64,000 nt of DNA, from assembly GCF_013367775.1 (NCBI RefSeq), contig NZ_CP055157.1:2931001-2995000 (forward strand), given 5' to 3'. Source of the DNA: Microbulbifer sp. YPW1 (lineage in GTDB: Bacteria; Pseudomonadota; Gammaproteobacteria; Pseudomonadales; Cellvibrionaceae). This document shows, piece by piece, positions 1-64,000 of this stretch. Below the pieces are notes generated by a model that saw only the letters and a list, made by a program, of their open reading frames with translations, was not told the DNA's origin and searched no databases. The stretch's first letter is position 1. Each line of letters begins with the position of its first letter. The position numbers and the translations under genes were made by a program.

Positions 1-1
1 C

Positions 2-553
2 ACTGTTGACGAAGGTGAAAGCTTCACCGTGACCGCGAACGGTAGCGATGCCGATGGCGATGCACTGAGTTATACCTGGAGCGGTATGGAAAGCGGTTCT
101 GGTGAGAGCATCACTATCACTGCACCGCAGGTGGGTGCCGATACCGACTTCACCCTCACCGTGACCGTCAGTGATGGCATCGACAGCGCCAGCGCAAGTG
201 TCACCGTTAGCGTAATCAACGTTGAAGGCGGCGGTGGTTGCGAGATGATTGATCCGAATGCTGGTAACTACGCTGCCTGGCAATCCGGTAGTACCTATCT
301 CGGTGGCGACCAGGTGAGCTTTGACCAGCTGGTTTGGGAGGCCAAGTACTGGACCCAGCAGCAGCCGGGCTTCAGCTCTGCGGACTGGAAACTCATCAGC
401 GATGTGGAAGTGCCGTGGAATGCCAGTACGGCCTACAACGGTGGTGATGAAGTAAACCACAATGGCCTGCGTTATCGCGCCAAGTGGTGGACTCAGAGCG
501 AGCCGGGCGTTTCTTCCGACTGGGAAGAAATCGGCGAAGCGACCTGCAATTAA
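2..553 (+). CDS. C-terminal part of a secreted chitin-binding protein (PKD/Ig-like domain plus two CBM5/12 modules), 5' end outside window
   Basis: The reading frame is open from base 2, so the gene starts before the window. The visible part begins with an Ig/PKD-like beta-sandwich rich in Asp-Gly and Thr-Val repeats (to about position 220). A GGGG hinge and two chitin-binding modules of the CBM5/12 type follow (about 245-410 and 410-550). Each module carries the aromatic pattern W..S..Y..G..V...G..Y.AK.WTQ..PG. The protein is probably a secreted chitinase, LPMO or other chitin-active enzyme whose catalytic part lies upstream. The next gene is a GH18 chitinase with the same CBM type, which supports a chitin-degradation locus. 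The catalytic family cannot be told from this fragment. A terminator follows directly. Confidence 0.85.
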   Translation, partial: TVDEGESFTVTANGSDADGDALSYTWSGMESGSGESITITAPQVGADTDFTLTVTVSDGIDSASASVTVSVINVEGGGGCEMIDPNAGNYAAWQSGSTYLGGDQVSFDQLVWEAKYWTQQQPGFSSADWKLISDVEVPWNASTAYNGGDEVNHNGLRYRAKWWTQSEPGVSSDWEEIGEATCN

Positions 554-567
554 GCAGTAAGCAGTAC

Positions 568-599
568 ACAGGGGGCGCTACGGCGCCCTCTGTTCTTTT
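568..599 (+). terminator. Rho-independent terminator after the chitin-binding gene
   Basis: An 11-base stem (568-578 with 583-593, one G-U pair) is followed by a T-rich stretch. It lies 15 bases after the stop codon. Confidence 0.75.
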
Positions 600-643
600 C
601 GAAATTCTTTTCTACAAACTTCCAAATAAATCGGGAAATAAAT

Positions 644-2236
644 ATGAAAAGGCAATTACTTGGTCTGCTTGCGCTCGGGCTAATCTCGTTCGAGGCCGCC
701 GCGGTGGACTGCTCCGCGCGACCGGACTGGGAAGCCAGCGCCATCTATGTGGGTGGTAACTCGGTCAAGCACCTGGGCAATGCGTATACCGCAAATTACT
801 GGACGCAGAACAATGATCCGGTAACCCACTCCGGTACCTGGGCGCACTGGAAATACGAGGGTGCCTGTGACGGTGGTTCATCGTCAGGTTCGTCTTCTAG
901 TTCTTCCAGTTCCTCAAGTTCTTCCAGCTCGTCTTCAAGTTCTTCCTCCAGTTCCTCGTCTTCCTCGAGCTCAAGCGGTGGCTCCGGCGGCGGCTCCTGT
1001 ACTTCTGTGCAGTATGTCGCGGGTACCAGCTACACGGCGGGCCAGCTGGTGCAGAATGTGGGGCTGGAGTTCCAGTGCAATATCGCCGGCTGGTGTTCTT
1101 CCGAGGCTGCCTGGGCTTATGAACCTGGTGTCGGTGCACACTGGGGAGATGCCTGGAGCCAGGTCGGGGACTGTGGCAGTTCCTCTTCCAGCAGCTCATC
1201 CAGTGGCGGTTCCAGTTCGTCCTCCGGTAGCTCGGGCTCGTCGAGCTCTTCATCGGGCGGCTCTTCATCGGGCGGCAATAGCGGCCTTTTGCCGAAGCAT
1301 GCGCTGGTGGGTTACTGGCACAACTTCGACAACGGTTCCGGTCTGTACCGTATCAGTGAAGTATCCGATGTATGGGACGTGATTGTGGTGGCCTTCGTGG
1401 ATGATGCGGGCAATGGCAACATCGCGTTCAATCTGGATCCGGGCCTCGACAAGCAGCAGTTCATTGATGACATTGCAGCCAAGCGCGCTGCGGGCAAAAT
1501 CGTGATCGCGTCCTACGGCGGCGAAAAGGGTACCGTGACCCTGAACACTCAGGAGAACGTTACCAACTTCGTCAACAGTACCGCGGCGATGATCGACGAG
1601 TACGGATTTGACGGTATCGACATCGACCTCGAGTCTGGCGCGGGCGTGATGCACGGTGCACCGGTCATCCAGAATATGGTGGATGCCGTAAAACAACTGA
1701 AGCAGCGGTATCCCGGTATGTACCTGTCCATGGCCCCGGAGCATCCCTATGTACAGGGTGGCTATGTGTCCTATACCGGTATCTGGGGCGCCTATCTGCC
1801 GATGATCGATCAGCTGCGGGACGAGCTCGACCTGTTGCATGTACAGCTGTACAACAACGGCGGCCTTGCCACTCCCTATCGCGGACCAGCTTACCCGGCA
1901 GGTTCTGTGGATATGATGGTGTCTTCGGCGCTGATGCTGATTGAAGGCTTCCCCCTCGGCTATGGTGATGCGGGCTTCTTTGAGGGACTGCGCCCGGATC
2001 AGGTGGGACTGGCATTGCCTTCAGGGCCAAGTTCAGCGGGCAGTGGCTTTGCTACTACCGCGGATATCAATCGCGCGCTGGATTGCCTTACCCAGCAGCT
2101 GAATTGTGACACGCTGACACCATCACAGGCCTACCCGACATTCAACGGCGTGATGACCTGGTCTATCAACTGGGATATGCACGACGGTGGAATTTTCTCA
2201 GGCCCGGTGGGTAGTCATGTCCACAATCTCCCGTAA
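644..2236 (+). CDS. Secreted GH18 chitinase with two CBM5/12-like modules and polyserine linkers
   Basis: This 530-residue enzyme is predicted to hydrolyse chitin outside the cell. Residues 1-20 form a signal peptide ending in EAAA. Residues 22-75 are a CBM5/12 chitin-binding module. Residues 79-111 are an almost pure serine linker. Residues 119-177 are a second, Cys-containing chitin-binding-like module, followed by another Ser/Gly linker to about 213. The GH18 barrel fills the C-terminus: DGIDIDLE at 323-330 is the DxxDxDxE signature with E330 as the catalytic acid, and a late TWSINWDM strand closes the barrel. Polyserine linkers are a known hallmark of Cellvibrio/Saccharophagus/Microbulbifer carbohydrases. 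The ATG is preceded by AT-rich sequence, and the signal peptide fixes the start. Whether it is endo- or exo-acting cannot be read from the sequence. Confidence 0.95.
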   Translation: MKRQLLGLLALGLISFEAAAVDCSARPDWEASAIYVGGNSVKHLGNAYTANYWTQNNDPVTHSGTWAHWKYEGACDGGSSSGSSSSSSSSSSSSSSSSSSSSSSSSSSSSSGGSGGGSCTSVQYVAGTSYTAGQLVQNVGLEFQCNIAGWCSSEAAWAYEPGVGAHWGDAWSQVGDCGSSSSSSSSSGGSSSSSGSSGSSSSSSGGSSSGGNSGLLPKHALVGYWHNFDNGSGLYRISEVSDVWDVIVVAFVDDAGNGNIAFNLDPGLDKQQFIDDIAAKRAAGKIVIASYGGEKGTVTLNTQENVTNFVNSTAAMIDEYGFDGIDIDLESGAGVMHGAPVIQNMVDAVKQLKQRYPGMYLSMAPEHPYVQGGYVSYTGIWGAYLPMIDQLRDELDLLHVQLYNNGGLATPYRGPAYPAGSVDMMVSSALMLIEGFPLGYGDAGFFEGLRPDQVGLALPSGPSSAGSGFATTADINRALDCLTQQLNCDTLTPSQAYPTFNGVMTWSINWDMHDGGIFSGPVGSHVHNLP

Positions 2237-2275
2237 GGGTTAAACATCCCGGATGTATTAGTCGGGCAGTAACTG

Positions 2276-2306
2276 AAAAAGGGGCGCTGAAAAGCGCCCC
2301 TTTTTT
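2276..2306. terminator. Bidirectional terminator between GH18 and the Tll0287-like gene
   Basis: A perfect 8-base GC stem (2281-2288 with 2293-2300) has a GAAA loop. A-run and T-run flanks let it serve the two convergent genes. Confidence 0.85.
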
Positions 2307-2340
2307 ATTGGCGGAAATTCCGCGAAAGCTTATCCACAAC

Positions 2341-2889
2341 TTACAGTGGGAAGCGGATTACCACACCCCCCATGGTCTGCCCCAGCTCGAAGTCCTTGCG
2401 CGGGCTGTCCACATGGTCATTGTGACAGCTGACGCAGGCGGGAGACACGGCCACGTCTGGATAAACTGCGGTGAAATACTTGGTGTCGCCGAGCTTCTCG
2501 GTTCCGTAGAAGTTCTGCCCGGGATTCTCGACAATAAATTCCAGACCCTGGCGCTCTAACTCTGTGCGCGGCTTGTTCTGTTTGTTGATGGCCCACTGGG
2601 ACAGCAGCGCATAATTGAAACCGGATTCCTGTTCCGCCACGCGCTCGGCCCCCATGCGCATCATCTGCGCGGGCAGCGGCAGTGCCTGATTGTCTTGCCA
2701 GTGCTCATCCGCCTTGATGACTTTTTCTTCATTCTGCAGTCGGTTGACCACATTGGTGGTATAGCTTGCGCGGTCTGCCTCGATGACCGCGAAAATCGCA
2801 TCGGCCATTCTCTGGGGTTCGATTCCTGATTTTTCCCCACAACCTGAAAGCGCTGCCACTGCAGCCAAGATGAACGCTCTAGTTCGCAT
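2341..2889 (-). CDS. Tll0287-like (DUF3365) haem c lipoprotein
   Basis: This is a 182-residue predicted lipoprotein. The signal peptide ends in a lipobox (LSGC, near residue 17). The body matches the Tll0287-like/DUF3365 sensor fold in its conserved C-terminal part: YPDVAVSPACVSCHNDH, then G..MGGVVIRFPL at the end. One CxxCH motif (CVSCH) indicates a single covalently bound haem c. It is the third gene of a minus-strand run after the oxidoreductase and the multihaem cytochrome, 20 bases downstream of the cytochrome stop, with a strong GAGGGGA ribosome site. It could act as a small electron carrier or redox sensor for that operon. The family assignment comes from the pattern; the role is inferred. 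Confidence 0.8.
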   Translation of the reverse strand: MRTRAFILAAVAALSGCGEKSGIEPQRMADAIFAVIEADRASYTTNVVNRLQNEEKVIKADEHWQDNQALPLPAQMMRMGAERVAEQESGFNYALLSQWAINKQNKPRTELERQGLEFIVENPGQNFYGTEKLGDTKYFTAVYPDVAVSPACVSCHNDHVDSPRKDFELGQTMGGVVIRFPL

Positions 2890-2909
2890 GGTTTCCCCTC
2901 CTGATGGGA

Positions 2910-4253
2910 TTACTTGCTGGATTGAATCTTGGCGATCCGTTCACGAATCAGCTGGAACGTCTCGTGTTGGTTTTTTACCGGACCATTGAAGTTGTTCTTA
3001 AGTAACTGCTTGTCTGCCAGCGCGGCAACGGAAAACTCGATACCGTGGCAGCTGAGGCATACCGGCAGCATCTTTTCATTGGGACGCAGGTTGTGGTTCT
3101 GGTTGTGATTGACCGCGACCTGATCACCGCGGACCTCGCGTGGCATATGGCAGTTGGCGCAGCTGACACCACTCGAGGTATCCGACTGCCAAAGTTTGAA
3201 GTGTGCAGATGCGCGGTAGGCCAGGCTGTGTTCATCATTGTGGCAACTGAGGCAGGCGTCTACGGCGGCGTAGCGCGTATCCGTCTCGTGTGCGCCGTGG
3301 CAACTGATGCAGCTGAGCTCGCCCTGTGCGCTGTTTTTCATGGGGATCAGTGCTTCCACCGGCGTCATAGCGCTGGATTTATTTCGGAACGCCTCGGGCA
3401 GATCCGATGAAAGGCGCAGGCCGTGTTTCCCGCCGGTAAACTCATCCCGCTGTTGCCTGTGGCAGTCGCCGCAGGTGTCGACTATCTCTGCGCTACTGAA
3501 TTGCCACTGACCATCACTGTGGCAACTGCTGCAGTTGGTTTCGGTCTGTGCATGGGTACTGGATAGCCAGTTGCCAAGGATGTTAGAGGTGGCGTCACCC
3601 GTATCCGATGGCCGTGCCATGTCCGGCGTTGCCACTTGGTCAGTCTGGTTGTGGGGGTGTGTATCTCTCCAGCTTGCCACCAGTGTGCGTAGGGGAAGCT
3701 GTCCGTCCTCCAGTAGATCAGGCTTGCCTATGTGTGCGGTCAGGAATCCCTCGTATAGATAGCGGTTGTCGTGGTAGTTGTGACAACCCGCACTGGCACA
3801 GGTATCGAAGCCAAAGCCGGCGTGATTGGGGCGGTTTTCCGCGATATCACTGTGGCAGTGCACACAGAAATCCCCCGCAAGGGTGACTCCCATCTCGTGG
3901 GTGATTTCCGGCTTGTGCTCCGTGTGGCAGGACACGCACTGGCGAGCGTCCAGCTGGTTTAACAGGTTGGCATTTCTCGGGTCGAGAAATTTCTTGCGCG
4001 GGTGGCTATCGTTTGCCAGCCCCAGTTCTTCACTGTGACAGCCGGTACAGGCCTGCTGGATCACCTCCTGACCCGCGAAGCCATCACCGTGGCAGGTAGT
4101 GCAGGCGAGTTCGACCTGATGGTGACCGTGGGTAGCCTCACCGCTGAGAAAATACGATTTATCCGAGGCCTCCAGGTTGTACGTGATCAGTGCGGCAACG
4201 CACAAAGTCAGTACCAGGCCGTAGTGCCAGAACTTGAATTTATAGTTTTTCAT
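2910..4253 (-). CDS. Membrane-anchored multihaem cytochrome c (11 haem-binding motifs)
   Basis: This 447-residue cytochrome has a single N-terminal hydrophobic segment (about residues 10-27), which acts as an anchor or uncleaved signal. I count ten CxxCH motifs, beginning CTTCH at residue 51, and one CX4CH motif (CASAGCH). The N-terminal half has the dense four-haem spacing of cytochrome c3-type domains. The C-terminal half holds CxxCH motifs in longer spacing, including CANCHMPR, a form common in NrfA, octahaem reductase and NapC relatives. No Lys-ligated CxxCK site is present, so nitrite reduction of the NrfA kind is not indicated. Its ATG directly abuts the stop codon of the upstream oxidoreductase, so the two are translated together. 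It probably receives electrons from that oxidoreductase on the periplasmic side. The terminal acceptor is unknown. Confidence 0.88.
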   Translation of the reverse strand: MKNYKFKFWHYGLVLTLCVAALITYNLEASDKSYFLSGEATHGHHQVELACTTCHGDGFAGQEVIQQACTGCHSEELGLANDSHPRKKFLDPRNANLLNQLDARQCVSCHTEHKPEITHEMGVTLAGDFCVHCHSDIAENRPNHAGFGFDTCASAGCHNYHDNRYLYEGFLTAHIGKPDLLEDGQLPLRTLVASWRDTHPHNQTDQVATPDMARPSDTGDATSNILGNWLSSTHAQTETNCSSCHSDGQWQFSSAEIVDTCGDCHRQQRDEFTGGKHGLRLSSDLPEAFRNKSSAMTPVEALIPMKNSAQGELSCISCHGAHETDTRYAAVDACLSCHNDEHSLAYRASAHFKLWQSDTSSGVSCANCHMPREVRGDQVAVNHNQNHNLRPNEKMLPVCLSCHGIEFSVAALADKQLLKNNFNGPVKNQHETFQLIRERIAKIQSSK

Positions 4254-6266
4254 TTAAAAGTAATACACGGCGAGGACATGGAAAAAGATTAATACGGGCA
4301 GTGCCCACAGCAGCGCGTAGTGGACCCGGGACCACCACTTGCGATGTTCGCGCAACTTCAGATCGGTCCAGTGGTGATTGCGGGCCATAAATACTCCCAC
4401 CAGGGAGCCCGTACAGGTGGCCGCGAGGAATACCAGCATCAGCGCAAGGTTTAGGTTCTCACCCAGGCGGAACCCGGTGTGTACGATAAGTACCAGCAGT
4501 GCCGCACAGCCAACGATACTGTGAAAGTAGCGCCAGTGATCCAGGTGGCCGAGATTGCGCTTTTTCAAACGCTTGCGCAGGCTCAGGCTGGCGGTCAGCA
4601 GACACAGCCCGAGCAGGGTGTAGCCGCTCACCTGCTTCCAGAAATTGTCGTACCAGAGGTTTTTCAGGTACCAGTTGACCTGCACACTGTTGCTGACGTC
4701 GGGCGCAGGCAGAAACACCGCGATTGCAATCAACAACAGGGAGAGGAGGGATACCAATAAGATACTCGTCGCGTGTCGCATGACGAGATTGGGAACAGGG
4801 GTGTCGAGCAGCTCTGCCATGATCGGTCGACAACTGCCGCACACCGATCCGGCCTGAGTCTCCATTTCCAGGTCGTGTAGCGAGCGTTTGCCATTGGCGA
4901 TGGCCGTGCAGAGCTCCCCCTTACTGACACCATTACACTGGCAGACCAGATAGCTGTCTGGTTGCTGTTTTATCCCCTGCTTTTCCTGTTTTGTCCACAG
5001 GTAGCCATCCCGCTCAAATCGGCGCAGGGAAGCCGTTGAAATCGCCTCGCCACTGTTGATGGCCGCACTCACACGGGATCGTTCGGGCCAGGCACCGATC
5101 AGGCTGGCACCTACGAGCTTTCCGTCGCTCAGGTAGATTTCCCGGCACTGCCCTCGGAAGCGGTTTTCGTAGCGATACACGCTCGATTCACCAGCGGGCG
5201 CGGTCTTGCCGAGCAGTGCACAGGGGATATGGGCAATCTTGAGTTCGATATCTGTGCGGCTGCCGGAATAGGGTGCCGGAATGTCTTTTTCTTTTGTGGC
5301 GCAGATATGCCGGGCGCAAATATCGGCCTGCTCGAATCCGGGGCGCACCAGTTGATACACCAGCTCTGCAAATTCGGCACATTCACCTATCGCGTAAATA
5401 TCCGGGTCGCTGGTTTGCATAAAGGAGGAAACCTGGATGCCACGTGCTGTGTTGAGACCAGATTCCTCACCCAGAGTGGTTTCAGGAGTGATGCCGGTAC
5501 ACAAAACTACGGTGTCCACCTGAAGGCTTTCCCCGCTTGAGAGCTGCACGCCGGTAACAGCCTTGCTGCCGTTGAATGCCTGGATCTCGACCCCAGACAT
5601 CAGCTCCACCTGGAGTACGGTGAGGGCAGCCTTGAGATAGTTTTCTGATGCCGTACTCAGCTTCCCACCGAGTAAGCCCTGACGGGCCAGAAGTACAACC
5701 CGGTTCTTTTGTGTCTTAAGCGCGGCAGCGGCTTCCAATCCCAGTGCGCCCGCGCCTGCTACCAGAATGGTCTGACTCCTGTCGCGCAGATGGGTAAGTG
5801 CCTTGGCATCCCGCAGCTCGCGGAAAGGAATGATGTTTTCCAGGTTTGCGCCGGGTATATCCGGGATTCGCGGTCGGGATCCGGTGGCGAGGATTAGCTT
5901 GGTATAGGGTTGGGGGGTGCCTTCCTCATCAAAGACGATACGCTCTTGTCGATCGATACGGGTAATTCGGCGGTTGTGATATTCGGCGAGTCGGCCCGCG
6001 GATTGTTTCCGTACCGGGTTTTCCAGTTCTTGCAGGGAGAGTTCCTGGGATAGGTACTGGGACAACCTGACCCTGTTATACGGGGCTTCGTCCTCTGCGC
6101 CGATCAGTACGACCTGGGCATCGTCGCTGTTCTCCAGCAAGCGCTCTGCACATCGAACACCCACCGGGCCAGCACCGATGACTACATAGATGGGGTAGTC
6201 TGTAGTTTGCTGACGGGCTTCGTGCTGCGGTATCGAAAGCCGCTTCTCCACGGAAACTTCGGTCAC
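4254..6266 (-). CDS. Fused FAD/NAD(P)H oxidoreductase, BFD-type [2Fe-2S] domain and membrane haem domain
   Basis: This 670-residue fusion resembles the N-terminal half of NirB-type nitrite reductases joined to a membrane cytochrome. The FAD-binding GxGxxG lies at 31-36 (VIGAGPVG) and the NAD(P)-binding motif at 170-178 (AGAGALGLE). A BFD-like [2Fe-2S] domain follows at 441-487 with Cys 442, 444, 476 and 479. Residues 497-670 form about five membrane segments with His residues suited to b-type haems (HSIVG, HTGF, HYALLW, FFHVLAVYYF). No sirohaem reductase domain is present, so it is not a complete NirB. The start is a GTG preceded by a G-rich ribosome site. It is the first gene of a three-gene operon with the multihaem cytochrome, which suggests electron flow from cytosolic NAD(P)H across the membrane to periplasmic haems. 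The overall reaction is inferred. Confidence 0.85.
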   Translation of the reverse strand: MTEVSVEKRLSIPQHEARQQTTDYPIYVVIGAGPVGVRCAERLLENSDDAQVVLIGAEDEAPYNRVRLSQYLSQELSLQELENPVRKQSAGRLAEYHNRRITRIDRQERIVFDEEGTPQPYTKLILATGSRPRIPDIPGANLENIIPFRELRDAKALTHLRDRSQTILVAGAGALGLEAAAALKTQKNRVVLLARQGLLGGKLSTASENYLKAALTVLQVELMSGVEIQAFNGSKAVTGVQLSSGESLQVDTVVLCTGITPETTLGEESGLNTARGIQVSSFMQTSDPDIYAIGECAEFAELVYQLVRPGFEQADICARHICATKEKDIPAPYSGSRTDIELKIAHIPCALLGKTAPAGESSVYRYENRFRGQCREIYLSDGKLVGASLIGAWPERSRVSAAINSGEAISTASLRRFERDGYLWTKQEKQGIKQQPDSYLVCQCNGVSKGELCTAIANGKRSLHDLEMETQAGSVCGSCRPIMAELLDTPVPNLVMRHATSILLVSLLSLLLIAIAVFLPAPDVSNSVQVNWYLKNLWYDNFWKQVSGYTLLGLCLLTASLSLRKRLKKRNLGHLDHWRYFHSIVGCAALLVLIVHTGFRLGENLNLALMLVFLAATCTGSLVGVFMARNHHWTDLKLREHRKWWSRVHYALLWALPVLIFFHVLAVYYF

Positions 6267-6450
6267 AAGTTTCCCCCGAAGTACTTCCCTGTACCCGTCT
6301 TGCGGGTCTTCCCTCGAGTCATCATCAAGCCTGCTTTTGTTATTGTTGTCGTTTTTAAGAGATGTATTCTTATTTTCCGCAATGGAACCTTTCAGGATTT
6401 CAGCTGAGGATAAAATTTATCGGACTAGTGTTTTACCGGCGAAAATCCTG

Positions 6451-6960
6451 TTACGAGTATCGATACAGTGTATAAAGTTCCCGCTCTTCCAGAGAGACCC
6501 TTCGGGTCAGCGCTTCGCCGATTTTTTCATAGTCCTGTTTGAAGTCCATCAGCATCTTTCCGGTAAAAACCTCGCGGGAGTAGCGCTTGCAAAACTGCAC
6601 TACGGCGTTGGCAATATCATTCATATCGGAACGAAAATCTTTGACGATCTGCAGCGTATGGTTGTCATCGCTGAGAGATTGTTCCAGATACACATAAAAG
6701 CTGACGTTTTCTTTGATCAGGTGGGCCTGGAAAGTTGACTTGAATGCTTTCAATAGCTCAGAAATTTTTTGGAAATCCTGCCTTTCATAACCCTCTGACC
6801 AGATGCGTTGATAGATCTGGATCAGTTCTTTGTGATCACCTTTAAGATCGTGGATCAGATTCGGGTCGAAGCTGATCGAGCGGCCCTGTCCGGGGCCGTG
6901 GGGATCACGATTCCCTGAAGATGTATTGTTGCGGGACTTCCCGGAAAAAATGCGGAACAT
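6451..6960 (-). CDS. Hemerythrin-like (HHE) helical protein
   Basis: This 169-residue soluble protein has a hemerythrin-type four-helix pattern. It contains H..DLKGDHKEL (about residues 37-45), AHLIKEN (about 79-85) and a final helix ending EERELY. The His/Glu positions in the first two helices fit a diiron site. The third and fourth helices have fewer His than classical oxygen-binding hemerythrins, so the metal site may be incomplete. The last helix also recalls the Rsd/AlgQ anti-sigma family (IGEAL..R...E). The N-terminal 30 residues are polar and low in complexity. It lies upstream of the multihaem operon on the same strand, 184 bases away, which is compatible with a role in NO, O2 or redox response. 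I am confident of the fold but not of the function. Confidence 0.7.
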   Translation of the reverse strand: MFRIFSGKSRNNTSSGNRDPHGPGQGRSISFDPNLIHDLKGDHKELIQIYQRIWSEGYERQDFQKISELLKAFKSTFQAHLIKENVSFYVYLEQSLSDDNHTLQIVKDFRSDMNDIANAVVQFCKRYSREVFTGKMLMDFKQDYEKIGEALTRRVSLEERELYTLYRYS

Positions 6961-7544
6961 AGTCTGAGCCTTTTATCGGACTTATCTGGGTATTGTTTTG
7001 GCTTTATCGCAGATAAAGAGGAGTAGGAATTTTGCCGCGCCCGGGCGTGATTGAAAGTGTTTTTTTAGATTTATATTCCAGCTGCATGGTCAGCTTGAGA
7101 ATTTTGTCACAATTTTAATCGAGGGAGAATAGCGCCAGCGAAAAACAGAAGGGATTTACCTGGAAAAATGAATATAAATTTTATTTTTGGTGTGATCTGA
7201 CTGAGACGAAAAAAGCAGTATTTATTGGTACTCTCGTACCCATTGTTTCGGCTTTTTATTCTGTCTGAGGTGAGGTCCGCACCGGTTTCGGTACGGACGT
7301 TCCTAATGGGCGCAGTATAAAAAATTAGTTTCTGTTTGATTTAATGTTTGCTCTGGATTTCTATTGTTCGCTTCCGTCAATTAGTTTTGCAGATAACAGT
7401 GCGCCTTATCTCCGAATACACCGCAGTTGCGGTGTCCTACATCTACTTCAGCCTGAAAATGCACGCCTGATCATTGGTAGCTCACGTAAAGCAGGGCTGG
7501 CAGGCTGTGGGGAAATCACCGGCAAGTGATTTTTTACAGGCATA
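6961..7544. other. Gene-free AT-rich stretch between the hemerythrin gene and the gltA terminator
   Basis: I see no convincing protein or RNA gene here. The stretch is AT-rich, with short ORFs only. It contains an imperfect 10-base palindrome (7275-7284 with 7289-7298, loop GTTT, one mismatch) that lacks a T-run. This could be a regulator site. The promoter of the hemerythrin gene must lie at its left end. Confidence 0.5.
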
Positions 7545-7572
7545 AAAAAACCCGGCGTGTGCCGGGTTTTTT
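7545..7572. terminator. Terminator of gltA
   Basis: A perfect CCCGGC/GCCGGG stem with GTGT loop is flanked by an A-run and a T-run. It sits 18 bases past the gltA stop codon and can work in both directions. Confidence 0.9.
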
Positions 7573-7590
7573 CGAGGAGGAAGACCGGGA

Positions 7591-8880
7591 TTAACGGTCT
7601 TCTGCAGCCACGTAGTCGCGAGCGGTGTAGCCGGTGTACAGCTGACGCGGACGACCGATCTTGTACGGATTGGAGATCATCTCGTTCCAGTGTGCGATCC
7701 AGCCTGCAGTACGGCCGGTAGCGAAGATCACGGTGAACATATCGGTAGGAATACCGATCGCCTTCATAATGATGCCGGAGTAGAAGTCCACGTTCGGGTA
7801 GAGTTTCTTCTCGACGAAGTACTCGTCTTCCAGGGCGATCTTTTCCAGTTTCTTGGCGATACGCAGCAGCGGATCGTTCTCGGCACCCATGGCACCCAGA
7901 ACTTCGTCGCAGATGCCCTGCATTACGCGGGAGCGCGGGTCGAAGTTCTTGTATACGCGGTGGCCGAAGCCCATCAGGCGGAACGGGTCGTTCTTGTCTT
8001 TGGCCTTGGCAACATACTCGTCGATACGGCTCTCGTCGCCGATCTCCTGCAGCATGTTCAGTACCGCTTCGTTGGCGCCGCCATGTGCCGGGCCCCACAG
8101 GGTCGCGATACCGGAGGAGATACAGGCGAAGGGGTTGGCACCGGAGGAGCCGGCCAGACGCACGGTAGAAGTGGAAGCGTTCTGCTCGTGGTCGGCATGC
8201 AGCAGGAAGATCACATCCATGGCCTTGGCCACAACCGGGTCGATCTTGCTCGGCTCACAAGGGTTACCGAACATCATGTGCAGGAAGTTCTCGGAGTAGC
8301 TGAGGCTGTTATCCGGATACATGAACGGCTGGCCCTTGCTGTGCTTGTAGCACATGGCGGCCAGGGTCGGCATCTTGGCAATCAGACGGTCAGCGGAGAT
8401 CTTGCGGTGTTCGGGATCGGTAATATCGAGGGAGTCGTGGTAGAAGGAGGCGAGGGCGCCTACTACACCGCACATCATGGCCATCGGGTGGGCGTCGTAG
8501 CGGAAGCCCTTGAAGAAGTTGACCAGGGATTCATGCACCATGGTGTGGTTCATGATGCTGTTGACGTATTCCTTCTTCTGTTCGACTGACGGCAGCTCGC
8601 CGTTCATCAGCAGGTAGCAGGTTTCCAGGTAGTCGGATTTCTGCGCCAGCTGTTCGATGGGGTAGCCGCGGTGCAGCAGCACGCCCTTGGCGCCATCGAT
8701 ATAGGTGATCTGGGATTCACAGGAGGCAGTGGACATGAAGCCCGGGTCGTAGGTAAACAGGCCTTTGCTCGCCAGGCTGCTGACGTCGACAACGTCGGGG
8801 CCGGCGGTGCCAGAGTAAACCGGCAGGTCGTAAGGGGCGTCGATACCGTCGACCGTGAGTTGAGCTTTCTTGTCGGACAT
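7591..8880 (-). CDS. gltA: Citrate synthase (type II)
   Basis: This 429-residue protein condenses acetyl-CoA and oxaloacetate, the entry step of the TCA cycle. Length and sequence match proteobacterial hexameric citrate synthase (E. coli 427 residues). The catalytic His regions are visible in GPAHGGANE and GFGHRVYK, and the catalytic Asp region in VDFYSG. The N-terminal beta-rich part found in NADH-sensitive type II enzymes is present ([17 protein letters not shown]). The ATG has an AGGAG ribosome site. It is transcribed away from sdhCDAB across a 647-base control region, the standard gammaproteobacterial arrangement. Confidence 0.98.
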
Positions 8881-9527
8881 TGTGGACTCCTAAAAACTAT
8901 TCGTTTGCCAGCTTTTTTATTTCCACACAAATCACTGAATCGCTTCAGTAATCAGACGGCCCGAATAGGGGCGCGTTCCGCGCTCACCTGTGATCACCTT
9001 TTTATGGGAAGGGTTGTCTCAGGTGCTTTCTTTGCACGTACAAAACCCGGAAAGTGCCGGATTCTGCGGGCTCGGAGGGCCTTCTTTGGCTGCATCCGAC
9101 GCGGATTGGGGGCTAGCGGGCTTTTGAGCGCGGCCAAACTTAAGTGCCGCGCTCCAAATTGTCAAACCAAATTGATGTGGCCGGCGGGTTCTATCGCCGC
9201 AGGATCTATCGCGTTGGGCGTGGGTGGCAGGGATTTTGCCTGTTCCGGAAGGAATTCTGGCGCGGAAATTCGGGTTTGTTGAAATGAGCGCCTCATACCA
9301 TGGTCGGGTGCTTGGCGCCGTTTGCAACTGGTACAAAGCCGTCATCTGCGGCCCCAGGTTCGTTGTGTTTTGAAATTTGAATGCCTATAATCCGCGCGGC
9401 TTGCGCCTTGGTAAGGCCACTTTGTACAAGACCTCCCCAGGTTGGGTGGAAAGTGATCAGCAAGCTCGCTCGGTAAATAGAAAATTAGCGGGCGCCCCGT
9501 CTTTCAGGGCAACAAGGTGTTATTCCT
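8881..9527. promoter_or_regulatory. Divergent control region between gltA and sdhC
   Basis: These 647 bases hold no supportable gene; the ORFs crossing them lack family features. The promoters of gltA (left) and of the sdh-suc operon (right) must lie here. A candidate sdh promoter is listed separately. I could not identify a clear CRP or ArcA operator by eye. Confidence 0.6.
9363..9391 (+). promoter_or_regulatory. Candidate sigma-70 promoter of sdhCDAB-suc
   Basis: A perfect TATAAT at 9386-9391 has TTGTGT 17 bases upstream as a weak -35. It lies about 137 bases before the sdhC start and would leave a leader of about 130 bases. Confidence 0.45.
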
Positions 9528-9902
9528 GTGAACAAGAACAGACCTGTCAATTTAGACATTTCTACTATCAAGCTCCCTGCACCAGCGTTGGTTTCCATCC
9601 TGCACCGTATTTCCGGTGTGGTGCTCTTCGCTGTGGTTGCACTTTTGCTGTGCATGCTGGACTCCAGTCTGGAATCCGAGCAGGGTTTCCAAAAAGTAGC
9701 CGACTTTTTCACCAGTGTCCCGGCCAAGTTGCTCTTGTGGGCATCCCTGGCAGCGCTGATTTACCACCTGATCGCGGGTGTGCGCCATCTGCTGATGGAT
9801 ATCGGCCTGGGTGAGAGCCTCGAAGGTGGTCGTCGCGGCGCCGTCATCGTACTGGTGCTTTCTGTAGTGCTCATTCTGCTGGCGGGGGTTCTGGTATGGT
9901 AA
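9528..9902 (+). CDS. sdhC: Succinate dehydrogenase cytochrome b556 subunit
   Basis: This 124-residue membrane anchor has three transmembrane helices and binds haem b and ubiquinone with SdhD. The SdhC signature LHRISG lies near residue 26. The haem-ligand region YHLIAGVRHLLMD is present in helix 2. The start is a GTG; MNKNRPVNLD matches the usual SdhC N-terminus (E. coli 129 residues). The stop overlaps the sdhD start by 7 bases (ATGGTAA), which shows translational coupling. Confidence 0.96.
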   Translation: MNKNRPVNLDISTIKLPAPALVSILHRISGVVLFAVVALLLCMLDSSLESEQGFQKVADFFTSVPAKLLLWASLAALIYHLIAGVRHLLMDIGLGESLEGGRRGAVIVLVLSVVLILLAGVLVW

Positions 9903-10264
9903 AGGCAGTTACTGGCTTCGGCCGCAGTGGTCTGTACGACTGGTTCATTCAGCGCATCAGTGCTGTAGTGCTGGTGGCTTACACGCTCTTTATAGTGGGC
10001 TTCATTTTCCTTTCCAAGGATTTTGGCTACGCCAGCTGGTCCGCGCTGTTCGAGCAGCGCTGGGTGCGCGTATTCACCCTGGTGGCCCTGCTCTCCACAC
10101 TCGCTCACGCCTGGATCGGCCTCTGGTCCGTTGTCACCGACTACCTCACCAATCGCATGATGGGCGGTAAAGCTACCGTTCTGCGCATCCTGGTAGAGGT
10201 TCTGTTGGGTGCCGTCGCCGTGTTCTACGCGGTGTGGGGCTTCGAAATTCTGTGGGGTATGTAA
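9896..10264 (+). CDS. sdhD: Succinate dehydrogenase membrane anchor subunit
   Basis: This 122-residue, three-helix protein pairs with SdhC to form the quinone site of complex II. GLYDWFIQRISAV at the N-terminus and HAWIGLWSVVTDY in the second helix (haem ligand and quinone-site Asp-Tyr) are family signatures. It overlaps sdhC and is followed after 3 bases by sdhA. Confidence 0.96.
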   Translation: MVKAVTGFGRSGLYDWFIQRISAVVLVAYTLFIVGFIFLSKDFGYASWSALFEQRWVRVFTLVALLSTLAHAWIGLWSVVTDYLTNRMMGGKATVLRILVEVLLGAVAVFYAVWGFEILWGM

Positions 10265-10267
10265 GTC

Positions 10268-12040
10268 ATGTCGAATATGCGAACAATAACCTTTGACGGT
10301 ATCGTAATTGGCGGCGGCGGCGCGGGTATGCGCGCGGCCCTGCAGATGGCCCAGTCTGGTTTCAAGACTGCGGTAATCACCAAAGTATTCCCGACCCGTT
10401 CGCACACGGTTTCTGCCCAGGGCGGCATTACCTGTGCAATTGCCAGCGACGACCCCAACGACGATTGGCGCTGGCACATGTACGACACCGTCAAGGGCTC
10501 CGACTATATCGGTGACCAGGACGCGATCGAGTACATGTGTTCCGTAGGCCCGGAAGCGGTGTTCGAGCTGGAGCACATGGGTCTGCCTTTTTCCCGCACC
10601 GAAGAAGGACGTATCTATCAGCGCCCGTTCGGCGGCCAGTCCAAGGACTTCGGCCGCGGTGGCCAGGCGGCGCGTACCTGCGCTGCGGCGGACCGTACCG
10701 GTCACGCGCTGCTGCACACCCTTTACCAGAACAACGTCAAGCACAACACCGTCTTCCTGAACGAGTGGTTCGCGGTTGACCTGGTGAAAAACCAGGACGG
10801 CGCTGTGGTCGGCGTTATCGCGATCTGCATTGAAGATGGTGAAGTCGTCTTCATCAAGTCGAAAGCCACCGTACTGGCAACCGGCGGTGCTGGCCGGATT
10901 TATGCCTCTACCACGAACGCACACATCAATACTGGTGACGGTGTTGGTATGGCGTTGCGGGCTGGCGTGCCGGTGCAGGATATCGAAATGTGGCAGTTCC
11001 ACCCCACCGGTATTTACGGTGCGGGCACCCTGGTGACCGAAGGTTGTCGCGGTGAGGGCGGTTATCTGATCAACAAGGACGGCGAGCGCTTTATGGAGCG
11101 TTACGCGCCGAATGCCAAGGACCTTGCCGGGCGCGATGTGGTTGCCCGCTCCATGGTTCTCGAAATTCTGGATGGCCGCGGTGCCGGTCCGAACGGCGAC
11201 CACGTGTTCCTGAAGCTGGACCACCTGGGTGAAGAGCTGCTGCACAGTCGCCTGCCGGGTATCTGTGAACTGTCGAAGACCTTCGCCCACGTCGACCCGG
11301 TAAAAGAGCCGATTCCGGTTGTGCCGACCTGTCACTATATGATGGGCGGTATTCCCACCAATATTCACGGCCAGGCCCTGACCCAGGACGCCTCGGGCAA
11401 TGATCAGGTGATCGACGGTTTGTACGCCTGTGGCGAAGTAGCCTGCGTATCGGTGCACGGCGCCAACCGCCTGGGCGGCAATTCGCTGCTGGACCTGGTG
11501 GTCTTCGGCCGCGCCTCCGGCCTGTTCATCGAGAAAGCCCTGCGCGAAGGTATCGAAAGTCGCGAAGCTTCTGACTCTGATATCGAAGCGGCTATGTCTC
11601 GCCTGAACCGTCTCGAAACCACCAACAATGGTGAGAAGTCAGCGGATCTGCGCGCCGAACTGCAAGGCGTGATGCAGAACCACTTCGGTGTATTCCGTCG
11701 CGGTGACTACATGGCCGAGGGTGTTAGCAAGCTGGAAGATCTGCGTGAGCGTATTGCCAACGTCCGTCTGGACGACAAGTCGCGCGCCTTCAATACCGCG
11801 CGGATTGAAGCGCTTGAACTGCAGAACCTGCTGGAAGTGGCAGAAGCCACCGCGATCGCGGCAGAAGTACGCACCGAGAGTCGCGGTGCCCACGCCCGTG
11901 AAGATTATCAGGAACGCGACGACGAAAACTGGCTGTGCCACTCCATGTATTATGCGAGCGAGAAGCGTGTGGGCAAGCGCGCGGTCAATTTTGCGCCCAA
12001 CACCGTAGACGCTTTCGAGCCGAAAGCGCGTACCTACTAA
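10268..12040 (+). CDS. sdhA: Succinate dehydrogenase flavoprotein subunit
   Basis: This 590-residue protein oxidises succinate to fumarate with covalently bound FAD. The Rossmann motif [10 protein letters not shown] is near residue 16, and the flavinylated His lies in [10 protein letters not shown]. Substrate-binding HPTG and the late [19 protein letters not shown] motif are intact. Length matches E. coli SdhA (588). It lies between sdhD and sdhB in a tight operon. The long open frame on the opposite strand (9761-11458) is a codon-bias shadow. Confidence 0.98.
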
Positions 12041-12058
12041 TTCGGGAGCGGAAAGAAC

Positions 12059-12763
12059 ATGTTGAAAGTAAGCATTTACCGTTACAACCCGGAAACCGAT
12101 TCTGCGCCCTACATGCAGGATTACGAGCTGGATACCCAGGGCAAGGACCTGATGGTGCTGGATGTGCTGGAGCTGCTGAAAGCGCAGGACCCGACCCTGT
12201 CATATCGCCGTTCCTGTCGTGAAGGTGTCTGTGGCTCCGACGGTATGAACATTTCCGGCAAGAACGGTCTTGCCTGTATCATGCCGATCTCCGAGGCCGC
12301 GCCGAAGGGCAAGCTGGTACTGCGCCCGCTGCCTGGCCTGCCGGTCATTCGTGACCTGGTTGTGGATATGGAACAGTTCTACACCCAGTACAAGAAGATC
12401 GAGCCGTACCTGCAGAACAGCTCCCCGGCTCCGGCCATCGAGCGTCTGCAGTCCCCGGAAGAGCGCGCGAAACTGGATGGCCTGTACGAGTGTATTCTCT
12501 GTGCCTGCTGTTCTACCTCGTGTCCGTCGTTCTGGTGGAACCCCGACAAGTTCATCGGCCCGGCCGGCTTGTTGCAGGCGTACCGCTTCCTCGCGGACAG
12601 CCGCGATGACGCAACCGATGAGCGCCTCGGCAAACTGGACGACCCGTTCAGCGTGTTCCGCTGCCACGGTATCCAGAACTGTGTGAACGTATGCCCCAAG
12701 GGTTTGAACCCCACCCGGGCAATCGGCCACATCCGTAATATGCTGATAACCCGCGCCGTGTAG
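12059..12763 (+). CDS. sdhB: Succinate dehydrogenase iron-sulfur subunit
   Basis: This 234-residue protein carries electrons from FAD to the membrane subunits. The [2Fe-2S] cluster cysteines are in CREGVCGSDGMNI and the Cys of GLAC. The [4Fe-4S] and [3Fe-4S] ligands are in CILCACCSTSCP and CHGIQNCVNVCPKG. It follows sdhA by 18 bases. A terminator-like hairpin downstream suggests partial separation from sucA. Confidence 0.98.
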   Translation: MLKVSIYRYNPETDSAPYMQDYELDTQGKDLMVLDVLELLKAQDPTLSYRRSCREGVCGSDGMNISGKNGLACIMPISEAAPKGKLVLRPLPGLPVIRDLVVDMEQFYTQYKKIEPYLQNSSPAPAIERLQSPEERAKLDGLYECILCACCSTSCPSFWWNPDKFIGPAGLLQAYRFLADSRDDATDERLGKLDDPFSVFRCHGIQNCVNVCPKGLNPTRAIGHIRNMLITRAV

Positions 12764-12850
12764 GGAATTCATTCCCAAGCGGGAACGCGGGTTCCCACCA
12801 AAAATAATCACAATTAAGCCGACAGCAAAGCAGGTGTCAGGCTTATACGA

Positions 12851-12885
12851 AAAAGGGGAGGTGTCTTTTTAGCGCCTCCCCTTTT
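12851..12885 (+). terminator. Terminator-like hairpin between sdhB and sucA
   Basis: A 13-base stem (12851-12863 with 12873-12885, one wobble) includes A/T runs on both sides. As sucABCD usually continues the sdh transcript, it may attenuate rather than fully stop it. Confidence 0.7.
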
Positions 12886-12953
12886 GTGAGTGAACGACAG
12901 GAAAGAGCGGCGTGAAATTCAAGGGTGCGCGCCGTCAACTGAGGTAGGCATTA

Positions 12954-15779
12954 ATGCACGAAAGCACTATGGAGGAACTCTGGCGTACTTCGCATATTTC
13001 TGGCGGCAACGCCGGATACGTGGAGGAGCTGTACGAGACCTATCTGCACGATTCCAGTGGCGTACCGGAAGAATGGCGTAATTATTTTGACAGCCTGCCG
13101 CGCGTCAATGGCGGTGATGTCTCACATGCTGCCATTCGCCAGCACTTCGAGCTGTTGGCGAAAAACCGTACCCGCCCCCTCGCCGCTCCCGGCGCCGGCT
13201 CGGTCAACATCGAGCACGAACGCAAACAGATTAAAGTTCTGCAGCTGATCAATTCCTACCGTCACCGCGGTCACAAGAGAGCCACCCTGGATCCCCTGGG
13301 ACTCATGGCCCGTGAGCAGGTGCCGGATCTGCAGCTGAACTACCACGGCCTCACCGAAGGCGATTTCGACACCACCTTCCAGACCGGCGACCTGTTCTTC
13401 GGTAACGGCGAGGCGACCCTGCGCGAGATCGTGGAAGGCCTGGAAAATACCTACTGCGGCAACCTGGGTGCAGAGATCATGCACCTGTCCAATCTGGACG
13501 AGCAGCAGTGGTTCCAGCAGCGCCTCGAGCGCAGCCAGTCCAAGCCGAACTTCGGCAACGACGTCCGCACTGAAATCCTGCAGCGCCTGTCTGCCGCCGA
13601 AGGTCTGGAGCGCCACCTTGACTCCAAGTACCCTGGCACCAAGCGTTTCGGTGTTGAGGGTGGCGAGAGCCTGATCCCGCTGATGGACGCCCTGATCCGT
13701 CGCTCCGGTACCTACGCGGTCAAAGAAATCGTGATCGGTATGGCCCACCGCGGTCGCCTGAACACGCTGGTCAATATCCTGGGTAAAAACCCGGCGGACC
13801 TGTTCGAAGAGTTCGAAGGCAAGAAAACCCTCGATACCTCCGGCGACGTGAAGTATCACCAGGGCTTCTCCTCCAACGTGATGACCCCTGGTGGCGAAGT
13901 GCACCTGGCGCTGGCCTTCAACCCCTCGCACCTGGAAATCTGTGCGCCGGTAGTGGTGGGCTCCGTGCGTGCCCGTCAGGATCGCCGTGGCGACGCCACT
14001 GGCGAGAAGGTGATGCCGATCAACATTCACGGTGATGCGGCCTTCGCCGGTCAGGGCGTGGTGCAGGAAACCCTGCAGATGTCCCAGACCCGCGGTTACT
14101 ACACCGGCGGCAGCATCCATCTGGTACTGAACAACCAGGTGGGCTTCACCACCAGCAAGCGCGAAGATGCCCGTTCCACCGAGTACTGTACCGATGTAGC
14201 GAAGATGATCGACGCTCCGGTACTGCACGTGAACGGCGACGATCCCGAAGCGGTGGTACTGGCCGGCCTGCTGGCAGTGGATTACCGCTACGAGTTCAAG
14301 AAAGACATCGTTATCGATCTGGTGTGTTACCGCCGTCGCGGTCACAACGAGACCGATGATCCGTCTGGCACCCAGCCGCTGATGTACCAGACCATCCGCA
14401 AGCACAAAACCACCCGCACCCTGTACGCTGAAAAGCTGATCGCAGAAGGCGTGGTGAGCAAGGCGGAAGCGGACAAGCTGGCCAACGAGTACCGCGACAA
14501 ACTGGATCGCGGTGAAGACGTGGCAACCGGCCTGGTGAACAAGCCGGATGAGTCCATGTTTGTGGACTGGCGTCCGTACCTGAACCACGAGTGGACCGTA
14601 GAAGGCGATACCAGCTACGAGCTGTCCAAGCTGAAAGACGTGGCCAATCGCATGACCACCGTTCCCGACGGTATCGTGATGCAGCGCCAGGTTTCCAAGA
14701 TCTACGAAGACCGCCGCAAAATGGCCGGTGGCGCACTGCCGCTGAACTGGGGCATGGCGGAAACCCTGGCTTACGGTACGCTGCTGGAGCAGGGCTATAT
14801 GGTCCGCTTCACCGGTGAAGACGTGGGTCGCGGTACCTTCTCCCACCGTCACGCGGTTATCCACAGCCAGAAAGACGGCCAGAGCTATGTGCCTCTGCAG
14901 CACATGTCCGAAGACCAGCCGCGTTTCGATATCTACGACTCGCTGCTGTCCGAAGAAGCGGTACTGGCATTCGAATACGGTTACGCCACCACCACCCCGA
15001 AATCCCTGGTGGTTTGGGAAGCGCAGTTCGGCGACTTCGCCAACGGTGCCCAGGTGGTAATCGACCAGTTCATCACTTCCGGTGAGCACAAGTGGGGCCG
15101 TATGTGCGGCCTGGTGATGCTGCTTCCGCACGGCTACGAAGGCCAGGGCCCGGAGCACTCCTCCGCGCGACTCGAGCGCTTCATGCAGCTGTGTGCCGAG
15201 CACAACATCCAGGTATGTAATGCCACCACCCCGGCACAGATCTTCCACCTGTTGCGTCGCCAGGCAGTTCGCCCGATGCGTCGCCCGCTGGTGATCATGA
15301 GCCCGAAGTGGATCCTGCGTCACAAGCTGGCCACTTCCAGCCTGGAAGAGCTGGCCAACGGCCAGTTCCACAACGTGATTCAGGACGAGGGCGTAGATCC
15401 TGCCAAGGTGAAGCGTCTGATTATCTGCTCCGGCAAGGTCTACTACCATCTGCTGGAAGCGCGCATGGAGCGCGAGCAGGAAGATGTGGCTTTTGTTCGT
15501 ATCGAACAGCTGTACCCCTTCCCGGACGACGAGTTCCTGGCAGCGGTTTCCGCATTCAAGAACATCGAGAGCGTCGCCTGGTGTCAGGAAGAGCCGATGA
15601 ACCAGGGTGCCTGGTACTCCAGCCAGCATCACCTGCGTCGTCTGCTGAACGAAGCACATCCGAAGCTGGAGCTGGAATATGTCGGCCGCGCAGCTTCTGC
15701 TGCACCGGCGGCGGGCTATATGTCCACCCACCTGGAAGAACAGAATACGTTCATCAATGAGGCGCTGACTGTCAAATAA
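12954..15779 (+). CDS. sucA: 2-oxoglutarate dehydrogenase E1 component
   Basis: This 941-residue thiamine-diphosphate enzyme decarboxylates 2-oxoglutarate (E. coli 933 residues). The N-terminal helix that binds the E2 core is present ([26 protein letters not shown]). [27 protein letters not shown] and [13 protein letters not shown] are the ThDP-binding signatures. The start is ATG at 12954; the internal ATG six codons later is the alternative. It is the first gene of the sucAB pair, 41 bases before sucB. Confidence 0.98.
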
Positions 15780-15820
15780 GGCAGCAGTACAACGAAGAGC
15801 AATCTCAGGAAACAGGAACA

Positions 15821-17020
15821 ATGACCATCGAGATTAAAGCGCCAACTTTCCCGGAATCCGTTCAGGATGGCACCGTTGCCACCTGGCACAAACAACCGGG
15901 TGAAGCCGTGTCCCGCGATGAACTGATCGTGGATATTGAAACCGACAAAGTCGTGCTGGAAGTTGTTGCTCCGGCAGACGGCGCCCTCAGCGAAATTATC
16001 AAGGGTGAGGGCGATACCGTTCTCTCCAACGAAGTAATTGCCAAGTTTGAAGAAGGTGCCGGCGGCAGCGCCGGTGAATCCTCTGAAGCGGCGCCGGCTC
16101 CTGCTGAAGAAGCACCGGCTCCGGCCGCTGGCGGCGAGAAAATTGCTATGCCTTCTGCCAAGAAAATGGCGGCAGAAAAAGGCGTGGACCTGGGTGGTGT
16201 AGAAGGCACCGGCAAAGGCGGTCGTGTCCTTAAAGAAGACGTGATGAAAGCGGGCTCCACTCCGGCTGCTGCAGCGGCTCCGGCTGCTGCAGCGCAGGTA
16301 GAGGTTGCGCCGGGTGAGCGTGTCGAGAAGCGCGTACCCATGACCCGTATGCGCAAGCGCATCGCCGAGCGACTGCTGGATGCTTCTCAGTCCACCGCCA
16401 TGCTCACGACCTTCAACGAAGTGAACATGAAGCCGATCATGGATCTGCGTAAGAACTACAAAGACCTGTTCGAGAAGACCCACAACGGCACTCGTCTGGG
16501 CTTTATGGGCTTCTTCGTAAAAGCAGCGGTTGAAGCACTCAAGCGTTACTCCGCGGTGAACGCGTCCATCGATGGTAACGACATTGTTTACCACGGCTAC
16601 CAGGACATCGGTGTTGCCGTTTCCTCTCCGAAAGGTCTGGTCGTTCCGATTCTGCGTAACGCAGAAAACATGGGCCTGGCGGACATGGAAAACAATATCC
16701 GTGATCTGGGCCTGCGTGCGCGCGACGGCAAGCTGTCTATCGAAGAGATGACCGGCGGCACCTTCACCATCACCAACGGTGGTGTGTTTGGTTCCCTGCT
16801 GTCCACTCCGATCCTGAATCCGCCGCAGACCGCTATTCTCGGTATGCACAAGATTCAGGAGCGTCCGATGGCAGTAGACGGCAAGGTAGAAATCCTGCCG
16901 ATGATGTACCTGGCCCTGTCTTACGACCACCGCCTGATCGACGGCAAGGAAGCAGTTGGCTTCCTGGTAGCGATCAAGGAAATGATCGAAGACCCGGCGC
17001 GTATCCTGCTCGAAGTCTAA
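15821..17020 (+). CDS. sucB: Dihydrolipoyl succinyltransferase (2-oxoglutarate dehydrogenase E2)
   Basis: This 399-residue protein has one lipoyl domain (about residues 1-78, lipoyl Lys in ETDKVVLEV) and an Ala/Pro/Glu-rich hinge. A peripheral subunit-binding domain follows (about 105-145, [12 protein letters not shown] to GRVLKEDV), then the acyltransferase core ending in SYDHRLIDG with catalytic His and Asp. A GGAAAC ribosome site precedes the ATG. It forms the core of the complex with SucA and Lpd. Confidence 0.98.
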
Positions 17021-17040
17021 GTCGTTCGATTTTTGGAGAA

Positions 17041-17074
17041 AGGGCGGTTTCCGGTGTATTCGGTAACCGCCCGA
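17041..17074 (+). other. Hairpin in the sucB-lpd spacer
   Basis: An inverted repeat (GGGCGGTT against AACCGCCC) lies just after sucB and lacks a T-run. It may be a processing or RNA-stability element within the operon rather than a terminator. Confidence 0.4.
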
Positions 17075-17175
17075 AGCATATGAGCCTGTGAATAACTTCA
17101 GGCATCAGCGGCACCAAGACCGCCTCAGGAAAGCCGGGCAGATCCCCGGCGATGCGGAAACACCGCATTCGTTGA

Positions 17176-18645
<1,470 letters not shown>

Positions 18646-18660
18646 TCGACGTAATATTTC

Positions 18661-18689
18661 GGGGCGGTAAGTTAGTTGCCGCCCCGGTT
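18661..18689 (+). terminator. Terminator-like hairpin between lpdA and sucC
   Basis: A 10-base GC stem with one wobble and a GTTAG loop is followed by GGTTTCATTT. The T-run is weak, so read-through to sucC is likely. Confidence 0.6.
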
Positions 18690-18796
18690 TCATTTCAGGA
18701 TTCTGGTTTTGTAAAAAGCACCACCAGAGGACTGTCTAAAGGTGCAGAGCAATCTGCAATTGGTAAACACATTTCAAATGTGAATTGGTATTGACT

Positions 18797-19963
18797 ATGA
18801 ACTTGCATGAGTATCAGGGCAAACAACTGTTTGCAGCATACGGATTGCCGGTTTCCAAAGGCATCGCAGCGGAAACCCCGGCAGCAGCAGCAGCGGCAGC
18901 AGACGAAATCGGCGGAGACAAGTGGGTTGTTAAAGCCCAGGTGCACGCTGGTGGCCGCGGTAAAGCGGGCGGCGTTAAGCTGGTAGATTCCAAAGCGGAA
19001 ATTGAAGAATTTGCGAAGAAGTGGCTGGGTAACAACCTGGTAACTTATCAGACAGACGAAAACGGCCAGCCGGTTTCCCGCATCCTCGTGGAAAGCTGCA
19101 CCGACATCGACCAGGAACTGTACCTGGGCGCAGTGATGGACCGTGCTACCCGTCGCATCGTATTCATGGCCTCCACCGAAGGCGGTGTTGAGATCGAGAA
19201 AGTTGCGGAAGAGACCCCGGAAAAAATCCTGAAAGCCACCATCGACCCGCTGGTAGGCGCTCAGCCTTATCAGGGCCGCGAGCTGGCATTCCAGCTGGGC
19301 CTGGAAGGCGATCAGATCAAGCAGTTCACCAAGATCTTCCTGGGCCTCGCCAAGATGTTCGAAGAGAAAGATCTGGCCCTGCTGGAAATCAACCCGCTGG
19401 TAATCACCCCAGAGAAAAACCTGCACTGCCTCGATGCGAAAATCGTCATCGATAGCAACGCACTGTACCGTCACCCGGACCTGCGTGAAATGCACGACCC
19501 GTCTCAGGAAGACGAGCGCGAAGCACACGCAGCCAAGTGGGACCTGAACTACGTAGCGCTGGATGGCAACATCGGCTGCATGGTAAACGGTGCTGGCCTG
19601 GCCATGGGTACCATGGACATCGTGAACCTGCACGGCGGCAAGCCTGCGAACTTCCTGGACGTAGGCGGCGGCGCGACCAAAGAACGCGTGGTTGAAGCGT
19701 TCAAGATCATTCTGTCCGACGAGAACGTGAAAGCCGTTCTGATCAACATCTTCGGCGGCATCGTACGCTGCGACATGATCGCAGAAGGCGTAATCGGCGC
19801 TGTGAAAGAAGTTGGCGTTAAGATCCCGGTTGTTGTTCGCCTCGAAGGTAACAACGCAGACCTGGGTGCCAAGGTTCTGAGCGACAGCGGCCTGAACATC
19901 ATCGCTGCCACCAGCCTGACCGACGCGGCAGAGCAAGTGGTTAAAGCTGCGGAGGGTAAATAA
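18797..19963 (+). CDS. sucC: Succinyl-CoA synthetase beta subunit
   Basis: This 388-residue ATP-grasp subunit is identical in length to E. coli SucC. It starts with the conserved [18 protein letters not shown], so ATG 18797 is chosen over upstream TTG codons. [13 protein letters not shown] and NPLVIT motifs bind nucleotide, and GGIVRCD is near the CoA side. Its stop is 2 bases before the sucD ATG. Confidence 0.98.
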
Positions 19964-19965
19964 TC

Positions 19966-20838
19966 ATGTCAGTACTGATTAACAAAGACACCAAAGTAAT
20001 CTGTCAGGGCTTCACCGGCTCCCAGGGTACTTTCCACTCCGAGCAGGCTATCGAGTACGGTACAAAAATGGTCGGCGGTGTAACCCCGGGCAAAGGCGGC
20101 CAGACTCACCTGGGCCTGCCGGTATTCAACACCGTAAAAGAAGCCGTAGAAGCTACCGGTGCAGAAGCATCCGTTATCTACGTACCGGCGCCGTTCTGTA
20201 AGGATTCCATCCTGGAAGCGGCCAACGGCGGCATCAAGCTGATCGTGTGCATCACCGAAGGCATTCCTACCATGGACATGCTGGATGCCAAGGTTAAGTG
20301 CGACGAGCTGGGCGTACGCCTGATCGGCCCGAACTGCCCGGGCGTGATCACTCCGGGTGAGTGCAAAATCGGCATCATGCCGGGCCACATCCACAAGCCG
20401 GGCAAAGTGGGCATCGTGTCTCGCTCCGGTACTCTGACTTACGAAGCCGTAAAGCAGACTACCGACCACGGCTTCGGCCAGTCCACCTGTGTGGGCATCG
20501 GCGGCGACCCCATCCCGGGCTCCAACTTCATCGACATTCTGGAAATGTTCCAGAACGACCCGCAGACCGAAGCGATCGTTATGATCGGCGAGATCGGCGG
20601 TTCCGCTGAAGAAGAAGCAGCTGCTTACATCAAGGAAAACGTCACCAAGCCGGTCGTTTCCTACATCGCTGGTGTAACCGCTCCTCCCGGAAAGCGCATG
20701 GGCCACGCCGGTGCGATCATCTCCGGTGGTAAAGGTACTGCAGACGAGAAATTTGCGGCTCTGGAAGACGCTGGTGTTAAAACCGTCCGCTCCCTGGCGG
20801 AAATCGGTAATGCACTGAAGGAAGTAACTGGCTGGTAA
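19966..20838 (+). CDS. sucD: Succinyl-CoA synthetase alpha subunit
   Basis: This 290-residue subunit binds CoA and carries the phosphorylated His in [10 protein letters not shown] (about residue 246). The N-terminal [11 protein letters not shown]oA-binding motif is intact. It ends the TCA operon and is followed by a strong terminator, after which the integron integrase lies on the other strand. Confidence 0.98.
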
Positions 20839-20855
20839 TCGGCTAATTGCTTCCC

Positions 20856-20887
20856 AAAAAACGGGCCCTAGTGGGCCCGTTTTTTTT
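20856..20887. terminator. Strong bidirectional terminator between sucD and intI
   Basis: A stem of A-run plus CGGGCCC pairs with GGGCCCG plus T-run around a TAGT loop. It can end both the suc transcript and the convergent intI transcript, and marks the left border of the integron. Confidence 0.92.
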
Positions 20888-20963
20888 GCCTCGATAAAAT
20901 TGGCCAGAGGCTTTTGTAATGCAATCTGTGCTTTCTGCCCTGATTTTGTCCACACAACCCTTG

Positions 20964-21950
20964 TCACTGGATATGGTTATCCAGTGGGCTGTGAGTTTCC
21001 TCTGTATGTGTGCCGATAACATGGGTATAGATCATTGTTGTCTTTACGTTACTGTGTCCTAGCAGCTCCTGTATCTTTCGAATATCTGTCCCTGCTGCGA
21101 GTAGCTGGGTGGCAAATGAATGACGAAAGGTATGGCAGCTTGCAGCCTTTTTTACATCGGCCTTAATAATTGCGCGTGCCACAGCGCGACGTACCTGTTG
21201 TTCACGGATATGATGACGGCGAGTCACTTGCAACTGCGGACAAAAGGCAGGCCTATCCGCGGGGAATAGATACAGTAATCCCGGGCTACTGTGCGTCGAA
21301 TTAGAAGACTTTACACCCGGCATGTAGATAGACCCGAAACCCTTTATCCGATCCTGGCGGTTTAAAGCCAAGACCATATCAATCTGGTTTTGCAAGGGGT
21401 TAACGAGTGACCGGGGTAACAGTACTCGACGTGCCTTACTGCCTTTGGCTTCATTGACAGTCAAGGAAGATTCGCCAAAGTCCAAATCACCTATACGCAG
21501 GCGCACGGCCTCCATTATCCGCAATCCCGCACCATACATCAGCGACGCTGCCAGCCAACTTTGGCCCGTAAGGAGGGACAGTACACGCATTGCTTCGTCG
21601 TGACTAAATACGACGGGCAACTTTCGCCCCTTATTGGCGCGGGTAAAACTCAATTGACCGATTTCACGGCGCAAGAACTGTCTGTACAGGAACACCACGG
21701 CATTGAGGGCGGTTTTCTGGGTGTTGATGGATACAGAACGGTTGCAGGCGAGGTGGCAAAGCCAGTTGTCAATCTGCTCAGCCCCGAGGTCCTCCGGTCT
21801 CTCCATATTGTGAAAGCGGATATAGTCACGAATCCACCGGCAATAGGTTTCCTCCGTCCTGTATGCCAGTCGTCTAGCTCGCATAAAGGCACGCAGGCGA
21901 TCCATGAATCTAATTGGGTGGGGCGGTAGTGGGTGAGGTACATCTTCCAT
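20964..21950 (-). CDS. intI: Integron integrase (tyrosine recombinase)
   Basis: This 328-residue site-specific recombinase captures and shuffles gene cassettes at attI and attC. The tyrosine-recombinase residues are intact: R144 (AGLRIMEAV), H273 and R276 (CHTFRHSFA), H299 (LLGHSNV) and Y308 (MIYTHV). RRHHIRE and QELLGH are typical of IntI rather than of phage or XerCD recombinases. The IntI-specific insertion (residues 211-228) is present in length but lacks the usual KYP...W residues. The gene is divergent from the cassette array and is preceded by a perfect LexA box, so it is probably SOS-induced. The start is ATG 21950; an internal Met at residue 16 (FMDRLR) is possible. Confidence 0.96.
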   Translation of the reverse strand: MEDVPHPLPPHPIRFMDRLRAFMRARRLAYRTEETYCRWIRDYIRFHNMERPEDLGAEQIDNWLCHLACNRSVSINTQKTALNAVVFLYRQFLRREIGQLSFTRANKGRKLPVVFSHDEAMRVLSLLTGQSWLAASLMYGAGLRIMEAVRLRIGDLDFGESSLTVNEAKGSKARRVLLPRSLVNPLQNQIDMVLALNRQDRIKGFGSIYMPGVKSSNSTHSSPGLLYLFPADRPAFCPQLQVTRRHHIREQQVRRAVARAIIKADVKKAASCHTFRHSFATQLLAAGTDIRKIQELLGHSNVKTTMIYTHVIGTHTEETHSPLDNHIQ

Positions 21951-21975
21951 GTGGGCACCATCATCAAGGAACTTA

Positions 21976-21995
21976 TACTGATTTTATATACAGTA
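21976..21995 (-). promoter_or_regulatory. LexA (SOS) box upstream of intI
   Basis: TACTGATTTTATATACAGTA has both 5-base half-sites of the gammaproteobacterial LexA operator with the standard AT-rich 10-base centre. It ends 26 bases from the intI start codon. LexA control of intI is established for other integrons; here it is inferred from the site. Confidence 0.9.
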
Positions 21996-22281
21996 TTTTG
22001 GGTGATTGCTAGTCATATCCGATTACAAGCAATTACAGTGCCCACTATCTCCAGCCGAAAGAGCTATACCTTGGAAATATAAATATAATCAATGACTTAG
22101 ACGGGGTGAGCCAGGACGTGATAGTGGGCAAAGTGACTCATTATGCTGTGGGGTGTATGGTTGACGGATTACCGGAAAGCTTGACGTCATGGGGCCTGGC
22201 GCGCATTCTTGACGCAAAATACCGCGGCGGATAGTGGGCAGATAAAATAGCGCACTTCGCCCACGATATAACTGTTAACAC
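21996..22281. promoter_or_regulatory. Presumptive attI and cassette-promoter region
   Basis: This is the gene-free stretch between the LexA box and the first cassette. It holds three copies of an 11-mer, GATAGTGGGCA (inverted at 22039-22049, direct at 22120-22130 and 22230-22240), candidates for accessory integrase-binding repeats. A TATAAT at 22084-22089 could be a cassette promoter, but its -35 is poor. GTTAACA at 22274-22280 is the likely recombination point (G22274/T22275), just before the first cassette gene. Confidence 0.6.
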
Positions 22282-22743
22282 ATGAAATACATCGTAACTT
22301 TGTGGTTTATTGTTTTTAGCACTCCGGCTCTCGCTACAACGTGCTGGACGCAATCTAAAAATGAGATGATAGCTAGCAGCACTGGTAGAGATGCGTTTGA
22401 GTTAGCCGTTGAAAGAGCGCAAGTTATTTTCGTAGGTAAAACAGAGAGCGTTCAGACAACGATCTATGAGCAAGAGGGTGCAGAACCTGTTGTTCTCAGA
22501 GTGGAAGTACAATTCGAAGTTCACGAGACGATAAAGGGTAATGTATCTAGGGATGTAGTTACGGCAAGTAATGATATTTGCGCGTGCAAGTATCAATTTG
22601 AGACTGGAATTACGTATTTAGTTGTAGCCAATACGTATAAAGGTGCACTGCAAGTCTTTAGTTGTGAGTACATTAAGCCCGTAGAGCAATCAAGAGTTGC
22701 AGACGCCCGCAGGATTGTAGGTGTTAACAAAGCCAGGCAGTAA
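22282..22743 (+). CDS. Cassette 1: secreted Cys-containing protein, possibly TIMP/NTR-like
   Basis: This 153-residue protein of unknown function has a signal peptide ending TPALA (about residue 19) followed by TTCW. Later motifs are ICACKYQFETGITYLVVAN and a final FSCEY. The spacing of these Cys residues around F..G..YLV resembles bacterial netrin/TIMP-like small beta-barrels; this is a pattern impression, not a proven match. The cassette 4 protein shows a similar layout. It is the cassette nearest attI, so it should be the best expressed if a Pc promoter exists. Its stop codon lies inside attC1. Base composition is clearly more AT-rich than the flanking TCA genes. Confidence 0.75.
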   Translation: MKYIVTLWFIVFSTPALATTCWTQSKNEMIASSTGRDAFELAVERAQVIFVGKTESVQTTIYEQEGAEPVVLRVEVQFEVHETIKGNVSRDVVTASNDICACKYQFETGITYLVVANTYKGALQVFSCEYIKPVEQSRVADARRIVGVNKARQ

Positions 22744-22863
22744 AGCTCCGGGCCGGCGGCCCTCCGCGGGACAGCTTACCTTGTGCACGTTTTGCGCAGG
22801 TCGCTACGCTCCCATTATTGCGCAAATCGCGCACAAGGTAAGCTGCCCCTGCTGGCGGCGTTA
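22725..22863 (+). repeat. attC1 (139 bp, family A)
   Basis: The site runs from TAACAAAGCC to GGCGTTA, with imperfect dyad symmetry around CAGCTTACCTTGTGCAC and its inverted partner. It closes cassette 1. Confidence 0.92.
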
Positions 22864-22873
22864 TGCATCAACT

Positions 22874-23185
22874 ATGAAAAAATTGGCAATAATTATCACC
22901 ATCTTGGCGGTGTCTGGTTGTGGAACGACTCTACGCTATACGCACAATATAGAACACAAGAAGTGCCATCCTAACAACAACTATATTTACGGTGGTGTAA
23001 CTGCCGATTTGGCGCTCATGTGTTCGGCTGTACAACAAGAAAATCCATTGAAAATGCTATTTATTCCGGTGATCGCATTGGATCTACCTTTGAGCGCAGT
23101 AGCTGACACAGTATTGCTACCGGTTAGTATTCCAAAGCAGAAAAAAATTGAGAAAGAGTGTGAGTGTGCTGGAACTCCAATCTAG
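22874..23185 (+). CDS. Cassette 2: YceK/DUF1375-like lipoprotein
   Basis: This 103-residue predicted lipoprotein has lipobox VSGC near residue 17. The YceK-type pattern Y.Y.GV.AD......ALDLPLSAVADTVLLPVSI is visible, including the DLP...DT.LLP block diagnostic of DUF1375/YceK proteins. Two further Cys (ECEC) lie at the C-terminus. The function of the family is unknown. I choose ATG 22874, just after the attC1 crossover. The open frame extends upstream into attC1, but that part is attC-encoded. Confidence 0.8.
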   Translation: MKKLAIIITILAVSGCGTTLRYTHNIEHKKCHPNNNYIYGGVTADLALMCSAVQQENPLKMLFIPVIALDLPLSAVADTVLLPVSIPKQKKIEKECECAGTPI

Positions 23186-23212
23186 CACCAGGGCTCTGCA
23201 GTACCCCATGCA

Positions 23213-23350
23213 TAACAAACGCAAGCAGAATGCTCCGGCCCTTCGGGCCTCCGCGGGACGCCCAACGCTATGCACGTTTTTTGCGGGTCGCTGCGCTCCC
23301 ATTTTCGCACAAAACGTGCATAGCATTGGTCGCCCCTGTTGCGGGCGTTA
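23213..23350 (+). repeat. attC2 (138 bp, family A')
   Basis: The site runs from TAACAAACGC to GGGCGTTA, with inner arms CGCCCAACGCTATGCACG and GTGCATAGCATTGGTCGCC. It closes cassette 2. Confidence 0.92.
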
Positions 23351-23356
23351 TGGCCC

Positions 23357-23707
23357 ATGAATAAATTAGTGCAGTTATTGGCAATAATCTTTTATACATT
23401 CTCTGCTCTTGCTTTAGCGCAAGTTGATGAGTTCTTGGAGGCCAACCCGACTATTAATGGTGTGGCCGCACAAGATTTAGAGGGCTGGTATTGGAAAGAG
23501 CTTGGTCTAAGTGATGAAGGAGAGCCTCAGATAGTCGGTTGCGTCGGCAATAGCACTAGTGAAGCCGAAAACCGTTGTACATGCTCAGTCTTTGCAAAGA
23601 AAGATGGTATTTGGGTGCTTCACAATGGGTTTGCATTTAAGAGTTCAGAGGCAGGGGTGGCGGCGGCCGCGGAGTATGGGTGCGGCACCGTGCCAAGTCA
23701 GCCATAA
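23357..23707 (+). CDS. Cassette 3: secreted protein of unknown function
   Basis: This 116-residue protein has a signal peptide (about residues 1-21, ending ALALA). The rest is acidic, with a WYWKELGL motif and four Cys (VGCVG, CTC, YGC) that could form two disulfides. I recognise no family. The start is ATG 23357, in frame with and just after the attC2 end. The stop overlaps the start of attC3. Confidence 0.75.
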   Translation: MNKLVQLLAIIFYTFSALALAQVDEFLEANPTINGVAAQDLEGWYWKELGLSDEGEPQIVGCVGNSTSEAENRCTCSVFAKKDGIWVLHNGFAFKSSEAGVAAAAEYGCGTVPSQP

Positions 23708-23840
23708 CAAACAGCGGCAGAGCGACAGCCAACGCTGCGCACCTTTTGTGTTACTCGCTGTCGCTCAAACATTAACACAAAATGCGCTCCGCGCTGGCTG
23801 CGCCTGCGCTCCGCGCTGGCTGCGCCTGCGCTGGGCGTTA
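23705..23840 (+). repeat. attC3 (136 bp, family C with internal duplication)
   Basis: The site runs from TAACAAACAGCGGC to GGGCGTTA. It differs from attC5 and attC10 by an exact tandem duplication of 22 bases in its 3' arm (around 23781-23829). Confidence 0.9.
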
Positions 23841-23847
23841 TGCAATC

Positions 23848-24282
23848 ATGAAAAAAATCATAGCGACAATCATATTTTCACTTATTTCATCTCTCTCATT
23901 TGGATTTCAGTGTGGGCCTGACAAGAGCGAGGAAGAAAAGTTTAAAGAAGCCAAATCTGTATTACTGTTCCAGGTAGTGGCTACAGAGTTAAAAACCACA
24001 GAATTTGATGGGCAAGAAATCGGATACAGTCAGGCTACATATCGCTTAATTGAGTCCTTTAAAGGGTCAGAAGAGAAAGAGGGTAAAGTTGTAGAGGTCT
24101 TGGGGTATGGTACTGGTTTGGTTGGTTTGATCCCGGGCATCTATTACTTGGCATTTGTCGGTGAGAGGAACGAGTACGTCAAATACCCTTGGCTCACTAT
24201 TTGTGACGTCGAGCTTTCAACTTTTAATATTGAAGGGGCAGAGTTCGAGGAAAAGCTCGAGAAAATCAGGTCCCTCAAGTAA
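23848..24282 (+). CDS. Cassette 4: secreted protein, same layout as cassette 1
   Basis: This 144-residue protein has a signal peptide ending LSFGF before QCGPDKS. The middle reads as beta strands (YRLIESFKG, VVEVLGYG) and the end holds F/I..GIYYLAFVGE and ICDVE. The order Cys, IESFKG-like strand, G..YL, Cys matches cassette 1, so both may be small exported beta-barrel domains. The function is unknown. ATG 23848 follows the attC3 crossover by 10 bases. Confidence 0.75.
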   Translation: MKKIIATIIFSLISSLSFGFQCGPDKSEEEKFKEAKSVLLFQVVATELKTTEFDGQEIGYSQATYRLIESFKGSEEKEGKVVEVLGYGTGLVGLIPGIYYLAFVGERNEYVKYPWLTICDVELSTFNIEGAEFEEKLEKIRSLK

Positions 24283-24287
24283 ATGCA

Positions 24288-24398
24288 TAACAAAGCGCTG
24301 CAACGGGACGGCTTACTTTGTGCACTTTATGTGCAGTCGCTTCGCTCCATATTTGCACATAAACTACACAAAGTAAGCCGCCCCTGAGCGCGGCGTTA
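24288..24398 (+). repeat. attC4 (111 bp, family B)
   Basis: The site runs from TAACAAAGCGCTGC to GCGCGGCGTTA, with arms GGCTTACTTTGTGCAC and its inverted partner. It lacks the GGCCC..GGGCC hairpin of family A. Confidence 0.92.
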
Positions 24399-24414
24399 GC
24401 ATTCAGAGTTACCC

Positions 24415-24873
24415 ATGAAGAAAATTTGGAACTGGTTCTTGTATCTTTTTCTCTTGGCGGGATTCCCCTTATTGATTTGGGCTGGACTTTATTCTGCCAA
24501 AGATACATACATATTTTGGAAGTACGGCATAGAAAAAAATTCTGAAATTATTGCGCTTGATCATACAAGTCGAAGTGGTAGAAGTGGTACAACCTATTAC
24601 TATGAGCTTCAAATAGATGAGAATAGATTAATTGAGGGGTTTAGTTATAGTCTTCCCGTAGGTAAGTCTGTGCCAGTCTTAACTCTACCTGAAAATCCAG
24701 AAAAAATTAGCCTAGGCAAGCAAGATAGCTCACTTTTTGAAATATTTTCCTACTCAATTGGCGGCCAATTTAGGGCTCTACTGGTTTTGGGAACATATTT
24801 ATTTATGGCTATTTATGGGCCATCTACGCTTGTTACGATCTTGAGGGACCGAAACAAGTTCATCAACCAATAA
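24415..24873 (+). CDS. Cassette 5: DUF3592-like membrane protein (near-copy of cassette 10)
   Basis: This 152-residue protein has two hydrophobic segments (about 8-28 and 118-138) flanking a periplasmic or cytoplasmic beta-rich loop. The loop motifs YYYELQIDENRLIEGFSYSL, then PVGKSV.VL..PENPE.., fit DUF3592-type domains. The whole cassette (24399-24992) is repeated at 27175-27768 with only seven base differences that I can see; two change residues (S/A and R/M). Function unknown. Confidence 0.8.
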   Translation: MKKIWNWFLYLFLLAGFPLLIWAGLYSAKDTYIFWKYGIEKNSEIIALDHTSRSGRSGTTYYYELQIDENRLIEGFSYSLPVGKSVPVLTLPENPEKISLGKQDSSLFEIFSYSIGGQFRALLVLGTYLFMAIYGPSTLVTILRDRNKFINQ

Positions 24874-24878
24874 AATGC

Positions 24879-24992
24879 TAACAAACAGCGGCAGAGCGAC
24901 AGCCAACGCTACGCACCTTTCGTGTTACTCGCTGGCGCTCAAACATTAACACAAAAGGCGCTCCGCGCTGGCTGCGCCTGCGCTGGGCGTTA
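24879..24992 (+). repeat. attC5 (114 bp, family C)
   Basis: The site runs from TAACAAACAGCGGCAGAGCG to GGGCGTTA, with centre TGTTACTCGCTGGCGCTC. It closes cassette 5. Confidence 0.92.
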
Positions 24993-25004
24993 TGGATCGT
25001 TGGA

Positions 25005-25430
25005 ATGTGTGACGAAGTCTCAATAAAGTACAGGTTTCAGAGCTTAGAGGAAATTTACGGTCAAGGCGCGGATGAGTCTTGTATTTCAGGTATTCCTCCA
25101 GGATATTTTGTCGACGCAAATGTAGAGGTACTTGCTGCAGGACGTCCGGCCCATAAAGAAATAGCGTTCTCATTGTATCAATTTGCTTCTGATGTTGAAG
25201 CGTGGATTGATAGCAATGAGCAAGAACTATTGTGGTCGGATTTTGACGGGTGGGATGGGAAAATATTTCTCTATAGAGTTGACCGCGGTATATTTGTAAA
25301 TGTTTATTTGGAAGACCAGGTACTTAATTTTACCGTTAAAGAGAAAGAGTTAAGATCATTCACTAGCGGCGTTCTAGAAAGCGCTGATATTTTCTGGAAA
25401 AGACCACTAAAGAATTGGCGAAAGAGGTAA
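25005..25430 (+). CDS. Cassette 6: soluble protein of unknown function
   Basis: This 141-residue protein has no signal peptide or membrane segment. It is acidic and aromatic-rich (WSDFDGWDGKIFLYRVDRGIF), which suggests a mixed alpha/beta fold of the kind seen in immunity-like proteins. I recognise no family. The ATG at 25005 follows the attC5 end by 12 bases. The stop is 5 bases before attC6. Confidence 0.7.
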   Translation: MCDEVSIKYRFQSLEEIYGQGADESCISGIPPGYFVDANVEVLAAGRPAHKEIAFSLYQFASDVEAWIDSNEQELLWSDFDGWDGKIFLYRVDRGIFVNVYLEDQVLNFTVKEKELRSFTSGVLESADIFWKRPLKNWRKR

Positions 25431-25435
25431 ATCCA

Positions 25436-25572
25436 TAACAATCACAGGCAGTATGCTACGGCCCTTCGGGCCTCCGCGGGACGTCTTACTTTGCGCACGT
25501 TTTGCGCGGTCGCTTCGCTCCCATATTCGCGCAAAACGCGCACAAAGTAAGCCGCCCCTGCTGTGGGCGTTA
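25436..25572 (+). repeat. attC6 (137 bp, family A)
   Basis: The site runs from TAACAATCACAGGC to GTGGGCGTTA and contains the GGCCCTTCGGGCC hairpin typical of family A. Confidence 0.92.
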
Positions 25573-25593
25573 GCTGTGTAGTAAGGAAAAGCA

Positions 25594-26007
25594 ATGAAAA
25601 TAAAGTTCTTGCAAGAAGTAGAGTTTTTTAATTGGGATGGTGACAACCCTGTTCCTGTCAAAAATCCTAAAGCTCTGGAAGCTCTTCATGGAGTTGCCTA
25701 TGATGAAGAGTCCTGTTCTGATTACTTGCTAGATGGCGAAGAAGAGAAAAATAAACTTGGCCACCTAAATATTTCGGGTGGGTTAATTCGCTTTGAGTAT
25801 TCAAAAGATACAAAATCGGTGGTTATTTCAACTGAGTACACTTCCAGTAGTCCGTTAACGCAAGACGAAATAGAGTGCTTAAAAGTGTATACCGGCAGTC
25901 AATGGACCGATGGTATCGGTTCAGGTTTAACTGACTCCTTAGAGTTTCCAGGAGATCCGTCAATTGGTGGTAATTACGGCGAGATCGAGTGCCAGATCCA
26001 CAGCTAA
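25594..26007 (+). CDS. Cassette 7: soluble acidic protein of unknown function
   Basis: This 137-residue acidic protein has alternating strand-like blocks and a Gly-rich end (DGIGSGLTDS, SIGGNYGEIE). There is no signal peptide. A GGAAAAGC stretch precedes the ATG. Family unknown. The stop codon lies within the first bases of attC7, typical of compact cassettes. Confidence 0.7.
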   Translation: MKIKFLQEVEFFNWDGDNPVPVKNPKALEALHGVAYDEESCSDYLLDGEEEKNKLGHLNISGGLIRFEYSKDTKSVVISTEYTSSSPLTQDEIECLKVYTGSQWTDGIGSGLTDSLEFPGDPSIGGNYGEIECQIHS

Positions 26008-26117
26008 CAAAGCGCAGCAACGGGACGTCTTACTTTATGCACGTCTTGCGCTGGTCGCTGCGCTCCCATTTTCGCGCAAAACGCGCATAAAGTAAGCCGC
26101 CCCTGTGCGCGGCGTTA
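26005..26117 (+). repeat. attC7 (113 bp, family B)
   Basis: The site runs from TAACAAAGCGCAGC to GCGCGGCGTTA. It is close to attC4 in sequence and length. Confidence 0.92.
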
Positions 26118-26133
26118 GCAGTCCGGATTTCTT

Positions 26134-26568
26134 ATGAGAGTCACTAGCTACCTAGCATCATTAATATGGATAACTTTTGGTCCAGTGATTCGCGTAGCGC
26201 GTAATCCGCATGGTTGGAACTACGGTGCTCCACAGGGCGTGGTTGCATTGATAGTAATACTGTATTTCGTTTTATTGCTAAAAGTGGATAGAGATCTCAG
26301 CTCAGTCAATAGTTTTTTTACCTTGGCAAGAAATTTTTTCGGGAAGAGTGACGCACTAGTACTCTCTGTATTTCTGATTCCAGCGCTTATATTATTTTCA
26401 GCACATTTATACCTGCTGAGTGAAAACCCTAGGAATGCTTTTGAAAAGTTTTCAGAACATAATAGAAGTCTACGCAACATCATGGAGGTATCTACATCTA
26501 ACAGTTATTGTGCTGTTTGGTATATCCTGATGGTCCTTCTATTATTTTCTATGACGGCCACCTTATAA
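26134..26568 (+). CDS. Cassette 8: multi-pass membrane protein of unknown function
   Basis: This 144-residue protein has about four hydrophobic segments (near 5-20, 35-50, 72-94 and 124-141). It has a basic/aromatic loop (RNPHGWNYGAPQG) after the first. I recognise no family. ATG 26134 is 17 bases past attC7. Confidence 0.7.
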   Translation: MRVTSYLASLIWITFGPVIRVARNPHGWNYGAPQGVVALIVILYFVLLLKVDRDLSSVNSFFTLARNFFGKSDALVLSVFLIPALILFSAHLYLLSENPRNAFEKFSEHNRSLRNIMEVSTSNSYCAVWYILMVLLLFSMTATL

Positions 26569-26593
26569 GAGGTCCACTGACGAGCTTCACTGC

Positions 26594-26732
26594 TAACAAA
26601 GCCAGGCAGTGAAGCTCCGGGCCTGCGGCCCTCCGCGGGACAGCTTACCTTGTGCACCTTTTGCGCAGGTCGCTGCGCTCCCATTATTGCGCAAATGGCG
26701 CACAAGGTAAGCTGCCCCTGCTGGCGGCGTTA
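26594..26732 (+). repeat. attC8 (139 bp, family A)
   Basis: The site runs from TAACAAAGCCAGGC to GGCGGCGTTA and is nearly the same as attC1. Confidence 0.92.
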
Positions 26733-26733
26733 A

Positions 26734-27018
26734 ATGTCTATGAAGCAAGAATACATACTAATCATCGCACTAATCTTGTTAGCCTGTTTTAACCTGTACG
26801 CTTCATATAGGTGTATGCGTTCTGACTATTCCCACAGAAGCCAAAAGATAATTCAATGTTTCTTGGTTTGGTTGTTTCCTGTAGTGGGAGGAGTAACTGT
26901 AATTCATTTTTCTCAACCAGCAGATACCAGTCCGAATTATAAAACGCCAGATGCGGCATCCGCGCAAGACGCGCACCCTGGAAATGATGGAGCTAGTGGT
27001 GGCGGAGGTAGTGATTAA
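26734..27018 (+). CDS. Cassette 9: small membrane protein
   Basis: This 94-residue protein has two hydrophobic segments (about 7-24 and 38-56) and a low-complexity hydrophilic tail ending GASGGGGSD. The ATG lies one base after attC8, so it has essentially no leader and depends on a transcript from upstream. A second in-frame ATG is two codons later. Function unknown. Confidence 0.6.
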   Translation: MSMKQEYILIIALILLACFNLYASYRCMRSDYSHRSQKIIQCFLVWLFPVVGGVTVIHFSQPADTSPNYKTPDAASAQDAHPGNDGASGGGGSD

Positions 27019-27036
27019 TCCTGCGCTGCCAACATT

Positions 27037-27174
27037 TAACAAACGCAAGCAGGAGTGCTCCGGCCCTTCGGGCCTGCGCGGGACGCCCAACGCTGTGCAC
27101 CTTTTGCGCGGTCGCTACGCTCCCATTATTGCGCAAAAGGCGCACAACATTGGTCGCCCCTGTTGCGGGCGTTA
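27037..27174 (+). repeat. attC9 (138 bp, family A')
   Basis: The site runs from TAACAAACGCAAGC to GGGCGTTA, with inner arms like attC2 and attC15. Confidence 0.92.
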
Positions 27175-27190
27175 GCATTCAGAGTTACCC

Positions 27191-27649
27191 ATGAAGAAAA
27201 TTTGGAACTGGTTCTTGTATCTTTTTCTCTTGGCGGGATTCCCCTTATTGATTTGGGCTGGACTTTATTCTGCCAAAGATACATACATATTTTGGAAGTA
27301 CGGCATAGAAAAAAATGCTGAAATTATTGCGCTTGATCATACAAGTCGAAGTGGTAGAAGTGGTACAACCTATTACTATGAGCTTCAAATAGATGAGAAT
27401 AGATTAATTGAGGGGTTTAGTTATAGTCTTCCCGTAGGTAAGTCTGTACCAGTCTTAACTCTACCTGAAAATCCAGAAAAAATTAGCTTAGGAAAGCAAG
27501 ATAGCTCACTTTTTGAAATATTTTCCTACTCAATTGGCGGCCAATTTATGGCTCTACTGGTTTTGGGAACATATTTATTTATGGCTATTTATGGGCCATC
27601 TACGCTTGTTACGATCTTGAGGGACCGAAACAAGTTCATCAACCAATAA
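27191..27649 (+). CDS. Cassette 10: DUF3592-like membrane protein (near-copy of cassette 5)
   Basis: This 152-residue protein differs from the cassette 5 protein at two positions (Ala for Ser in EKNAEII and Met for Arg in GGQFMALL). The leader before the ATG and the attC after it are also nearly identical. The unit copied is therefore the complete cassette, as expected for integrase-mediated duplication or re-insertion. Topology and motifs are as for cassette 5. Confidence 0.8.
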   Translation: MKKIWNWFLYLFLLAGFPLLIWAGLYSAKDTYIFWKYGIEKNAEIIALDHTSRSGRSGTTYYYELQIDENRLIEGFSYSLPVGKSVPVLTLPENPEKISLGKQDSSLFEIFSYSIGGQFMALLVLGTYLFMAIYGPSTLVTILRDRNKFINQ

Positions 27650-27654
27650 AATGC

Positions 27655-27768
27655 TAACAAACAGCGGCAGAGCGACAGCCAACGCTACGCACCTTTCATG
27701 TTACTCGCTGGCGCTCAAACATTAACACAAAATGCGCTCCGCGCTGGCTGCGCCTGCGCTGGGCGTTA
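27655..27768 (+). repeat. attC10 (114 bp, family C)
   Basis: The site differs from attC5 at two positions and has the same boundaries. It closes cassette 10. Confidence 0.92.
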
Positions 27769-27783
27769 TAGGTCAAAAGTAGT

Positions 27784-28197
27784 ATGAGCTTTACTTTAGA
27801 TTTAATACTCACAGATGTACCAGAAGAAAATGATGCAGCTTGGAAATATATTGAAGAACTCAGAGAAGAGTACTATGAGGATAAGTCTGGAGCGCATGAG
27901 AAAATCATAGCATTGCATAAAGTTCTGACAGATAAATATCCATGCTTGTGTAGCTATGAAGACGATGATCCTGAAATGGAAAATAGTCCGTGGGCCGATG
28001 GACCAATGCTAAGCAATTTCGCAAGTAAGATGGGGATGCTGGCAATTATATATTCAAGAGCTGATGAGCTTTTTCCATTTATCTTAGAGAAAGCATTACT
28101 TTTGGATATTACGGTAGCAGATGGGCAAAGTGAAAAAATTTATCGCCCTAGTGAGCCAGCTGTGTCTAAAGTCAGACCTTGGTGGAAACTTTGGTAA
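27784..28197 (+). CDS. Cassette 11: acidic soluble protein of unknown function
   Basis: This 137-residue, strongly acidic protein has helical repeats (WKYIEELREEYYEDKSG) followed by PCLCSYEDDDPEMENSPWADGP and a C-terminal domain rich in hydrophobics (YSRADELFPFILEKALLLDITV). It ends VRPWWKLW. The pattern recalls small proteins found beside polymorphic toxin loci, but I cannot name the family. No signal peptide. Confidence 0.7.
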   Translation: MSFTLDLILTDVPEENDAAWKYIEELREEYYEDKSGAHEKIIALHKVLTDKYPCLCSYEDDDPEMENSPWADGPMLSNFASKMGMLAIIYSRADELFPFILEKALLLDITVADGQSEKIYRPSEPAVSKVRPWWKLW

Positions 28198-28204
28198 AAA
28201 CCTA

Positions 28205-28342
28205 TAACAAGCCGAGGCATTTCGTTCCGGCCCTGCGGGCCTCCACCGGACAGCTTACTTTGTGCACTTTATGCGCAGGTCGCTTCGCTCCCATTTTGGC
28301 GCATAAAGCGCCCAAAGCAAGCTGCCGCTGCTCGCGGCGTTA
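28205..28342 (+). repeat. attC11 (138 bp, family A)
   Basis: The site runs from TAACAAGCCGAGGC to GCGGCGTTA, with a GGCCCTGCGGGCC hairpin. Its inner arms are less perfect than those of other family A sites. Confidence 0.9.
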
Positions 28343-28359
28343 GCCTCCAAGGAGTAAGA

Positions 28360-28824
28360 GTGGAATTAAAGCCAGTTATCGTAAATGGATTGGTTGGAGG
28401 AGCGGCAGCATGGGTTATGGCCACATTTGTTTCTTGGCTCCATAAGCGCTACACGAAAGACATTCCAGAAGAAAAGAAAGAGCTCACATATGAAGTGGAG
28501 CAATATAGAGAATTCCATGTTCACGCAGACTTTGAAAAAACTCTCTCTACTTGTCTCTCAGCATTAAAACTGATCAAGAAATCAAAGTTAAAAAATGTTG
28601 ATAGAATCAATCGGGTAGTGACCGCCAGCGTAGGAATTAGCTTTAGATCTTTTGGTGAAAAATTAAACTTTTGCATAAAGGAAGTTTCTCCAGAATTGAT
28701 GAAACTTTCTATTGAAAGTAAGCCCTGGTTTTGGGGTACCTCAGCAGATTATGGGAAAAACTATGAGAATATTGAGGTCGTCAGTAGCCATATCAGGGCA
28801 GAGTTGCCAACTGAAGATCTCTAG
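28360..28824 (+). CDS. Cassette 12: protein with N-terminal membrane segment, unknown function
   Basis: This 154-residue protein starts at GTG 28360, set by an AAGGAG ribosome site 6 bases upstream. Residues 7-26 form one membrane segment. The rest is a basic cytoplasmic or periplasmic alpha/beta domain (FEKTLSTCLSALKLIKKSK, VVTASVGISFRSFGEKL). I recognise no family. Its attC is the one broken by the insertion sequence. Confidence 0.7.
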   Translation: MELKPVIVNGLVGGAAAWVMATFVSWLHKRYTKDIPEEKKELTYEVEQYREFHVHADFEKTLSTCLSALKLIKKSKLKNVDRINRVVTASVGISFRSFGEKLNFCIKEVSPELMKLSIESKPWFWGTSADYGKNYENIEVVSSHIRAELPTEDL

Positions 28825-28826
28825 GC

Positions 28827-28832
28827 TAACAA
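28827..28832 (+). repeat. attC12, left fragment (interrupted by IS)
   Basis: Only TAACAA of the attC start remains here. The rest of the same site resumes at 30001 after the insertion sequence. Joining the two pieces gives a family B attC. Confidence 0.75.
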
Positions 28833-30000
<1,168 letters not shown>

Positions 30001-30106
30001 AGGTGCTGCAGGGGACGTCTTACTCTGTGCACCTTTTGCGCAGTCGCTGCGCTCCTATATTCGCGCAAAATGCGCACAAAGTAAGCCGTCCCTGAGCACG
30101 GCGTTA
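30001..30106 (+). repeat. attC12, right fragment (family B)
   Basis: GGTGCTGCAGGGGACG to GAGCACGGCGTTA completes the site started at 28827. GTGCT pairs with AGCAC, as the arm of one site should. Confidence 0.85.
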
Positions 30107-30118
30107 AGCATAGAAACG

Positions 30119-30439
30119 ATGAACCTAATAAAGCGCTGGTGGAACAAAAGGAGAAAGCTTCGCAAGATTCGCACCGTGTTTGTCTTTAAATTGAAAGGTG
30201 AATATGGAAAGAGCAGAAACTTGAAATTCAATCAAGTAAAAAGTGCTCTTGCAGCCGCGGGGCTAGAAGGCGAGCATGAGGAGTATGCGTACGCCCTCGC
30301 ATTATCTCCCGCGCAGTACAAGTATTATCAAAAATTAAGTTCTATCGAATTTTCGCAAGAGGCACTAAGAATTGATCTAGGGGTAAGTAGTGCTCTTTTA
30401 GGTATGGGCTCCCAAGGCGCTGGCCCATGGTCCGAGTGA
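30119..30439 (+). CDS. Cassette 13: small basic protein, possibly DUF6559-like
   Basis: This 106-residue protein has a very basic N-terminus (IKRWWNKRRKLRKIRTVFVFKL in outline) followed by YGKSR.LKFNQVKSAL..AGL...EEYAYALALS, then YYQKL. The middle pattern resembles DUF6559 proteins, with low certainty. There is no signal peptide. It is the first cassette beyond the IS, so transcripts from attI must cross the element. Confidence 0.65.
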   Translation: MNLIKRWWNKRRKLRKIRTVFVFKLKGEYGKSRNLKFNQVKSALAAAGLEGEHEEYAYALALSPAQYKYYQKLSSIEFSQEALRIDLGVSSALLGMGSQGAGPWSE

Positions 30440-30445
30440 AAAGCT

Positions 30446-30583
30446 TAACAATCACGGGCAGTGAAGCTCCGGCCCTTTGGGCCTCCGCGGGACGGCTTAC
30501 CTTATGCACGTTTTGCGCGGTCGCTTCGCTCCCATTTTCGCGCAAAACGCGCATAAGGGAATCCGCCCCTGCCGTGGGCGTTA
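30446..30583 (+). repeat. attC13 (138 bp, family A)
   Basis: The site runs from TAACAATCACGGGC to GTGGGCGTTA, with a GGCCCTTTGGGCC hairpin. It is close to attC16. Confidence 0.92.
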
Positions 30584-30598
30584 TGTGTCAGTGAGATA

Positions 30599-30895
30599 GT
30601 GAGTACGATTAACATGGAATATCTAATAAAAGAAGGAAGGGAGTTACTTCAGAACCTTGAAGATCTCGCAAGCTCTTACCATGTGAAGTCGGATATGCAT
30701 GAAAAATTAAGCTGGGAGACTGTCGGGATCGGCGGAATGCTAAGCCAATTAGTTTCAGGCAGTGAATTAACTTACTCTTTGATTTCAAGTAACTTGGAGA
30801 AAGAATGGGGGCAAGAGCTTGTAGATTCTCATCCTGATCTGTTCAAGAGAGTTTATAGGTTCCGTGATGCATACTACCGCGCGAAAAACACATAA
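30599..30895 (+). CDS. Cassette 14: small helical protein of unknown function
   Basis: This protein is 98 residues from GTG 30599, or 93 from ATG 30614 (MEYLIKEG), which may be the true start. It is soluble and mostly helical, with no signal peptide or Cys. No family recognised. The stop overlaps the beginning of attC14. Confidence 0.6.
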   Translation: MSTINMEYLIKEGRELLQNLEDLASSYHVKSDMHEKLSWETVGIGGMLSQLVSGSELTYSLISSNLEKEWGQELVDSHPDLFKRVYRFRDAYYRAKNT

Positions 30896-31006
30896 CAATC
30901 AGCGGCAGAGCGACAGCCAACGCTACGCACTTTTTGTGTTACTCGCTGGCGCTCAAACATTAACACAAAAAGTGCTCCGCGCTGGCTTCACCTGCGCTGG
31001 GCGTTA
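30893..31006 (+). repeat. attC14 (114 bp, family C)
   Basis: The site runs from TAACAATCAGCGGC to GGGCGTTA. It has the family C centre with a few changes (TTCACC in the 3' arm). Confidence 0.92.
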
Positions 31007-31021
31007 TGTTTCAACTTAGTC

Positions 31022-31486
31022 ATGAATGATACTCTGGAAATTATAGAAAGAATTAAAAAGGCCTTTGATGGCGTTTCTCGGATTGGAGGAATGACCCTCT
31101 CGCAGTCGACAGCGCTCGATGATGGCTTCAGTGAGGAGGAGGTACTGGCTATTCCTCCCACTGAGCAGGATGAAAAATGGACAGAAGTTCCTGATAAAGA
31201 ACTTGAAGAAAATGATTTTGGCTTGGCAAATATCGATGAAATTGGTTTTCGGTATTATCTACCTGCGTTCATGATCTACAGCCTTAAGTATGGAGAGGAG
31301 AGCCCTAGCAATGTATGCAATCATACTGGTCATATGTTGTGTAGCCCTTGGGACCATACTGATACATTTTCATCTGAACAAAAGAAAGCAATAAAAAAAT
31401 ACTTAAAATACATGCGGGACAACCGCAACGATTGGTGGGCGTATCGAGCCTTAGATGTTTGGTGTAAGGATGAGGTGTCCGACTAA
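31022..31486 (+). CDS. Cassette 15: DUF6714-like protein
   Basis: This 154-residue soluble protein has the order typical of DUF6714 proteins. It begins I..AF.GV...GGMTL.Q...LDDGF. WTEVPD.ELE follows, then IGFRYYLPAFMIYSLKYG. Near the end comes FSSEQKKAIKKYLKYMRDN, and the last part is WWAYRALDVW. The function of the family is unknown. No signal peptide. Confidence 0.75.
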   Translation: MNDTLEIIERIKKAFDGVSRIGGMTLSQSTALDDGFSEEEVLAIPPTEQDEKWTEVPDKELEENDFGLANIDEIGFRYYLPAFMIYSLKYGEESPSNVCNHTGHMLCSPWDHTDTFSSEQKKAIKKYLKYMRDNRNDWWAYRALDVWCKDEVSD

Positions 31487-31489
31487 ACA

Positions 31490-31627
31490 TAACAATCACA
31501 GGCAGGTTGCTCCGGCCCTTCGGGCCTCCGCGGGACGCCCAACGCTATGCACATTTTGTGCGGGTCGCTGCGCTCCCAATTTCGTACAAAATGTGCATAG
31601 CATTGGTCGCCCCTGCTGTGGGCGTTA
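31490..31627 (+). repeat. attC15 (138 bp, family A')
   Basis: The site runs from TAACAATCACAGGC to GTGGGCGTTA, with GCATAGCATTGGTCGCCCC in the 3' arm as in attC2. Confidence 0.92.
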
Positions 31628-31640
31628 AGTGTCAGTACCG

Positions 31641-31958
31641 ATGAAATCACTTGGAATAGTAATAAACGTAGCTCTACTTATTTTTTCAGTCACTACGGTT
31701 GCTCAAGCGAATTGTATATCTGAAGCTACTGCGCACCGTTCATTTATGGTGAAAATTGAAAGTAGCGGTTCGTGCACAAAATTGAATTGCATCAATGTAA
31801 AAGCAAGAAATATCCAGGCAGCATTAGCCATCTGCCACCAAACAGAAAAAGACTTCAATTTTTGTGGTTGGCATGAAAAACGCAGGATTAAGCACGTAGA
31901 AATGTTGCAGCCTAAAGATGGTGTGTATGAGGTGAGCATTGAGAAATGCCACACTTAA
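31641..31958 (+). CDS. Cassette 16: secreted Cys-rich small protein
   Basis: This 105-residue protein (ATG 31641; an in-frame GTG exists at 31629) has a signal peptide ending VAQAN. The mature part of about 80 residues has seven Cys (CISE, CTKLNC, ICH, FCGW, KCHT), so disulfide-stabilised folding in the periplasm is likely. Family unknown. The stop lies at the attC16 start. Confidence 0.72.
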   Translation: MKSLGIVINVALLIFSVTTVAQANCISEATAHRSFMVKIESSGSCTKLNCINVKARNIQAALAICHQTEKDFNFCGWHEKRRIKHVEMLQPKDGVYEVSIEKCHT

Positions 31959-32093
31959 CAATCACGGGCAGTGAAGCTCTGGCCCTTCGGGCCTTCGCGG
32001 GGCGGCTTACCTTATGCACGTTTTGCGCGGTCGCTTCGCTCCCATTTTTGCGCAAGTCGCGCATAAGATAAGCCGCCCCTGCCGTGGGCGTTA
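31956..32093 (+). repeat. attC16 (138 bp, family A)
   Basis: The site runs from TAACAATCACGGGC to GTGGGCGTTA. It is nearly the same as attC13. Confidence 0.92.
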
Positions 32094-32111
32094 TGCATCA
32101 ATAGGAAAGAA

Positions 32112-32486
32112 ATGAAACTAAATAACCTATTTTCTTTATTGCTGATTTTCCCTTTAAGTTGTATTGGGTCAGATGAAATTTCTCATCTTAAAGCTCTAGA
32201 TGCTAAGGCTTCTGAATATAGAAAGATGTCTATAGAGTGCGTTACAGATGCAAAGCTTTCGAAAAAGCCATTAGCCGAAGTTGGTACTTGTAAATTATTG
32301 TATCAATTCACTATAGATGAATATCCGGGCTTAAAAGAAAGCATAGTAGAAGCTGAAAAAGATGCGAAACTGGAGGGGGTGGCTAAAGGGCTTGAGAGCC
32401 CAGCACTCAGAGAAAAATTGGTTCTAATTATGTCCGCGAAATCTCATGTGAGTATCGCGGGCTCTATTTTGAACAAAGTGCGCTGA
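32112..32486 (+). CDS. Cassette 17: exported helical protein (possible lipoprotein)
   Basis: This 124-residue protein has an N-terminal export signal, LFSLLLIFPLSCIGS. LSC could be a lipobox. The mature part is helical and charged, with two more Cys (ECVTDAK, TCKLLY). A GGAAAG ribosome site precedes the ATG. Function unknown. Confidence 0.72.
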   Translation: MKLNNLFSLLLIFPLSCIGSDEISHLKALDAKASEYRKMSIECVTDAKLSKKPLAEVGTCKLLYQFTIDEYPGLKESIVEAEKDAKLEGVAKGLESPALREKLVLIMSAKSHVSIAGSILNKVR

Positions 32487-32494
32487 AAAATGCA

Positions 32495-32536
32495 TAACAA
32501 AGCGCCAAAAATTGTCCGGCTCTGAGCGCGGCGTTA
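32495..32536 (+). repeat. attC17 (42 bp, internally deleted)
   Basis: Both ends are present (TAACAAAGCGC and GAGCGCGGCGTTA), but the central arms are missing. It looks like a family B site that lost about 70 bases. Confidence 0.75.
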
Positions 32537-32567
32537 TGATCCTTATCTAGTTAAAAGGAGAAAACCT

Positions 32568-32849
32568 ATCAAATACGTAGTTAAATATTTTGGAGTATTC
32601 CTGTTTTCGGTCATGCTATCGGGGTGCCTATCAGAAGCAAATAATCCCAATAAGTGGGAGTGTAAAAGAGTGGTTATAGATCCTCTTAATCGAAAGAGTC
32701 CGGTTCACCAGTTAGATATTTCGAATGTCGAGACTGACGAACTTATTAGCTTGTATCATAAAAAAATAAATGAACTCGGGGAGCAAGGCTGGGAGCTAGT
32801 CTATGTCGCTGAAGACGAGGTGCATTTTTTTAAGCGGCCTCTTAAGTAG
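32568..32849 (+). CDS. Cassette 18: small lipoprotein with an apparent ATC start
   Basis: From the ATC at 32568 the protein is 93 residues and begins with a textbook lipoprotein signal: KYVVKYF, a hydrophobic core, then MLSGC. An AAAAGGAG ribosome site lies 7 bases upstream of the ATC. The first ATG in frame is 32613, inside that signal, and would give a 78-residue protein without an export helix. The end (LYHKKINELGEQGWELVYVAEDEVHFFKRPL) resembles DUF4177-type small domains. Either the start is a rare non-canonical codon or an ATG has mutated. Confidence 0.6.
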   Translation: MKYVVKYFGVFLFSVMLSGCLSEANNPNKWECKRVVIDPLNRKSPVHQLDISNVETDELISLYHKKINELGEQGWELVYVAEDEVHFFKRPLK

Positions 32850-32859
32850 TTCCAGATAA

Positions 32860-32997
32860 TAACAAAGCCGGGCAGTTTGCTCTGGGACTTCGCCTCTCCG
32901 CGAGACAGCTTATCTTGTGCGCGTTCTTGGCAGGTCGCTGCGCTGCCAGTTTTGCGAAATGTGTGTACAGCATTGGTCCTCCCTGTTGCGGGCGTTA
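32860..32997 (+). repeat. attC18 (138 bp, degenerate family A)
   Basis: The site runs from TAACAAAGCCGGGC to GGGCGTTA. Its inner arms have many mismatches compared with attC1 or attC8, which suggests age and reduced folding. Confidence 0.85.
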
Positions 32998-33006
32998 AGA
33001 GCTAGC

Positions 33007-33465
33007 ATGAATAAAATGCTGAAGTTGGCCGCAGGGTGTTTCTTATTAATATTTTGGGAAAGTCGTTATGACGCTTTTAGTAAAATTCATGACTACTATT
33101 CTTCCAATGTCTCAGCGTCAGTTAGCGGGATAATATTAAAATCAGAGAAAAATCGCAGTAGCAAGTCGTCGGCTCATAACGTTGAGTATCAATACGTTGT
33201 AGATGGATATACTTTCGTTTCAAATACGGTGAGCTATAGAGCATCAGGATCAAGTTATTCACGTCGAACGGTAAGGAGGTACCCCGTTGGGGAAAAGGTT
33301 ACCGTTTATTATGATCCCCGTAATCCAAGATATTCAGTTTTTGAGTTGGGTGGATTGGAGTCGAGGGTGTTTTTTCAAGCATTGTTTGGAGTATTCCTGG
33401 CTTTAAGCGTGGCGCTTTGGCCTGCTGCTAGGTCTCGCTCGCAACAAGGTGCTCGCTTAACATAG
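33007..33465 (+). CDS. Cassette 19: DUF3592 membrane protein
   Basis: This 152-residue protein has an N-terminal hydrophobic segment (about 5-16), a beta-rich loop and a C-terminal membrane segment (about 124-141). The DUF3592 pattern is clear: VEYQYVVDGYTFVSNTVSY, then YPVGEKVTVYYDPRNPRYSVFELGG. It is the last recognisable cassette gene. Only a 14-base attC-like stub follows. Paralogous in type to cassettes 5 and 10, though very different in sequence. Confidence 0.85.
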   Translation: MNKMLKLAAGCFLLIFWESRYDAFSKIHDYYSSNVSASVSGIILKSEKNRSSKSSAHNVEYQYVVDGYTFVSNTVSYRASGSSYSRRTVRRYPVGEKVTVYYDPRNPRYSVFELGGLESRVFFQALFGVFLALSVALWPAARSRSQQGARLT

Positions 33466-33471
33466 TGCTGC
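33458..33471 (+). repeat. attC stub at the distal end of the array
   Basis: TAACATAGTGCTGC matches the first 14 bases of attC4 at 12 positions and then loses attC character. It is probably a truncated site marking the integron boundary. Confidence 0.5.
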
Positions 33472-33516
33472 TTGGATTAGCGGAAAATTCTGGTTTGTTT
33501 GCGCCTTGGATATGGG

Positions 33517-33849
33517 ATGAAAAAGATGGAAAAGAATGGAAAAATGGCGACGGGTTTTCTGGCTGTAGTCATATCACTTGCGGCTTATTATTTTGGTGCG
33601 GCAGCATTTACACCAGCGGTACTTTTATCTCTAGTGTCGGCTCCACTAGCTATAATTTCACTCTTCGTTAAAGCCTGGCGGCTTGGTCTATTAGCTTTAT
33701 ATTTCTCTCTTTTTGCGTTGTTAACGTCACCTACTTTTGGTGTTCCTCCGTTTGCATCTGACACTGGATTTATCGTGGTTGCTTTGGTGGGCCTAATTCT
33801 GGCTGTGGTTCTAGCCATCCGCTGGTGGTGCACTTCTCGAAATGCCTAG
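33517..33849 (+). CDS. Small multi-pass membrane protein at the integron border
   Basis: This 110-residue protein (ATG 33517; the frame is open to a TTG at 33499) has about four hydrophobic segments with little else. No family recognised. It has no attC behind it and lies between the attC stub and an aminotransferase remnant. It could be a stranded cassette whose attC was lost, or a chromosomal gene. Confidence 0.6.
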   Translation: MKKMEKNGKMATGFLAVVISLAAYYFGAAAFTPAVLLSLVSAPLAIISLFVKAWRLGLLALYFSLFALLTSPTFGVPPFASDTGFIVVALVGLILAVVLAIRWWCTSRNA

Positions 33850-33861
33850 TAAGGGCAGGCG

Positions 33862-34185
33862 ATGGGGGCCTACTTCGAGGAGCAGGTGAAAATCCTGATT
33901 GATCTGCCCATCGTCGGTGACGTGCTTGGTCACAAGTACATGATGTGTATCGAGAACGTGGCCGACAAGCAGACCAAGGAACTGATCGATTCTGCCGCCA
34001 AGGTAGGTAACCGCATCGCCGATCACTGTCAGGCTCGTGGACTGATTGTGCTCCCACTAGCACACATGAACATGCTGTCTCCGCCGTCGACCCTGAACAA
34101 GGAAAATATCGACTTTCTGGTGGTGACCCTGAGCGAGAGCATTGAGGCCACCATGGCCGACCTTAAGGCGGAGGGATATCTCTAA
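33862..34185 (+). pseudogene. 3' remnant of a class III (omega) aminotransferase gene
   Basis: These 107 residues match only the C-terminal domain of class III pyridoxal-phosphate aminotransferases. The remnant begins YFEEQVKILIDLPIVGDV.GHKYMMCIENV and continues RIADHCQARGLIV.PLAHMNMLSPP. It ends ENIDFLV.TL.ESIEATMADL. The full-length family is about 450 residues and the Lys-bearing catalytic domain is absent. An in-frame stop lies 12 bases upstream. GC content and codon use return to the chromosomal type here. The upstream part was probably deleted when the integron grew or rearranged. Confidence 0.8.
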
Positions 34186-34200
34186 GCCTTCAGTGTGTGC

Positions 34201-34226
34201 AGCCCCCCAATCCAAACCGGGGGGCT
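34201..34226. terminator. GC hairpin after the aminotransferase remnant
   Basis: AGCCCCCC pairs with GGGGGGCT around a 10-base loop. The T-run is short. It lies between convergent genes. Confidence 0.55.
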
Positions 34227-34253
34227 TGCGCCGACCGGGCAATTACCCGCGCA

Positions 34254-34667
34254 TTACTTCCAGAACTGCCACCACTTTTTGCTGTTTTCCGCGCGCGCAG
34301 CCTGACCCTGTTCGGATCCCTTATCCATTTCCTTGCGCACTTGCTCCGCTTTTTTGGCCTGTTGTTTTTCCAGACCCTTGGCTTCTTCTTTCCCTGCGGT
34401 GGATTGCTCTTCCGCTTCCATTGCCTTGTCAGCCTTGCGGGCTTCTTTTTTCTCCATAGCGGCGGCACGCTTTTCTTCGGCCATCATGCGCTTCTCTTCT
34501 TTCTTGAGCTGCTTTTCGGCGGCCATTTCACGCTTGCCTTCCGCCATCTCGCGATGCTCTACGACGCGTTCTTTCGCTTTGTCTACCTGGCTGGCATCCG
34601 GTTGTTGCGCGAAGGCGGATGCAGAAACCAGAAGGGTGGTGGCAATCAACGCTGAGGTTTTCTTCAT
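34254..34667 (-). CDS. Exported Lys/Glu/Ala-rich coiled-coil protein
   Basis: This 137-residue protein has a clear signal peptide (MKKTSALIATTLLVSASAFA) and a mature part made of heptad-like Lys/Glu/Met/Ala repeats (EKR.M.EEKRAAAMEKKEARKADK). It ends KKWWQFWK. A long periplasmic coiled coil is expected. ATG 34667 is chosen because of the signal peptide; the frame continues upstream without family features. Function unknown. Confidence 0.75.
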   Translation of the reverse strand: MKKTSALIATTLLVSASAFAQQPDASQVDKAKERVVEHREMAEGKREMAAEKQLKKEEKRMMAEEKRAAAMEKKEARKADKAMEAEEQSTAGKEEAKGLEKQQAKKAEQVRKEMDKGSEQGQAARAENSKKWWQFWK

Positions 34668-34783
34668 TGTGTCGATCCTGTTAGGTTGGGGATGAAAGTG
34701 TGGTTTAGATTTACCGAACGGCGGGTGAATGTACAGCGATTGGTAGACATTATCGAAAGCTGCCCACTGTGGCTCTGTCTCGA

Positions 34784-35800
34784 TCAGCGCTGATTCAGTA
34801 ACTGGGCGCGATAGGTGCGGGGTGTGGCACCAAACCAGTCCCGGCAAGCGCGGTTGAATGCGGACTGTTCTGAATACCCGAGCAGGCCGCCGATCTGGCT
34901 GAGTTTGAGGTTGGGTTCCATCAGGTAATTCCGGGCCATTACCTGCCTTTCCGCGGTCAGCAGCTTTTCATAGGTGGTGCCCTCGCTTGCCAGCCTCCGC
35001 TGCAGCGTGCGTTTGTGCATCGACAGATGTGAGGCAATCGTCTCGCTGCTGCACTGGCCCGTGGGCAGTAGGCTCCTGATCAGCCTGGTAACATCCTCGG
35101 AGACCGAGCTTGTATAGGGGGGCTGTTGCGCATCCAGGTAAAGCTCCGCCAGTTGCCGGGTCTGGTGGTCCACACTCGACAGCGGAATGGACAGCGTGGC
35201 GTCTGGCAGCAGGAAGCCGCACCAGCTCTAGTTGAAATGCACCCTGCTGCCAAATACCTTGCGGTAGGTCTTTTCGCTGCCCAGTCGGGCGTGGGTGAAA
35301 CAGGTACTGAGCGGGTTGAATGCCTCTCCGCACAACAGCTTCATGACTTGCATGGCATTGGCGAGCCCCAGCTCGTAGGCTTGCACCGAATAGGCACTGC
35401 CGTCATCGATCCAGTATTCGAGTTTGATCTGCCGGGACTGCCCCTGCATCTCGAAAGTGCTGCGTATACCGAGCGCCGGGCAATGCAGGTGTAAATACCG
35501 CGCAATGCTATCCAGGGCTTCCCCCACGGTGGCAGAGCTGCGCGCGATCACGGAAATTGGCCCGAGAATATCCATGCCCTGATATTCGGCGAGTTTCAGG
35601 CCGAACTCCGGGTAATCGAGCGCTCTGGCGGTGTCCTCGAACAGCGCGGCCATATCGCGGTAGATCAGGAACGAATTGTCTTCGCGATTTTCGGCCAGGG
35701 GAATCCGGTGTCTGGAGAGCAGTGCGCGCGGGTCTCCCCCCAGGTTTCTGACCAGCTCGTCGTATCCCCACAGATTGGTCGCTCTGATCAGGTTGGGCAC
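34784..35800 (-). pseudogene. AraC-family regulator interrupted by an in-frame amber codon
   Basis: The frame encodes a protein of about 338 residues. Residues 1-190 form an Arabinose_bd-type (OruR/VirS-like) sensor domain, and the last 130 or so a double helix-turn-helix AraC domain (HLSMHKRTLQRRLASEG, IGGLLGYSEQSAFNRACRDWFG). A TAG at 35228-35230 follows VHFN, where relatives usually have Gln, so a CAG-to-TAG change is likely. The same frame continues without shift. It is divergent from the monooxygenase gene (180 bases), the usual place for its regulator. Nonsense suppression or a sequencing error cannot be excluded. Confidence 0.85.
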
Positions 35801-35980
35801 GGGCGCTCCGATTTTTTTACCGGCTTGTTTTGCGGATTCGCAACGGGGGTGGCGGTGCAGACATGGTTCGCCCTGTCGCGATTTGTCAAAAAATAGTCGT
35901 CATCCGTCAATATTGTCAAGGGGAATTTCTGAAATATTGTTCAGGTCTGGTCATCAATACATATAAAAAAGGAGACCATT

Positions 35981-37477
35981 GTGACAGCGATGCATTACGA
36001 CACCATCATCATCGGCGCCGGGCTTTCTGGCATCGGCACCGCCTGCCATATTGCCTCAGAACACCCGCAAAAAAGCCTGGCCATTCTCGAGCGCAGGGAA
36101 GGAATGGGGGGCACCTGGGATCTGTTCCGTTACCCCGGTATTCGCTCCGACTCTGATATGGCGAGCTTCGGGTTCAACTTTAAACCGTGGTATTCCGACA
36201 AGGTGCTGGCCGAAGGCGACAATATCCGCAATTACGTCAAGGAAACCGCAACCGAGTTCGGGCTGGAAAAAAAGGTGCAGTATGGCCTGGCCATCACCTG
36301 TGCGGACTGGTCCGAGGCGCGACAGCGCTGGACCGTCACCGCAGTGCACGAGCCGTCCGGTGAAGAGAAAACATTTACCTGTGCGTTCTTGATCAATTGC
36401 GCCGGTTACTACAATTTTGATCAGGGTTATCGCCCTCACTTTGAAGGTGAGGAGTCATTCAAGGGGGACATCGTTCACCCGCAATTCTGGCCGGAAAATT
36501 TCGATTACGCCGGCAAGAAAGTCGTGGTTATCGGCAGTGGTGCAACCGCCATTACCCTGGTACCGAGCATGGCGGATAAGGCGGCCGGTGTGACCATGTT
36601 GCAGCGCTCGCCAAGCTATGTGATGTCGGTGCCGGGTACCGACAAGCTGTCCATGCTGCTGAATAAAGTCCTGCCGAAGAAGTGGGTGTTCAATCTGGCC
36701 AGAAAACGCAACATCCTGATGCAGCGCGGCCTGTATCTGGCCTGTAGGAAGTGGCCAAACGCCATGCGCAAATTGTTGCTGTCCCATGTCCGCAAGCAGG
36801 TCGGCCCCGACTTCGATATGCGCCACTTCTCGCCAAGCTATAACCCCTGGGAGCAACGCCTGTGCGCAGCGCCGGACGGTGATTTCTTCACTTCCCTGCG
36901 TTCTGGCAAGGCGGATATCGTTACCGATCATATCGATCACTTTACCGAGAGCGGCATCATGCTGAAGTCCGGCCAGCACCTGGATGCGGATGTGATCGTT
37001 ACCGCTACCGGCCTGGATGTACAGCTGATGGGTGGTATGGAATTCCGCCTGGATGGCAACCCGGTAAACGTGCCGGGAAAAATGATTTACAAGGGCATCA
37101 TGGTGCAGGATCTTCCCAACTACGGGTGGATCTTTGGCTATACCAATGCGCCCTGGACGCTTAAGGCCGATATCGGCGGACGCTATTTGTGTAACCTGTT
37201 CAAGCATATGGAAAAGCACGGGCTTTCCGTGGCGCGGCCGGTTGATCTCGAGAACAATGCCAGTGGTGTCGGTATGCTGGATGGGTTTGCTCCCGGTTAT
37301 ATGGATCGGGCCAAAGACCGGATGCCCCGTCAGGGCAGGGGAGCCCCATGGGTGGTAACCATGCACTATGGCAAGGACAAGAAGGCACTGACCGAAGATC
37401 CGATTGCAGACGGTGTATTGCAGTTTGAGCGGGCGGCGTCTCCCGTTGTGACTCAGGACCTTGAGGCCACAGCATGA
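35981..37477 (+). CDS. Flavin-containing Baeyer-Villiger-type monooxygenase
   Basis: This 498-residue FAD/NADPH enzyme is predicted to convert a ketone into an ester or lactone. FAD motif GAGLSG lies at 12-17. The Baeyer-Villiger fingerprint FxGxxxHxxxWP is exact (F160 to P171, FKGDIVHPQFWP). A second Rossmann motif, GSGATA, is at 185-190, and TATGLDVQ comes late. GTWDLFRYPGIRSDSDM is typical of the group. The start is GTG 35981, set by an AAGGAG ribosome site; ATG 35990 is an alternative. An alpha/beta hydrolase follows after about 40 bases. Substrate unknown. Confidence 0.9.
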   Translation: MTAMHYDTIIIGAGLSGIGTACHIASEHPQKSLAILERREGMGGTWDLFRYPGIRSDSDMASFGFNFKPWYSDKVLAEGDNIRNYVKETATEFGLEKKVQYGLAITCADWSEARQRWTVTAVHEPSGEEKTFTCAFLINCAGYYNFDQGYRPHFEGEESFKGDIVHPQFWPENFDYAGKKVVVIGSGATAITLVPSMADKAAGVTMLQRSPSYVMSVPGTDKLSMLLNKVLPKKWVFNLARKRNILMQRGLYLACRKWPNAMRKLLLSHVRKQVGPDFDMRHFSPSYNPWEQRLCAAPDGDFFTSLRSGKADIVTDHIDHFTESGIMLKSGQHLDADVIVTATGLDVQLMGGMEFRLDGNPVNVPGKMIYKGIMVQDLPNYGWIFGYTNAPWTLKADIGGRYLCNLFKHMEKHGLSVARPVDLENNASGVGMLDGFAPGYMDRAKDRMPRQGRGAPWVVTMHYGKDKKALTEDPIADGVLQFERAASPVVTQDLEATA

Positions 37478-37518
37478 CCGCTGGGCCTTTGGGGTACTGA
37501 GTGTTAGGGGAATTGAGT

Positions 37519-38313
37519 ATGAGTGCTGTGGATAACTCCAAACCGCCAGTCGTGCTGATCCACGGTATGTGGAGTACCGCGGAAACCTTGTCGGAACTCC
37601 GGCGGGCTTTTGAGGGGCAGGGGTATGTGGTGCACGCGCCCACCCTGCCATACCACAAGGAAAAGTCGGCGTACGATACGGATGACCGGGCCCGGCTGGC
37701 CCGGGCCAGTCTGCAGGAATATGTGGATTTTATTGTTGCCAAAGTAAACGCGCTTGAGACGGCGCCGATTCTGGTTGGGCACTCTATGGGCGGGTTACTG
37801 GCACAGCTGGTGGCCGCAAGGGTCCAGGTTGATAAGCTGGTGCTGCTGTCCTCGGCGGCCCCCGGCGGCATTAACAGCTGGAGCTGGTCAATGGTGCGCA
37901 CCTTTGGCCGCAACCTGTTTCGGTTTCCATTGTGGCGGCGCGTGACCGAGGTGAGGGAGAGCCATATCCGCTATGGCATTGCGAATACTCAAACTCCGGT
38001 TGTTCAGCGGCAGATATTTGACATGTCCACCTATGAATCCGGTATGGCCACGTTCCAGATCGGTGTCGGCGGCTTTTTGCCCCATGGCTTTTCCCGGGTT
38101 GATGCCCAGGCTGTACAGTGCCAGGTACTGGTGATCGGCGGAACAGTCGACCGCATTACCCCGATCAAAATACAGCGTGCTATCGCCAACAAATATGGTG
38201 CGCGGGCACAATTGTTGGAGCTGCCCGGCGTCTGTCACTGGACGGTAGGGGGCAGTAACTTTCCCCGGGTTTGCTCGGCCATGTTCCACTGGCTGGAAAA
38301 TAAGGCGGCATAA
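37519..38313 (+). CDS. Alpha/beta-hydrolase (esterase/lactonase type)
   Basis: This 264-residue soluble hydrolase has oxyanion-hole HGMW and the nucleophile elbow GHSMGG. A late Asp (GGTVDRITP) and His (PGVCHWTVGG) complete the triad. ATG 37519 is chosen over GTG 37501 because a GGGGA site precedes it. It is placed right behind the Baeyer-Villiger monooxygenase. This suggests that it opens the ester or lactone made by that enzyme, a known pairing in ketone degradation. Substrate not readable. Confidence 0.88.
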   Translation: MSAVDNSKPPVVLIHGMWSTAETLSELRRAFEGQGYVVHAPTLPYHKEKSAYDTDDRARLARASLQEYVDFIVAKVNALETAPILVGHSMGGLLAQLVAARVQVDKLVLLSSAAPGGINSWSWSMVRTFGRNLFRFPLWRRVTEVRESHIRYGIANTQTPVVQRQIFDMSTYESGMATFQIGVGGFLPHGFSRVDAQAVQCQVLVIGGTVDRITPIKIQRAIANKYGARAQLLELPGVCHWTVGGSNFPRVCSAMFHWLENKAA

Positions 38314-38353
38314 GCACATCTGGTGATTGGCTTATCCAATAATTGTGCGCAGT

Positions 38354-39151
38354 TTATTTGGCCAGGTATTTCTGCCTTAACCACCGGCTGAACCCGTCCA
38401 CCGCAAACACCAGTATCAGGATGGCGAGAATGACCGTCGCTGCCTGAAACTGCTGAAACAGGCTCAGGTGAATATACAACATCTGCCCGAGTCCTCCGGC
38501 CCCCACAAAGCCGAGCACGCTGGAAATGCGGATATTATTTTCCCAGCGGTACAGGGTATACGCGGACCATTGGGGCCACAGTATCGGCAGGGTGCCGTAA
38601 AGGAACGCGGTGGTGCGGGAGCCCCCGCAATTGCGTACCGCATCGGCAGCTGTGGTAGGGGTGTTCTCAAGGGCCTCGGCAAACAGGCGGCCCAGTACAC
38701 CGGTGGTGTGCAGGGCGAGTGCCAGGGTGCCGGCATTGGGGCCCAGTCCTGCGGCCAGCACCATCAGCGCCGCCCACACCAGCTCCGGAACGGAACGCAG
38801 CGCATTGAGCACAGCGCGCGCACACGCCTGCATTAACCCGCCCAAATATTCCGCTGCCGGTAACGCGAGGCAGGCGCCCAGCAGCGCCGCCAGTAAAGTA
38901 CCCATGGCGGACATGGCGATGGTCTCCAGTGCGGCCTGGCCCACTGCCCGTAAAAAGGCGGGGGACAGATCCGGCTGCAGGAACTCGGCAAAATACGCGG
39001 CCATTGCATGCAGGGTTGCGGGCTCTGCAAGCGCAGAAAAATCGATGGCAAGGAAGCAAAAGGCAGTGACAATCGCGCCGAGGATAGCCAACAGCAGGAA
39101 CAGGTTACCCCAGCGGAAAGGGTATTTTCTGGAGGTGGTTTCCGGTTTCAC
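38354..39151 (-). CDS. phnE: PhnE-type ABC transporter permease (second copy)
   Basis: This 265-residue permease has about six membrane helices and the BPD_transp_1 EAA-type loop (EALENTPTTAADAVRNCGGSRT). GFVGAGGLGQMLY near the C-terminus is conserved in PhnE. It overlaps the upstream permease by 4 bases. Two different permease subunits suggest a heterodimeric channel. It is the last gene of the run that starts with selD. Confidence 0.88.
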   Translation of the reverse strand: MKPETTSRKYPFRWGNLFLLLAILGAIVTAFCFLAIDFSALAEPATLHAMAAYFAEFLQPDLSPAFLRAVGQAALETIAMSAMGTLLAALLGACLALPAAEYLGGLMQACARAVLNALRSVPELVWAALMVLAAGLGPNAGTLALALHTTGVLGRLFAEALENTPTTAADAVRNCGGSRTTAFLYGTLPILWPQWSAYTLYRWENNIRISSVLGFVGAGGLGQMLYIHLSLFQQFQAATVILAILILVFAVDGFSRWLRQKYLAK

Positions 39152-40008
39152 AGTAGCCGACTCCGCAGCAGGCGACTGATCTGGTCGGCAATCAAAACCA
39201 GCAGCAGAAATACCAGCAGGATCGTGACGACCTCATTGCCGGCAAACATCCGCAGAGAGAGCTCCAGCTGCTGCCCCAGGCCGCCGGCACCGACAAACCC
39301 CATCACCACCGAGGCGCGCAGGGCGCATTCCCAGCGGTAGACCGTATAGGAAAGCATCTCGCCGGCGGCATTGGGTAATACGCCAAACAGGAATGCGCTA
39401 AACCGCGAAGCGCCGGCGCCGATCAGTGCCTCCGCCGGCCGCCGGTCCACCGACTCAAAAATTTCTCCGTAGACTTTGCCCAGCATCCCCACATAGGTAA
39501 TGGCGATTGCCAGCACGCCGGCGCTTGGGCCTAGCCCCACCGCGCGCACGAACAGCAGTGCCCATACGATTTCCGGCACGCTGCGCAGCAAAACCAGCAG
39601 TGCGCGCACCGGCAGGCGCAGGCTGCGCCCCAGCAGCGAGGGCTGTCCGCGCCGGTGTAATGCCGAGCGAGACAGGGCGCGGGTAACCAGAAGGGCGGCG
39701 GCGAAGGCGGGTGGCAGTGCCAGTGCGATGCCGGCCACGGCAATGGCGAGGGTTTCCAGGGTCGATCGCCACAGGAGTTCGAGAAACTCGCGGTTATGTG
39801 CCGGCGGCCAGGCGCCATTGAGCAATGTGCCCATGGCCTGGGTGTTATCCCTATCGAATAGCACGCCCGGATTCAGTTCACTGAAATGGAGGCCCGGCCA
39901 CAGTAGCAGTAGCGCCACGGCGCCCAGCAGCAAGCGGGGCAGGAGCGCCGGATCGCGCTGTTGCCATCCCGATGGATCGGCGGCTGTGTGCATGCTGGGT
40001 TGCGTCAT
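39148..40008 (-). CDS. phnE: PhnE-type ABC transporter permease (first copy)
   Basis: This 286-residue permease has an N-terminal extension, six membrane helices and the EAA-type loop IFESVDRRPAEALIGAGASR. GFVGAGGLGQQLELSLRMF matches PhnE/PtxC-type proteins of the phosphite/phosphonate importer family. It lies 16 bases after phnC. The sequence differs strongly from the second copy, so these are old paralogues and not a recent duplication. Confidence 0.88.
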   Translation of the reverse strand: MTQPSMHTAADPSGWQQRDPALLPRLLLGAVALLLLWPGLHFSELNPGVLFDRDNTQAMGTLLNGAWPPAHNREFLELLWRSTLETLAIAVAGIALALPPAFAAALLVTRALSRSALHRRGQPSLLGRSLRLPVRALLVLLRSVPEIVWALLFVRAVGLGPSAGVLAIAITYVGMLGKVYGEIFESVDRRPAEALIGAGASRFSAFLFGVLPNAAGEMLSYTVYRWECALRASVVMGFVGAGGLGQQLELSLRMFAGNEVVTILLVFLLLVLIADQISRLLRSRLL

Positions 40009-40024
40009 CGCTGAAGGTCAGTCA

Positions 40025-40873
40025 TCAGGGTTGGCAGCGCGGTGGTGTCAGTGGCTGCCATTGCGTTTGCTCCTGGCCGGCATGGTTAACTGCAGGTTGC
40101 AGCTGTTCGTTGGCGTAGAGCCGGTCCAGCTCGCCGGCGGTGATCTTTTCCACCGGTTTGTCGAACAGTATGGTGCCGTCGCGCAGGCCGATGACCCGGG
40201 GAAACAGTCCCATCGCCAGTTCCAGATTGTGAAGACTCACCACCAGGGTTGCGCTGTGTTGTTCCGCTTCCTGCTTCAACAAATTCAGCGTGTGTTCCGC
40301 CAGTACCGGGTCCATCGCGGACACCGGCTCATCGGCCAGAATCAGTGCCGGCTGCTGGTACAGGGCGCGGGCGATGGCGACACGCTGCAATTGACCTCCG
40401 GAGAGTTGATCGCAGCGCTCGAATAGTTTGTCCGCCAGATCCAGTTTCTCCAGGGTTGCGCGCACACCTGGAATATCCATCGGATAAAAAAAGTTGAGCA
40501 GGCCCTTAAATCGCGACCACTGACCCGCGCGACCGGCGGCGACGGCGGTCACCACCCGTTGCCGCGGTGGCAGCGGAGGCGACTGTTGAATCAGGCCGAT
40601 TCGCGCGCGCAATTTCTGGCGCGCGCCACTACTGATCGACCAGGGGGAGGTATTGAGAATGCCGATGTTGCCGGTGTCGGGCCGCTGCGCGGTCGCCAGC
40701 AGGCGCAGCAGTGTGCTTTTACCGGCACCGGAAGGCCCGATAATCGCTACCTGCTCACCTTCTTTGATGGCGAGTGCAATATTCTCCAGCGCCGGATTTA
40801 TCTGGGGCTGATGCTGGAGCGCGGTTGTGGCGCGCGTGAAGGTCACGCCGACACCGCGCAACGCGATATTCAT
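40025..40873 (-). CDS. phnC: PhnC-type ABC transporter ATP-binding protein
   Basis: This 282-residue ATPase has Walker A (GPSGAGKST), Q-loop (LIQQSPPLPPRQ), signature LSGGQLQRVAIARAL, Walker B (LILADEP) and the switch His (VVSLHNLELA). The Q-loop to signature spacing and FYPMDIPGVRATLEKL fit the PhnC/PtxA family. Its start overlaps the stop of phnD by 4 bases. The C-terminal tail of about 30 residues after the domain is not conserved. Confidence 0.9.
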   Translation of the reverse strand: MNIALRGVGVTFTRATTALQHQPQINPALENIALAIKEGEQVAIIGPSGAGKSTLLRLLATAQRPDTGNIGILNTSPWSISSGARQKLRARIGLIQQSPPLPPRQRVVTAVAAGRAGQWSRFKGLLNFFYPMDIPGVRATLEKLDLADKLFERCDQLSGGQLQRVAIARALYQQPALILADEPVSAMDPVLAEHTLNLLKQEAEQHSATLVVSLHNLELAMGLFPRVIGLRDGTILFDKPVEKITAGELDRLYANEQLQPAVNHAGQEQTQWQPLTPPRCQP

Positions 40874-41757
40874 TTCAGCAGGCCCACCGAGCGCGCGGCA
40901 TCTTCAATGGACTGGTAGTTTTCCGGAGCCGTTTCGATAAAACGCTCTGCGGCCTGTAGATCGAGAATGGCCTTGTGCTCGGGATTGGCCGGGTCCAGTG
41001 CCAGAAAAGCGGCCTTGATTTTTTTCGTCAGGGCAGGGGAGAGATCACCGCGTACGGTCCAGTTGTAATCGAAGTAGGGCGGCGTCGTGGCCAGCACCCG
41101 CACCTTGTCGGTATCCACCTTGCCGCTGGCTACCAGCTTGTCCCACACCGAGGCATTCAGCACACCGGCATCCGCCTTGCCGGCCTGAACCCAGGCCGCA
41201 GTGGCATCGTGGGCGCCGGAGTAGGCCACTCGCCCGAAGAATGTTTCCGGCTCGATACCGTCTTTTGCCATAAAGTAGCGCGGCATCAGGCTGCCGGAGG
41301 TGGATGAGATGGAGCCGAAGACAAAGCTTTTGCCCTTCAGATCCTGCAATTTTTCCACACCGGGGTCGGCGGTAATGAACTTGCTGGTGAACCGGCGATC
41401 CTGTTCCCGCTGTACCAGAGGGATGGCATTGCCGGTTTTCAGGCGCGCCTGCACAAAGGTGAATCCACCAAGCCAGGCCAGGTCGACGCGGTCGGCCGCC
41501 AGGCTTTCCACCACCGCCGCATAGTCGGTCACCGGAATAAATTTCACCGGCATTCCCAGCTGCTGTTCCAGATAACTACCCAGCGGCTTGAACTTGCGCA
41601 GCAGTTCTGTGGGCGCTTCATCGGGAATTGCGGAGACGCGCAGTACCTTAGGGCTGGATTCATCGGCGCTGGCGGTAGCGCCGAAAAGCAGGGTAAGGGG
41701 GAGCAGGCAAAGGGCAACAAGCACCTTTGCCCATTGCTGAGGGGCACGATTTAACAT
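40870..41757 (-). CDS. phnD: PhnD/PtxB-type periplasmic oxyanion-binding protein
   Basis: This 295-residue solute-binding protein has a signal peptide (cleavage near TASA/DESS). VLRVSAIPDE, then PLGSYLEQQLGMPVKFIPVTDYAAVVESL.ADRVDLAWLGGFTFVQA, are typical of the phosphonate/phosphite-binding family. FGSISSTSGSLMPRYF contains the Ser/Thr ligand loop. ATG 41757 has a GGAGAA ribosome site and gives the signal peptide; the TTG upstream is not needed. It follows selU by 65 bases. No C-P lyase or phosphite dehydrogenase genes are nearby, so the true ligand is open; selenite is a reasonable candidate from context. Confidence 0.88.
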   Translation of the reverse strand: MLNRAPQQWAKVLVALCLLPLTLLFGATASADESSPKVLRVSAIPDEAPTELLRKFKPLGSYLEQQLGMPVKFIPVTDYAAVVESLAADRVDLAWLGGFTFVQARLKTGNAIPLVQREQDRRFTSKFITADPGVEKLQDLKGKSFVFGSISSTSGSLMPRYFMAKDGIEPETFFGRVAYSGAHDATAAWVQAGKADAGVLNASVWDKLVASGKVDTDKVRVLATTPPYFDYNWTVRGDLSPALTKKIKAAFLALDPANPEHKAILDLQAAERFIETAPENYQSIEDAARSVGLLK

Positions 41758-41822
41758 GCGAGTTCTCCAGTTCAATAGTGGAAAAAACGATTAACGGATT
41801 GTCGGAAAAAATTCGGCTTACT

Positions 41823-42935
41823 TTATTGCACTTGTGCGCGCAGATACTCCACCACTTCGCGCTGGTTGCCGCGGAATACGATACGTGCGGCTTTCTTTTC
41901 CGCCTGGTAGACGTACATGGGGTCGTAGTAGTCCCGCAGCAGCGCGGTGATCCAGTCCCGGTGGCGGTCCACATTGCCATCGGCGGTCTGTTGTTGCAGC
42001 GCCTCCTGCATAATGGTGTCCAGTTCCTGGTAGCGCTGGCCACCGAGCCGTTTGGTGATGTTGGCCAGGTTCTGGCGCAGTGCCTGGGTAAAGGCCACCG
42101 GCCCTTCTTCGGCGCCGTGCAGTTTCACAAACTCCGCGCACAGGTCGACCACGTAATCCTTCAGGATCCGCTCCACGCGGCCTTCCAGTGTGTCGTCCAG
42201 CCATACCAGCGGGTAGTTGCCCATTCCCTGATGCAGCGACAGTGGCACAGAACAGCGGCCAATCAGGCGACTTTCGTCTTCCAGCACAAAGTGCGTCTGG
42301 CCCGCAGTGCGGCGCTTGAGAAAATCCACCGCCAGTGCATTTTCAAATGCGATCTGTGGCGGTTGCGCGGTGGCCCGTTTGCCAAAGCTGGAGCCGCGGT
42401 GGTTAGCGTGGCCCTCGAGGTCCACGGCGTTGTCCAGCTGCATCAGTACTTCAGTTTTACCGGTACCGGTCATACCACCCACCAGGGTAAAGCGGCATTC
42501 GCGTACGGCGCTTTCGATTTCCTCGATCAGGAAGGTGCGCATTGCCTTGTAGCCGCCGGTAATTCTCGGATACGGGACACCGGCCTCATACAGCCACTGC
42601 TGGCTGATCTGGGAGCGCAGGCCACCGCGGAAGCAGAACAGGTAGCCCTCGGGATGGTTGCGGGCAAATTCGCTCCAGGCGGCCACGCGCGCTTCCTTGA
42701 CCGCGCCGCTGACCAGCTCGTGACCGAGCGCGATTGCCGCCTGCTGGCCTTTCTGTTTGTAGCAGGTGCCCACCTTCTGGCGTTCGATATCGGTCATCAG
42801 CGGCAGGTTAACCGCGTTGGGAAAAGATCCCTTGTTGAACTCCACCGGTGCGCGGGTATCGATCATGGGCACATCGTGGAGGAAGATCTCGCGGAAGTCG
42901 GCGGTATCCGGCCGTGGGCCTTTCACCGCGCTCAT
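41823..42935 (-). CDS. selU: tRNA 2-selenouridine synthase
   Basis: This 370-residue enzyme (also mnmH/ybbB; E. coli 364) replaces sulfur by selenium at wobble 2-thiouridines of tRNA, using selenophosphate. The N-terminal rhodanese domain holds the active Cys at 101 ([11 protein letters not shown]) and the family pair [10 protein letters not shown]. The C-terminal P-loop domain has GGMTGTGKT at 153-161. It overlaps selD by 4 bases, so selenium donor and user are made together. Confidence 0.96.
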
Positions 42936-43999
42936 CGCAGGGTCACCGCGAAATCGTGGCCGGCGTCTTCCCGAGCCACCAGTTCGCCGATGGGGGCTAG
43001 GTGCAAATCCAGTGCCTGAGCGGCAGCGAGAAACTCTGCCTCACCTTCTGGAGTAACGGCCACCAGTAATCCGCCGCTGGTCTGCGGGTCGCACAGCAGT
43101 TGGTGCTGGCTTTCCTCATTCAGGCGCACCCGGTGTCCGTAGCTTTCAAAGTTGCGCCCGGTACCGCCGGGAATACAGCCCTGCTCGAGATAGTGGGGCA
43201 CGCTGGCAATTCGGGGTACGGCGTCGAAGTCCAGTTCGGCACACAGGCCGCTGCCATCCGCCAGTTCCACCAGGTGACCGAGCAGGCCGAAACCGGTGAC
43301 GTCGGTCATCGCCGTGACGCCGGACAGCCGCGCAAAGTGGCTGCCAGGGCGATTGAGGGTGCACATCAGGTCACGTGCCACACCGATATCTTCCTCGCGC
43401 AGCTTGCCCTGTTTTTCGGCGGTGGTGAGCACGCCGATGCCGATGGGCTTGGTCAGATACAGTTTGCAGCCGGCGGTGGCGGTGTCATTGCGTTTCAGCC
43501 GGCGTTTTTCCACCACACCGGTGACGGCCAGGCCGAAGATGGGTTCCGGGGCATCGATGGAGTGGCCGCCCGCCAGCGGGATGCCTGCGGCTTCACACAC
43601 GGCACGGCCGCCGCGAATCACTTCCCGCGCCACTTCCGGCGCCAGCACATTTACCGGCCAGCCGAGAATGGCGATGGCCATCAGCGGATCGGCCCCCATG
43701 GCATAGATATCACTGATGGCGTTGGTGGCGGCGATGCGGCCAAAGTCGTAGGGATCATCCACGATCGGCATAAAGAAGTCGGTGGTCGACACCACCCCGC
43801 GCTCCTCGTCCAGCGCGTACACGGCGGCATCGTCGCGGGAGCTATTGCCCACCCACAGGTTGGCATCGGCGAGCTGGGTACCGCTGTCTGCGAGAATCTT
43901 GTCGAGAACTGCGGGCGCAATTTTGCAGCCGCAGCCGGCGCCGTGGCTGTACTGGGTCAGGCGAACGGGCCCTGAGGAGGCAGGAGCGTGATTGGACAT
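42932..43999 (-). CDS. selD: Selenide, water dikinase (selenophosphate synthetase)
   Basis: This 355-residue enzyme (E. coli 347) makes selenophosphate from selenide and ATP. The Gly-rich N-terminal loop [10 protein letters not shown] has the catalytic Cys23 and Lys26, so this is a Cys and not a selenocysteine form. Ala-rich AIR-synthase motifs ([25 protein letters not shown]) follow. ATG 43999 is chosen; 60 codons upstream are open but carry no conserved residues and overlap the divergent dsbD region. It heads the selD-selU-phnDCEE run. Confidence 0.96.
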
Positions 44000-44180
44000 G
44001 GAAGCCTTGTGCGTTGACGGGACGAATGCCGGGATGAAAGACGGGTATTTTATCAGTGGTTGGCGGGTGTTTTCATCCGCGCCGTTCGACCCGCTTGCAG
44101 CAACCGTGGTAATCCATTTGAATGACCGGTGAGTACAAAAAGAATACGGTTGGCTAAGTAAATCCATTGATGGCTGCAAA

Positions 44181-46262
44181 GTGGGGTGTGTGTTGGCTTT
44201 GAAATCTCTGGCTGGATTTCTGTTTTCCTTTTTTCTCTGGGGCCTCGCGTGTCACAGCCTCGGGGATACGACGCAGGAAACCGCCTCCGGTGACCATGTA
44301 AAAGTACGCTGGCTGGCGCCGGATACGTTTGCCGGTGGAACCGAAACCATCGGCTTCTATTTCGAAGTTGACCCCGGTTGGCATGTTTACTGGCGCAATG
44401 CCGGGGATTCTGGCGCTGCTCCGCGCTTTGATTTTGTCGGCGCCAGTGGCGATGTGGGCGATATTCAATGGCCGTTTCCAGTACGCCTACCCATCGAGCA
44501 TCTGACCAATCTCGGCTACGAGGGCGATGTGGCCTACCTGTTTTCGGTAAAGCCCGATGCGTCGCGCATGGAGCTGGTGGTGAATCTCGAGTGGCTGGTG
44601 TGCAAGGTCGATTGCATTCCCGGCTACGGCACAATGATCCTGTCGCAGCCTGTGGCGGATGCCGCACAGTGGTCCCCTGAGGACAAGGCGCTGCGGGACC
44701 GGTTCGCCGCACGGGTGCCCGAATCCGCCGACACCGGAAACTTTCCCTGGACGGTAGCCAATGTGTCCGCCGCGACGGAAGGGGATTCCCTGCAGCTTAT
44801 CCTGGAGGCGGGCGAGAGCGCGACCGAGCGGCCCGCCCCGGATGTATTCCCTCTCGATGGCGGCTTGCTTACCGCCAAGGCGCCTCAGGTTGAGCAATCG
44901 GAAAATACCATCCGCTACACCTTCCAGCGGGTGGCCGGTGCCCCGGTGACACCGGCCACCGGATTTGTTGTCAGTGACGGCGAACGCGCCTGGCAGCTGG
45001 ACGATGTAGAAATCCAGGCCGCGCCCACCAGTGCACCGGGTGCGCAACCCGCGCCCGTCGACGGCGGTCAGCCGTTGTGGCTGCTGGTGCTCGCCGCCAT
45101 TGCCGGCGGTGCCATTCTCAATCTGATGCCCTGTGTATTCCCGGTACTGTCCATCAAGCTGTTTGGCCTGGTTGGCCCGGAAGCAGAGGCCTCCGGCCGC
45201 CTCAAGGAAGGCCTGCGCTATGCCGCGGGTGTGCTGGTGACCTTTGCCGCGCTGGGTGCGCTGTTACTGATCCTGCGTGCCGGCGGTGCCGCCATTGGCT
45301 GGGGGTTCCAGCTGCAATCGGCGCCGGTGGTACTGGGGCTGATTCTGCTGTTCTGGGTAATGGCGCTGTCGTTTAGCGGCCTGTATGAATTCGGCCACCA
45401 CCTGATGAACCTGGCGGGCAACAGCCGCGGTGGCGCCTTTGTGACCGGTGTGCTGGCGGTATTTGTGGCCGCGCCCTGTACCGGCCCGTTTATGGGCGCC
45501 GCACTCGGGGCAGCGACACTGCTGCCGGCCTACGGCGCCATGGCTATTTTCCTTGGCCTGGGTATCGGCCTGGCGCTGCCGTTTGTGTTGCTGTGCGCCT
45601 TTCCCGCGCTGCTCAACCGCCTGCCGGCACCGGGTCCCTGGATGGAAACCCTGCGTCAGTTTCTCGCGTTTCCCCTGTATGCCACGGTGATCTGGCTGAT
45701 GTGGGTACTGGGCAGGCTGATTGGTGAAAGCGGCTGGCTGATCAGCGCCCTGCTGATGCTGGCGGTGGTGTTTGCCTTCTGGCTGGGCCGCCACCAGTTC
45801 CGGGGCAGTCGCTGGATCGCCTGGTTACTGGTCCTCGCCGCGCTGGTGATGAGTTTTGGCGCGGTCAGCAAATTACAGCAAAGCGGCAGTGGCGTGAAAG
45901 GCGCCCAAGTCGAGTTGGAAGCCGGCTGGCAGCCCTACGACCGCAATGCGATCAATCAGGCACTGGCACGCAACCAGGCCGTGTTTATCGACTACACCGC
46001 GGCCTGGTGTATTACCTGTCAGGTGAATAAAAAACTGGTGTTGGAGTCCGAGGAGGTCGAGGCGCTGTTCCGGGACAATGACGTATTTCTGGTGCGCGCG
46101 GACTGGACCGATCAGGACCCGGGAATTACCCGCGCACTGGGGGAGCTGGGAAGGAACTCGGTGCCGGTTTATGCCTGGTATGCCCCCGGGGAGCGCACAC
46201 CAGTTTTACTGCCGCAGATACTGAAACCAGAGATGATCGAAGCACTGTTCAATCAGGAATGA
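44181..46262 (+). CDS. DsbD/ScsB-type membrane protein-disulfide reductase
   Basis: This 693-residue protein moves reducing power from the cytoplasm to the periplasm. A signal segment is followed by a DsbD-alpha-like domain with a Cys pair (CKVDCIPG). The eight-helix DsbD transmembrane domain spans about 285-550, with its redox Cys in [12 protein letters not shown] and [11 protein letters not shown]-terminal thioredoxin domain has AAWCITC. It is longer than E. coli DsbD (565), as in ScsB-like forms. The start is a GTG (44181); GTG and TTG codons just downstream are alternatives. It is divergent from selD, and the redoxin gene follows by 21 bases. Confidence 0.92.
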
Positions 46263-46283
46263 TTTTATCAACCAAGAGGATGC

Positions 46284-46922
46284 GTGATCGTGAATACACA
46301 AGGTATGAGTGGTAAACGTTTTTTCCGTAATGTGCTGAGTGGTGCCGCGCTGTTTGCGCTCCCCGCACTGGCCCTGGCTGTGGCAGTGCCCGGAGAAAAA
46401 GCGCCGGACTTCACGGAAGTGGACGCGGCAGGAGAAACCCGCAGCCTGGAGGATTACAAAGGCGAGTGGCTGGTGCTGGAGTGGTTCAACAAGGATTGCC
46501 CCTATGTGAAGAAGCACTACGGCAGCGGCAATATGCAGGCGCTGCAGAAGAAATACACCGACCAGGATATCAACTGGCTGACGGTCATCTCCTCCGCCAA
46601 GGGCAAGCAGGGTTACCTGGAACCGGCGCAGGCACTGGAAGTGGCGGAAAGTCACAAGCTGGCTGCCAGCGCACCATTCCTGCTGGATAGCGATGGCAGT
46701 ATGGGCCGCGCCTACGGGGCCAAAACTACACCGCATATGTTCATCATCAACCCGGATGGTGAAGTGGTATACGCCGGTGCCATTGATGATAACGATTCTG
46801 CCAACCCCGCGGTCATACCGAAATCCGCCAACTATGTGGCCGCTGCGCTGGATGCTTCGCTAAATGGTAGTGAAGTATCTGTGGCGTCTTCGCGCGCTTA
46901 TGGGTGTAGCGTGAAGTACTGA
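46284..46922 (+). CDS. Exported AhpC/TSA-type redoxin with a single Cys motif
   Basis: This 212-residue protein has a signal peptide (to about ALALA, residue 32) and a thioredoxin-like peroxiredoxin domain. The active region reads WFNKDCPYVKKHYG, with one Cys and no resolving Cys beside it. KTTPHMFIINPDGEVVYAG supplies the cis-Pro segment. A further Cys lies at the C-terminus (YGCSVKY). The start is GTG 46284 (GTG 46290 possible), behind AAGAGGA. As it follows a DsbD-type reductase directly, it is probably reduced by it in the periplasm. Confidence 0.88.
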   Translation: MIVNTQGMSGKRFFRNVLSGAALFALPALALAVAVPGEKAPDFTEVDAAGETRSLEDYKGEWLVLEWFNKDCPYVKKHYGSGNMQALQKKYTDQDINWLTVISSAKGKQGYLEPAQALEVAESHKLAASAPFLLDSDGSMGRAYGAKTTPHMFIINPDGEVVYAGAIDDNDSANPAVIPKSANYVAAALDASLNGSEVSVASSRAYGCSVKY

Positions 46923-46949
46923 TCTGCGATTGGCCTTTTGCACGTTTTA

Positions 46950-46974
46950 TCGCCACTTCGCAGAGAAGTGGCGA
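46950..46974 (+). terminator. Hairpin after the redoxin gene
   Basis: A perfect 10-base stem (TCGCCACTTC with GAAGTGGCGA) has a five-base loop. A T-rich tract begins several bases later, so it is a weak terminator at best. Confidence 0.5.
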
Positions 46975-47116
46975 AGCTCCTTTAACTTTCCTTTTCCTTC
47001 CCTCTGTCACATTGATTGAAATTTTGGCCTGACCAAAGATAAAATGGTCAGCCAAATTTTCACGTCCCCTCTGAAATAGTACCCCTCAGAAAAAAACCGA
47101 TAACCGCGGGAAAATT

Positions 47117-48814
47117 ATGAAGCACGATGTAAACGTTTTCAGGCTGATTTTGCCATTAATCCTAACTGCTCTTTTGGTCAACGGTTGCGACCACGCAGAA
47201 GTAGCGGAAATCAAGCCAGGCCACTTTTCGACTGCGCCAGTTGCCCTGTGGCAGGCAGACCTGGGCGACGGCCACTACCAGAACCCCATCCTGTACGCAG
47301 ACTATTCAGACCCGGACGTGGTTGCGGTAGGCGATGACTTTTACATGACCGCCTCCAGCTTCAACGCATCCCCAGGCCTGCCGTTATTGCACTCCACGGA
47401 TCTGGTGAACTGGGAACTGATTGACTATGTGGTGGACAAGAATGTCCCAGCGGAGACCTTTGCTGTGCCCCAGCACGGTAACGGCATCTGGGCACCGAAT
47501 ATCCGCTACCACGATGACAAGCTGTGGATCTTCTTTCCCGATCCGGATCACGGCATCTACATGACCAATACCGCCGATCCCAAGCAGGGTTGGAGCGAGC
47601 CGAAGCTGATTCTGCCGGGCAAGGGCATTATCGACCCCACCCCGCTGTGGGATGACGATGGCCAAGCCTACCTGTTGCACGGTTGGGCAAAGAGCCGTTC
47701 CGGCAAGAACAATATCCTCACGCTGCATAAAATGTCCGCCGATGGCTCCGAGGTGGAAGCGGAAGGCGAGGTTGTGATCAATGGTCATGAGCTGGAAGGT
47801 TACCGCACGCTTGAGGGGCCGAAGTTTTACAAACGCGGAGAGTTCTACTACGTATTTGCGCCCGCCGGCGGGGTACCGGTGGGTTGGCAGTCGGTATTCC
47901 GTTCCAAAAATATTTACGGTCCCTATGAAGACCGTATCGTGATGGAGCAGGGCAATAGCATCACCAACGGCCCGCACCAGGGTTCCTGGATTCACACCCC
48001 GGCGGGGGAAGACTGGTTTATCCACTTCCAGGCGCGCGGTCCCTATGGCCGCATCGTGCACTTGCAGCCAATGGCATGGAAAGACGGCTGGCCGGTAATC
48101 GGTGTGGATGAAGACGACGATGGTGTGGGCAACCCGGTGACCAGTTATCGTAAACCGGAAGTCAGCAAACCGAGTCCGGTAAAAAACCTGCCGTTTGCGG
48201 ACGACTTTGCCGATGACGAGCTGGCTCTGCAGTGGCAGTGGAATGCCAATTACAGTGAAGACTGGTACAGCCTGGACGCGCGCGAAGGTTACCTGCGTCT
48301 GTTCGCACAGCAGAACGTGGACCCGGAAGGCGACAACCTGTGGATGCAGCCATCGCTGCTGCTGCAGAAACTGCCGGCGCCGGAATTTATCGTACAGACC
48401 ACCCTGGAGATTCCCGACACACTCGGCGAAGTGGAAGGTGGCCTACTGATGTTTGGCGAAGACTACGCCTGGATCGGGTTCCGCAACCTGCCCGGCAACG
48501 GCGAAGTGGAAATCGGTGAAGTGAGCTGTCGCGATGCGCGCAAGAAATGCACCGAGCACTTTGAACCGCACACCCGTGTGAAAGCCGGCGAGTTGACACT
48601 ACGGATGACGGTAAGTCAGGGCGGGCAGACGGTACTCAGCTACCAGAAAGAAAATGGCCGCTTCCGCGCACTGGGTGAACTCTTCCAGGCCCGCCGCGGA
48701 CGCTGGGTGGGTGCCAAGATCGGTTTGTTTATCCGCACCGATGACGCTGAGCTGGTGAATGCGGAAAACTATATTGATGTAAAAGAATTCCGCTTTATCC
48801 AGCCGAAGCGCTAA
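47117..48814 (+). CDS. GH43 glycoside hydrolase lipoprotein (beta-xylosidase/arabinofuranosidase type)
   Basis: This 565-residue enzyme has a lipobox at LVNGC24, so it is an anchored lipoprotein. The five-blade GH43 domain (about 52-350) shows the base Asp in YSDPDVV (D65), IDPTPLWDDDG and the acid Glu in LEGPKFYK. Residues of about 355-565 form a beta-sandwich of the GH43_C2/beta-xylosidase C-terminal type (FADDF.DDEL..QWQWN, then VEGGLLMFGEDYAWIGF). It should release xylose or arabinose from hemicellulose or pectin side chains. The PL11 gene next to it (convergent) fits pectin use. Exact specificity unknown. Confidence 0.9.
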   Translation: MKHDVNVFRLILPLILTALLVNGCDHAEVAEIKPGHFSTAPVALWQADLGDGHYQNPILYADYSDPDVVAVGDDFYMTASSFNASPGLPLLHSTDLVNWELIDYVVDKNVPAETFAVPQHGNGIWAPNIRYHDDKLWIFFPDPDHGIYMTNTADPKQGWSEPKLILPGKGIIDPTPLWDDDGQAYLLHGWAKSRSGKNNILTLHKMSADGSEVEAEGEVVINGHELEGYRTLEGPKFYKRGEFYYVFAPAGGVPVGWQSVFRSKNIYGPYEDRIVMEQGNSITNGPHQGSWIHTPAGEDWFIHFQARGPYGRIVHLQPMAWKDGWPVIGVDEDDDGVGNPVTSYRKPEVSKPSPVKNLPFADDFADDELALQWQWNANYSEDWYSLDAREGYLRLFAQQNVDPEGDNLWMQPSLLLQKLPAPEFIVQTTLEIPDTLGEVEGGLLMFGEDYAWIGFRNLPGNGEVEIGEVSCRDARKKCTEHFEPHTRVKAGELTLRMTVSQGGQTVLSYQKENGRFRALGELFQARRGRWVGAKIGLFIRTDDAELVNAENYIDVKEFRFIQPKR

Positions 48815-48829
48815 AATGCCGCGAAACCG

Positions 48830-48856
48830 AAAAGGGCTCCATTACGGAGCCCTTTT
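48830..48856. terminator. Bidirectional terminator between GH43 and PL11 genes
   Basis: AAAAGGGCTCC pairs perfectly with GGAGCCCTTTT around ATTAC. It serves the two convergent genes. Confidence 0.9.
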
Positions 48857-48885
48857 GCGTTGCAATATCGGACTTCCCAGTCGCT

Positions 48886-51573
48886 TCAGGGCGTATAGAT
48901 ATCCGGCCACGGATACGTCAGTACCTCACTGCCGATATAAAAACTCGGGTGCGGCGGCTGGTTGTAACCGCTGTTCTGCCAGGCGATGGCCGCGCGGTAT
49001 TGTGGATCGTGCATCAAGGTAGGTATGCGCAGATCCGTACCGTAGGGGGTAGCATAGATCCGCAGCGCGGAGCTATCACTGGTCGCCCACACCACTTCCT
49101 CTCGCCAGTCACCGAACAGATCGGCGGAAAGGGATGGCGTCGCCTTGGTGCCATTGTTGGAGACAACATTGGAACCGGTCAGCAAGCGCACTGCAGGGTC
49201 GTAGTTGTCGATGCGGGTACCATCCAGTAATTCCCGTTCTCCGTCACCATCCCACCAGATCAGGAAATTGGTGGGACCGGGTTTGGCGGCGACCGCACTA
49301 CCGCTGGCATTGAGTAGACCGCTGACCCGCGAGGACCAGAATTCGCCCCCCGGATTGCCTGCCCATATATTACCGGCCACGGCCCGGCCATTGTCGCCAT
49401 TTGCCGGGGTCTGGAAAATCACCGAGCCGTTCCGGCCGTCGATCAACCGCGACGAGGGCTGGTTGCTGTGCTCCGCGGGCATAAAGATTTCCTGGCCGGG
49501 ACGGCCGGGTACGAAATCGCTCACGTGCAGTGCGTCACCGTGATACATGCGGGTGTTCCACAGCGGCTGGCCGTTGGCACCGATCGCCATGGCACCGAAG
49601 ACAATATCCTGGCGTCCGTCACCGTTCAGATCCGCGATGGATAGGCTGTGAGCGCCTTGTCCCTCGTATTCTCTGCCCGCTTGATTGGAATCGAATATCC
49701 AGCGGGTGGAGAGGTTCTGCCCATCGAAGTCCACTGCCCAGATCACGGTGCGGGTGTAATAACCGCGGGAGAAAATCAGGCTGGGGGTGGCGCCATCGAG
49801 CCAGGCGGTACCGGCCAGGAAACGATCCACGCGGTTGCCGTAGTTATCTCCCCAGCTGCTCACGTTACCGCGCGGGGGCTGGTAATCGACGGTGTCGATG
49901 GCGGCGCCGGTGCGGCCGTCAAAGATGGTGAGAAACTCCGGGCCGGAGAGAATATAACCGGCGGAGTTGCGGTAGTCGGCACTGGCATTGCCAATCACAT
50001 TACCTGTGCCATCCACGGTACCGTCAGCGGTTTTCATCGCCACTTCCGCGCGGCCGTCGCCATCGTAGTCGTAGGCCTGGAACTGGGTGTAGTGGGCGCC
50101 CGCGCGAATGTTGCGCCCCAGATTGATACGCCACAGGCGTTCGCCATTGAGACGATAGGCATCCATGTAGACGTTGCCGGTAAAACCACTCTGGGAATTA
50201 TCGCGTGAGTTACTGGGGTCCCATTTTACAATCAGTTCATACTGGCCATCACCGGTAAGGTCGGCTGCGCTGGCATCGTTGGCGGAATAGGTGTAGCCGG
50301 GCCCGCCCGCCGGGCGCTGGATCGGTACGTCAAAAAAGCCGTTCCCGTCGAACACGAGTTCTGCGGGTGCCGGCGCACCCTCGCTGCCATTGGTCACTGC
50401 ACGTACTGAATAGGCGGCACCGGCAGACCCGTTCCGGTCCAGATAGTTGCTCGCGCCTGTAATCAGTTGGCTATTGATTTTTTGACCATCGCGGTAAAGG
50501 TTGAAGGCGACATCCGGGTCGTCGGTGCCAAGAATGCGCCAGCTCACCAGGTTTCCATTGCCGGTGGGCACGACGGTCAAGCCGCGTGTCAAATGTTCCA
50601 TCTGATAGTTGCCACCACCGGTGGAAGTACAGGCACCGGCAGATGGTCCGTCGCCAGTTGCCGTGAGGGCGTCGATATTTGCCAGGCCGTCGCTGCCCGA
50701 GGCAACCAGTTCTATGGTGTTTTCCCCAGCGGTCAGCGCGACCACGACGCTAGCCTGGCTCCAGCTGGTCCAGCCGCCGGTGGAGGGAAAATCCACGCTG
50801 GCCAGGTCGGCACCGTTGACGCGCACACTGGCGGGCCGGTTTGCACTGCCGCCGTTGGCAAAGCGCCAGTCCAGCAGGTAATCGCTGGCAGATGCCGCAT
50901 TCAGGCTCCAGCGAATGCGCGTTCCGCTCAGGTTGTGGGTATTGGCGAAGCCACCGCCGGTGAATCCGGCATTATTGCTATCGATACTACCGTCGACACC
51001 ACAGAATCCGGTAGCGTTTTCCTGCAGGGTAATCGCGTTTCCACCACCGGACGAACCGCCGCTGCCCGAAGAGCCGGAACCACCACTGGAGGAAGAGCTT
51101 GAAGACGAACTTGAAGAGCCACCGCCGGACGAGCTGCTCGACGAACCGCCACCGTTACACACTGTGCCATTAAGGGTGAAAACGGCTGGGATCTGCGCCG
51201 GGGGCACGGCGTCGGTCAGCTGGATACCAAAGTTGTGGGTGGCGCCGGGGGCGATGGTGCCATTCCAATGGCTGGCGGCATTGGAGGCACGGATACGGGT
51301 GCCACTTTGCACAATATTCGCATTCCAGCCGCCGCTGTGGCTTTCACCACTGCCGACATCCCACTCCAGGGTCCAGCCGGCAATGGGCGCATTGCCGGTA
51401 TTGGTGATGCCCACGTCGGCCTGATAAGCGCCGTTCCAGTCGCTGATGGGATAGTCCACGTCACAGGAAATGGATTCCTGTGACTGCGCCAGCGAAGGCA
51501 AAAGCCCAATACTGGCTGCGGCCGCGACCCAGAGCCGGGCGGGGAACAAAAGGGGTTTTTTGTTCATCGTCAT
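48886..51573 (-). CDS. Secreted rhamnogalacturonan lyase (PL11) with CBM2 and CBM6/35-like modules
   Basis: This 895-residue enzyme cleaves the rhamnogalacturonan I backbone of pectin. A signal peptide (to about residue 32) is followed by an N-terminal CBM2 (about 34-138, Trp-rich with Cys at both ends), a Ser/Gly linker and a galactose-binding-like CBM6/35 module (about 180-305). The PL11 propeller (about 320-895) has the calcium-binding repeats ADLTGDGQYELIVKWDPSNS, YDYDGDGRAEVAMKTADG and ADLNGDGRQDIV. AAIAWQNSGYNQPPHPSFYIG is the typical end. ATG 51573 has a GAGAGA site. CBM2 on a pectin lyase would hold it near cellulose in plant walls. Confidence 0.93.
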   Translation of the reverse strand: MTMNKKPLLFPARLWVAAAASIGLLPSLAQSQESISCDVDYPISDWNGAYQADVGITNTGNAPIAGWTLEWDVGSGESHSGGWNANIVQSGTRIRASNAASHWNGTIAPGATHNFGIQLTDAVPPAQIPAVFTLNGTVCNGGGSSSSSSGGGSSSSSSSSSSSGGSGSSGSGGSSGGGNAITLQENATGFCGVDGSIDSNNAGFTGGGFANTHNLSGTRIRWSLNAASASDYLLDWRFANGGSANRPASVRVNGADLASVDFPSTGGWTSWSQASVVVALTAGENTIELVASGSDGLANIDALTATGDGPSAGACTSTGGGNYQMEHLTRGLTVVPTGNGNLVSWRILGTDDPDVAFNLYRDGQKINSQLITGASNYLDRNGSAGAAYSVRAVTNGSEGAPAPAELVFDGNGFFDVPIQRPAGGPGYTYSANDASAADLTGDGQYELIVKWDPSNSRDNSQSGFTGNVYMDAYRLNGERLWRINLGRNIRAGAHYTQFQAYDYDGDGRAEVAMKTADGTVDGTGNVIGNASADYRNSAGYILSGPEFLTIFDGRTGAAIDTVDYQPPRGNVSSWGDNYGNRVDRFLAGTAWLDGATPSLIFSRGYYTRTVIWAVDFDGQNLSTRWIFDSNQAGREYEGQGAHSLSIADLNGDGRQDIVFGAMAIGANGQPLWNTRMYHGDALHVSDFVPGRPGQEIFMPAEHSNQPSSRLIDGRNGSVIFQTPANGDNGRAVAGNIWAGNPGGEFWSSRVSGLLNASGSAVAAKPGPTNFLIWWDGDGERELLDGTRIDNYDPAVRLLTGSNVVSNNGTKATPSLSADLFGDWREEVVWATSDSSALRIYATPYGTDLRIPTLMHDPQYRAAIAWQNSGYNQPPHPSFYIGSEVLTYPWPDIYTP

Positions 51574-51821
51574 TGTCTCTCTTGTTGCGTAAGTTTTTAT
51601 TTTTATCGGGGTACTTGGCGCTTGTTATTAGTGAGTAGTTTAATTTTCCGGAATGTGCGCCTGATCCGGAGCCATTTGAGTTCCTCCTTTGGCCAGCAAA
51701 TGAACGCAGCCGGCGTTTTTACAGCCGCGGGCTGAATCACCGGTTGATCAAAAATGAGATCACAGGAAAATTTAAAAACTATTCACTGTGACCCCGGTTT
51801 ATGTCGGATGGGTTGTTTATT

Positions 51822-53723
51822 TCAGTCGCCGCTGCAGGTGGGCAGACTGAAGTTGCCGTTGTGCACGCCCTGGAAACCGAACGTCGCTGATACTCCCGGT
51901 TGCAGGCTGCCATTCCACTCCAGATTACTCACGGTGATCGTCTGTTCGTCGTCACTGGCCTGGAAAACGCCGCCCCAGCCGCTGTCAAACTGGGTGCCCG
52001 GTGCAAAGCGGAGCGCTGCCGACCAGCCGCTCAACGGCGTATTGCCACCATTGGTTACGGTGACTGTGTTAATGACAAACCCGTCTGCCCACACATCGGC
52101 GGTACCCAGTTCACAGATGACGTCCGTTTCGGGCTCTGGTTCCGGTTCGGGGGTGGTTTCACTGACGACTTCAATGTACAGGCTGTCACTGGCGGGCAGT
52201 TCGATACCACCATTGTCTATCGCAACCAGCTGCAGCTGGTATGTGCCGATTTCTGCGGGCGCTGTGACCGTGGTAGGGCTGCTATTGGCGGTAGCGACCA
52301 GGCCACCATCCAGGTAAATGTTGGCGCCGCTGCTCTTGCGCAGGTTGAATGCAATGGATACGGGTTCTTCAGGCAGGAACTGGCTGCCATCAGTCGGCGA
52401 GACGACATTCAGCTTCGGTGTTTCTGTGCCGTAATATTCGCTGACGCTAATACCGGTGGCGCTACTGCCCAGTGCTACTTCGTGATCCAGCCCTACGAAC
52501 TTGCCGTCGGTGTTTTTCCACAGCGCACTTTCCAGTAGCGCGTATTTTTCTTCGTCCCAGGTCTTCCAATCGTATCCCCACAGGCCCCCGGTATCGCCGG
52601 AGTTGGGATTCAGGCACCAGAAGGTGTGATGCAGCTTGTGCTCGACAATCAAATCGCGGGCATACCCCATCCATTTTTCGTTCTGGCCGCCATCCATATG
52701 GCCACCCCACTCACCGAACAGCAGCGGTGAAATACCCTGTTCGTACAGGTAGAACCAGTTGTCCCGCCAGGCGTCATTGATCAGGGATTCATAGGTGAAG
52801 TCCGGCTCGAACCAGGGCTGCTGGTAGACGGAAGGGCCGTAAATATGTGGTGAGTAAACCAGCTGGTCCTGATTGGGCCCGAGATCGATGGGGTGATCGA
52901 CCACACCGCGCAGATTGCCGCCCCACCAGTAGTTGTGGAAGTCCTTGCTGGAATTGCTGTTCCAGGTCACGCCGTCTTTGGGATAGGACTCGATGCCCTC
53001 GCACAGCACCAGCAGATTGGGATTGATGGCCAGTACCCGTTTTGACGCCGTTTCACAGGCGTGTTTCCAGTTGGTCTCGTCGGTGGAGCTGTCCCATTTG
53101 GCGAATGGCGAATCCGCCCAGGGTTTGCCGTGGGGTTCGTTCTCGATATCGAAGGCGAGTATGGTGTCGTCGTTTTTGTAGCGTTCCGCCATCCATTCCC
53201 AGGTCTGGTAAAAAATCTTGGTAGTAAATACGTCGTCGTACCACATGGGGGCAAAGTGACCGGAGTTGTCCGCCTTTGCACTGTGTACATCAATCAGGAT
53301 TTTGACCCCGTACTTTTTCGCCTGGACGACCACCGCATCAAAGATTTCCAGAGACGTTTTGCCTTCCAGCTCCGGGTTTACATAATCGTTGATACTGGGT
53401 ACCGCGGCGAGGCCGCTCTGCCACTCGTAAATCAGTTCGGTAGAGATGGGGATCCGCAGAATATTGATTCCGCGGCCGGCCAGGTCCGCCATGGCTTCTT
53501 CGAGATTTACCGCCCACAGGCCGTGAAATACCCGCTCGCTGGTATTGAAGCCAAACCAGTTGGCACCGGTGAGCCACACCGGGTTGCCCTGTTGATCCAC
53601 AATCTGATTGCCTTGCACATGCAACCAGTCGTCATCGGGTTGTGCCTGGACTTGGGCATGCGTATTCATGTTTATGGCAAGCGTCAGTGCGCTGGTAAGC
53701 GCAAGCAGGTTTAGTTTATTCAT
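51822..53723 (-). CDS. Secreted GH5 endoglucanase with C-terminal CBM2
   Basis: This 633-residue cellulase has a signal peptide (about 1-23) and a GH5 barrel (about 30-365) resembling subfamily 1 (GANWFGFNT, then [14 protein letters not shown]). The acid/base Glu196 is in DIENEPHG, and the nucleophile Glu338 in LLFGEWGG. An Ig-like domain (about 410-505), a Pro/Glu hinge (EPEPEPE) and a C-terminal CBM2 ending in two close Cys-bounded strands follow. ATG 53723 is chosen for the signal peptide and GAGGAA site; the longer open frame would overlap the upstream GH9 gene. It is the second gene of a GH9-GH5 pair. Confidence 0.95.
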
Positions 53724-53766
53724 GGGTTCCTCATTATTCTTATCCGGTTTTTTACTGCTTGAAGAG

Positions 53767-53792
53767 AAGTCCCCGGCGGAAGCCGGGGACTT
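53767..53792 (-). terminator. GC hairpin between GH9 and GH5 genes
   Basis: AAGTCCCCGGC pairs with GCCGGGGACTT around a four-base loop. The following T/C stretch on the minus strand is weak, so partial read-through into GH5 is likely. Confidence 0.6.
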
Positions 53793-53811
53793 GTTCAGGA
53801 GGGAGGTATGA

Positions 53812-56637
53812 TCAATCAGCACTGCAGGTCGGCAGGCTGAAGTTGCCGTTGTGGCCGCCCTGGAATCCAAGCACGGTGGAGCCACCGGGCTGCAGACTGC
53901 CATTCCAGGCCGCGTTGGAAACGGTTACCACCCGGCCGTCTGCCGAGAGGCTGAACTCACCGCTCCAGCCGTTTACCAGGGTGATGGGCTCGGCAAAGGT
54001 GAGCTGGATTTCCCACGCCTGGATTGCCTCGCTGCCGTCGTTGGTTACGGTGATATTGTTCAGCACGAAGCCGTTGTTCCAGGTGTCTGCACTCAGCGCT
54101 TCACAGCTGACGCCGTCACCGCCGCCAGTAGACTCCGCTTCCACGGTAATCGTCACACTGTCGCTGGCAGTGAGTTCTTCCCCGTCGTCAACGGCGCGCA
54201 CTTCGATCTGATGGTCACCGAGGCTCGGCGCCGGGATGACCAGATCGGTTGCGCCGCTGGCGCTGGATGTCAGCACGCCGTCGAAGTAGAGGTTCACACC
54301 GTCTGCGTACTGCAGTGTGTACTGCACGGTGATGTCTTCCCCTTCATCAAAGGTGCTGCCGCCGGCGGGGGCGGTGATGCTGACAGCGGGTATTGGCGGG
54401 GATTCCACATCGATGGTGACGGTGGCTGCCGGGGATACCGCACCGGCGTTGTCGGTGACGGTGTAGGTAAAACTGTCGGCGCCGAAGAAGCCTGCATCGG
54501 GGGTATACAGCAGCTCCGCACCGCTACCGCTCAGGCTGCCGTTGGCGGGACCGGTTGCCACGGTGTAGGCCGTGATACTGCCATCGCTGTCGCTGCCGGA
54601 CAGGGTCACCATTACCTGGGATTCGAACCCGGTCTGTACGTTCACGTCGCTCGCGCTGGGCGCACAGTTGATACCGGAGTCGCCGCCGCAGCCCTCACCG
54701 GGTTCCTGGCCCCAGATCAGTTCGCCGTCGTCGTACAGTGCGATCAGCGGTGCCTCTTCGCGGCTGCTGCCGTAATTATCCCAGGAGGGGTCGTTGCTTG
54801 GATCCCAGGGCAGACCTTCCGGTACCGCAATTCGGAACTGGGTTTCCTTCTTGCTCGCGGACTGGCCGCCGGGATAGATATCCACACCGGCAAATGACAC
54901 TTCCACATAGAAAATGTTGTCCGCGGGATCGCCCCAGGGATGGGGGCCGGTGAAGCCGCTGGCCTGACTGTAGGCACTGGCGAGTTGCAGGTCGCTGGCG
55001 GAGTAGCCCGCGTCGACCAGTTCGGAAATGTCGATCCAGTAGCGCAGGCTCAGGTTGTCGGTGAGACGTGCCGGCCAGGCGCTGCGGTTGTGTGGGCGCG
55101 CGCTGATTTCTGTGTGGCGGGGGCCAGTGGAATTCAGTTTGGCATCCACGAAGAATTCCGTATCGCGGGTTTCCGGTGCCGGGAAACTGTCCTCTGGAAT
55201 CGGGTTGCCACCGAAGTCCAGCCACAGGCGCGCCAGGGCACCGGTAAAGCCGGCGTTGTAGTCCGTGGCCACTTCGTTCAGTACGTAATCACCGCGGTCA
55301 TTCTCGAAGCCATCACTGGGATCCGGGCCGCCCACGAGGGCGCCGACCAGGGTGTGGCGGTTGTCGATCGGATCCGCCAGGCTGTCGTTCCAGGAACCGT
55401 GCGCGGTGCGGTGATGGGGCGAGGTGGGATACACAGAGCCGTAACCGATCTGGTAGCTCATGTTCATCGGGTTGTCGCCGAGCAGATATTCCATCTGGCC
55501 CGCGGCAAAATCGTAATACGTCTGCGCCTTCGGGTTACCCGGGTCTACCTGATTGAGGTAGTCCGCATACACCAGCGCGATAAACGAGGTATTGGAGGTG
55601 TAGCGCGCTGCCCCCCACTGATCCAGATGCGCGAGGCCACCGGGGGTGTAGCGCACACGATTGCCCTCGTAGCCGGTGGTCCAGAAGTCCAGCCAGCGTT
55701 CGGCATCGGCCCGGTACTGGGGGTTGTCGGTAAGCTGCGACATCAGCACGTAACTGCCGTAGCTCTTGTCATCCCAGGCGTGGGTCCATTTGTAGGAGCG
55801 GGTTGTGGATTGCGGTTCGGTGGACAGGTTGGCGTAATAGCTGTTGGCCTTGTCCAGGTAGGACTGTTCGCCGGTGGCGCGATACAGCCAGGCCGCCCCC
55901 CAGACCAGCTCGTCGTTATAGCCACTCCAGGAGTTGTAGAAGCTGGTGGCGTCGGTAATACACTCGCTGTAGGCGCCGCGATAATTGTCCGCAAAACTGT
56001 ACAGTTGCTCTGCGTGCTGCAGCAGGTTGGCCGCATAGCCGGCGTCGGTGGACTCGAACACCATGGAGATCGCGGCCAGTGCCGCGGCAGTCTCCCCGGC
56101 CAGGTCCGAGCCCGGGCAGCTGGCATCCACCTTGTAGGAGGGGCGGGCCATCGGCATTACTTCTGCAGAACCCCACCAGGCGTGGTCTGCACTGCCGTTG
56201 CCTACCTGGCCCCACAGTTCATCGGGCGCGGTGTGGGCTTTGACAAAGTAGTCTGCGACAAAGCGCAGGTTATTCAGCATGTGTGGCAGCTGACCGGTCT
56301 GCGCGTAGGCCTCGCGATTCTCCACGACGCCCCAGGCCAGCACGGTGGCGCTGGCGGCCATGGGGAAGCCGAATTTCACGTGGTCACCGGCGTCGTACCA
56401 GCCACCGGTCAGGTCTACATTCTGGTCAGCGCCATCCTGCATTCCGGAGTCACCGCGCCATTCATTGCGGTTCCAGCTGGGAATCGGGCCTGACTGCTGG
56501 GCCTCGTAGAAATAAATGGATTTCTGTAGCGCCTCGCCGTAGTTGGCGGCGAGGGCACCGGAAGAAAACAGTGCGGAACCGGCCAGGGTCGCGGCGATGG
56601 CGGCACTGAGCGGTTTGCTGGCTCTGATCAATCGCAT
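53812..56637 (-). CDS. Secreted GH9 endoglucanase with CBM3c-like, Ig-like and CBM2 modules
   Basis: This 941-residue cellulase has a signal peptide ending GALA30. The GH9 alpha-barrel (about 31-465) has catalytic Asp in GGWYDAGDH (D82, D85), [11 protein letters not shown], and the acid region [19 protein letters not shown]3c-like module (about 480-625) is fused as in processive GH9 enzymes. Two Ig-like domains (about 645-735 and 738-835) and a C-terminal CBM2 follow. The gene has its own upstream region with a GAAGGA site and lies before the GH5 gene. Together they supply processive and random cellulose cleavage. Confidence 0.95.
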
Positions 56638-56783
56638 GGTAAAAAATCCTTCTTGTAAATTATTGTTTTCGGGCAGGTGGATTGCCCGGCGAGCCTTTGC
56701 ACTCGCACAAGAAGGACGTATTGCGATTTACTTCGGGAAAGCTTTCTCCGCCAGCTTTTACATTTTGTGATGGATTACGAGTT

Positions 56784-58055
56784 TCAGAGTGCGGAGAGCG
56801 TTTCGTTCATGGCACTTGTCAGCTGTGTCAGATCTGATGCAGAAATCATATACGGCGGCATGGTGTACACCAGTTTGCCGAAGGGGCGCAGCCACACACC
56901 GCGTTCGATCAGGCTTTCCTGAAGCGTGCGGTTATCCACAGGCTGTTTCATCTCCACGACACCAATGGCGCCCAGCACCCGCACATCGGCAACCCCGTTG
57001 GCGTTCTTGAGGGGCGCCAGTTCTTCCTGCAGTTGCGCTTCAATACCTTGCACCTGCTGTTGCCAGTCGCGTTTCAGCAGCAGGTCGATACTGGCATTGG
57101 CAACGGCGCAGGCCATGGGGTTACCCATAAAGGTCGGGCCGTGCATGAATACGCCGGCTTCGCCATTGCAGATTCCATTGGCGACTTTGTCAGTACACAA
57201 GGTGGCCGCCATGGTCATGGTGCCGCCGGTGAGTGCTTTGCCGAGGGTGAGGATGTCCGGGCTGATGCCTGCGTGCTCACAGGCAAACATTTTGCCGCTG
57301 CGACCGAAGCCGGTGGCGATTTCGTCGGCGATCAGCAGCAGGTCGAATTCGTCACACAGTGCACGCACCTTGCGCAAGTATTCCGGGGAGTAGAAACGCA
57401 TACCGCCGGCACCCTGGACGATGGGTTCCAGAATGACCGCCGCCAGTTGCTGGTGATTCTGCTCAACCATTTTCTGCAGTTCGGCGATGTCTTCGTCAGT
57501 GCAGGGTTCGTCGAACCTGGGTTGCGGGGCGGGCGCGAACAGGTGCTGGGTGAGCTGGCTGGCAAACAGGTGGTGCATGCCGTTGACGGGGTCGCAGGTG
57601 GCCATGGCACCGAAGGTGTCGCCGTGGTAGCCGTTGCGCAGCGCGAGCAGTCGGTTTTTTTCCGGTTTTCCCTGGGACTGCCAGTATTGCAGGGCCATTT
57701 TGATGGCGACTTCGACGGAGACGGAGCCGGAGTCGGCGAGGAAGACTTTCTGCAGCGGTTCCGGGGTCAGGGCGACGAGCTTTTTGCTGAGTTCGATGGC
57801 GGGCTCGTGGGTAAGTCCGCCGAACATGACGTGGCTCATTTTTTCCATCTGTGCCTGCATGGCGGCATTCAGTTCGGGGACGTTGTAGCCGTGCAGGGTG
57901 CTCCACCAGGAGCTCATGCCGTCGATCAACCCGCGGCCGTCTTCCAGATAAATTCTTACCCCTTCGGCGCGTGCGATGGGGTAGACCGGAGGGGGATTGA
58001 TCAGGGAGGAGTAGGGGTGCCAGATGTGGTTTTTATCGAACTCTAGATCCATCAT
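56784..58055 (-). CDS. bioA: Adenosylmethionine-8-amino-7-oxononanoate aminotransferase
   Basis: This 423-residue PLP enzyme makes 7,8-diaminononanoate in biotin synthesis. [31 protein letters not shown] and [18 protein letters not shown] are BioA signatures. The PLP Lys lies in [13 protein letters not shown]. The start is ATG 58055 ([15 protein letters not shown]), in line with E. coli BioA (429); the upstream frame enters a large palindrome. No other bio genes are in the window. Confidence 0.95.
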
Positions 58056-58090
58056 GGTTTGGTGGAATTCTTCTTTAGCAGGTGGGTGGC

Positions 58091-58202
58091 GGGGAAGCAC
58101 CGGGGAGCTGTTTTCGGAACCGCTGTGAATACATCCATGTACGCTGCGTCGGCGACGTCCCTGTCGCCGACGCTTCCGAAAACAGCTCCCCGGTACTTCC
58201 CC
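58091..58202. repeat. Nested palindrome 1 (REP-like), upstream of bioA
   Basis: Outer arms of 29 bases (58091-58119 and 58174-58202) match at 28 positions when one is reversed and complemented. Between them are two hairpins: TACATCCATGTA (58130-58141) and an 11-base-arm hairpin around GTCCCT (58146-58173). The same architecture occurs at 62365-62460. Confidence 0.85.
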
Positions 58203-58263
58203 TTCAATTCAAGTAGTTGTACTTCGTTAGCCTTGTGTTATTCCAGCAATATCACTTCGGGAA

Positions 58264-60717
58264 TTAAGCCAACTCTCTTAAAACTTTCAACGGCGGCTGG
58301 CTCACCGCACTGCGGCAGGCGAGAGTGCCGGCGGTACCGACAAGCAACGCGCCCACCAGCGGGCCGAGTATCCACAGGCCCGGGTGGAAATTGAATGGCA
58401 GTTCAAACACCCGCTGCGAAAGCACTGCCAGTGTTGCCTCGGTGCCAAACGCCGCAAGCAAACCGGCCGCAATCCCCAACAACCCGAACTCGATCATCAG
58501 GCTGCGAATAAGCAGCTGCCGGCGGCCGCCCAGTGTGCGGATGACGGCGGCTTCCTGCAAGCGCTCGGCGATGCTGGCGCGGACGCCGGCGATCAGTACC
58601 AGGACGCCGGCGATCAGCATCAGGGCGAGGACGGATTCGATGGCGATGGCGACCTGGCCGATGGTTTCGCGGATATTGGCGATGATTTTGTCCAGCTCGA
58701 TGATGCTGACACTGGGGAAGTTTTTCACCAGTTCGTTGATAAACAGTTTTTCTTCCGGTGGCAGGTAAAAGCTCTGGATGTAGGTGGCCGGGAAGTCGTC
58801 GAGGCTACCGGGGGCGAACAGCATGAAGAAGTTGGGACGCATGCTGTTCCAGTCGAGGGTGCGCAGGCTGGTGATGGGGGCTTCGGTTTCGAGGCCGCCG
58901 ATGGAGAAGCGCAATACGTCACCCATTTCGAGTCCCAGCCGCGCGGCGACTTCGACTTCTACGGAGACACCTTCGGTGGTGTTTTCGTCCCACCATTCGC
59001 CGGCGACGATCTTGTTGTCGGCGGGGACGGTGTCGGTCCAGCTCAGGTTGAGTTCGCGGCGGATGGCGCCGTCTTTCTGTTCGCGCTCATCAACTGGGGT
59101 GCCGTTCACTGCGATCAGGCGGCCACGCACCATGGGGTAGAACTCGGTACCCTCGAGGTTTTTGCCTTCGATTTTCTGTTTGACGCCGTCCAGTTCGTAG
59201 GGGGCGATGTTGACCAGGAAGTGATTGGGGGCCTTTTCCGGCAGCTGCATCTGCCACTCATCGATCAGCGCGGTGCGGGCGTAGAACATGGCGAGCATGG
59301 CGAGCAGGCCGGTGCCGAAGGCCGCGATCAGCAGGGTGTTGAAGCCGGCGCGGCGTTGCAGGCTGCCGAGGGCGATGCGCCAGCTGCCGCCGAGGGCGGC
59401 GAGTTTGCCGCGTACCAGCAGGCGGTTGATTCCGGCGCTGCCAGCCACCAGCAGGCCCAGGCCGGCGAGTAGTGCCGCAGTAGTGGCGAGGCTGCCGGAA
59501 AGCCACCAGATCAGCAGCAGCATGGAAAGCGGGCCGGGGATCAGCCCGAGCCATTCGCGTTTGTCCGGGTTGCTCCAGTCCTGACGCAGGGTCTGCATGG
59601 GGTCGGTCTGTGCCAGGCGGAACAGTGGCGGCAGGGCGAAGCCGATCACACAGGCAAGACCGGTGGCGATGCCGACAATCAGCGGTTGCCAGCTGCTGGG
59701 CGGTGGTGTGACCGGGAAGAAGCCTTGCAACAGGTTTACCGCCTGGGATTGCACGAAGGAGCCGATGGCGAGGCCGACCGCGGTGGCGATCAGGGTGAGC
59801 GCGGTCATCTGGCCGATGTAGATGGCGAGAATTTTCTGTTTGCCCGCACCGAGGCTTTTCATTACTGCGACATAGTTGGCGTGACGCAGGCCGTAGCGGC
59901 GTGCGGCGAGGCCGACGGCCACGCTGGCCAGCAGAACCGCGAGGCTGCCGGCGAGGTACAGGAAGCTTTCCGCGCGATCCAGTGCCTTGGCAACCCGCGG
60001 CTGGCCTTCCTGCAGGTCGATCACCCGCTGGTGCTCGGTCAGGTGCGGCTTCAGCCACTTGAAATACTGTTTGAGGGCGGCGTCGTCACCGGCGAACAGG
60101 TAGCGGTAGGTGACGCGGCTGCCGGGCTGGAGAATATTGGTGGCAGCGAGGTCGTCGGCATGCATCATCAGGCGCGCGCCCATGGAGAACAAGTTGGCGC
60201 CGCGATCCGGTTCCTGGTCGATCAACCCGCTGACGGTAAACGTGCTGTCGCCCAGTTGCAGGTCGCTGCCGATTTCCAGGTTCATCAGCGGCAGCAGGCG
60301 CGGTTCCAGCCACACATTGCCCGGCGCGGGGCCCTGTTGCGTAGTGATTGGCGTCGCGGTGGTGGTGGTGCGCATCTCCAGTTTGCCCACCAGTGGGTAA
60401 CCGTCGCTCACGGCTTTTACCGAGGCAAACTGGAATTCGTCTCCGGCAGAGAGCATGGACGCGAAGCCGACCGTCTGCGCCTGTTGCAGGCCCAGCTCAC
60501 TGGCCTTGTCCAGCCACGCCTCCGGTACCGGCTTGCTGCTCTGCACCACCCGCTCGGCGGCGAGGAAGCTCTGGGACTGGATATACATGGCACGGGTCAG
60601 GCGATCGCCAAAGTGGGCGATGGCGGTGACGCAACTGACCGCCAGCACCAGCGCAGTGGCGATCAGTGCCAGTTCGCCGCCGCGCCAATCGCGGCTCAAT
60701 AGTCGAAGCGGTAGCAT
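58264..60717 (-). CDS. ybbP: FtsX-family ABC permease YbbP
   Basis: This 817-residue membrane protein has the YbbP layout. An N-terminal helix (RDWRGGELALIATALVLAVS) is followed by a large periplasmic domain (about 45-245), three helices and a further pair. A second periplasmic domain (about 490-680) and a final FtsX triple follow (AIESVLALMLIAGVLVLIAGVRASI). It starts 1 base inside the ybbA stop, so the two are co-translated. In the neighbouring arrangement with the tesA-like esterase it matches the ybbAP-tesA cluster of gammaproteobacteria. Envelope lipid or toxin-related export has been proposed for the family; the substrate is unknown. Confidence 0.92.
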   Translation of the reverse strand: MLPLRLLSRDWRGGELALIATALVLAVSCVTAIAHFGDRLTRAMYIQSQSFLAAERVVQSSKPVPEAWLDKASELGLQQAQTVGFASMLSAGDEFQFASVKAVSDGYPLVGKLEMRTTTTATPITTQQGPAPGNVWLEPRLLPLMNLEIGSDLQLGDSTFTVSGLIDQEPDRGANLFSMGARLMMHADDLAATNILQPGSRVTYRYLFAGDDAALKQYFKWLKPHLTEHQRVIDLQEGQPRVAKALDRAESFLYLAGSLAVLLASVAVGLAARRYGLRHANYVAVMKSLGAGKQKILAIYIGQMTALTLIATAVGLAIGSFVQSQAVNLLQGFFPVTPPPSSWQPLIVGIATGLACVIGFALPPLFRLAQTDPMQTLRQDWSNPDKREWLGLIPGPLSMLLLIWWLSGSLATTAALLAGLGLLVAGSAGINRLLVRGKLAALGGSWRIALGSLQRRAGFNTLLIAAFGTGLLAMLAMFYARTALIDEWQMQLPEKAPNHFLVNIAPYELDGVKQKIEGKNLEGTEFYPMVRGRLIAVNGTPVDEREQKDGAIRRELNLSWTDTVPADNKIVAGEWWDENTTEGVSVEVEVAARLGLEMGDVLRFSIGGLETEAPITSLRTLDWNSMRPNFFMLFAPGSLDDFPATYIQSFYLPPEEKLFINELVKNFPSVSIIELDKIIANIRETIGQVAIAIESVLALMLIAGVLVLIAGVRASIAERLQEAAVIRTLGGRRQLLIRSLMIEFGLLGIAAGLLAAFGTEATLAVLSQRVFELPFNFHPGLWILGPLVGALLVGTAGTLACRSAVSQPPLKVLRELA

Positions 60718-61469
60718 CAGGCGGATACCTCCGCCTGATCACCGAAATAGCCGTCGGGAATGTCGGCAGTAGTAATTTCCCCTGCAGCCATACGCAGGTG
60801 GGCACCGCAACGCTCGGCCAGGCGCTGTTCGTGGGTCACCAGTACCAGGGTGGTGCCGGTTTCGGCGTTGAGATTGAACAGCAGGTCGATCACCTTGTCG
60901 CCGTTGTGCGCGTCGAGGCTACCGGTGGGTTCGTCGGCGAACAGAATGCCATTGTTTGTGTCTGAGTTTGAGCCTGAACCCTGATTGGCAATGCTGCAGA
61001 ATGCGCGGGCGATAGCTACCCGCTGCTGTTCTCCACCGGAGAGTTGCCGGGGATAGTGGTGCAGGCGGTGACCGAGGCCGACGCGCTCGAGGAATTCTTC
61101 TGCGCGCTTGCCGGCGTTGCGCTCGCCGCGCAGCTCGCTCGGCAGCATGACATTCTCCCGCGCGGTGAGGCCGGGCAACAGCTGAAAAGTCTGGAACACG
61201 AAGCCGACACAGCGGGCGCGCAGTGCGGCGCGTTCCTCTTCGTCCATGGCGGTAATATCTTCGCCGGCGAGCCAGATTTTGCCCTCAGTGGGGCGGTCGA
61301 GGCCGGCGAGCAGGCCCAGTAGGGTGGATTTGCCCGAGCCGGAGGCGCCGGTGATGGCGAGGCTTTGGCCAGCTGGAAGTTGCAGGGAGATGTCGGTGAG
61401 CAGGGTCAGCGGGCCTTCGCTGGTGCTGACACGGTGGTGAAGATGTTCGGCTTTTAGCATCATCGACAT
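60717..61469 (-). CDS. ybbA: ABC transporter ATP-binding protein YbbA
   Basis: This 250-residue LolD/MacB-type ATPase works with YbbP. Walker A (GASGSGKST), Q-loop (FVFQTFQLLPGLTARENVMLP), signature LSGGEQQRVAIARAF, Walker B (ILFADEPTGSLD) and the switch His (LVTHEQ) are intact. About 18 extra polar residues (NQGSGSNSDTNNG) sit between signature and Walker B, unusual for the family. ATG 61469 is chosen; the upstream frame to 61505 is poorly conserved. Divergent from the esterase gene by 71 bases. Confidence 0.93.
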   Translation of the reverse strand: MSMMLKAEHLHHRVSTSEGPLTLLTDISLQLPAGQSLAITGASGSGKSTLLGLLAGLDRPTEGKIWLAGEDITAMDEEERAALRARCVGFVFQTFQLLPGLTARENVMLPSELRGERNAGKRAEEFLERVGLGHRLHHYPRQLSGGEQQRVAIARAFCSIANQGSGSNSDTNNGILFADEPTGSLDAHNGDKVIDLLFNLNAETGTTLVLVTHEQRLAERCGAHLRMAAGEITTADIPDGYFGDQAEVSA

Positions 61470-61540
61470 GGCAAGTCCCTGTAATTCCTGCAAAATGTGG
61501 TTCACGTTTGTAGCGACCAGTTTGAATTGGAGAGTATGAC

Positions 61541-62287
61541 ATGGCGGCAGTTTTTTTCCGGGGATTCGGGGCGGATTTTGTCCCGCGAGGCCTGCTTTTC
61601 GTCGCGCTGGTCACGGGGTTATACGCCGGTTTTGCCCGGGCGGATGCTATTTCCGGGGCAGACTCGGCCGCGCGGGAAGAGGTGAGTTCGGCGGAGGAGC
61701 AGAAGACTTTACTGGTGCTGGGGGACAGTATCAGTGCGGCTTACGGGCTGGATGAACGCCAGGGCTGGGTACAGTTGCTGCGCGAGCGGCTGGCGGAGCG
61801 CGGTCTGTCGGTTGAGGTGGTGAACGCCAGTGTGAGTGGGGAGACGTCTTCCGGCGGGGTGGCGCGTTTGCCGCGCTTGCTGACTGAGCATTCACCGGAG
61901 TGGCTGGTGGTGGAGCTGGGCGGCAATGATGGTCTGCGGGGCTATCCGCCGCGGGCGTTGCAGCAGAATCTGCAGCGGATGGTGAAGATGGCCCGGGCCG
62001 GCGGTGCTGAGGTGCTGTTGCTGGGGATGCAGATGCCGCCCAATTACGGTAAGGCGTATACGAAGGCGTTTGCGGCGGTGTATCCGAAGGTGGCGGCGGA
62101 GGAGCAGGTGCCGCTGATTCCGTTTTTCCTGGAGCCGGTGGCGCTGGAGGAGGGGGCGATGCAGACGGATGGTATTCATCCGACGGCGAAGGCCCAGCCC
62201 GCGCTGCTGGAGCATGTATGGCCGTGTCTGGAGAGTCTGCTGAAAGGCGATGTGGATACCCGGTCCGATAGCCTGTGCACTTCTTGA
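61541..62287 (+). CDS. tesA: TesA-type GDSL esterase/lysophospholipase
   Basis: This 248-residue exported SGNH hydrolase has catalytic Ser63 in LVLGDSISAAYGL and the block-III GGND (VELGGNDGLRG). The Asp-His pair is in DGIHPTAKAQ. The N-terminal part is longer than in E. coli TesA (208 residues): a membrane/signal segment (about 17-34) followed by a polar spacer. Family members act on thioesters, aryl esters and lysophospholipids in the periplasm. Divergent from ybbAP, as in E. coli. Confidence 0.92.
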   Translation: MAAVFFRGFGADFVPRGLLFVALVTGLYAGFARADAISGADSAAREEVSSAEEQKTLLVLGDSISAAYGLDERQGWVQLLRERLAERGLSVEVVNASVSGETSSGGVARLPRLLTEHSPEWLVVELGGNDGLRGYPPRALQQNLQRMVKMARAGGAEVLLLGMQMPPNYGKAYTKAFAAVYPKVAAEEQVPLIPFFLEPVALEEGAMQTDGIHPTAKAQPALLEHVWPCLESLLKGDVDTRSDSLCTS

Positions 62288-62364
62288 TCGGAAAGCGTAC
62301 AATCGCGGGCTGATTTTTGCTGGCCCCAGTGACTTCGTTGCTGGGGCTGGTGGCGGCGCTGCCG

Positions 62365-62460
62365 CCGGGTAAGCCTTTGCGGCACACGCTACGAGTTCAT
62401 CCATGAACGCTCGGCTGTGGCCATCCATGGCCACAGACGGTCCCGCAAAGGCTTACCCGG
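62365..62460. repeat. Nested palindrome 2 (REP-like), between tesA and ttcA
   Basis: Outer arms CCGGGTAAGCCTTTGCGG (62365-62382) and its exact complement (62443-62460) enclose GTTCATCCATGAAC (62395-62408) and a 22-base hairpin centred on CATCCATG (62415-62436). It may also end the tesA transcript. Same plan as the element upstream of bioA, with different arm sequences. Confidence 0.85.
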
Positions 62461-62543
62461 CGTCAGCGCCTTCGCATCCAACTGAAATACTTCGTAGCCG
62501 GCGGCAGCAAGTTGTTGTCGTTCGGGAGTTTGAGATTTACCCA

Positions 62544-63476
62544 ATGTCTGATCTGGAAAACCGCCGCGAGCGGCTGGAATTCAACAAGCTGCAAAAGCGC
62601 CTGCGCCGCAATGTGGGCAAGGCGATCGCCGACTTCAATATGATTGAAGAGGGCGACAAGGTGATGGTGTGCCTGTCTGGTGGTAAGGATTCCTACGCGA
62701 TGCTGGAAATCCTGATGAACCTGCAGAAGACGGCACCGGTGCACTTTGAGTTGGTGGCGGTGAATATGGATCAGAAGCAGCCGGGTTTCCCGGAGCATAT
62801 CCTGCCGGAGTATCTGCAGTCTGTGGGGGTGCCTTATCACATTGTGAATAAGGACACTTACAGTGTGGTGAAGGAGGTGGTGCCGGAAGGGAAGACGACC
62901 TGTGGGCTCTGTTCCCGTCTGCGTCGCGGTACGCTATATGGCTTTGCGGAGGAGATTGGTGCGACCAAGGTTGCGCTGGGACACCACAAGGACGATATCG
63001 TCGAGACGCTGTTCCTGAATATGTTTTACGGTGGCCGCCTGAAGGCGATGCCGCCGAAGTTACGTGCGGACGATGGGCGTAATATTGTGATTCGTCCGCT
63101 GGCGTATTGCCGTGAGTCGGATCTGGTGGCATTTGCGGAGCACAAGAATTTCCCGATTATTCCGTGCAACCTGTGCGGTAGTCAGGAGAACCTGCAGCGT
63201 CAGGCGATCAAGGGCATGCTGAACGATTGGGACAAGAAGTTTCCGGGGCGCAGCGATAATATTTTTGCCGCGCTCACGCGGGTGTCTCCATCACAGCTGG
63301 CGGATCGGGATCTGTATGATTTCGAGAGTCTGGAACTGGATCGTTCTACACCCGCGCCTGAGGTGGACGGGCGTTCGATCGAGCAGTCGGTGGATTCTTG
63401 GATTCCCGAAGATGCCCGCGAGGAGGAGCCGGCTCAGGCTGCTCAGCCAATGTATATCGAGGCGCGGAATCTGTAG
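62544..63476 (+). CDS. ttcA: tRNA 2-thiocytidine (position 32) synthetase
   Basis: This 310-residue enzyme (E. coli 311) thiolates C32 of certain tRNAs using ATP and an iron-sulfur cluster. The PP-loop SGGKDS is at 45-50. The cluster Cys lie in [11 protein letters not shown] and [12 protein letters not shown] 62544 ([18 protein letters not shown]) matches the family; the frame is open further upstream through the palindrome but unconserved there. The C-terminal 30 residues are acidic and variable. Confidence 0.96.
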
Positions 63477-64000
63477 GTTCGTCTTCGATCAGTAACGTAT
63501 CGTTTTTCTTAACAGCCGTGGCATTTGCCGCGGCTGTTTTGTTTTTGGGGGGCGGCTTTCCGCCGGTCGGCGGCCCGGAAGGGAGATTTTTTTCGGGATT
63601 GATCAGCGCACTGTAGCTTTCGACAAAGTCCCGCAACCTGGCGCTGGGGCCGTGGTGGAAATGTTTTTTCCACAGCCGCGCCATTTTCGGCAGATTTTCA
63701 CTTTCCACAGTTTCCACTCCCGCTGCGCGGTAGACCAGCCAGGCGATGGCGGTGGCGTAACGCAGGTTGGTGGCGAGTTCGGCGTGGGGGTGTTGCAGGA
63801 AGTCCCGCTGGCTGGCGAGTCCGCGCACCTTGGAGGCGAGTGCAGGGAAGTTGATCAGGTACTTGTCCCAGATCTGTCGATGGGTGCTCGGGAGTATCTG
63901 GAATATGCCCATACCGTGGCGGTGTCCGGTTTTGAGGTGGAACCCCAGCTCGGACTCCTGTGCGGCGGTTCCCAGTAACAGGGCTTCCATCCCCGGGGAC
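63346..64000 (-). CDS. Lytic transglycosylase/lysozyme-like protein, 5' end outside window
   Basis: The frame is open to the window edge; the first Met seen is at 63990. The visible N-terminal part has a lysozyme-like fold pattern, [19 protein letters not shown]...[20 protein letters not shown], with Glu of AAQESELG as the likely catalytic residue. It is followed by a helical part ([33 protein letters not shown]). The last 80 residues are low-complexity, Pro/Lys/Ala-rich, and their codons run antisense through the 3' end of ttcA (131-base overlap). It may be a phage-type or cell-wall remodelling muramidase. The true start is probably just beyond the window. Confidence 0.7.

Follow-up and report, generated by a model that had tools for sequence, protein, structure and literature searches.

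The window, the whole 64 kb stretch of Microbulbifer sp. YPW1 DNA analysed here, contains an integron integrase gene (intI), an attI region, and a one-strand array of attC sites and gene cassettes behind sucD. The sucD terminator, a hairpin with a T run recognized in the sequence and by a scripted hairpin scan (20870..20897, + strand), lies between sucD and intI (20964..21950, - strand), which encodes a 328 amino acid protein with the Pfam domains Phage_integrase and Phage_int_SAM_4. Pfam, NCBIfam, a match to a solved relative, and alignment identify this protein as an integron integrase: it scores 350.7 bits against the NCBIfam model TIGR02249 'integron integrase' (cut-off 265), and its best solved relative is 2a3v, named 'site-specific recombinase IntI4' (E 1.2e-68). 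Its residues R144, K169, H273, R276, H299, and Y308, which we take to be the catalytic set of tyrosine recombinases, do not vary across 26 aligned IntIs. Among named relatives, Microbulbifer mangrovi DD-13 has the closest IntI (98%).

A LexA-type box, TACTG-N10-CAGTA, is evident in the intI promoter region (21976..21995, - strand), 25 nt upstream of the start codon, and suggests that intI is SOS-induced. Of 67 integrons tested, 60 have the core of this motif, CTG-N10-CAG, in the 120 nt immediately upstream of intI, a length in which 0.03 occurrences would be expected. Beside intI lies the attI region (21999..22277, + strand), which is single copy in the genome and has a core conserved in six integrons. 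Its crossover, AACT^GTTA with the G at 22274, is placed by this core and by the point at which homology with two relatives (G019 and G005) stops. The integrase family, the attC and attI sites, and the LexA-type box are established by sequence comparison. Together with the conserved flanks described below, these features bear out a preliminary description of the locus as an SOS-linked, sedentary chromosomal integron of a Cellvibrionales-type host, directly behind the sucD terminator and with a complete catalytic set in its integrase. In a strict hairpin scan, a terminator was found at 37 of 74 loci, mostly those behind groEL and sucD, against 7 of 335 in the background, so we make no general claim that integrons always lie behind terminators.

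attC Sites and Cassettes

A covariance model finds 18 tandem attC sites, all on the + strand, between 22723 and 33000 (E 2.3e-31 to 2.5e-3), and no other attC better than E 0.28 in the 64 kb, mirror matches of the same sites aside; because 14 of the 28 sites from which the model was built are window sites, this test is partly circular. When the sites were folded as single-stranded DNA, the bottom strand beat shuffles in 15 of 17 (z -2.98 to -7.18), attC 12 being left out because it is split by an insertion sequence (IS). The two others, attC 17 (z -0.98) and attC 18 (z +1.81), fold no better than shuffles, and three non-attC control stretches gave z values of +0.49, -2.41, and -2.22. An Rfam search returned no matches at the gathering threshold.

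Cassettes 1 to 4 carry ORFs, all on the + strand as throughout the array, at 22282..22743 (a weak TIMP match below the Pfam cut-off), 22874..23185 (a DUF1375/YceK-like lipoprotein by Pfam and NCBIfam), 23357..23707, and 23848..24282, with attC sites at 22723..22866, 23211..23353, 23703..23843 (its internal tandem duplication visible in the sequence), and 24286..24401. The ORFs of cassettes 5 to 8 lie at 24415..24873, 25005..25430, 25594..26007, and 26134..26568, the first and last encoding membrane proteins, and their attC sites at 24877..24995, 25434..25575, 26003..26120, and 26592..26735. Cassettes 9 to 11 follow at 26734..27018, 27191..27649, and 27784..28197, with attC sites at 27035..27177, 27653..27771, and 28203..28345; cassette 11 is 95.2% identical to a cassette of another genome (G014). 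Cassette 12 (28360..28824) is followed by an interrupted attC 12, its left end (TAACAAG, 28827..28833) identified from the sequence and its remainder (30002..30109) from a covariance model match at 29994-30109. Beyond the interruption, cassettes 13 to 16 have ORFs at 30119..30439 (DUF6559-like, below the Pfam cut-off), 30599..30895, 31022..31486 (DUF6714 by Pfam), and 31641..31958, and attC sites at 30444..30586, 30891..31009, 31488..31630, and 31954..32096. Cassette 17 (32112..32486) ends in a weak, minimal attC of about 42 bases (32493..32539, E 2.5e-3), and cassette 18 (32613..32849, DUF4177-like below the Pfam cut-off) in a decayed attC (32858..33000). A terminal gene without attC (33007..33465, DUF3592 by Pfam) follows.

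The mean G+C of the cassette ORFs (0.412 over 20 ORFs) is below that of the flanks (0.564 and 0.595), as the preliminary description had stated, and its view of the array as a reservoir of undescribed proteins is a fair one: of 18 cassette ORFs scanned, 3 pass the Pfam gathering cut-off (DUF1375, DUF6714, and DUF3592). The idea of anti-phage cassettes was rejected on a PADLOC search, in which 0 of 19 scanned ORFs matched at E 0.01. Cassette 10 is a near-copy of cassette 5, the two being 98.8% identical over 602 bp in a stretch that starts and stops at GGCGTTA, which shows a duplication between two crossovers.

An IS110-Type Element in attC 12

The cassette region as first described is a real array that includes one stretch of other DNA: the sequence and family matches place an IS110-family element inside attC 12, on the - strand at 28834..30001 (ends approximate). 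Its transposase is frameshifted, split into two frames (29809-29216 and 29219-28863), and its noncoding region lies upstream of the transposase (29810-29997), with about 180 nt upstream against about 30 nt downstream. By its sequence, the element is a member of an IS110-type family whose copies enter attC at one position and contain guide-like sequences. Insertions of this family follow TAACAAG in 53 of 56 cases. In IS110 elements with a bridge RNA, a guide RNA from the upstream noncoding region pairs with both halves of the target. Here the upstream region holds CTTGTTA and a guide-like 8-mer; the own-target match is 2.76 of 5 against 2.05 of 5 when shuffled (0 of 10,000 shuffles as high), in guide and target stretches picked after viewing several sequences and hence not fully blind, and the copy in the window matches at only 1 of 5. 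A fixed insertion place is also reported, in the available text of PMC11187229, for the IS1111-attC group (ISKpn4, ISPst6), which enters one attC end always at the same place and in the same orientation. However, IS1111 elements, which have sub-terminal inverted repeats, carry their noncoding region downstream of the transposase, unlike the upstream, IS110-type layout found here.

Right Edge and Cassette Turnover

The array had been drawn to end at 33471, but the inserted region extends to about 33861, since at 33862 the sequence again matches that of the nearest relative. The added segment contains one further ORF (33499..33849, + strand), and the right edge is marked by the truncated 3' end of a gene (33862..34185, + strand) that, from its sequence, we presume to encode an aminotransferase. 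The relative L192 runs on into this same gene where the window breaks off.

The integron lies behind sucD in G000, G019, and G005, and in G017 with one gene in between. Homology with G019 covers two blocks: the left flank, intI, and attI at 17756-22278 (93.8%), and the right flank at 33862-37741 (90.1%). Flank comparison, with a site common to close relatives, rejects a mobile integron. In the nearest relative, M. mangrovi, the flanks are conserved and the difference in the first cassettes begins exactly at the attI crossover, which shows cassette turnover from attI; the relative's array is not seen whole because its two flanks lie on separate contigs. The preliminary description would have been contradicted by rejection of the attC sites in covariance scoring or by identical cassette order in all distant relatives; the model accepts the sites, and cassette content differs between relatives whose flanks are conserved. 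The second integron, the attC targeting of the IS, and the unusual integrase segment lay beyond the reach of that description. Window cassettes have relatives at 92-98% identity in the arrays of other species or in the second array of the same genome. Besides the cassette 5/10 pair, four such pairs were compared: three break at these same crossovers, and for cassette 2 and its G028 relative similar attC sequence blurs the left end.

An Integrase With a Rewritten I2 Segment

The window IntI belongs to a clade of eight (itself and seven relatives) without the conserved ALxxKYP...W...DPRS segment. The stretch is present, two residues shorter, and its conserved residues are missing, so that the additional IntI-specific segment (ALER/KYP...DPRS, I2) was not found in a protein that still scores above the family cut-off. 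The missing residues lower its standing as a typical IntI, not as an integron integrase. The I2 helix has been tied to single-strand recombination in IntI1 and VchIntIA, which, as far as the available text of PMC7790495 goes, share the integron integrase fold family with the window IntI but not the loss of conserved I2 residues. The rewritten segment is, judging by alignment, a variant for which we found no description. The clade is under purifying selection by its substitution ratios (dN/dS 0.059 against G019, and 0.059 to 0.145 over three pairs).

A second integron lies behind groEL in the same genome, with an integrase 45% identical to the window IntI. Both integrons use one attC family, and their attI regions have little in common beyond the core. 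Several intI genes per genome are likewise described for Shewanella in the available part of PMC9229058; unlike what that text reports, identical cassettes occur in a relative (G004) between two integrons of one genome, with crossover breakpoints.

A further arrangement is seen at sucD itself. Of 34 genomes examined, 7 have an attI but no integrase at this site, and the sucD arrays of G025, G028, G010, G007, and G002, which lack intI, retain a complete attI that has taken part in recombination with cassettes. These resemble CALIN, attC clusters without intI, but differ in retaining attI, as far as CALIN are set out in the accessible text of PMC9024848 and PMC12444791; the window array, with its intact intI, is not a CALIN. 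The tool described in the available part of PMC9024848 does not detect attI outside class 1, so an integrase-less attI would be missed.

Because the conserved I2 motif is missing, this array may be worked by an enzyme other than the window IntI. It is possible, if rather unlikely, that the window IntI no longer recombines attC well and that the canonical integrase of the groEL integron works the array in trans. An IntI with the usual segment is present in all eight genomes that carry the atypical clade, although at least two IntIs occur in 28 of 43 integron-bearing genomes anyway, and in G007 two cassettes are 100% identical between the integrase-less array and an integrase-bearing array elsewhere in the genome. 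Several observations speak against such action in trans. First, the window IntI is under the purifying selection noted above. Second, an attI is expected to be recognized by its own integrase, and those of the two integrons are little alike. Finally, the first cassettes have turned over at the window attI.

Cassette Exchange Between Integrons

In the window genome a single pair, cassette 16 and its 92.4% relative in the groEL integron, links both arrays, so that recent exchange is shown in relatives and not in this genome. In G004, cassettes are 100% identical over 701, 525, and 527 bp between two such integrons, the identical stretches starting exactly at GTTA beside attI or attC and ending at the crossover, with unrelated neighbors. 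These breakpoints argue against the improbable alternative that sharing within genomes reflects homologous recombination or duplication and not integrases, as does the modest enrichment within genomes (6 of 1412 A/B pairs, compared with 115 of 44284 pairs from different genomes). That alternative draws on the similar attC sequences on either side of every cassette, which could provide the homology, on three G032 pairs in which the left ends of the identical stretch fall inside attC and not at GTT, and on G010, where two loci share an attI copy and the last cassette, each at 96% identity, in what looks like a block duplication.

The proposal that integrase clade sets attC type was rejected: the closest attC from another genome came with the same IntI clade in 0.488 of cases, against 0.528 when shuffled, and 153 of 200 shuffles reached at least that value. 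Nearest neighbors of attC sites were not enriched in their own genome (2.2 of 34 in G000, against 8% expected), which counts against the main interpretation given below. Confinement of this attC type to Microbulbifer was rejected by a family-wide scan that found it at E 1e-10 in 32 of 61 genomes and 20 of 32 genera, mostly a few per genome; 43 non-Microbulbifer IntI loci gave one weak match (L045, 24 bits).

Interpretation

We conclude with high confidence that the locus is a sedentary chromosomal integron of Microbulbifer that, judging by the historical traces of excision and integration in its cassettes, has recently been active. That it is a fossil array whose integrase is no longer used is highly improbable, since the decay of the last two attC sites and the broken attC 12, with its own frameshifted IS transposase, are set against an intact, selected integrase, a conserved LexA-type box, a first cassette that differs from that of the nearest relative, and a 98.8% duplicate cassette. 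The kind of integron is already known: the sedentary chromosomal integrons of Vibrio, Xanthomonas, and Saccharophagus, as presented in the available text of PMC8618304, have the same divergent intI, one-strand array, attI, and attC, the same LexA-type control, and a chromosomal site common to relatives. In comparison with that text, Microbulbifer differs in having two distant integrases per genome with one attC family, and integron sites that are not constant within the genus (the 3' flanks of 74 intI loci fall into 22 clusters).

In a recently active sedentary integron of this kind, DNA damage would lift LexA from the intI promoter and IntI would be made, to act on folded-out, single-stranded attC and insert circular cassettes at attI (22274). 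New genes would therefore enter next to intI, and older ones would be moved gradually toward the opposite, decayed end. The single-strand chemistry, the expression of the cassettes, and which integrase acts on this array are matters on which we infer. The groEL integron, with its distantly related integrase, would work alongside, and since both use the same attC family, both would feed from one cassette pool. The IS110-type element lands at the left end of attC, and by breaking attC 12 should fuse cassettes 12 and 13 for excision.

We tentatively hypothesize, as a speculative extension, that the window IntI with its rewritten I2 acts at its own attI and leaves attC recombination to a canonical integrase encoded elsewhere in the genome. 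Under this hypothesis, arrays with an integrase and attI docking arrays that lack one would form a genus-wide network, draw on a single cassette pool, and be parasitized by attC-tuned, RNA-guided IS110 elements. We found no published account of the rewritten I2, the integrase-less sucD attI, or the attC-targeting IS110 elements in a mostly open-access literature.

If the window IntI still recombines single-stranded attC, the conserved I2 residues would not be required as thought; if it does not, it would represent a natural step back or a partner-dependent integrase. Intact canonical comparators are available both in this genome and elsewhere in the genus, which puts the question within easy reach. 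In the IS110-type elements, nature supplies a series of guides to set against a series of attC targets. Finally, the integrase-less attI arrays, for which current finders do not look, would mean, if true, that an integron can spread to further places in the chromosome with no copying of its integrase.

The integron behind sucD

The window locus (G000:C1:2931001-2995000, in a 4.58 Mb single-contig genome) carries intI at 20964-21950 on the minus strand; the gene follows sucD and its terminator hairpin at a distance of about 130 bp. Its product is an integron integrase (350.7 bits against an NCBIfam cut-off of 265) whose top relative of solved structure is 2a3v (E 1.2e-68), and a putative LexA-type box, TACTG-N10-CAGTA, lies 25 nt 5' of the start codon. 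The pattern CTG-N10-CAG, expected 0.03 times per 120 nt, occurs in 60 of 67 integrons of the genus (20/25 in integrase clade A, to which the window IntI belongs, and 40/42 in clade B), a count that leaves out 7 of 74 loci in which the gene or its upstream part is incomplete. A covariance model places 18 attC sites on the plus strand at 22723-33000 and, mirror hits aside, gives no match better than E 0.28 in the rest of the window. Folded as single strands, 15 of 17 sites do better than shuffled sequence, and those at 32493-32539 and 32858-33000 do no better. The third site (23703-23843) contains a tandem duplication of about 22 nt. Family score, sites and box confirm the integron with 18 attC sites behind sucD proposed in the preliminary description; the finding is real and was read correctly, and as an integron the system is ordinary.

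Its 20 ORFs have a mean G+C of 0.412; the two flanks have 0.564 and 0.595. Three of 18 scanned ORFs score above curated Pfam cut-offs (DUF1375, DUF6714, DUF3592), and PADLOC matched none of the 19 that it scanned.

Traces of past recombination

In Microbulbifer mangrovi (G019), whose left and right flanks lie on separate contigs so that the comparison covers the flanks and first cassette, identity to the window is 93.8% over 17756-22278 and 90.1% over 33862-37741. Left homology ends at 22277-22278, AACT^GTTA, both there and in a further relative, G005; this junction is conserved in six aligned integrons representing both integrase clades, and past it the first cassette differs among all three genomes. 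G005 has seven attC sites on the compared contig and no cassette body in common with the window. Within the window, cassettes 5 and 10 are 98.8% identical over 602 bp, with GGCGTTA at both bounds. On its right side the integron region has its edge at 33862, inside a gene whose upstream part persists in G019. Taken together, these comparisons suggest that the integron was active in the past. The stretch 33862-34185 is a truncated 3' gene end with a longer G019 counterpart.

Two integrase lineages and one attC pool

A second intI of the same genome lies behind groEL (G000:C1:3094601-3107684; end of locus L005, and L006), with its own putative LexA-type box, attI and array, and its product is 45% identical to the window IntI. 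At E 1e-40, 43 of 48 genus genomes have IntI matches, 74 in total, with two or more in 28 genomes. In a midpoint-rooted protein tree, clade A joins Marinobacter and Oleiphilus, with supports of 0.901 and 0.986; clade B joins one Hahellaceae sequence (support 1.0). The 3' flanks of the 74 loci form 22 clusters, including groEL (26; 22 clade B, 4 clade A), sucD (4) and smaller ones.

The window IntI falls in a clade of eight (support 1.0), all of which lack the ALxxKYP...W...DPRS segment that the sequences read from Marinobacter, clade B and the rest of clade A possess, are two residues shorter at that place, and retain RRHH and the catalytic residues. The I2 helix has been linked to single-strand recombination (PMC7790495). 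dN/dS is 0.059 to 0.145 between the window IntI and three relatives and 0.053 to 0.068 for three further pairs from within this clade; the atypical segment evolves faster than the rest (0.24-0.25, window versus G005 and G017). All eight genomes also encode an IntI with the usual segment, a co-occurrence that is suggestive only, because 28 of 43 genomes have two or more IntI anyway.

A profile built from window and groEL attC sites matches arrays of both clades, on one strand only in each, and the nearest attC in other genomes shows no association with integrase clade (same clade 0.488; shuffled 0.528). The genome has at least 54 attC matches at E below 1e-10, a lower bound from scoring 150 of 1403 candidates: 17 in the window, 19 in the groEL array, four singles, and clusters of 4, 6 and 4 at 865718-867526, 1320941-1324156 and 2248882-2252095, where searches found no integrase and no copy of either attI. 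Beyond the genus, the attC type occurs in 32 of 61 family genomes. Marinobacter IntI is 60-61% identical to the window IntI, whereas the groEL IntI is only 45%, yet Marinobacter arrays carry other repeats and give zero matches to the profile.

Cassettes are also shared between lineages. In G004, clade A and clade B integrons share cassettes 100% identical over 701, 525 and 527 bp, each stretch starting at GTTA and, in two directions, adjoining the attI of the receiving array; in G000 the two arrays have a single cassette pair in common (92.4% identity). Within versus between genomes, sharing is 6/1412 versus 115/44284 pairs for A/B, 8/605 versus 104/18553 for A/A and 0/31 versus 45/23225 for B/B, so that within-genome sharing is enriched only modestly. 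The two lineages appear to draw on a common attC and cassette pool.

attI without integrase at sucD

Among 34 sucD loci (the 30 best-matching of 48, plus four more), four hold a clade A integron, seven a clade B-type attI without intI, and 22 neither in the stretch examined; the remaining locus, that of G011, is ambiguous. In six of the seven orphan attI, homology starts just past the LexA-type box; in G007 it starts slightly earlier. attC sites follow in five, in numbers that rise through 2, 5, 9, 11 and 19, and none follow in G003 and G001; the five with arrays are the sucD loci of G010 (L249), G007 (L250), G002 (L251), G025 (L194) and G028 (L196). In G010 the orphan attI matches that of the genome's own groEL integron at 96% identity over 251 nt. 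The first sucD cassette of G025 has a 95.3% identical counterpart among the groEL cassettes of G028, and the identity breaks off precisely at the orphan attI; G010 has a similar break (88.9%), and in G007 two cassettes (420 and 392 bp) are 100% identical between the sucD and integrase-bearing arrays. This layout is explained equally well if an older integron at sucD lost its intI. What is new about these arrays is that attI has been kept and used. In G010 (L249 compared with L121), the orphan attI and the last cassette of the sucD array each show 96% identity to their counterparts in the groEL integron, while the inner cassettes differ.

An IS110-family element in attC 12

attC 12 is split by an element at 28834-30001 with an IS110-family transposase in two frames and, upstream of this, a noncoding stretch of about 180 nt. 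Among 71 related regions found in the genus, 8 have no readable junction and 7 are repeats, leaving 56 distinct insertions; TAACAAG directly precedes 53 and GCA stands at the attC offset in 46. The noncoding region contains CTTGTTA, which is the complement of the left target half, together with a hairpin and an 8-mer like the right half. When guide-like sequence and target of the same element are compared at five variable positions, they match at a mean of 2.76, against 2.05 shuffled (0/10000 as high), or 2.44 against 1.92 with repeated pairs dropped (6/10000); the window copy matches at just 1/5. Related elements of the genus have such guide-like sequences upstream of the transposase and land at one and the same place of attC. 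Two published accounts place the guide RNA of IS110-group elements upstream of the transposase and that of IS1111 elements, some of which target attC, downstream of it (PMC11187229, PMC11208160); on that description the window element, unlike IS1111, has the IS110 layout.

The groEL array has an IS110-family element of its own within an attC. A 100% identical copy of its transposase stands at another attC (L220, G000:C1:3177720-3178691), which suggests recent transposition in this genome.

The atypical integrase, the pool shared by two lineages, the orphan attI arrays and the IS110-type elements in attC sites make this a variant worth testing.
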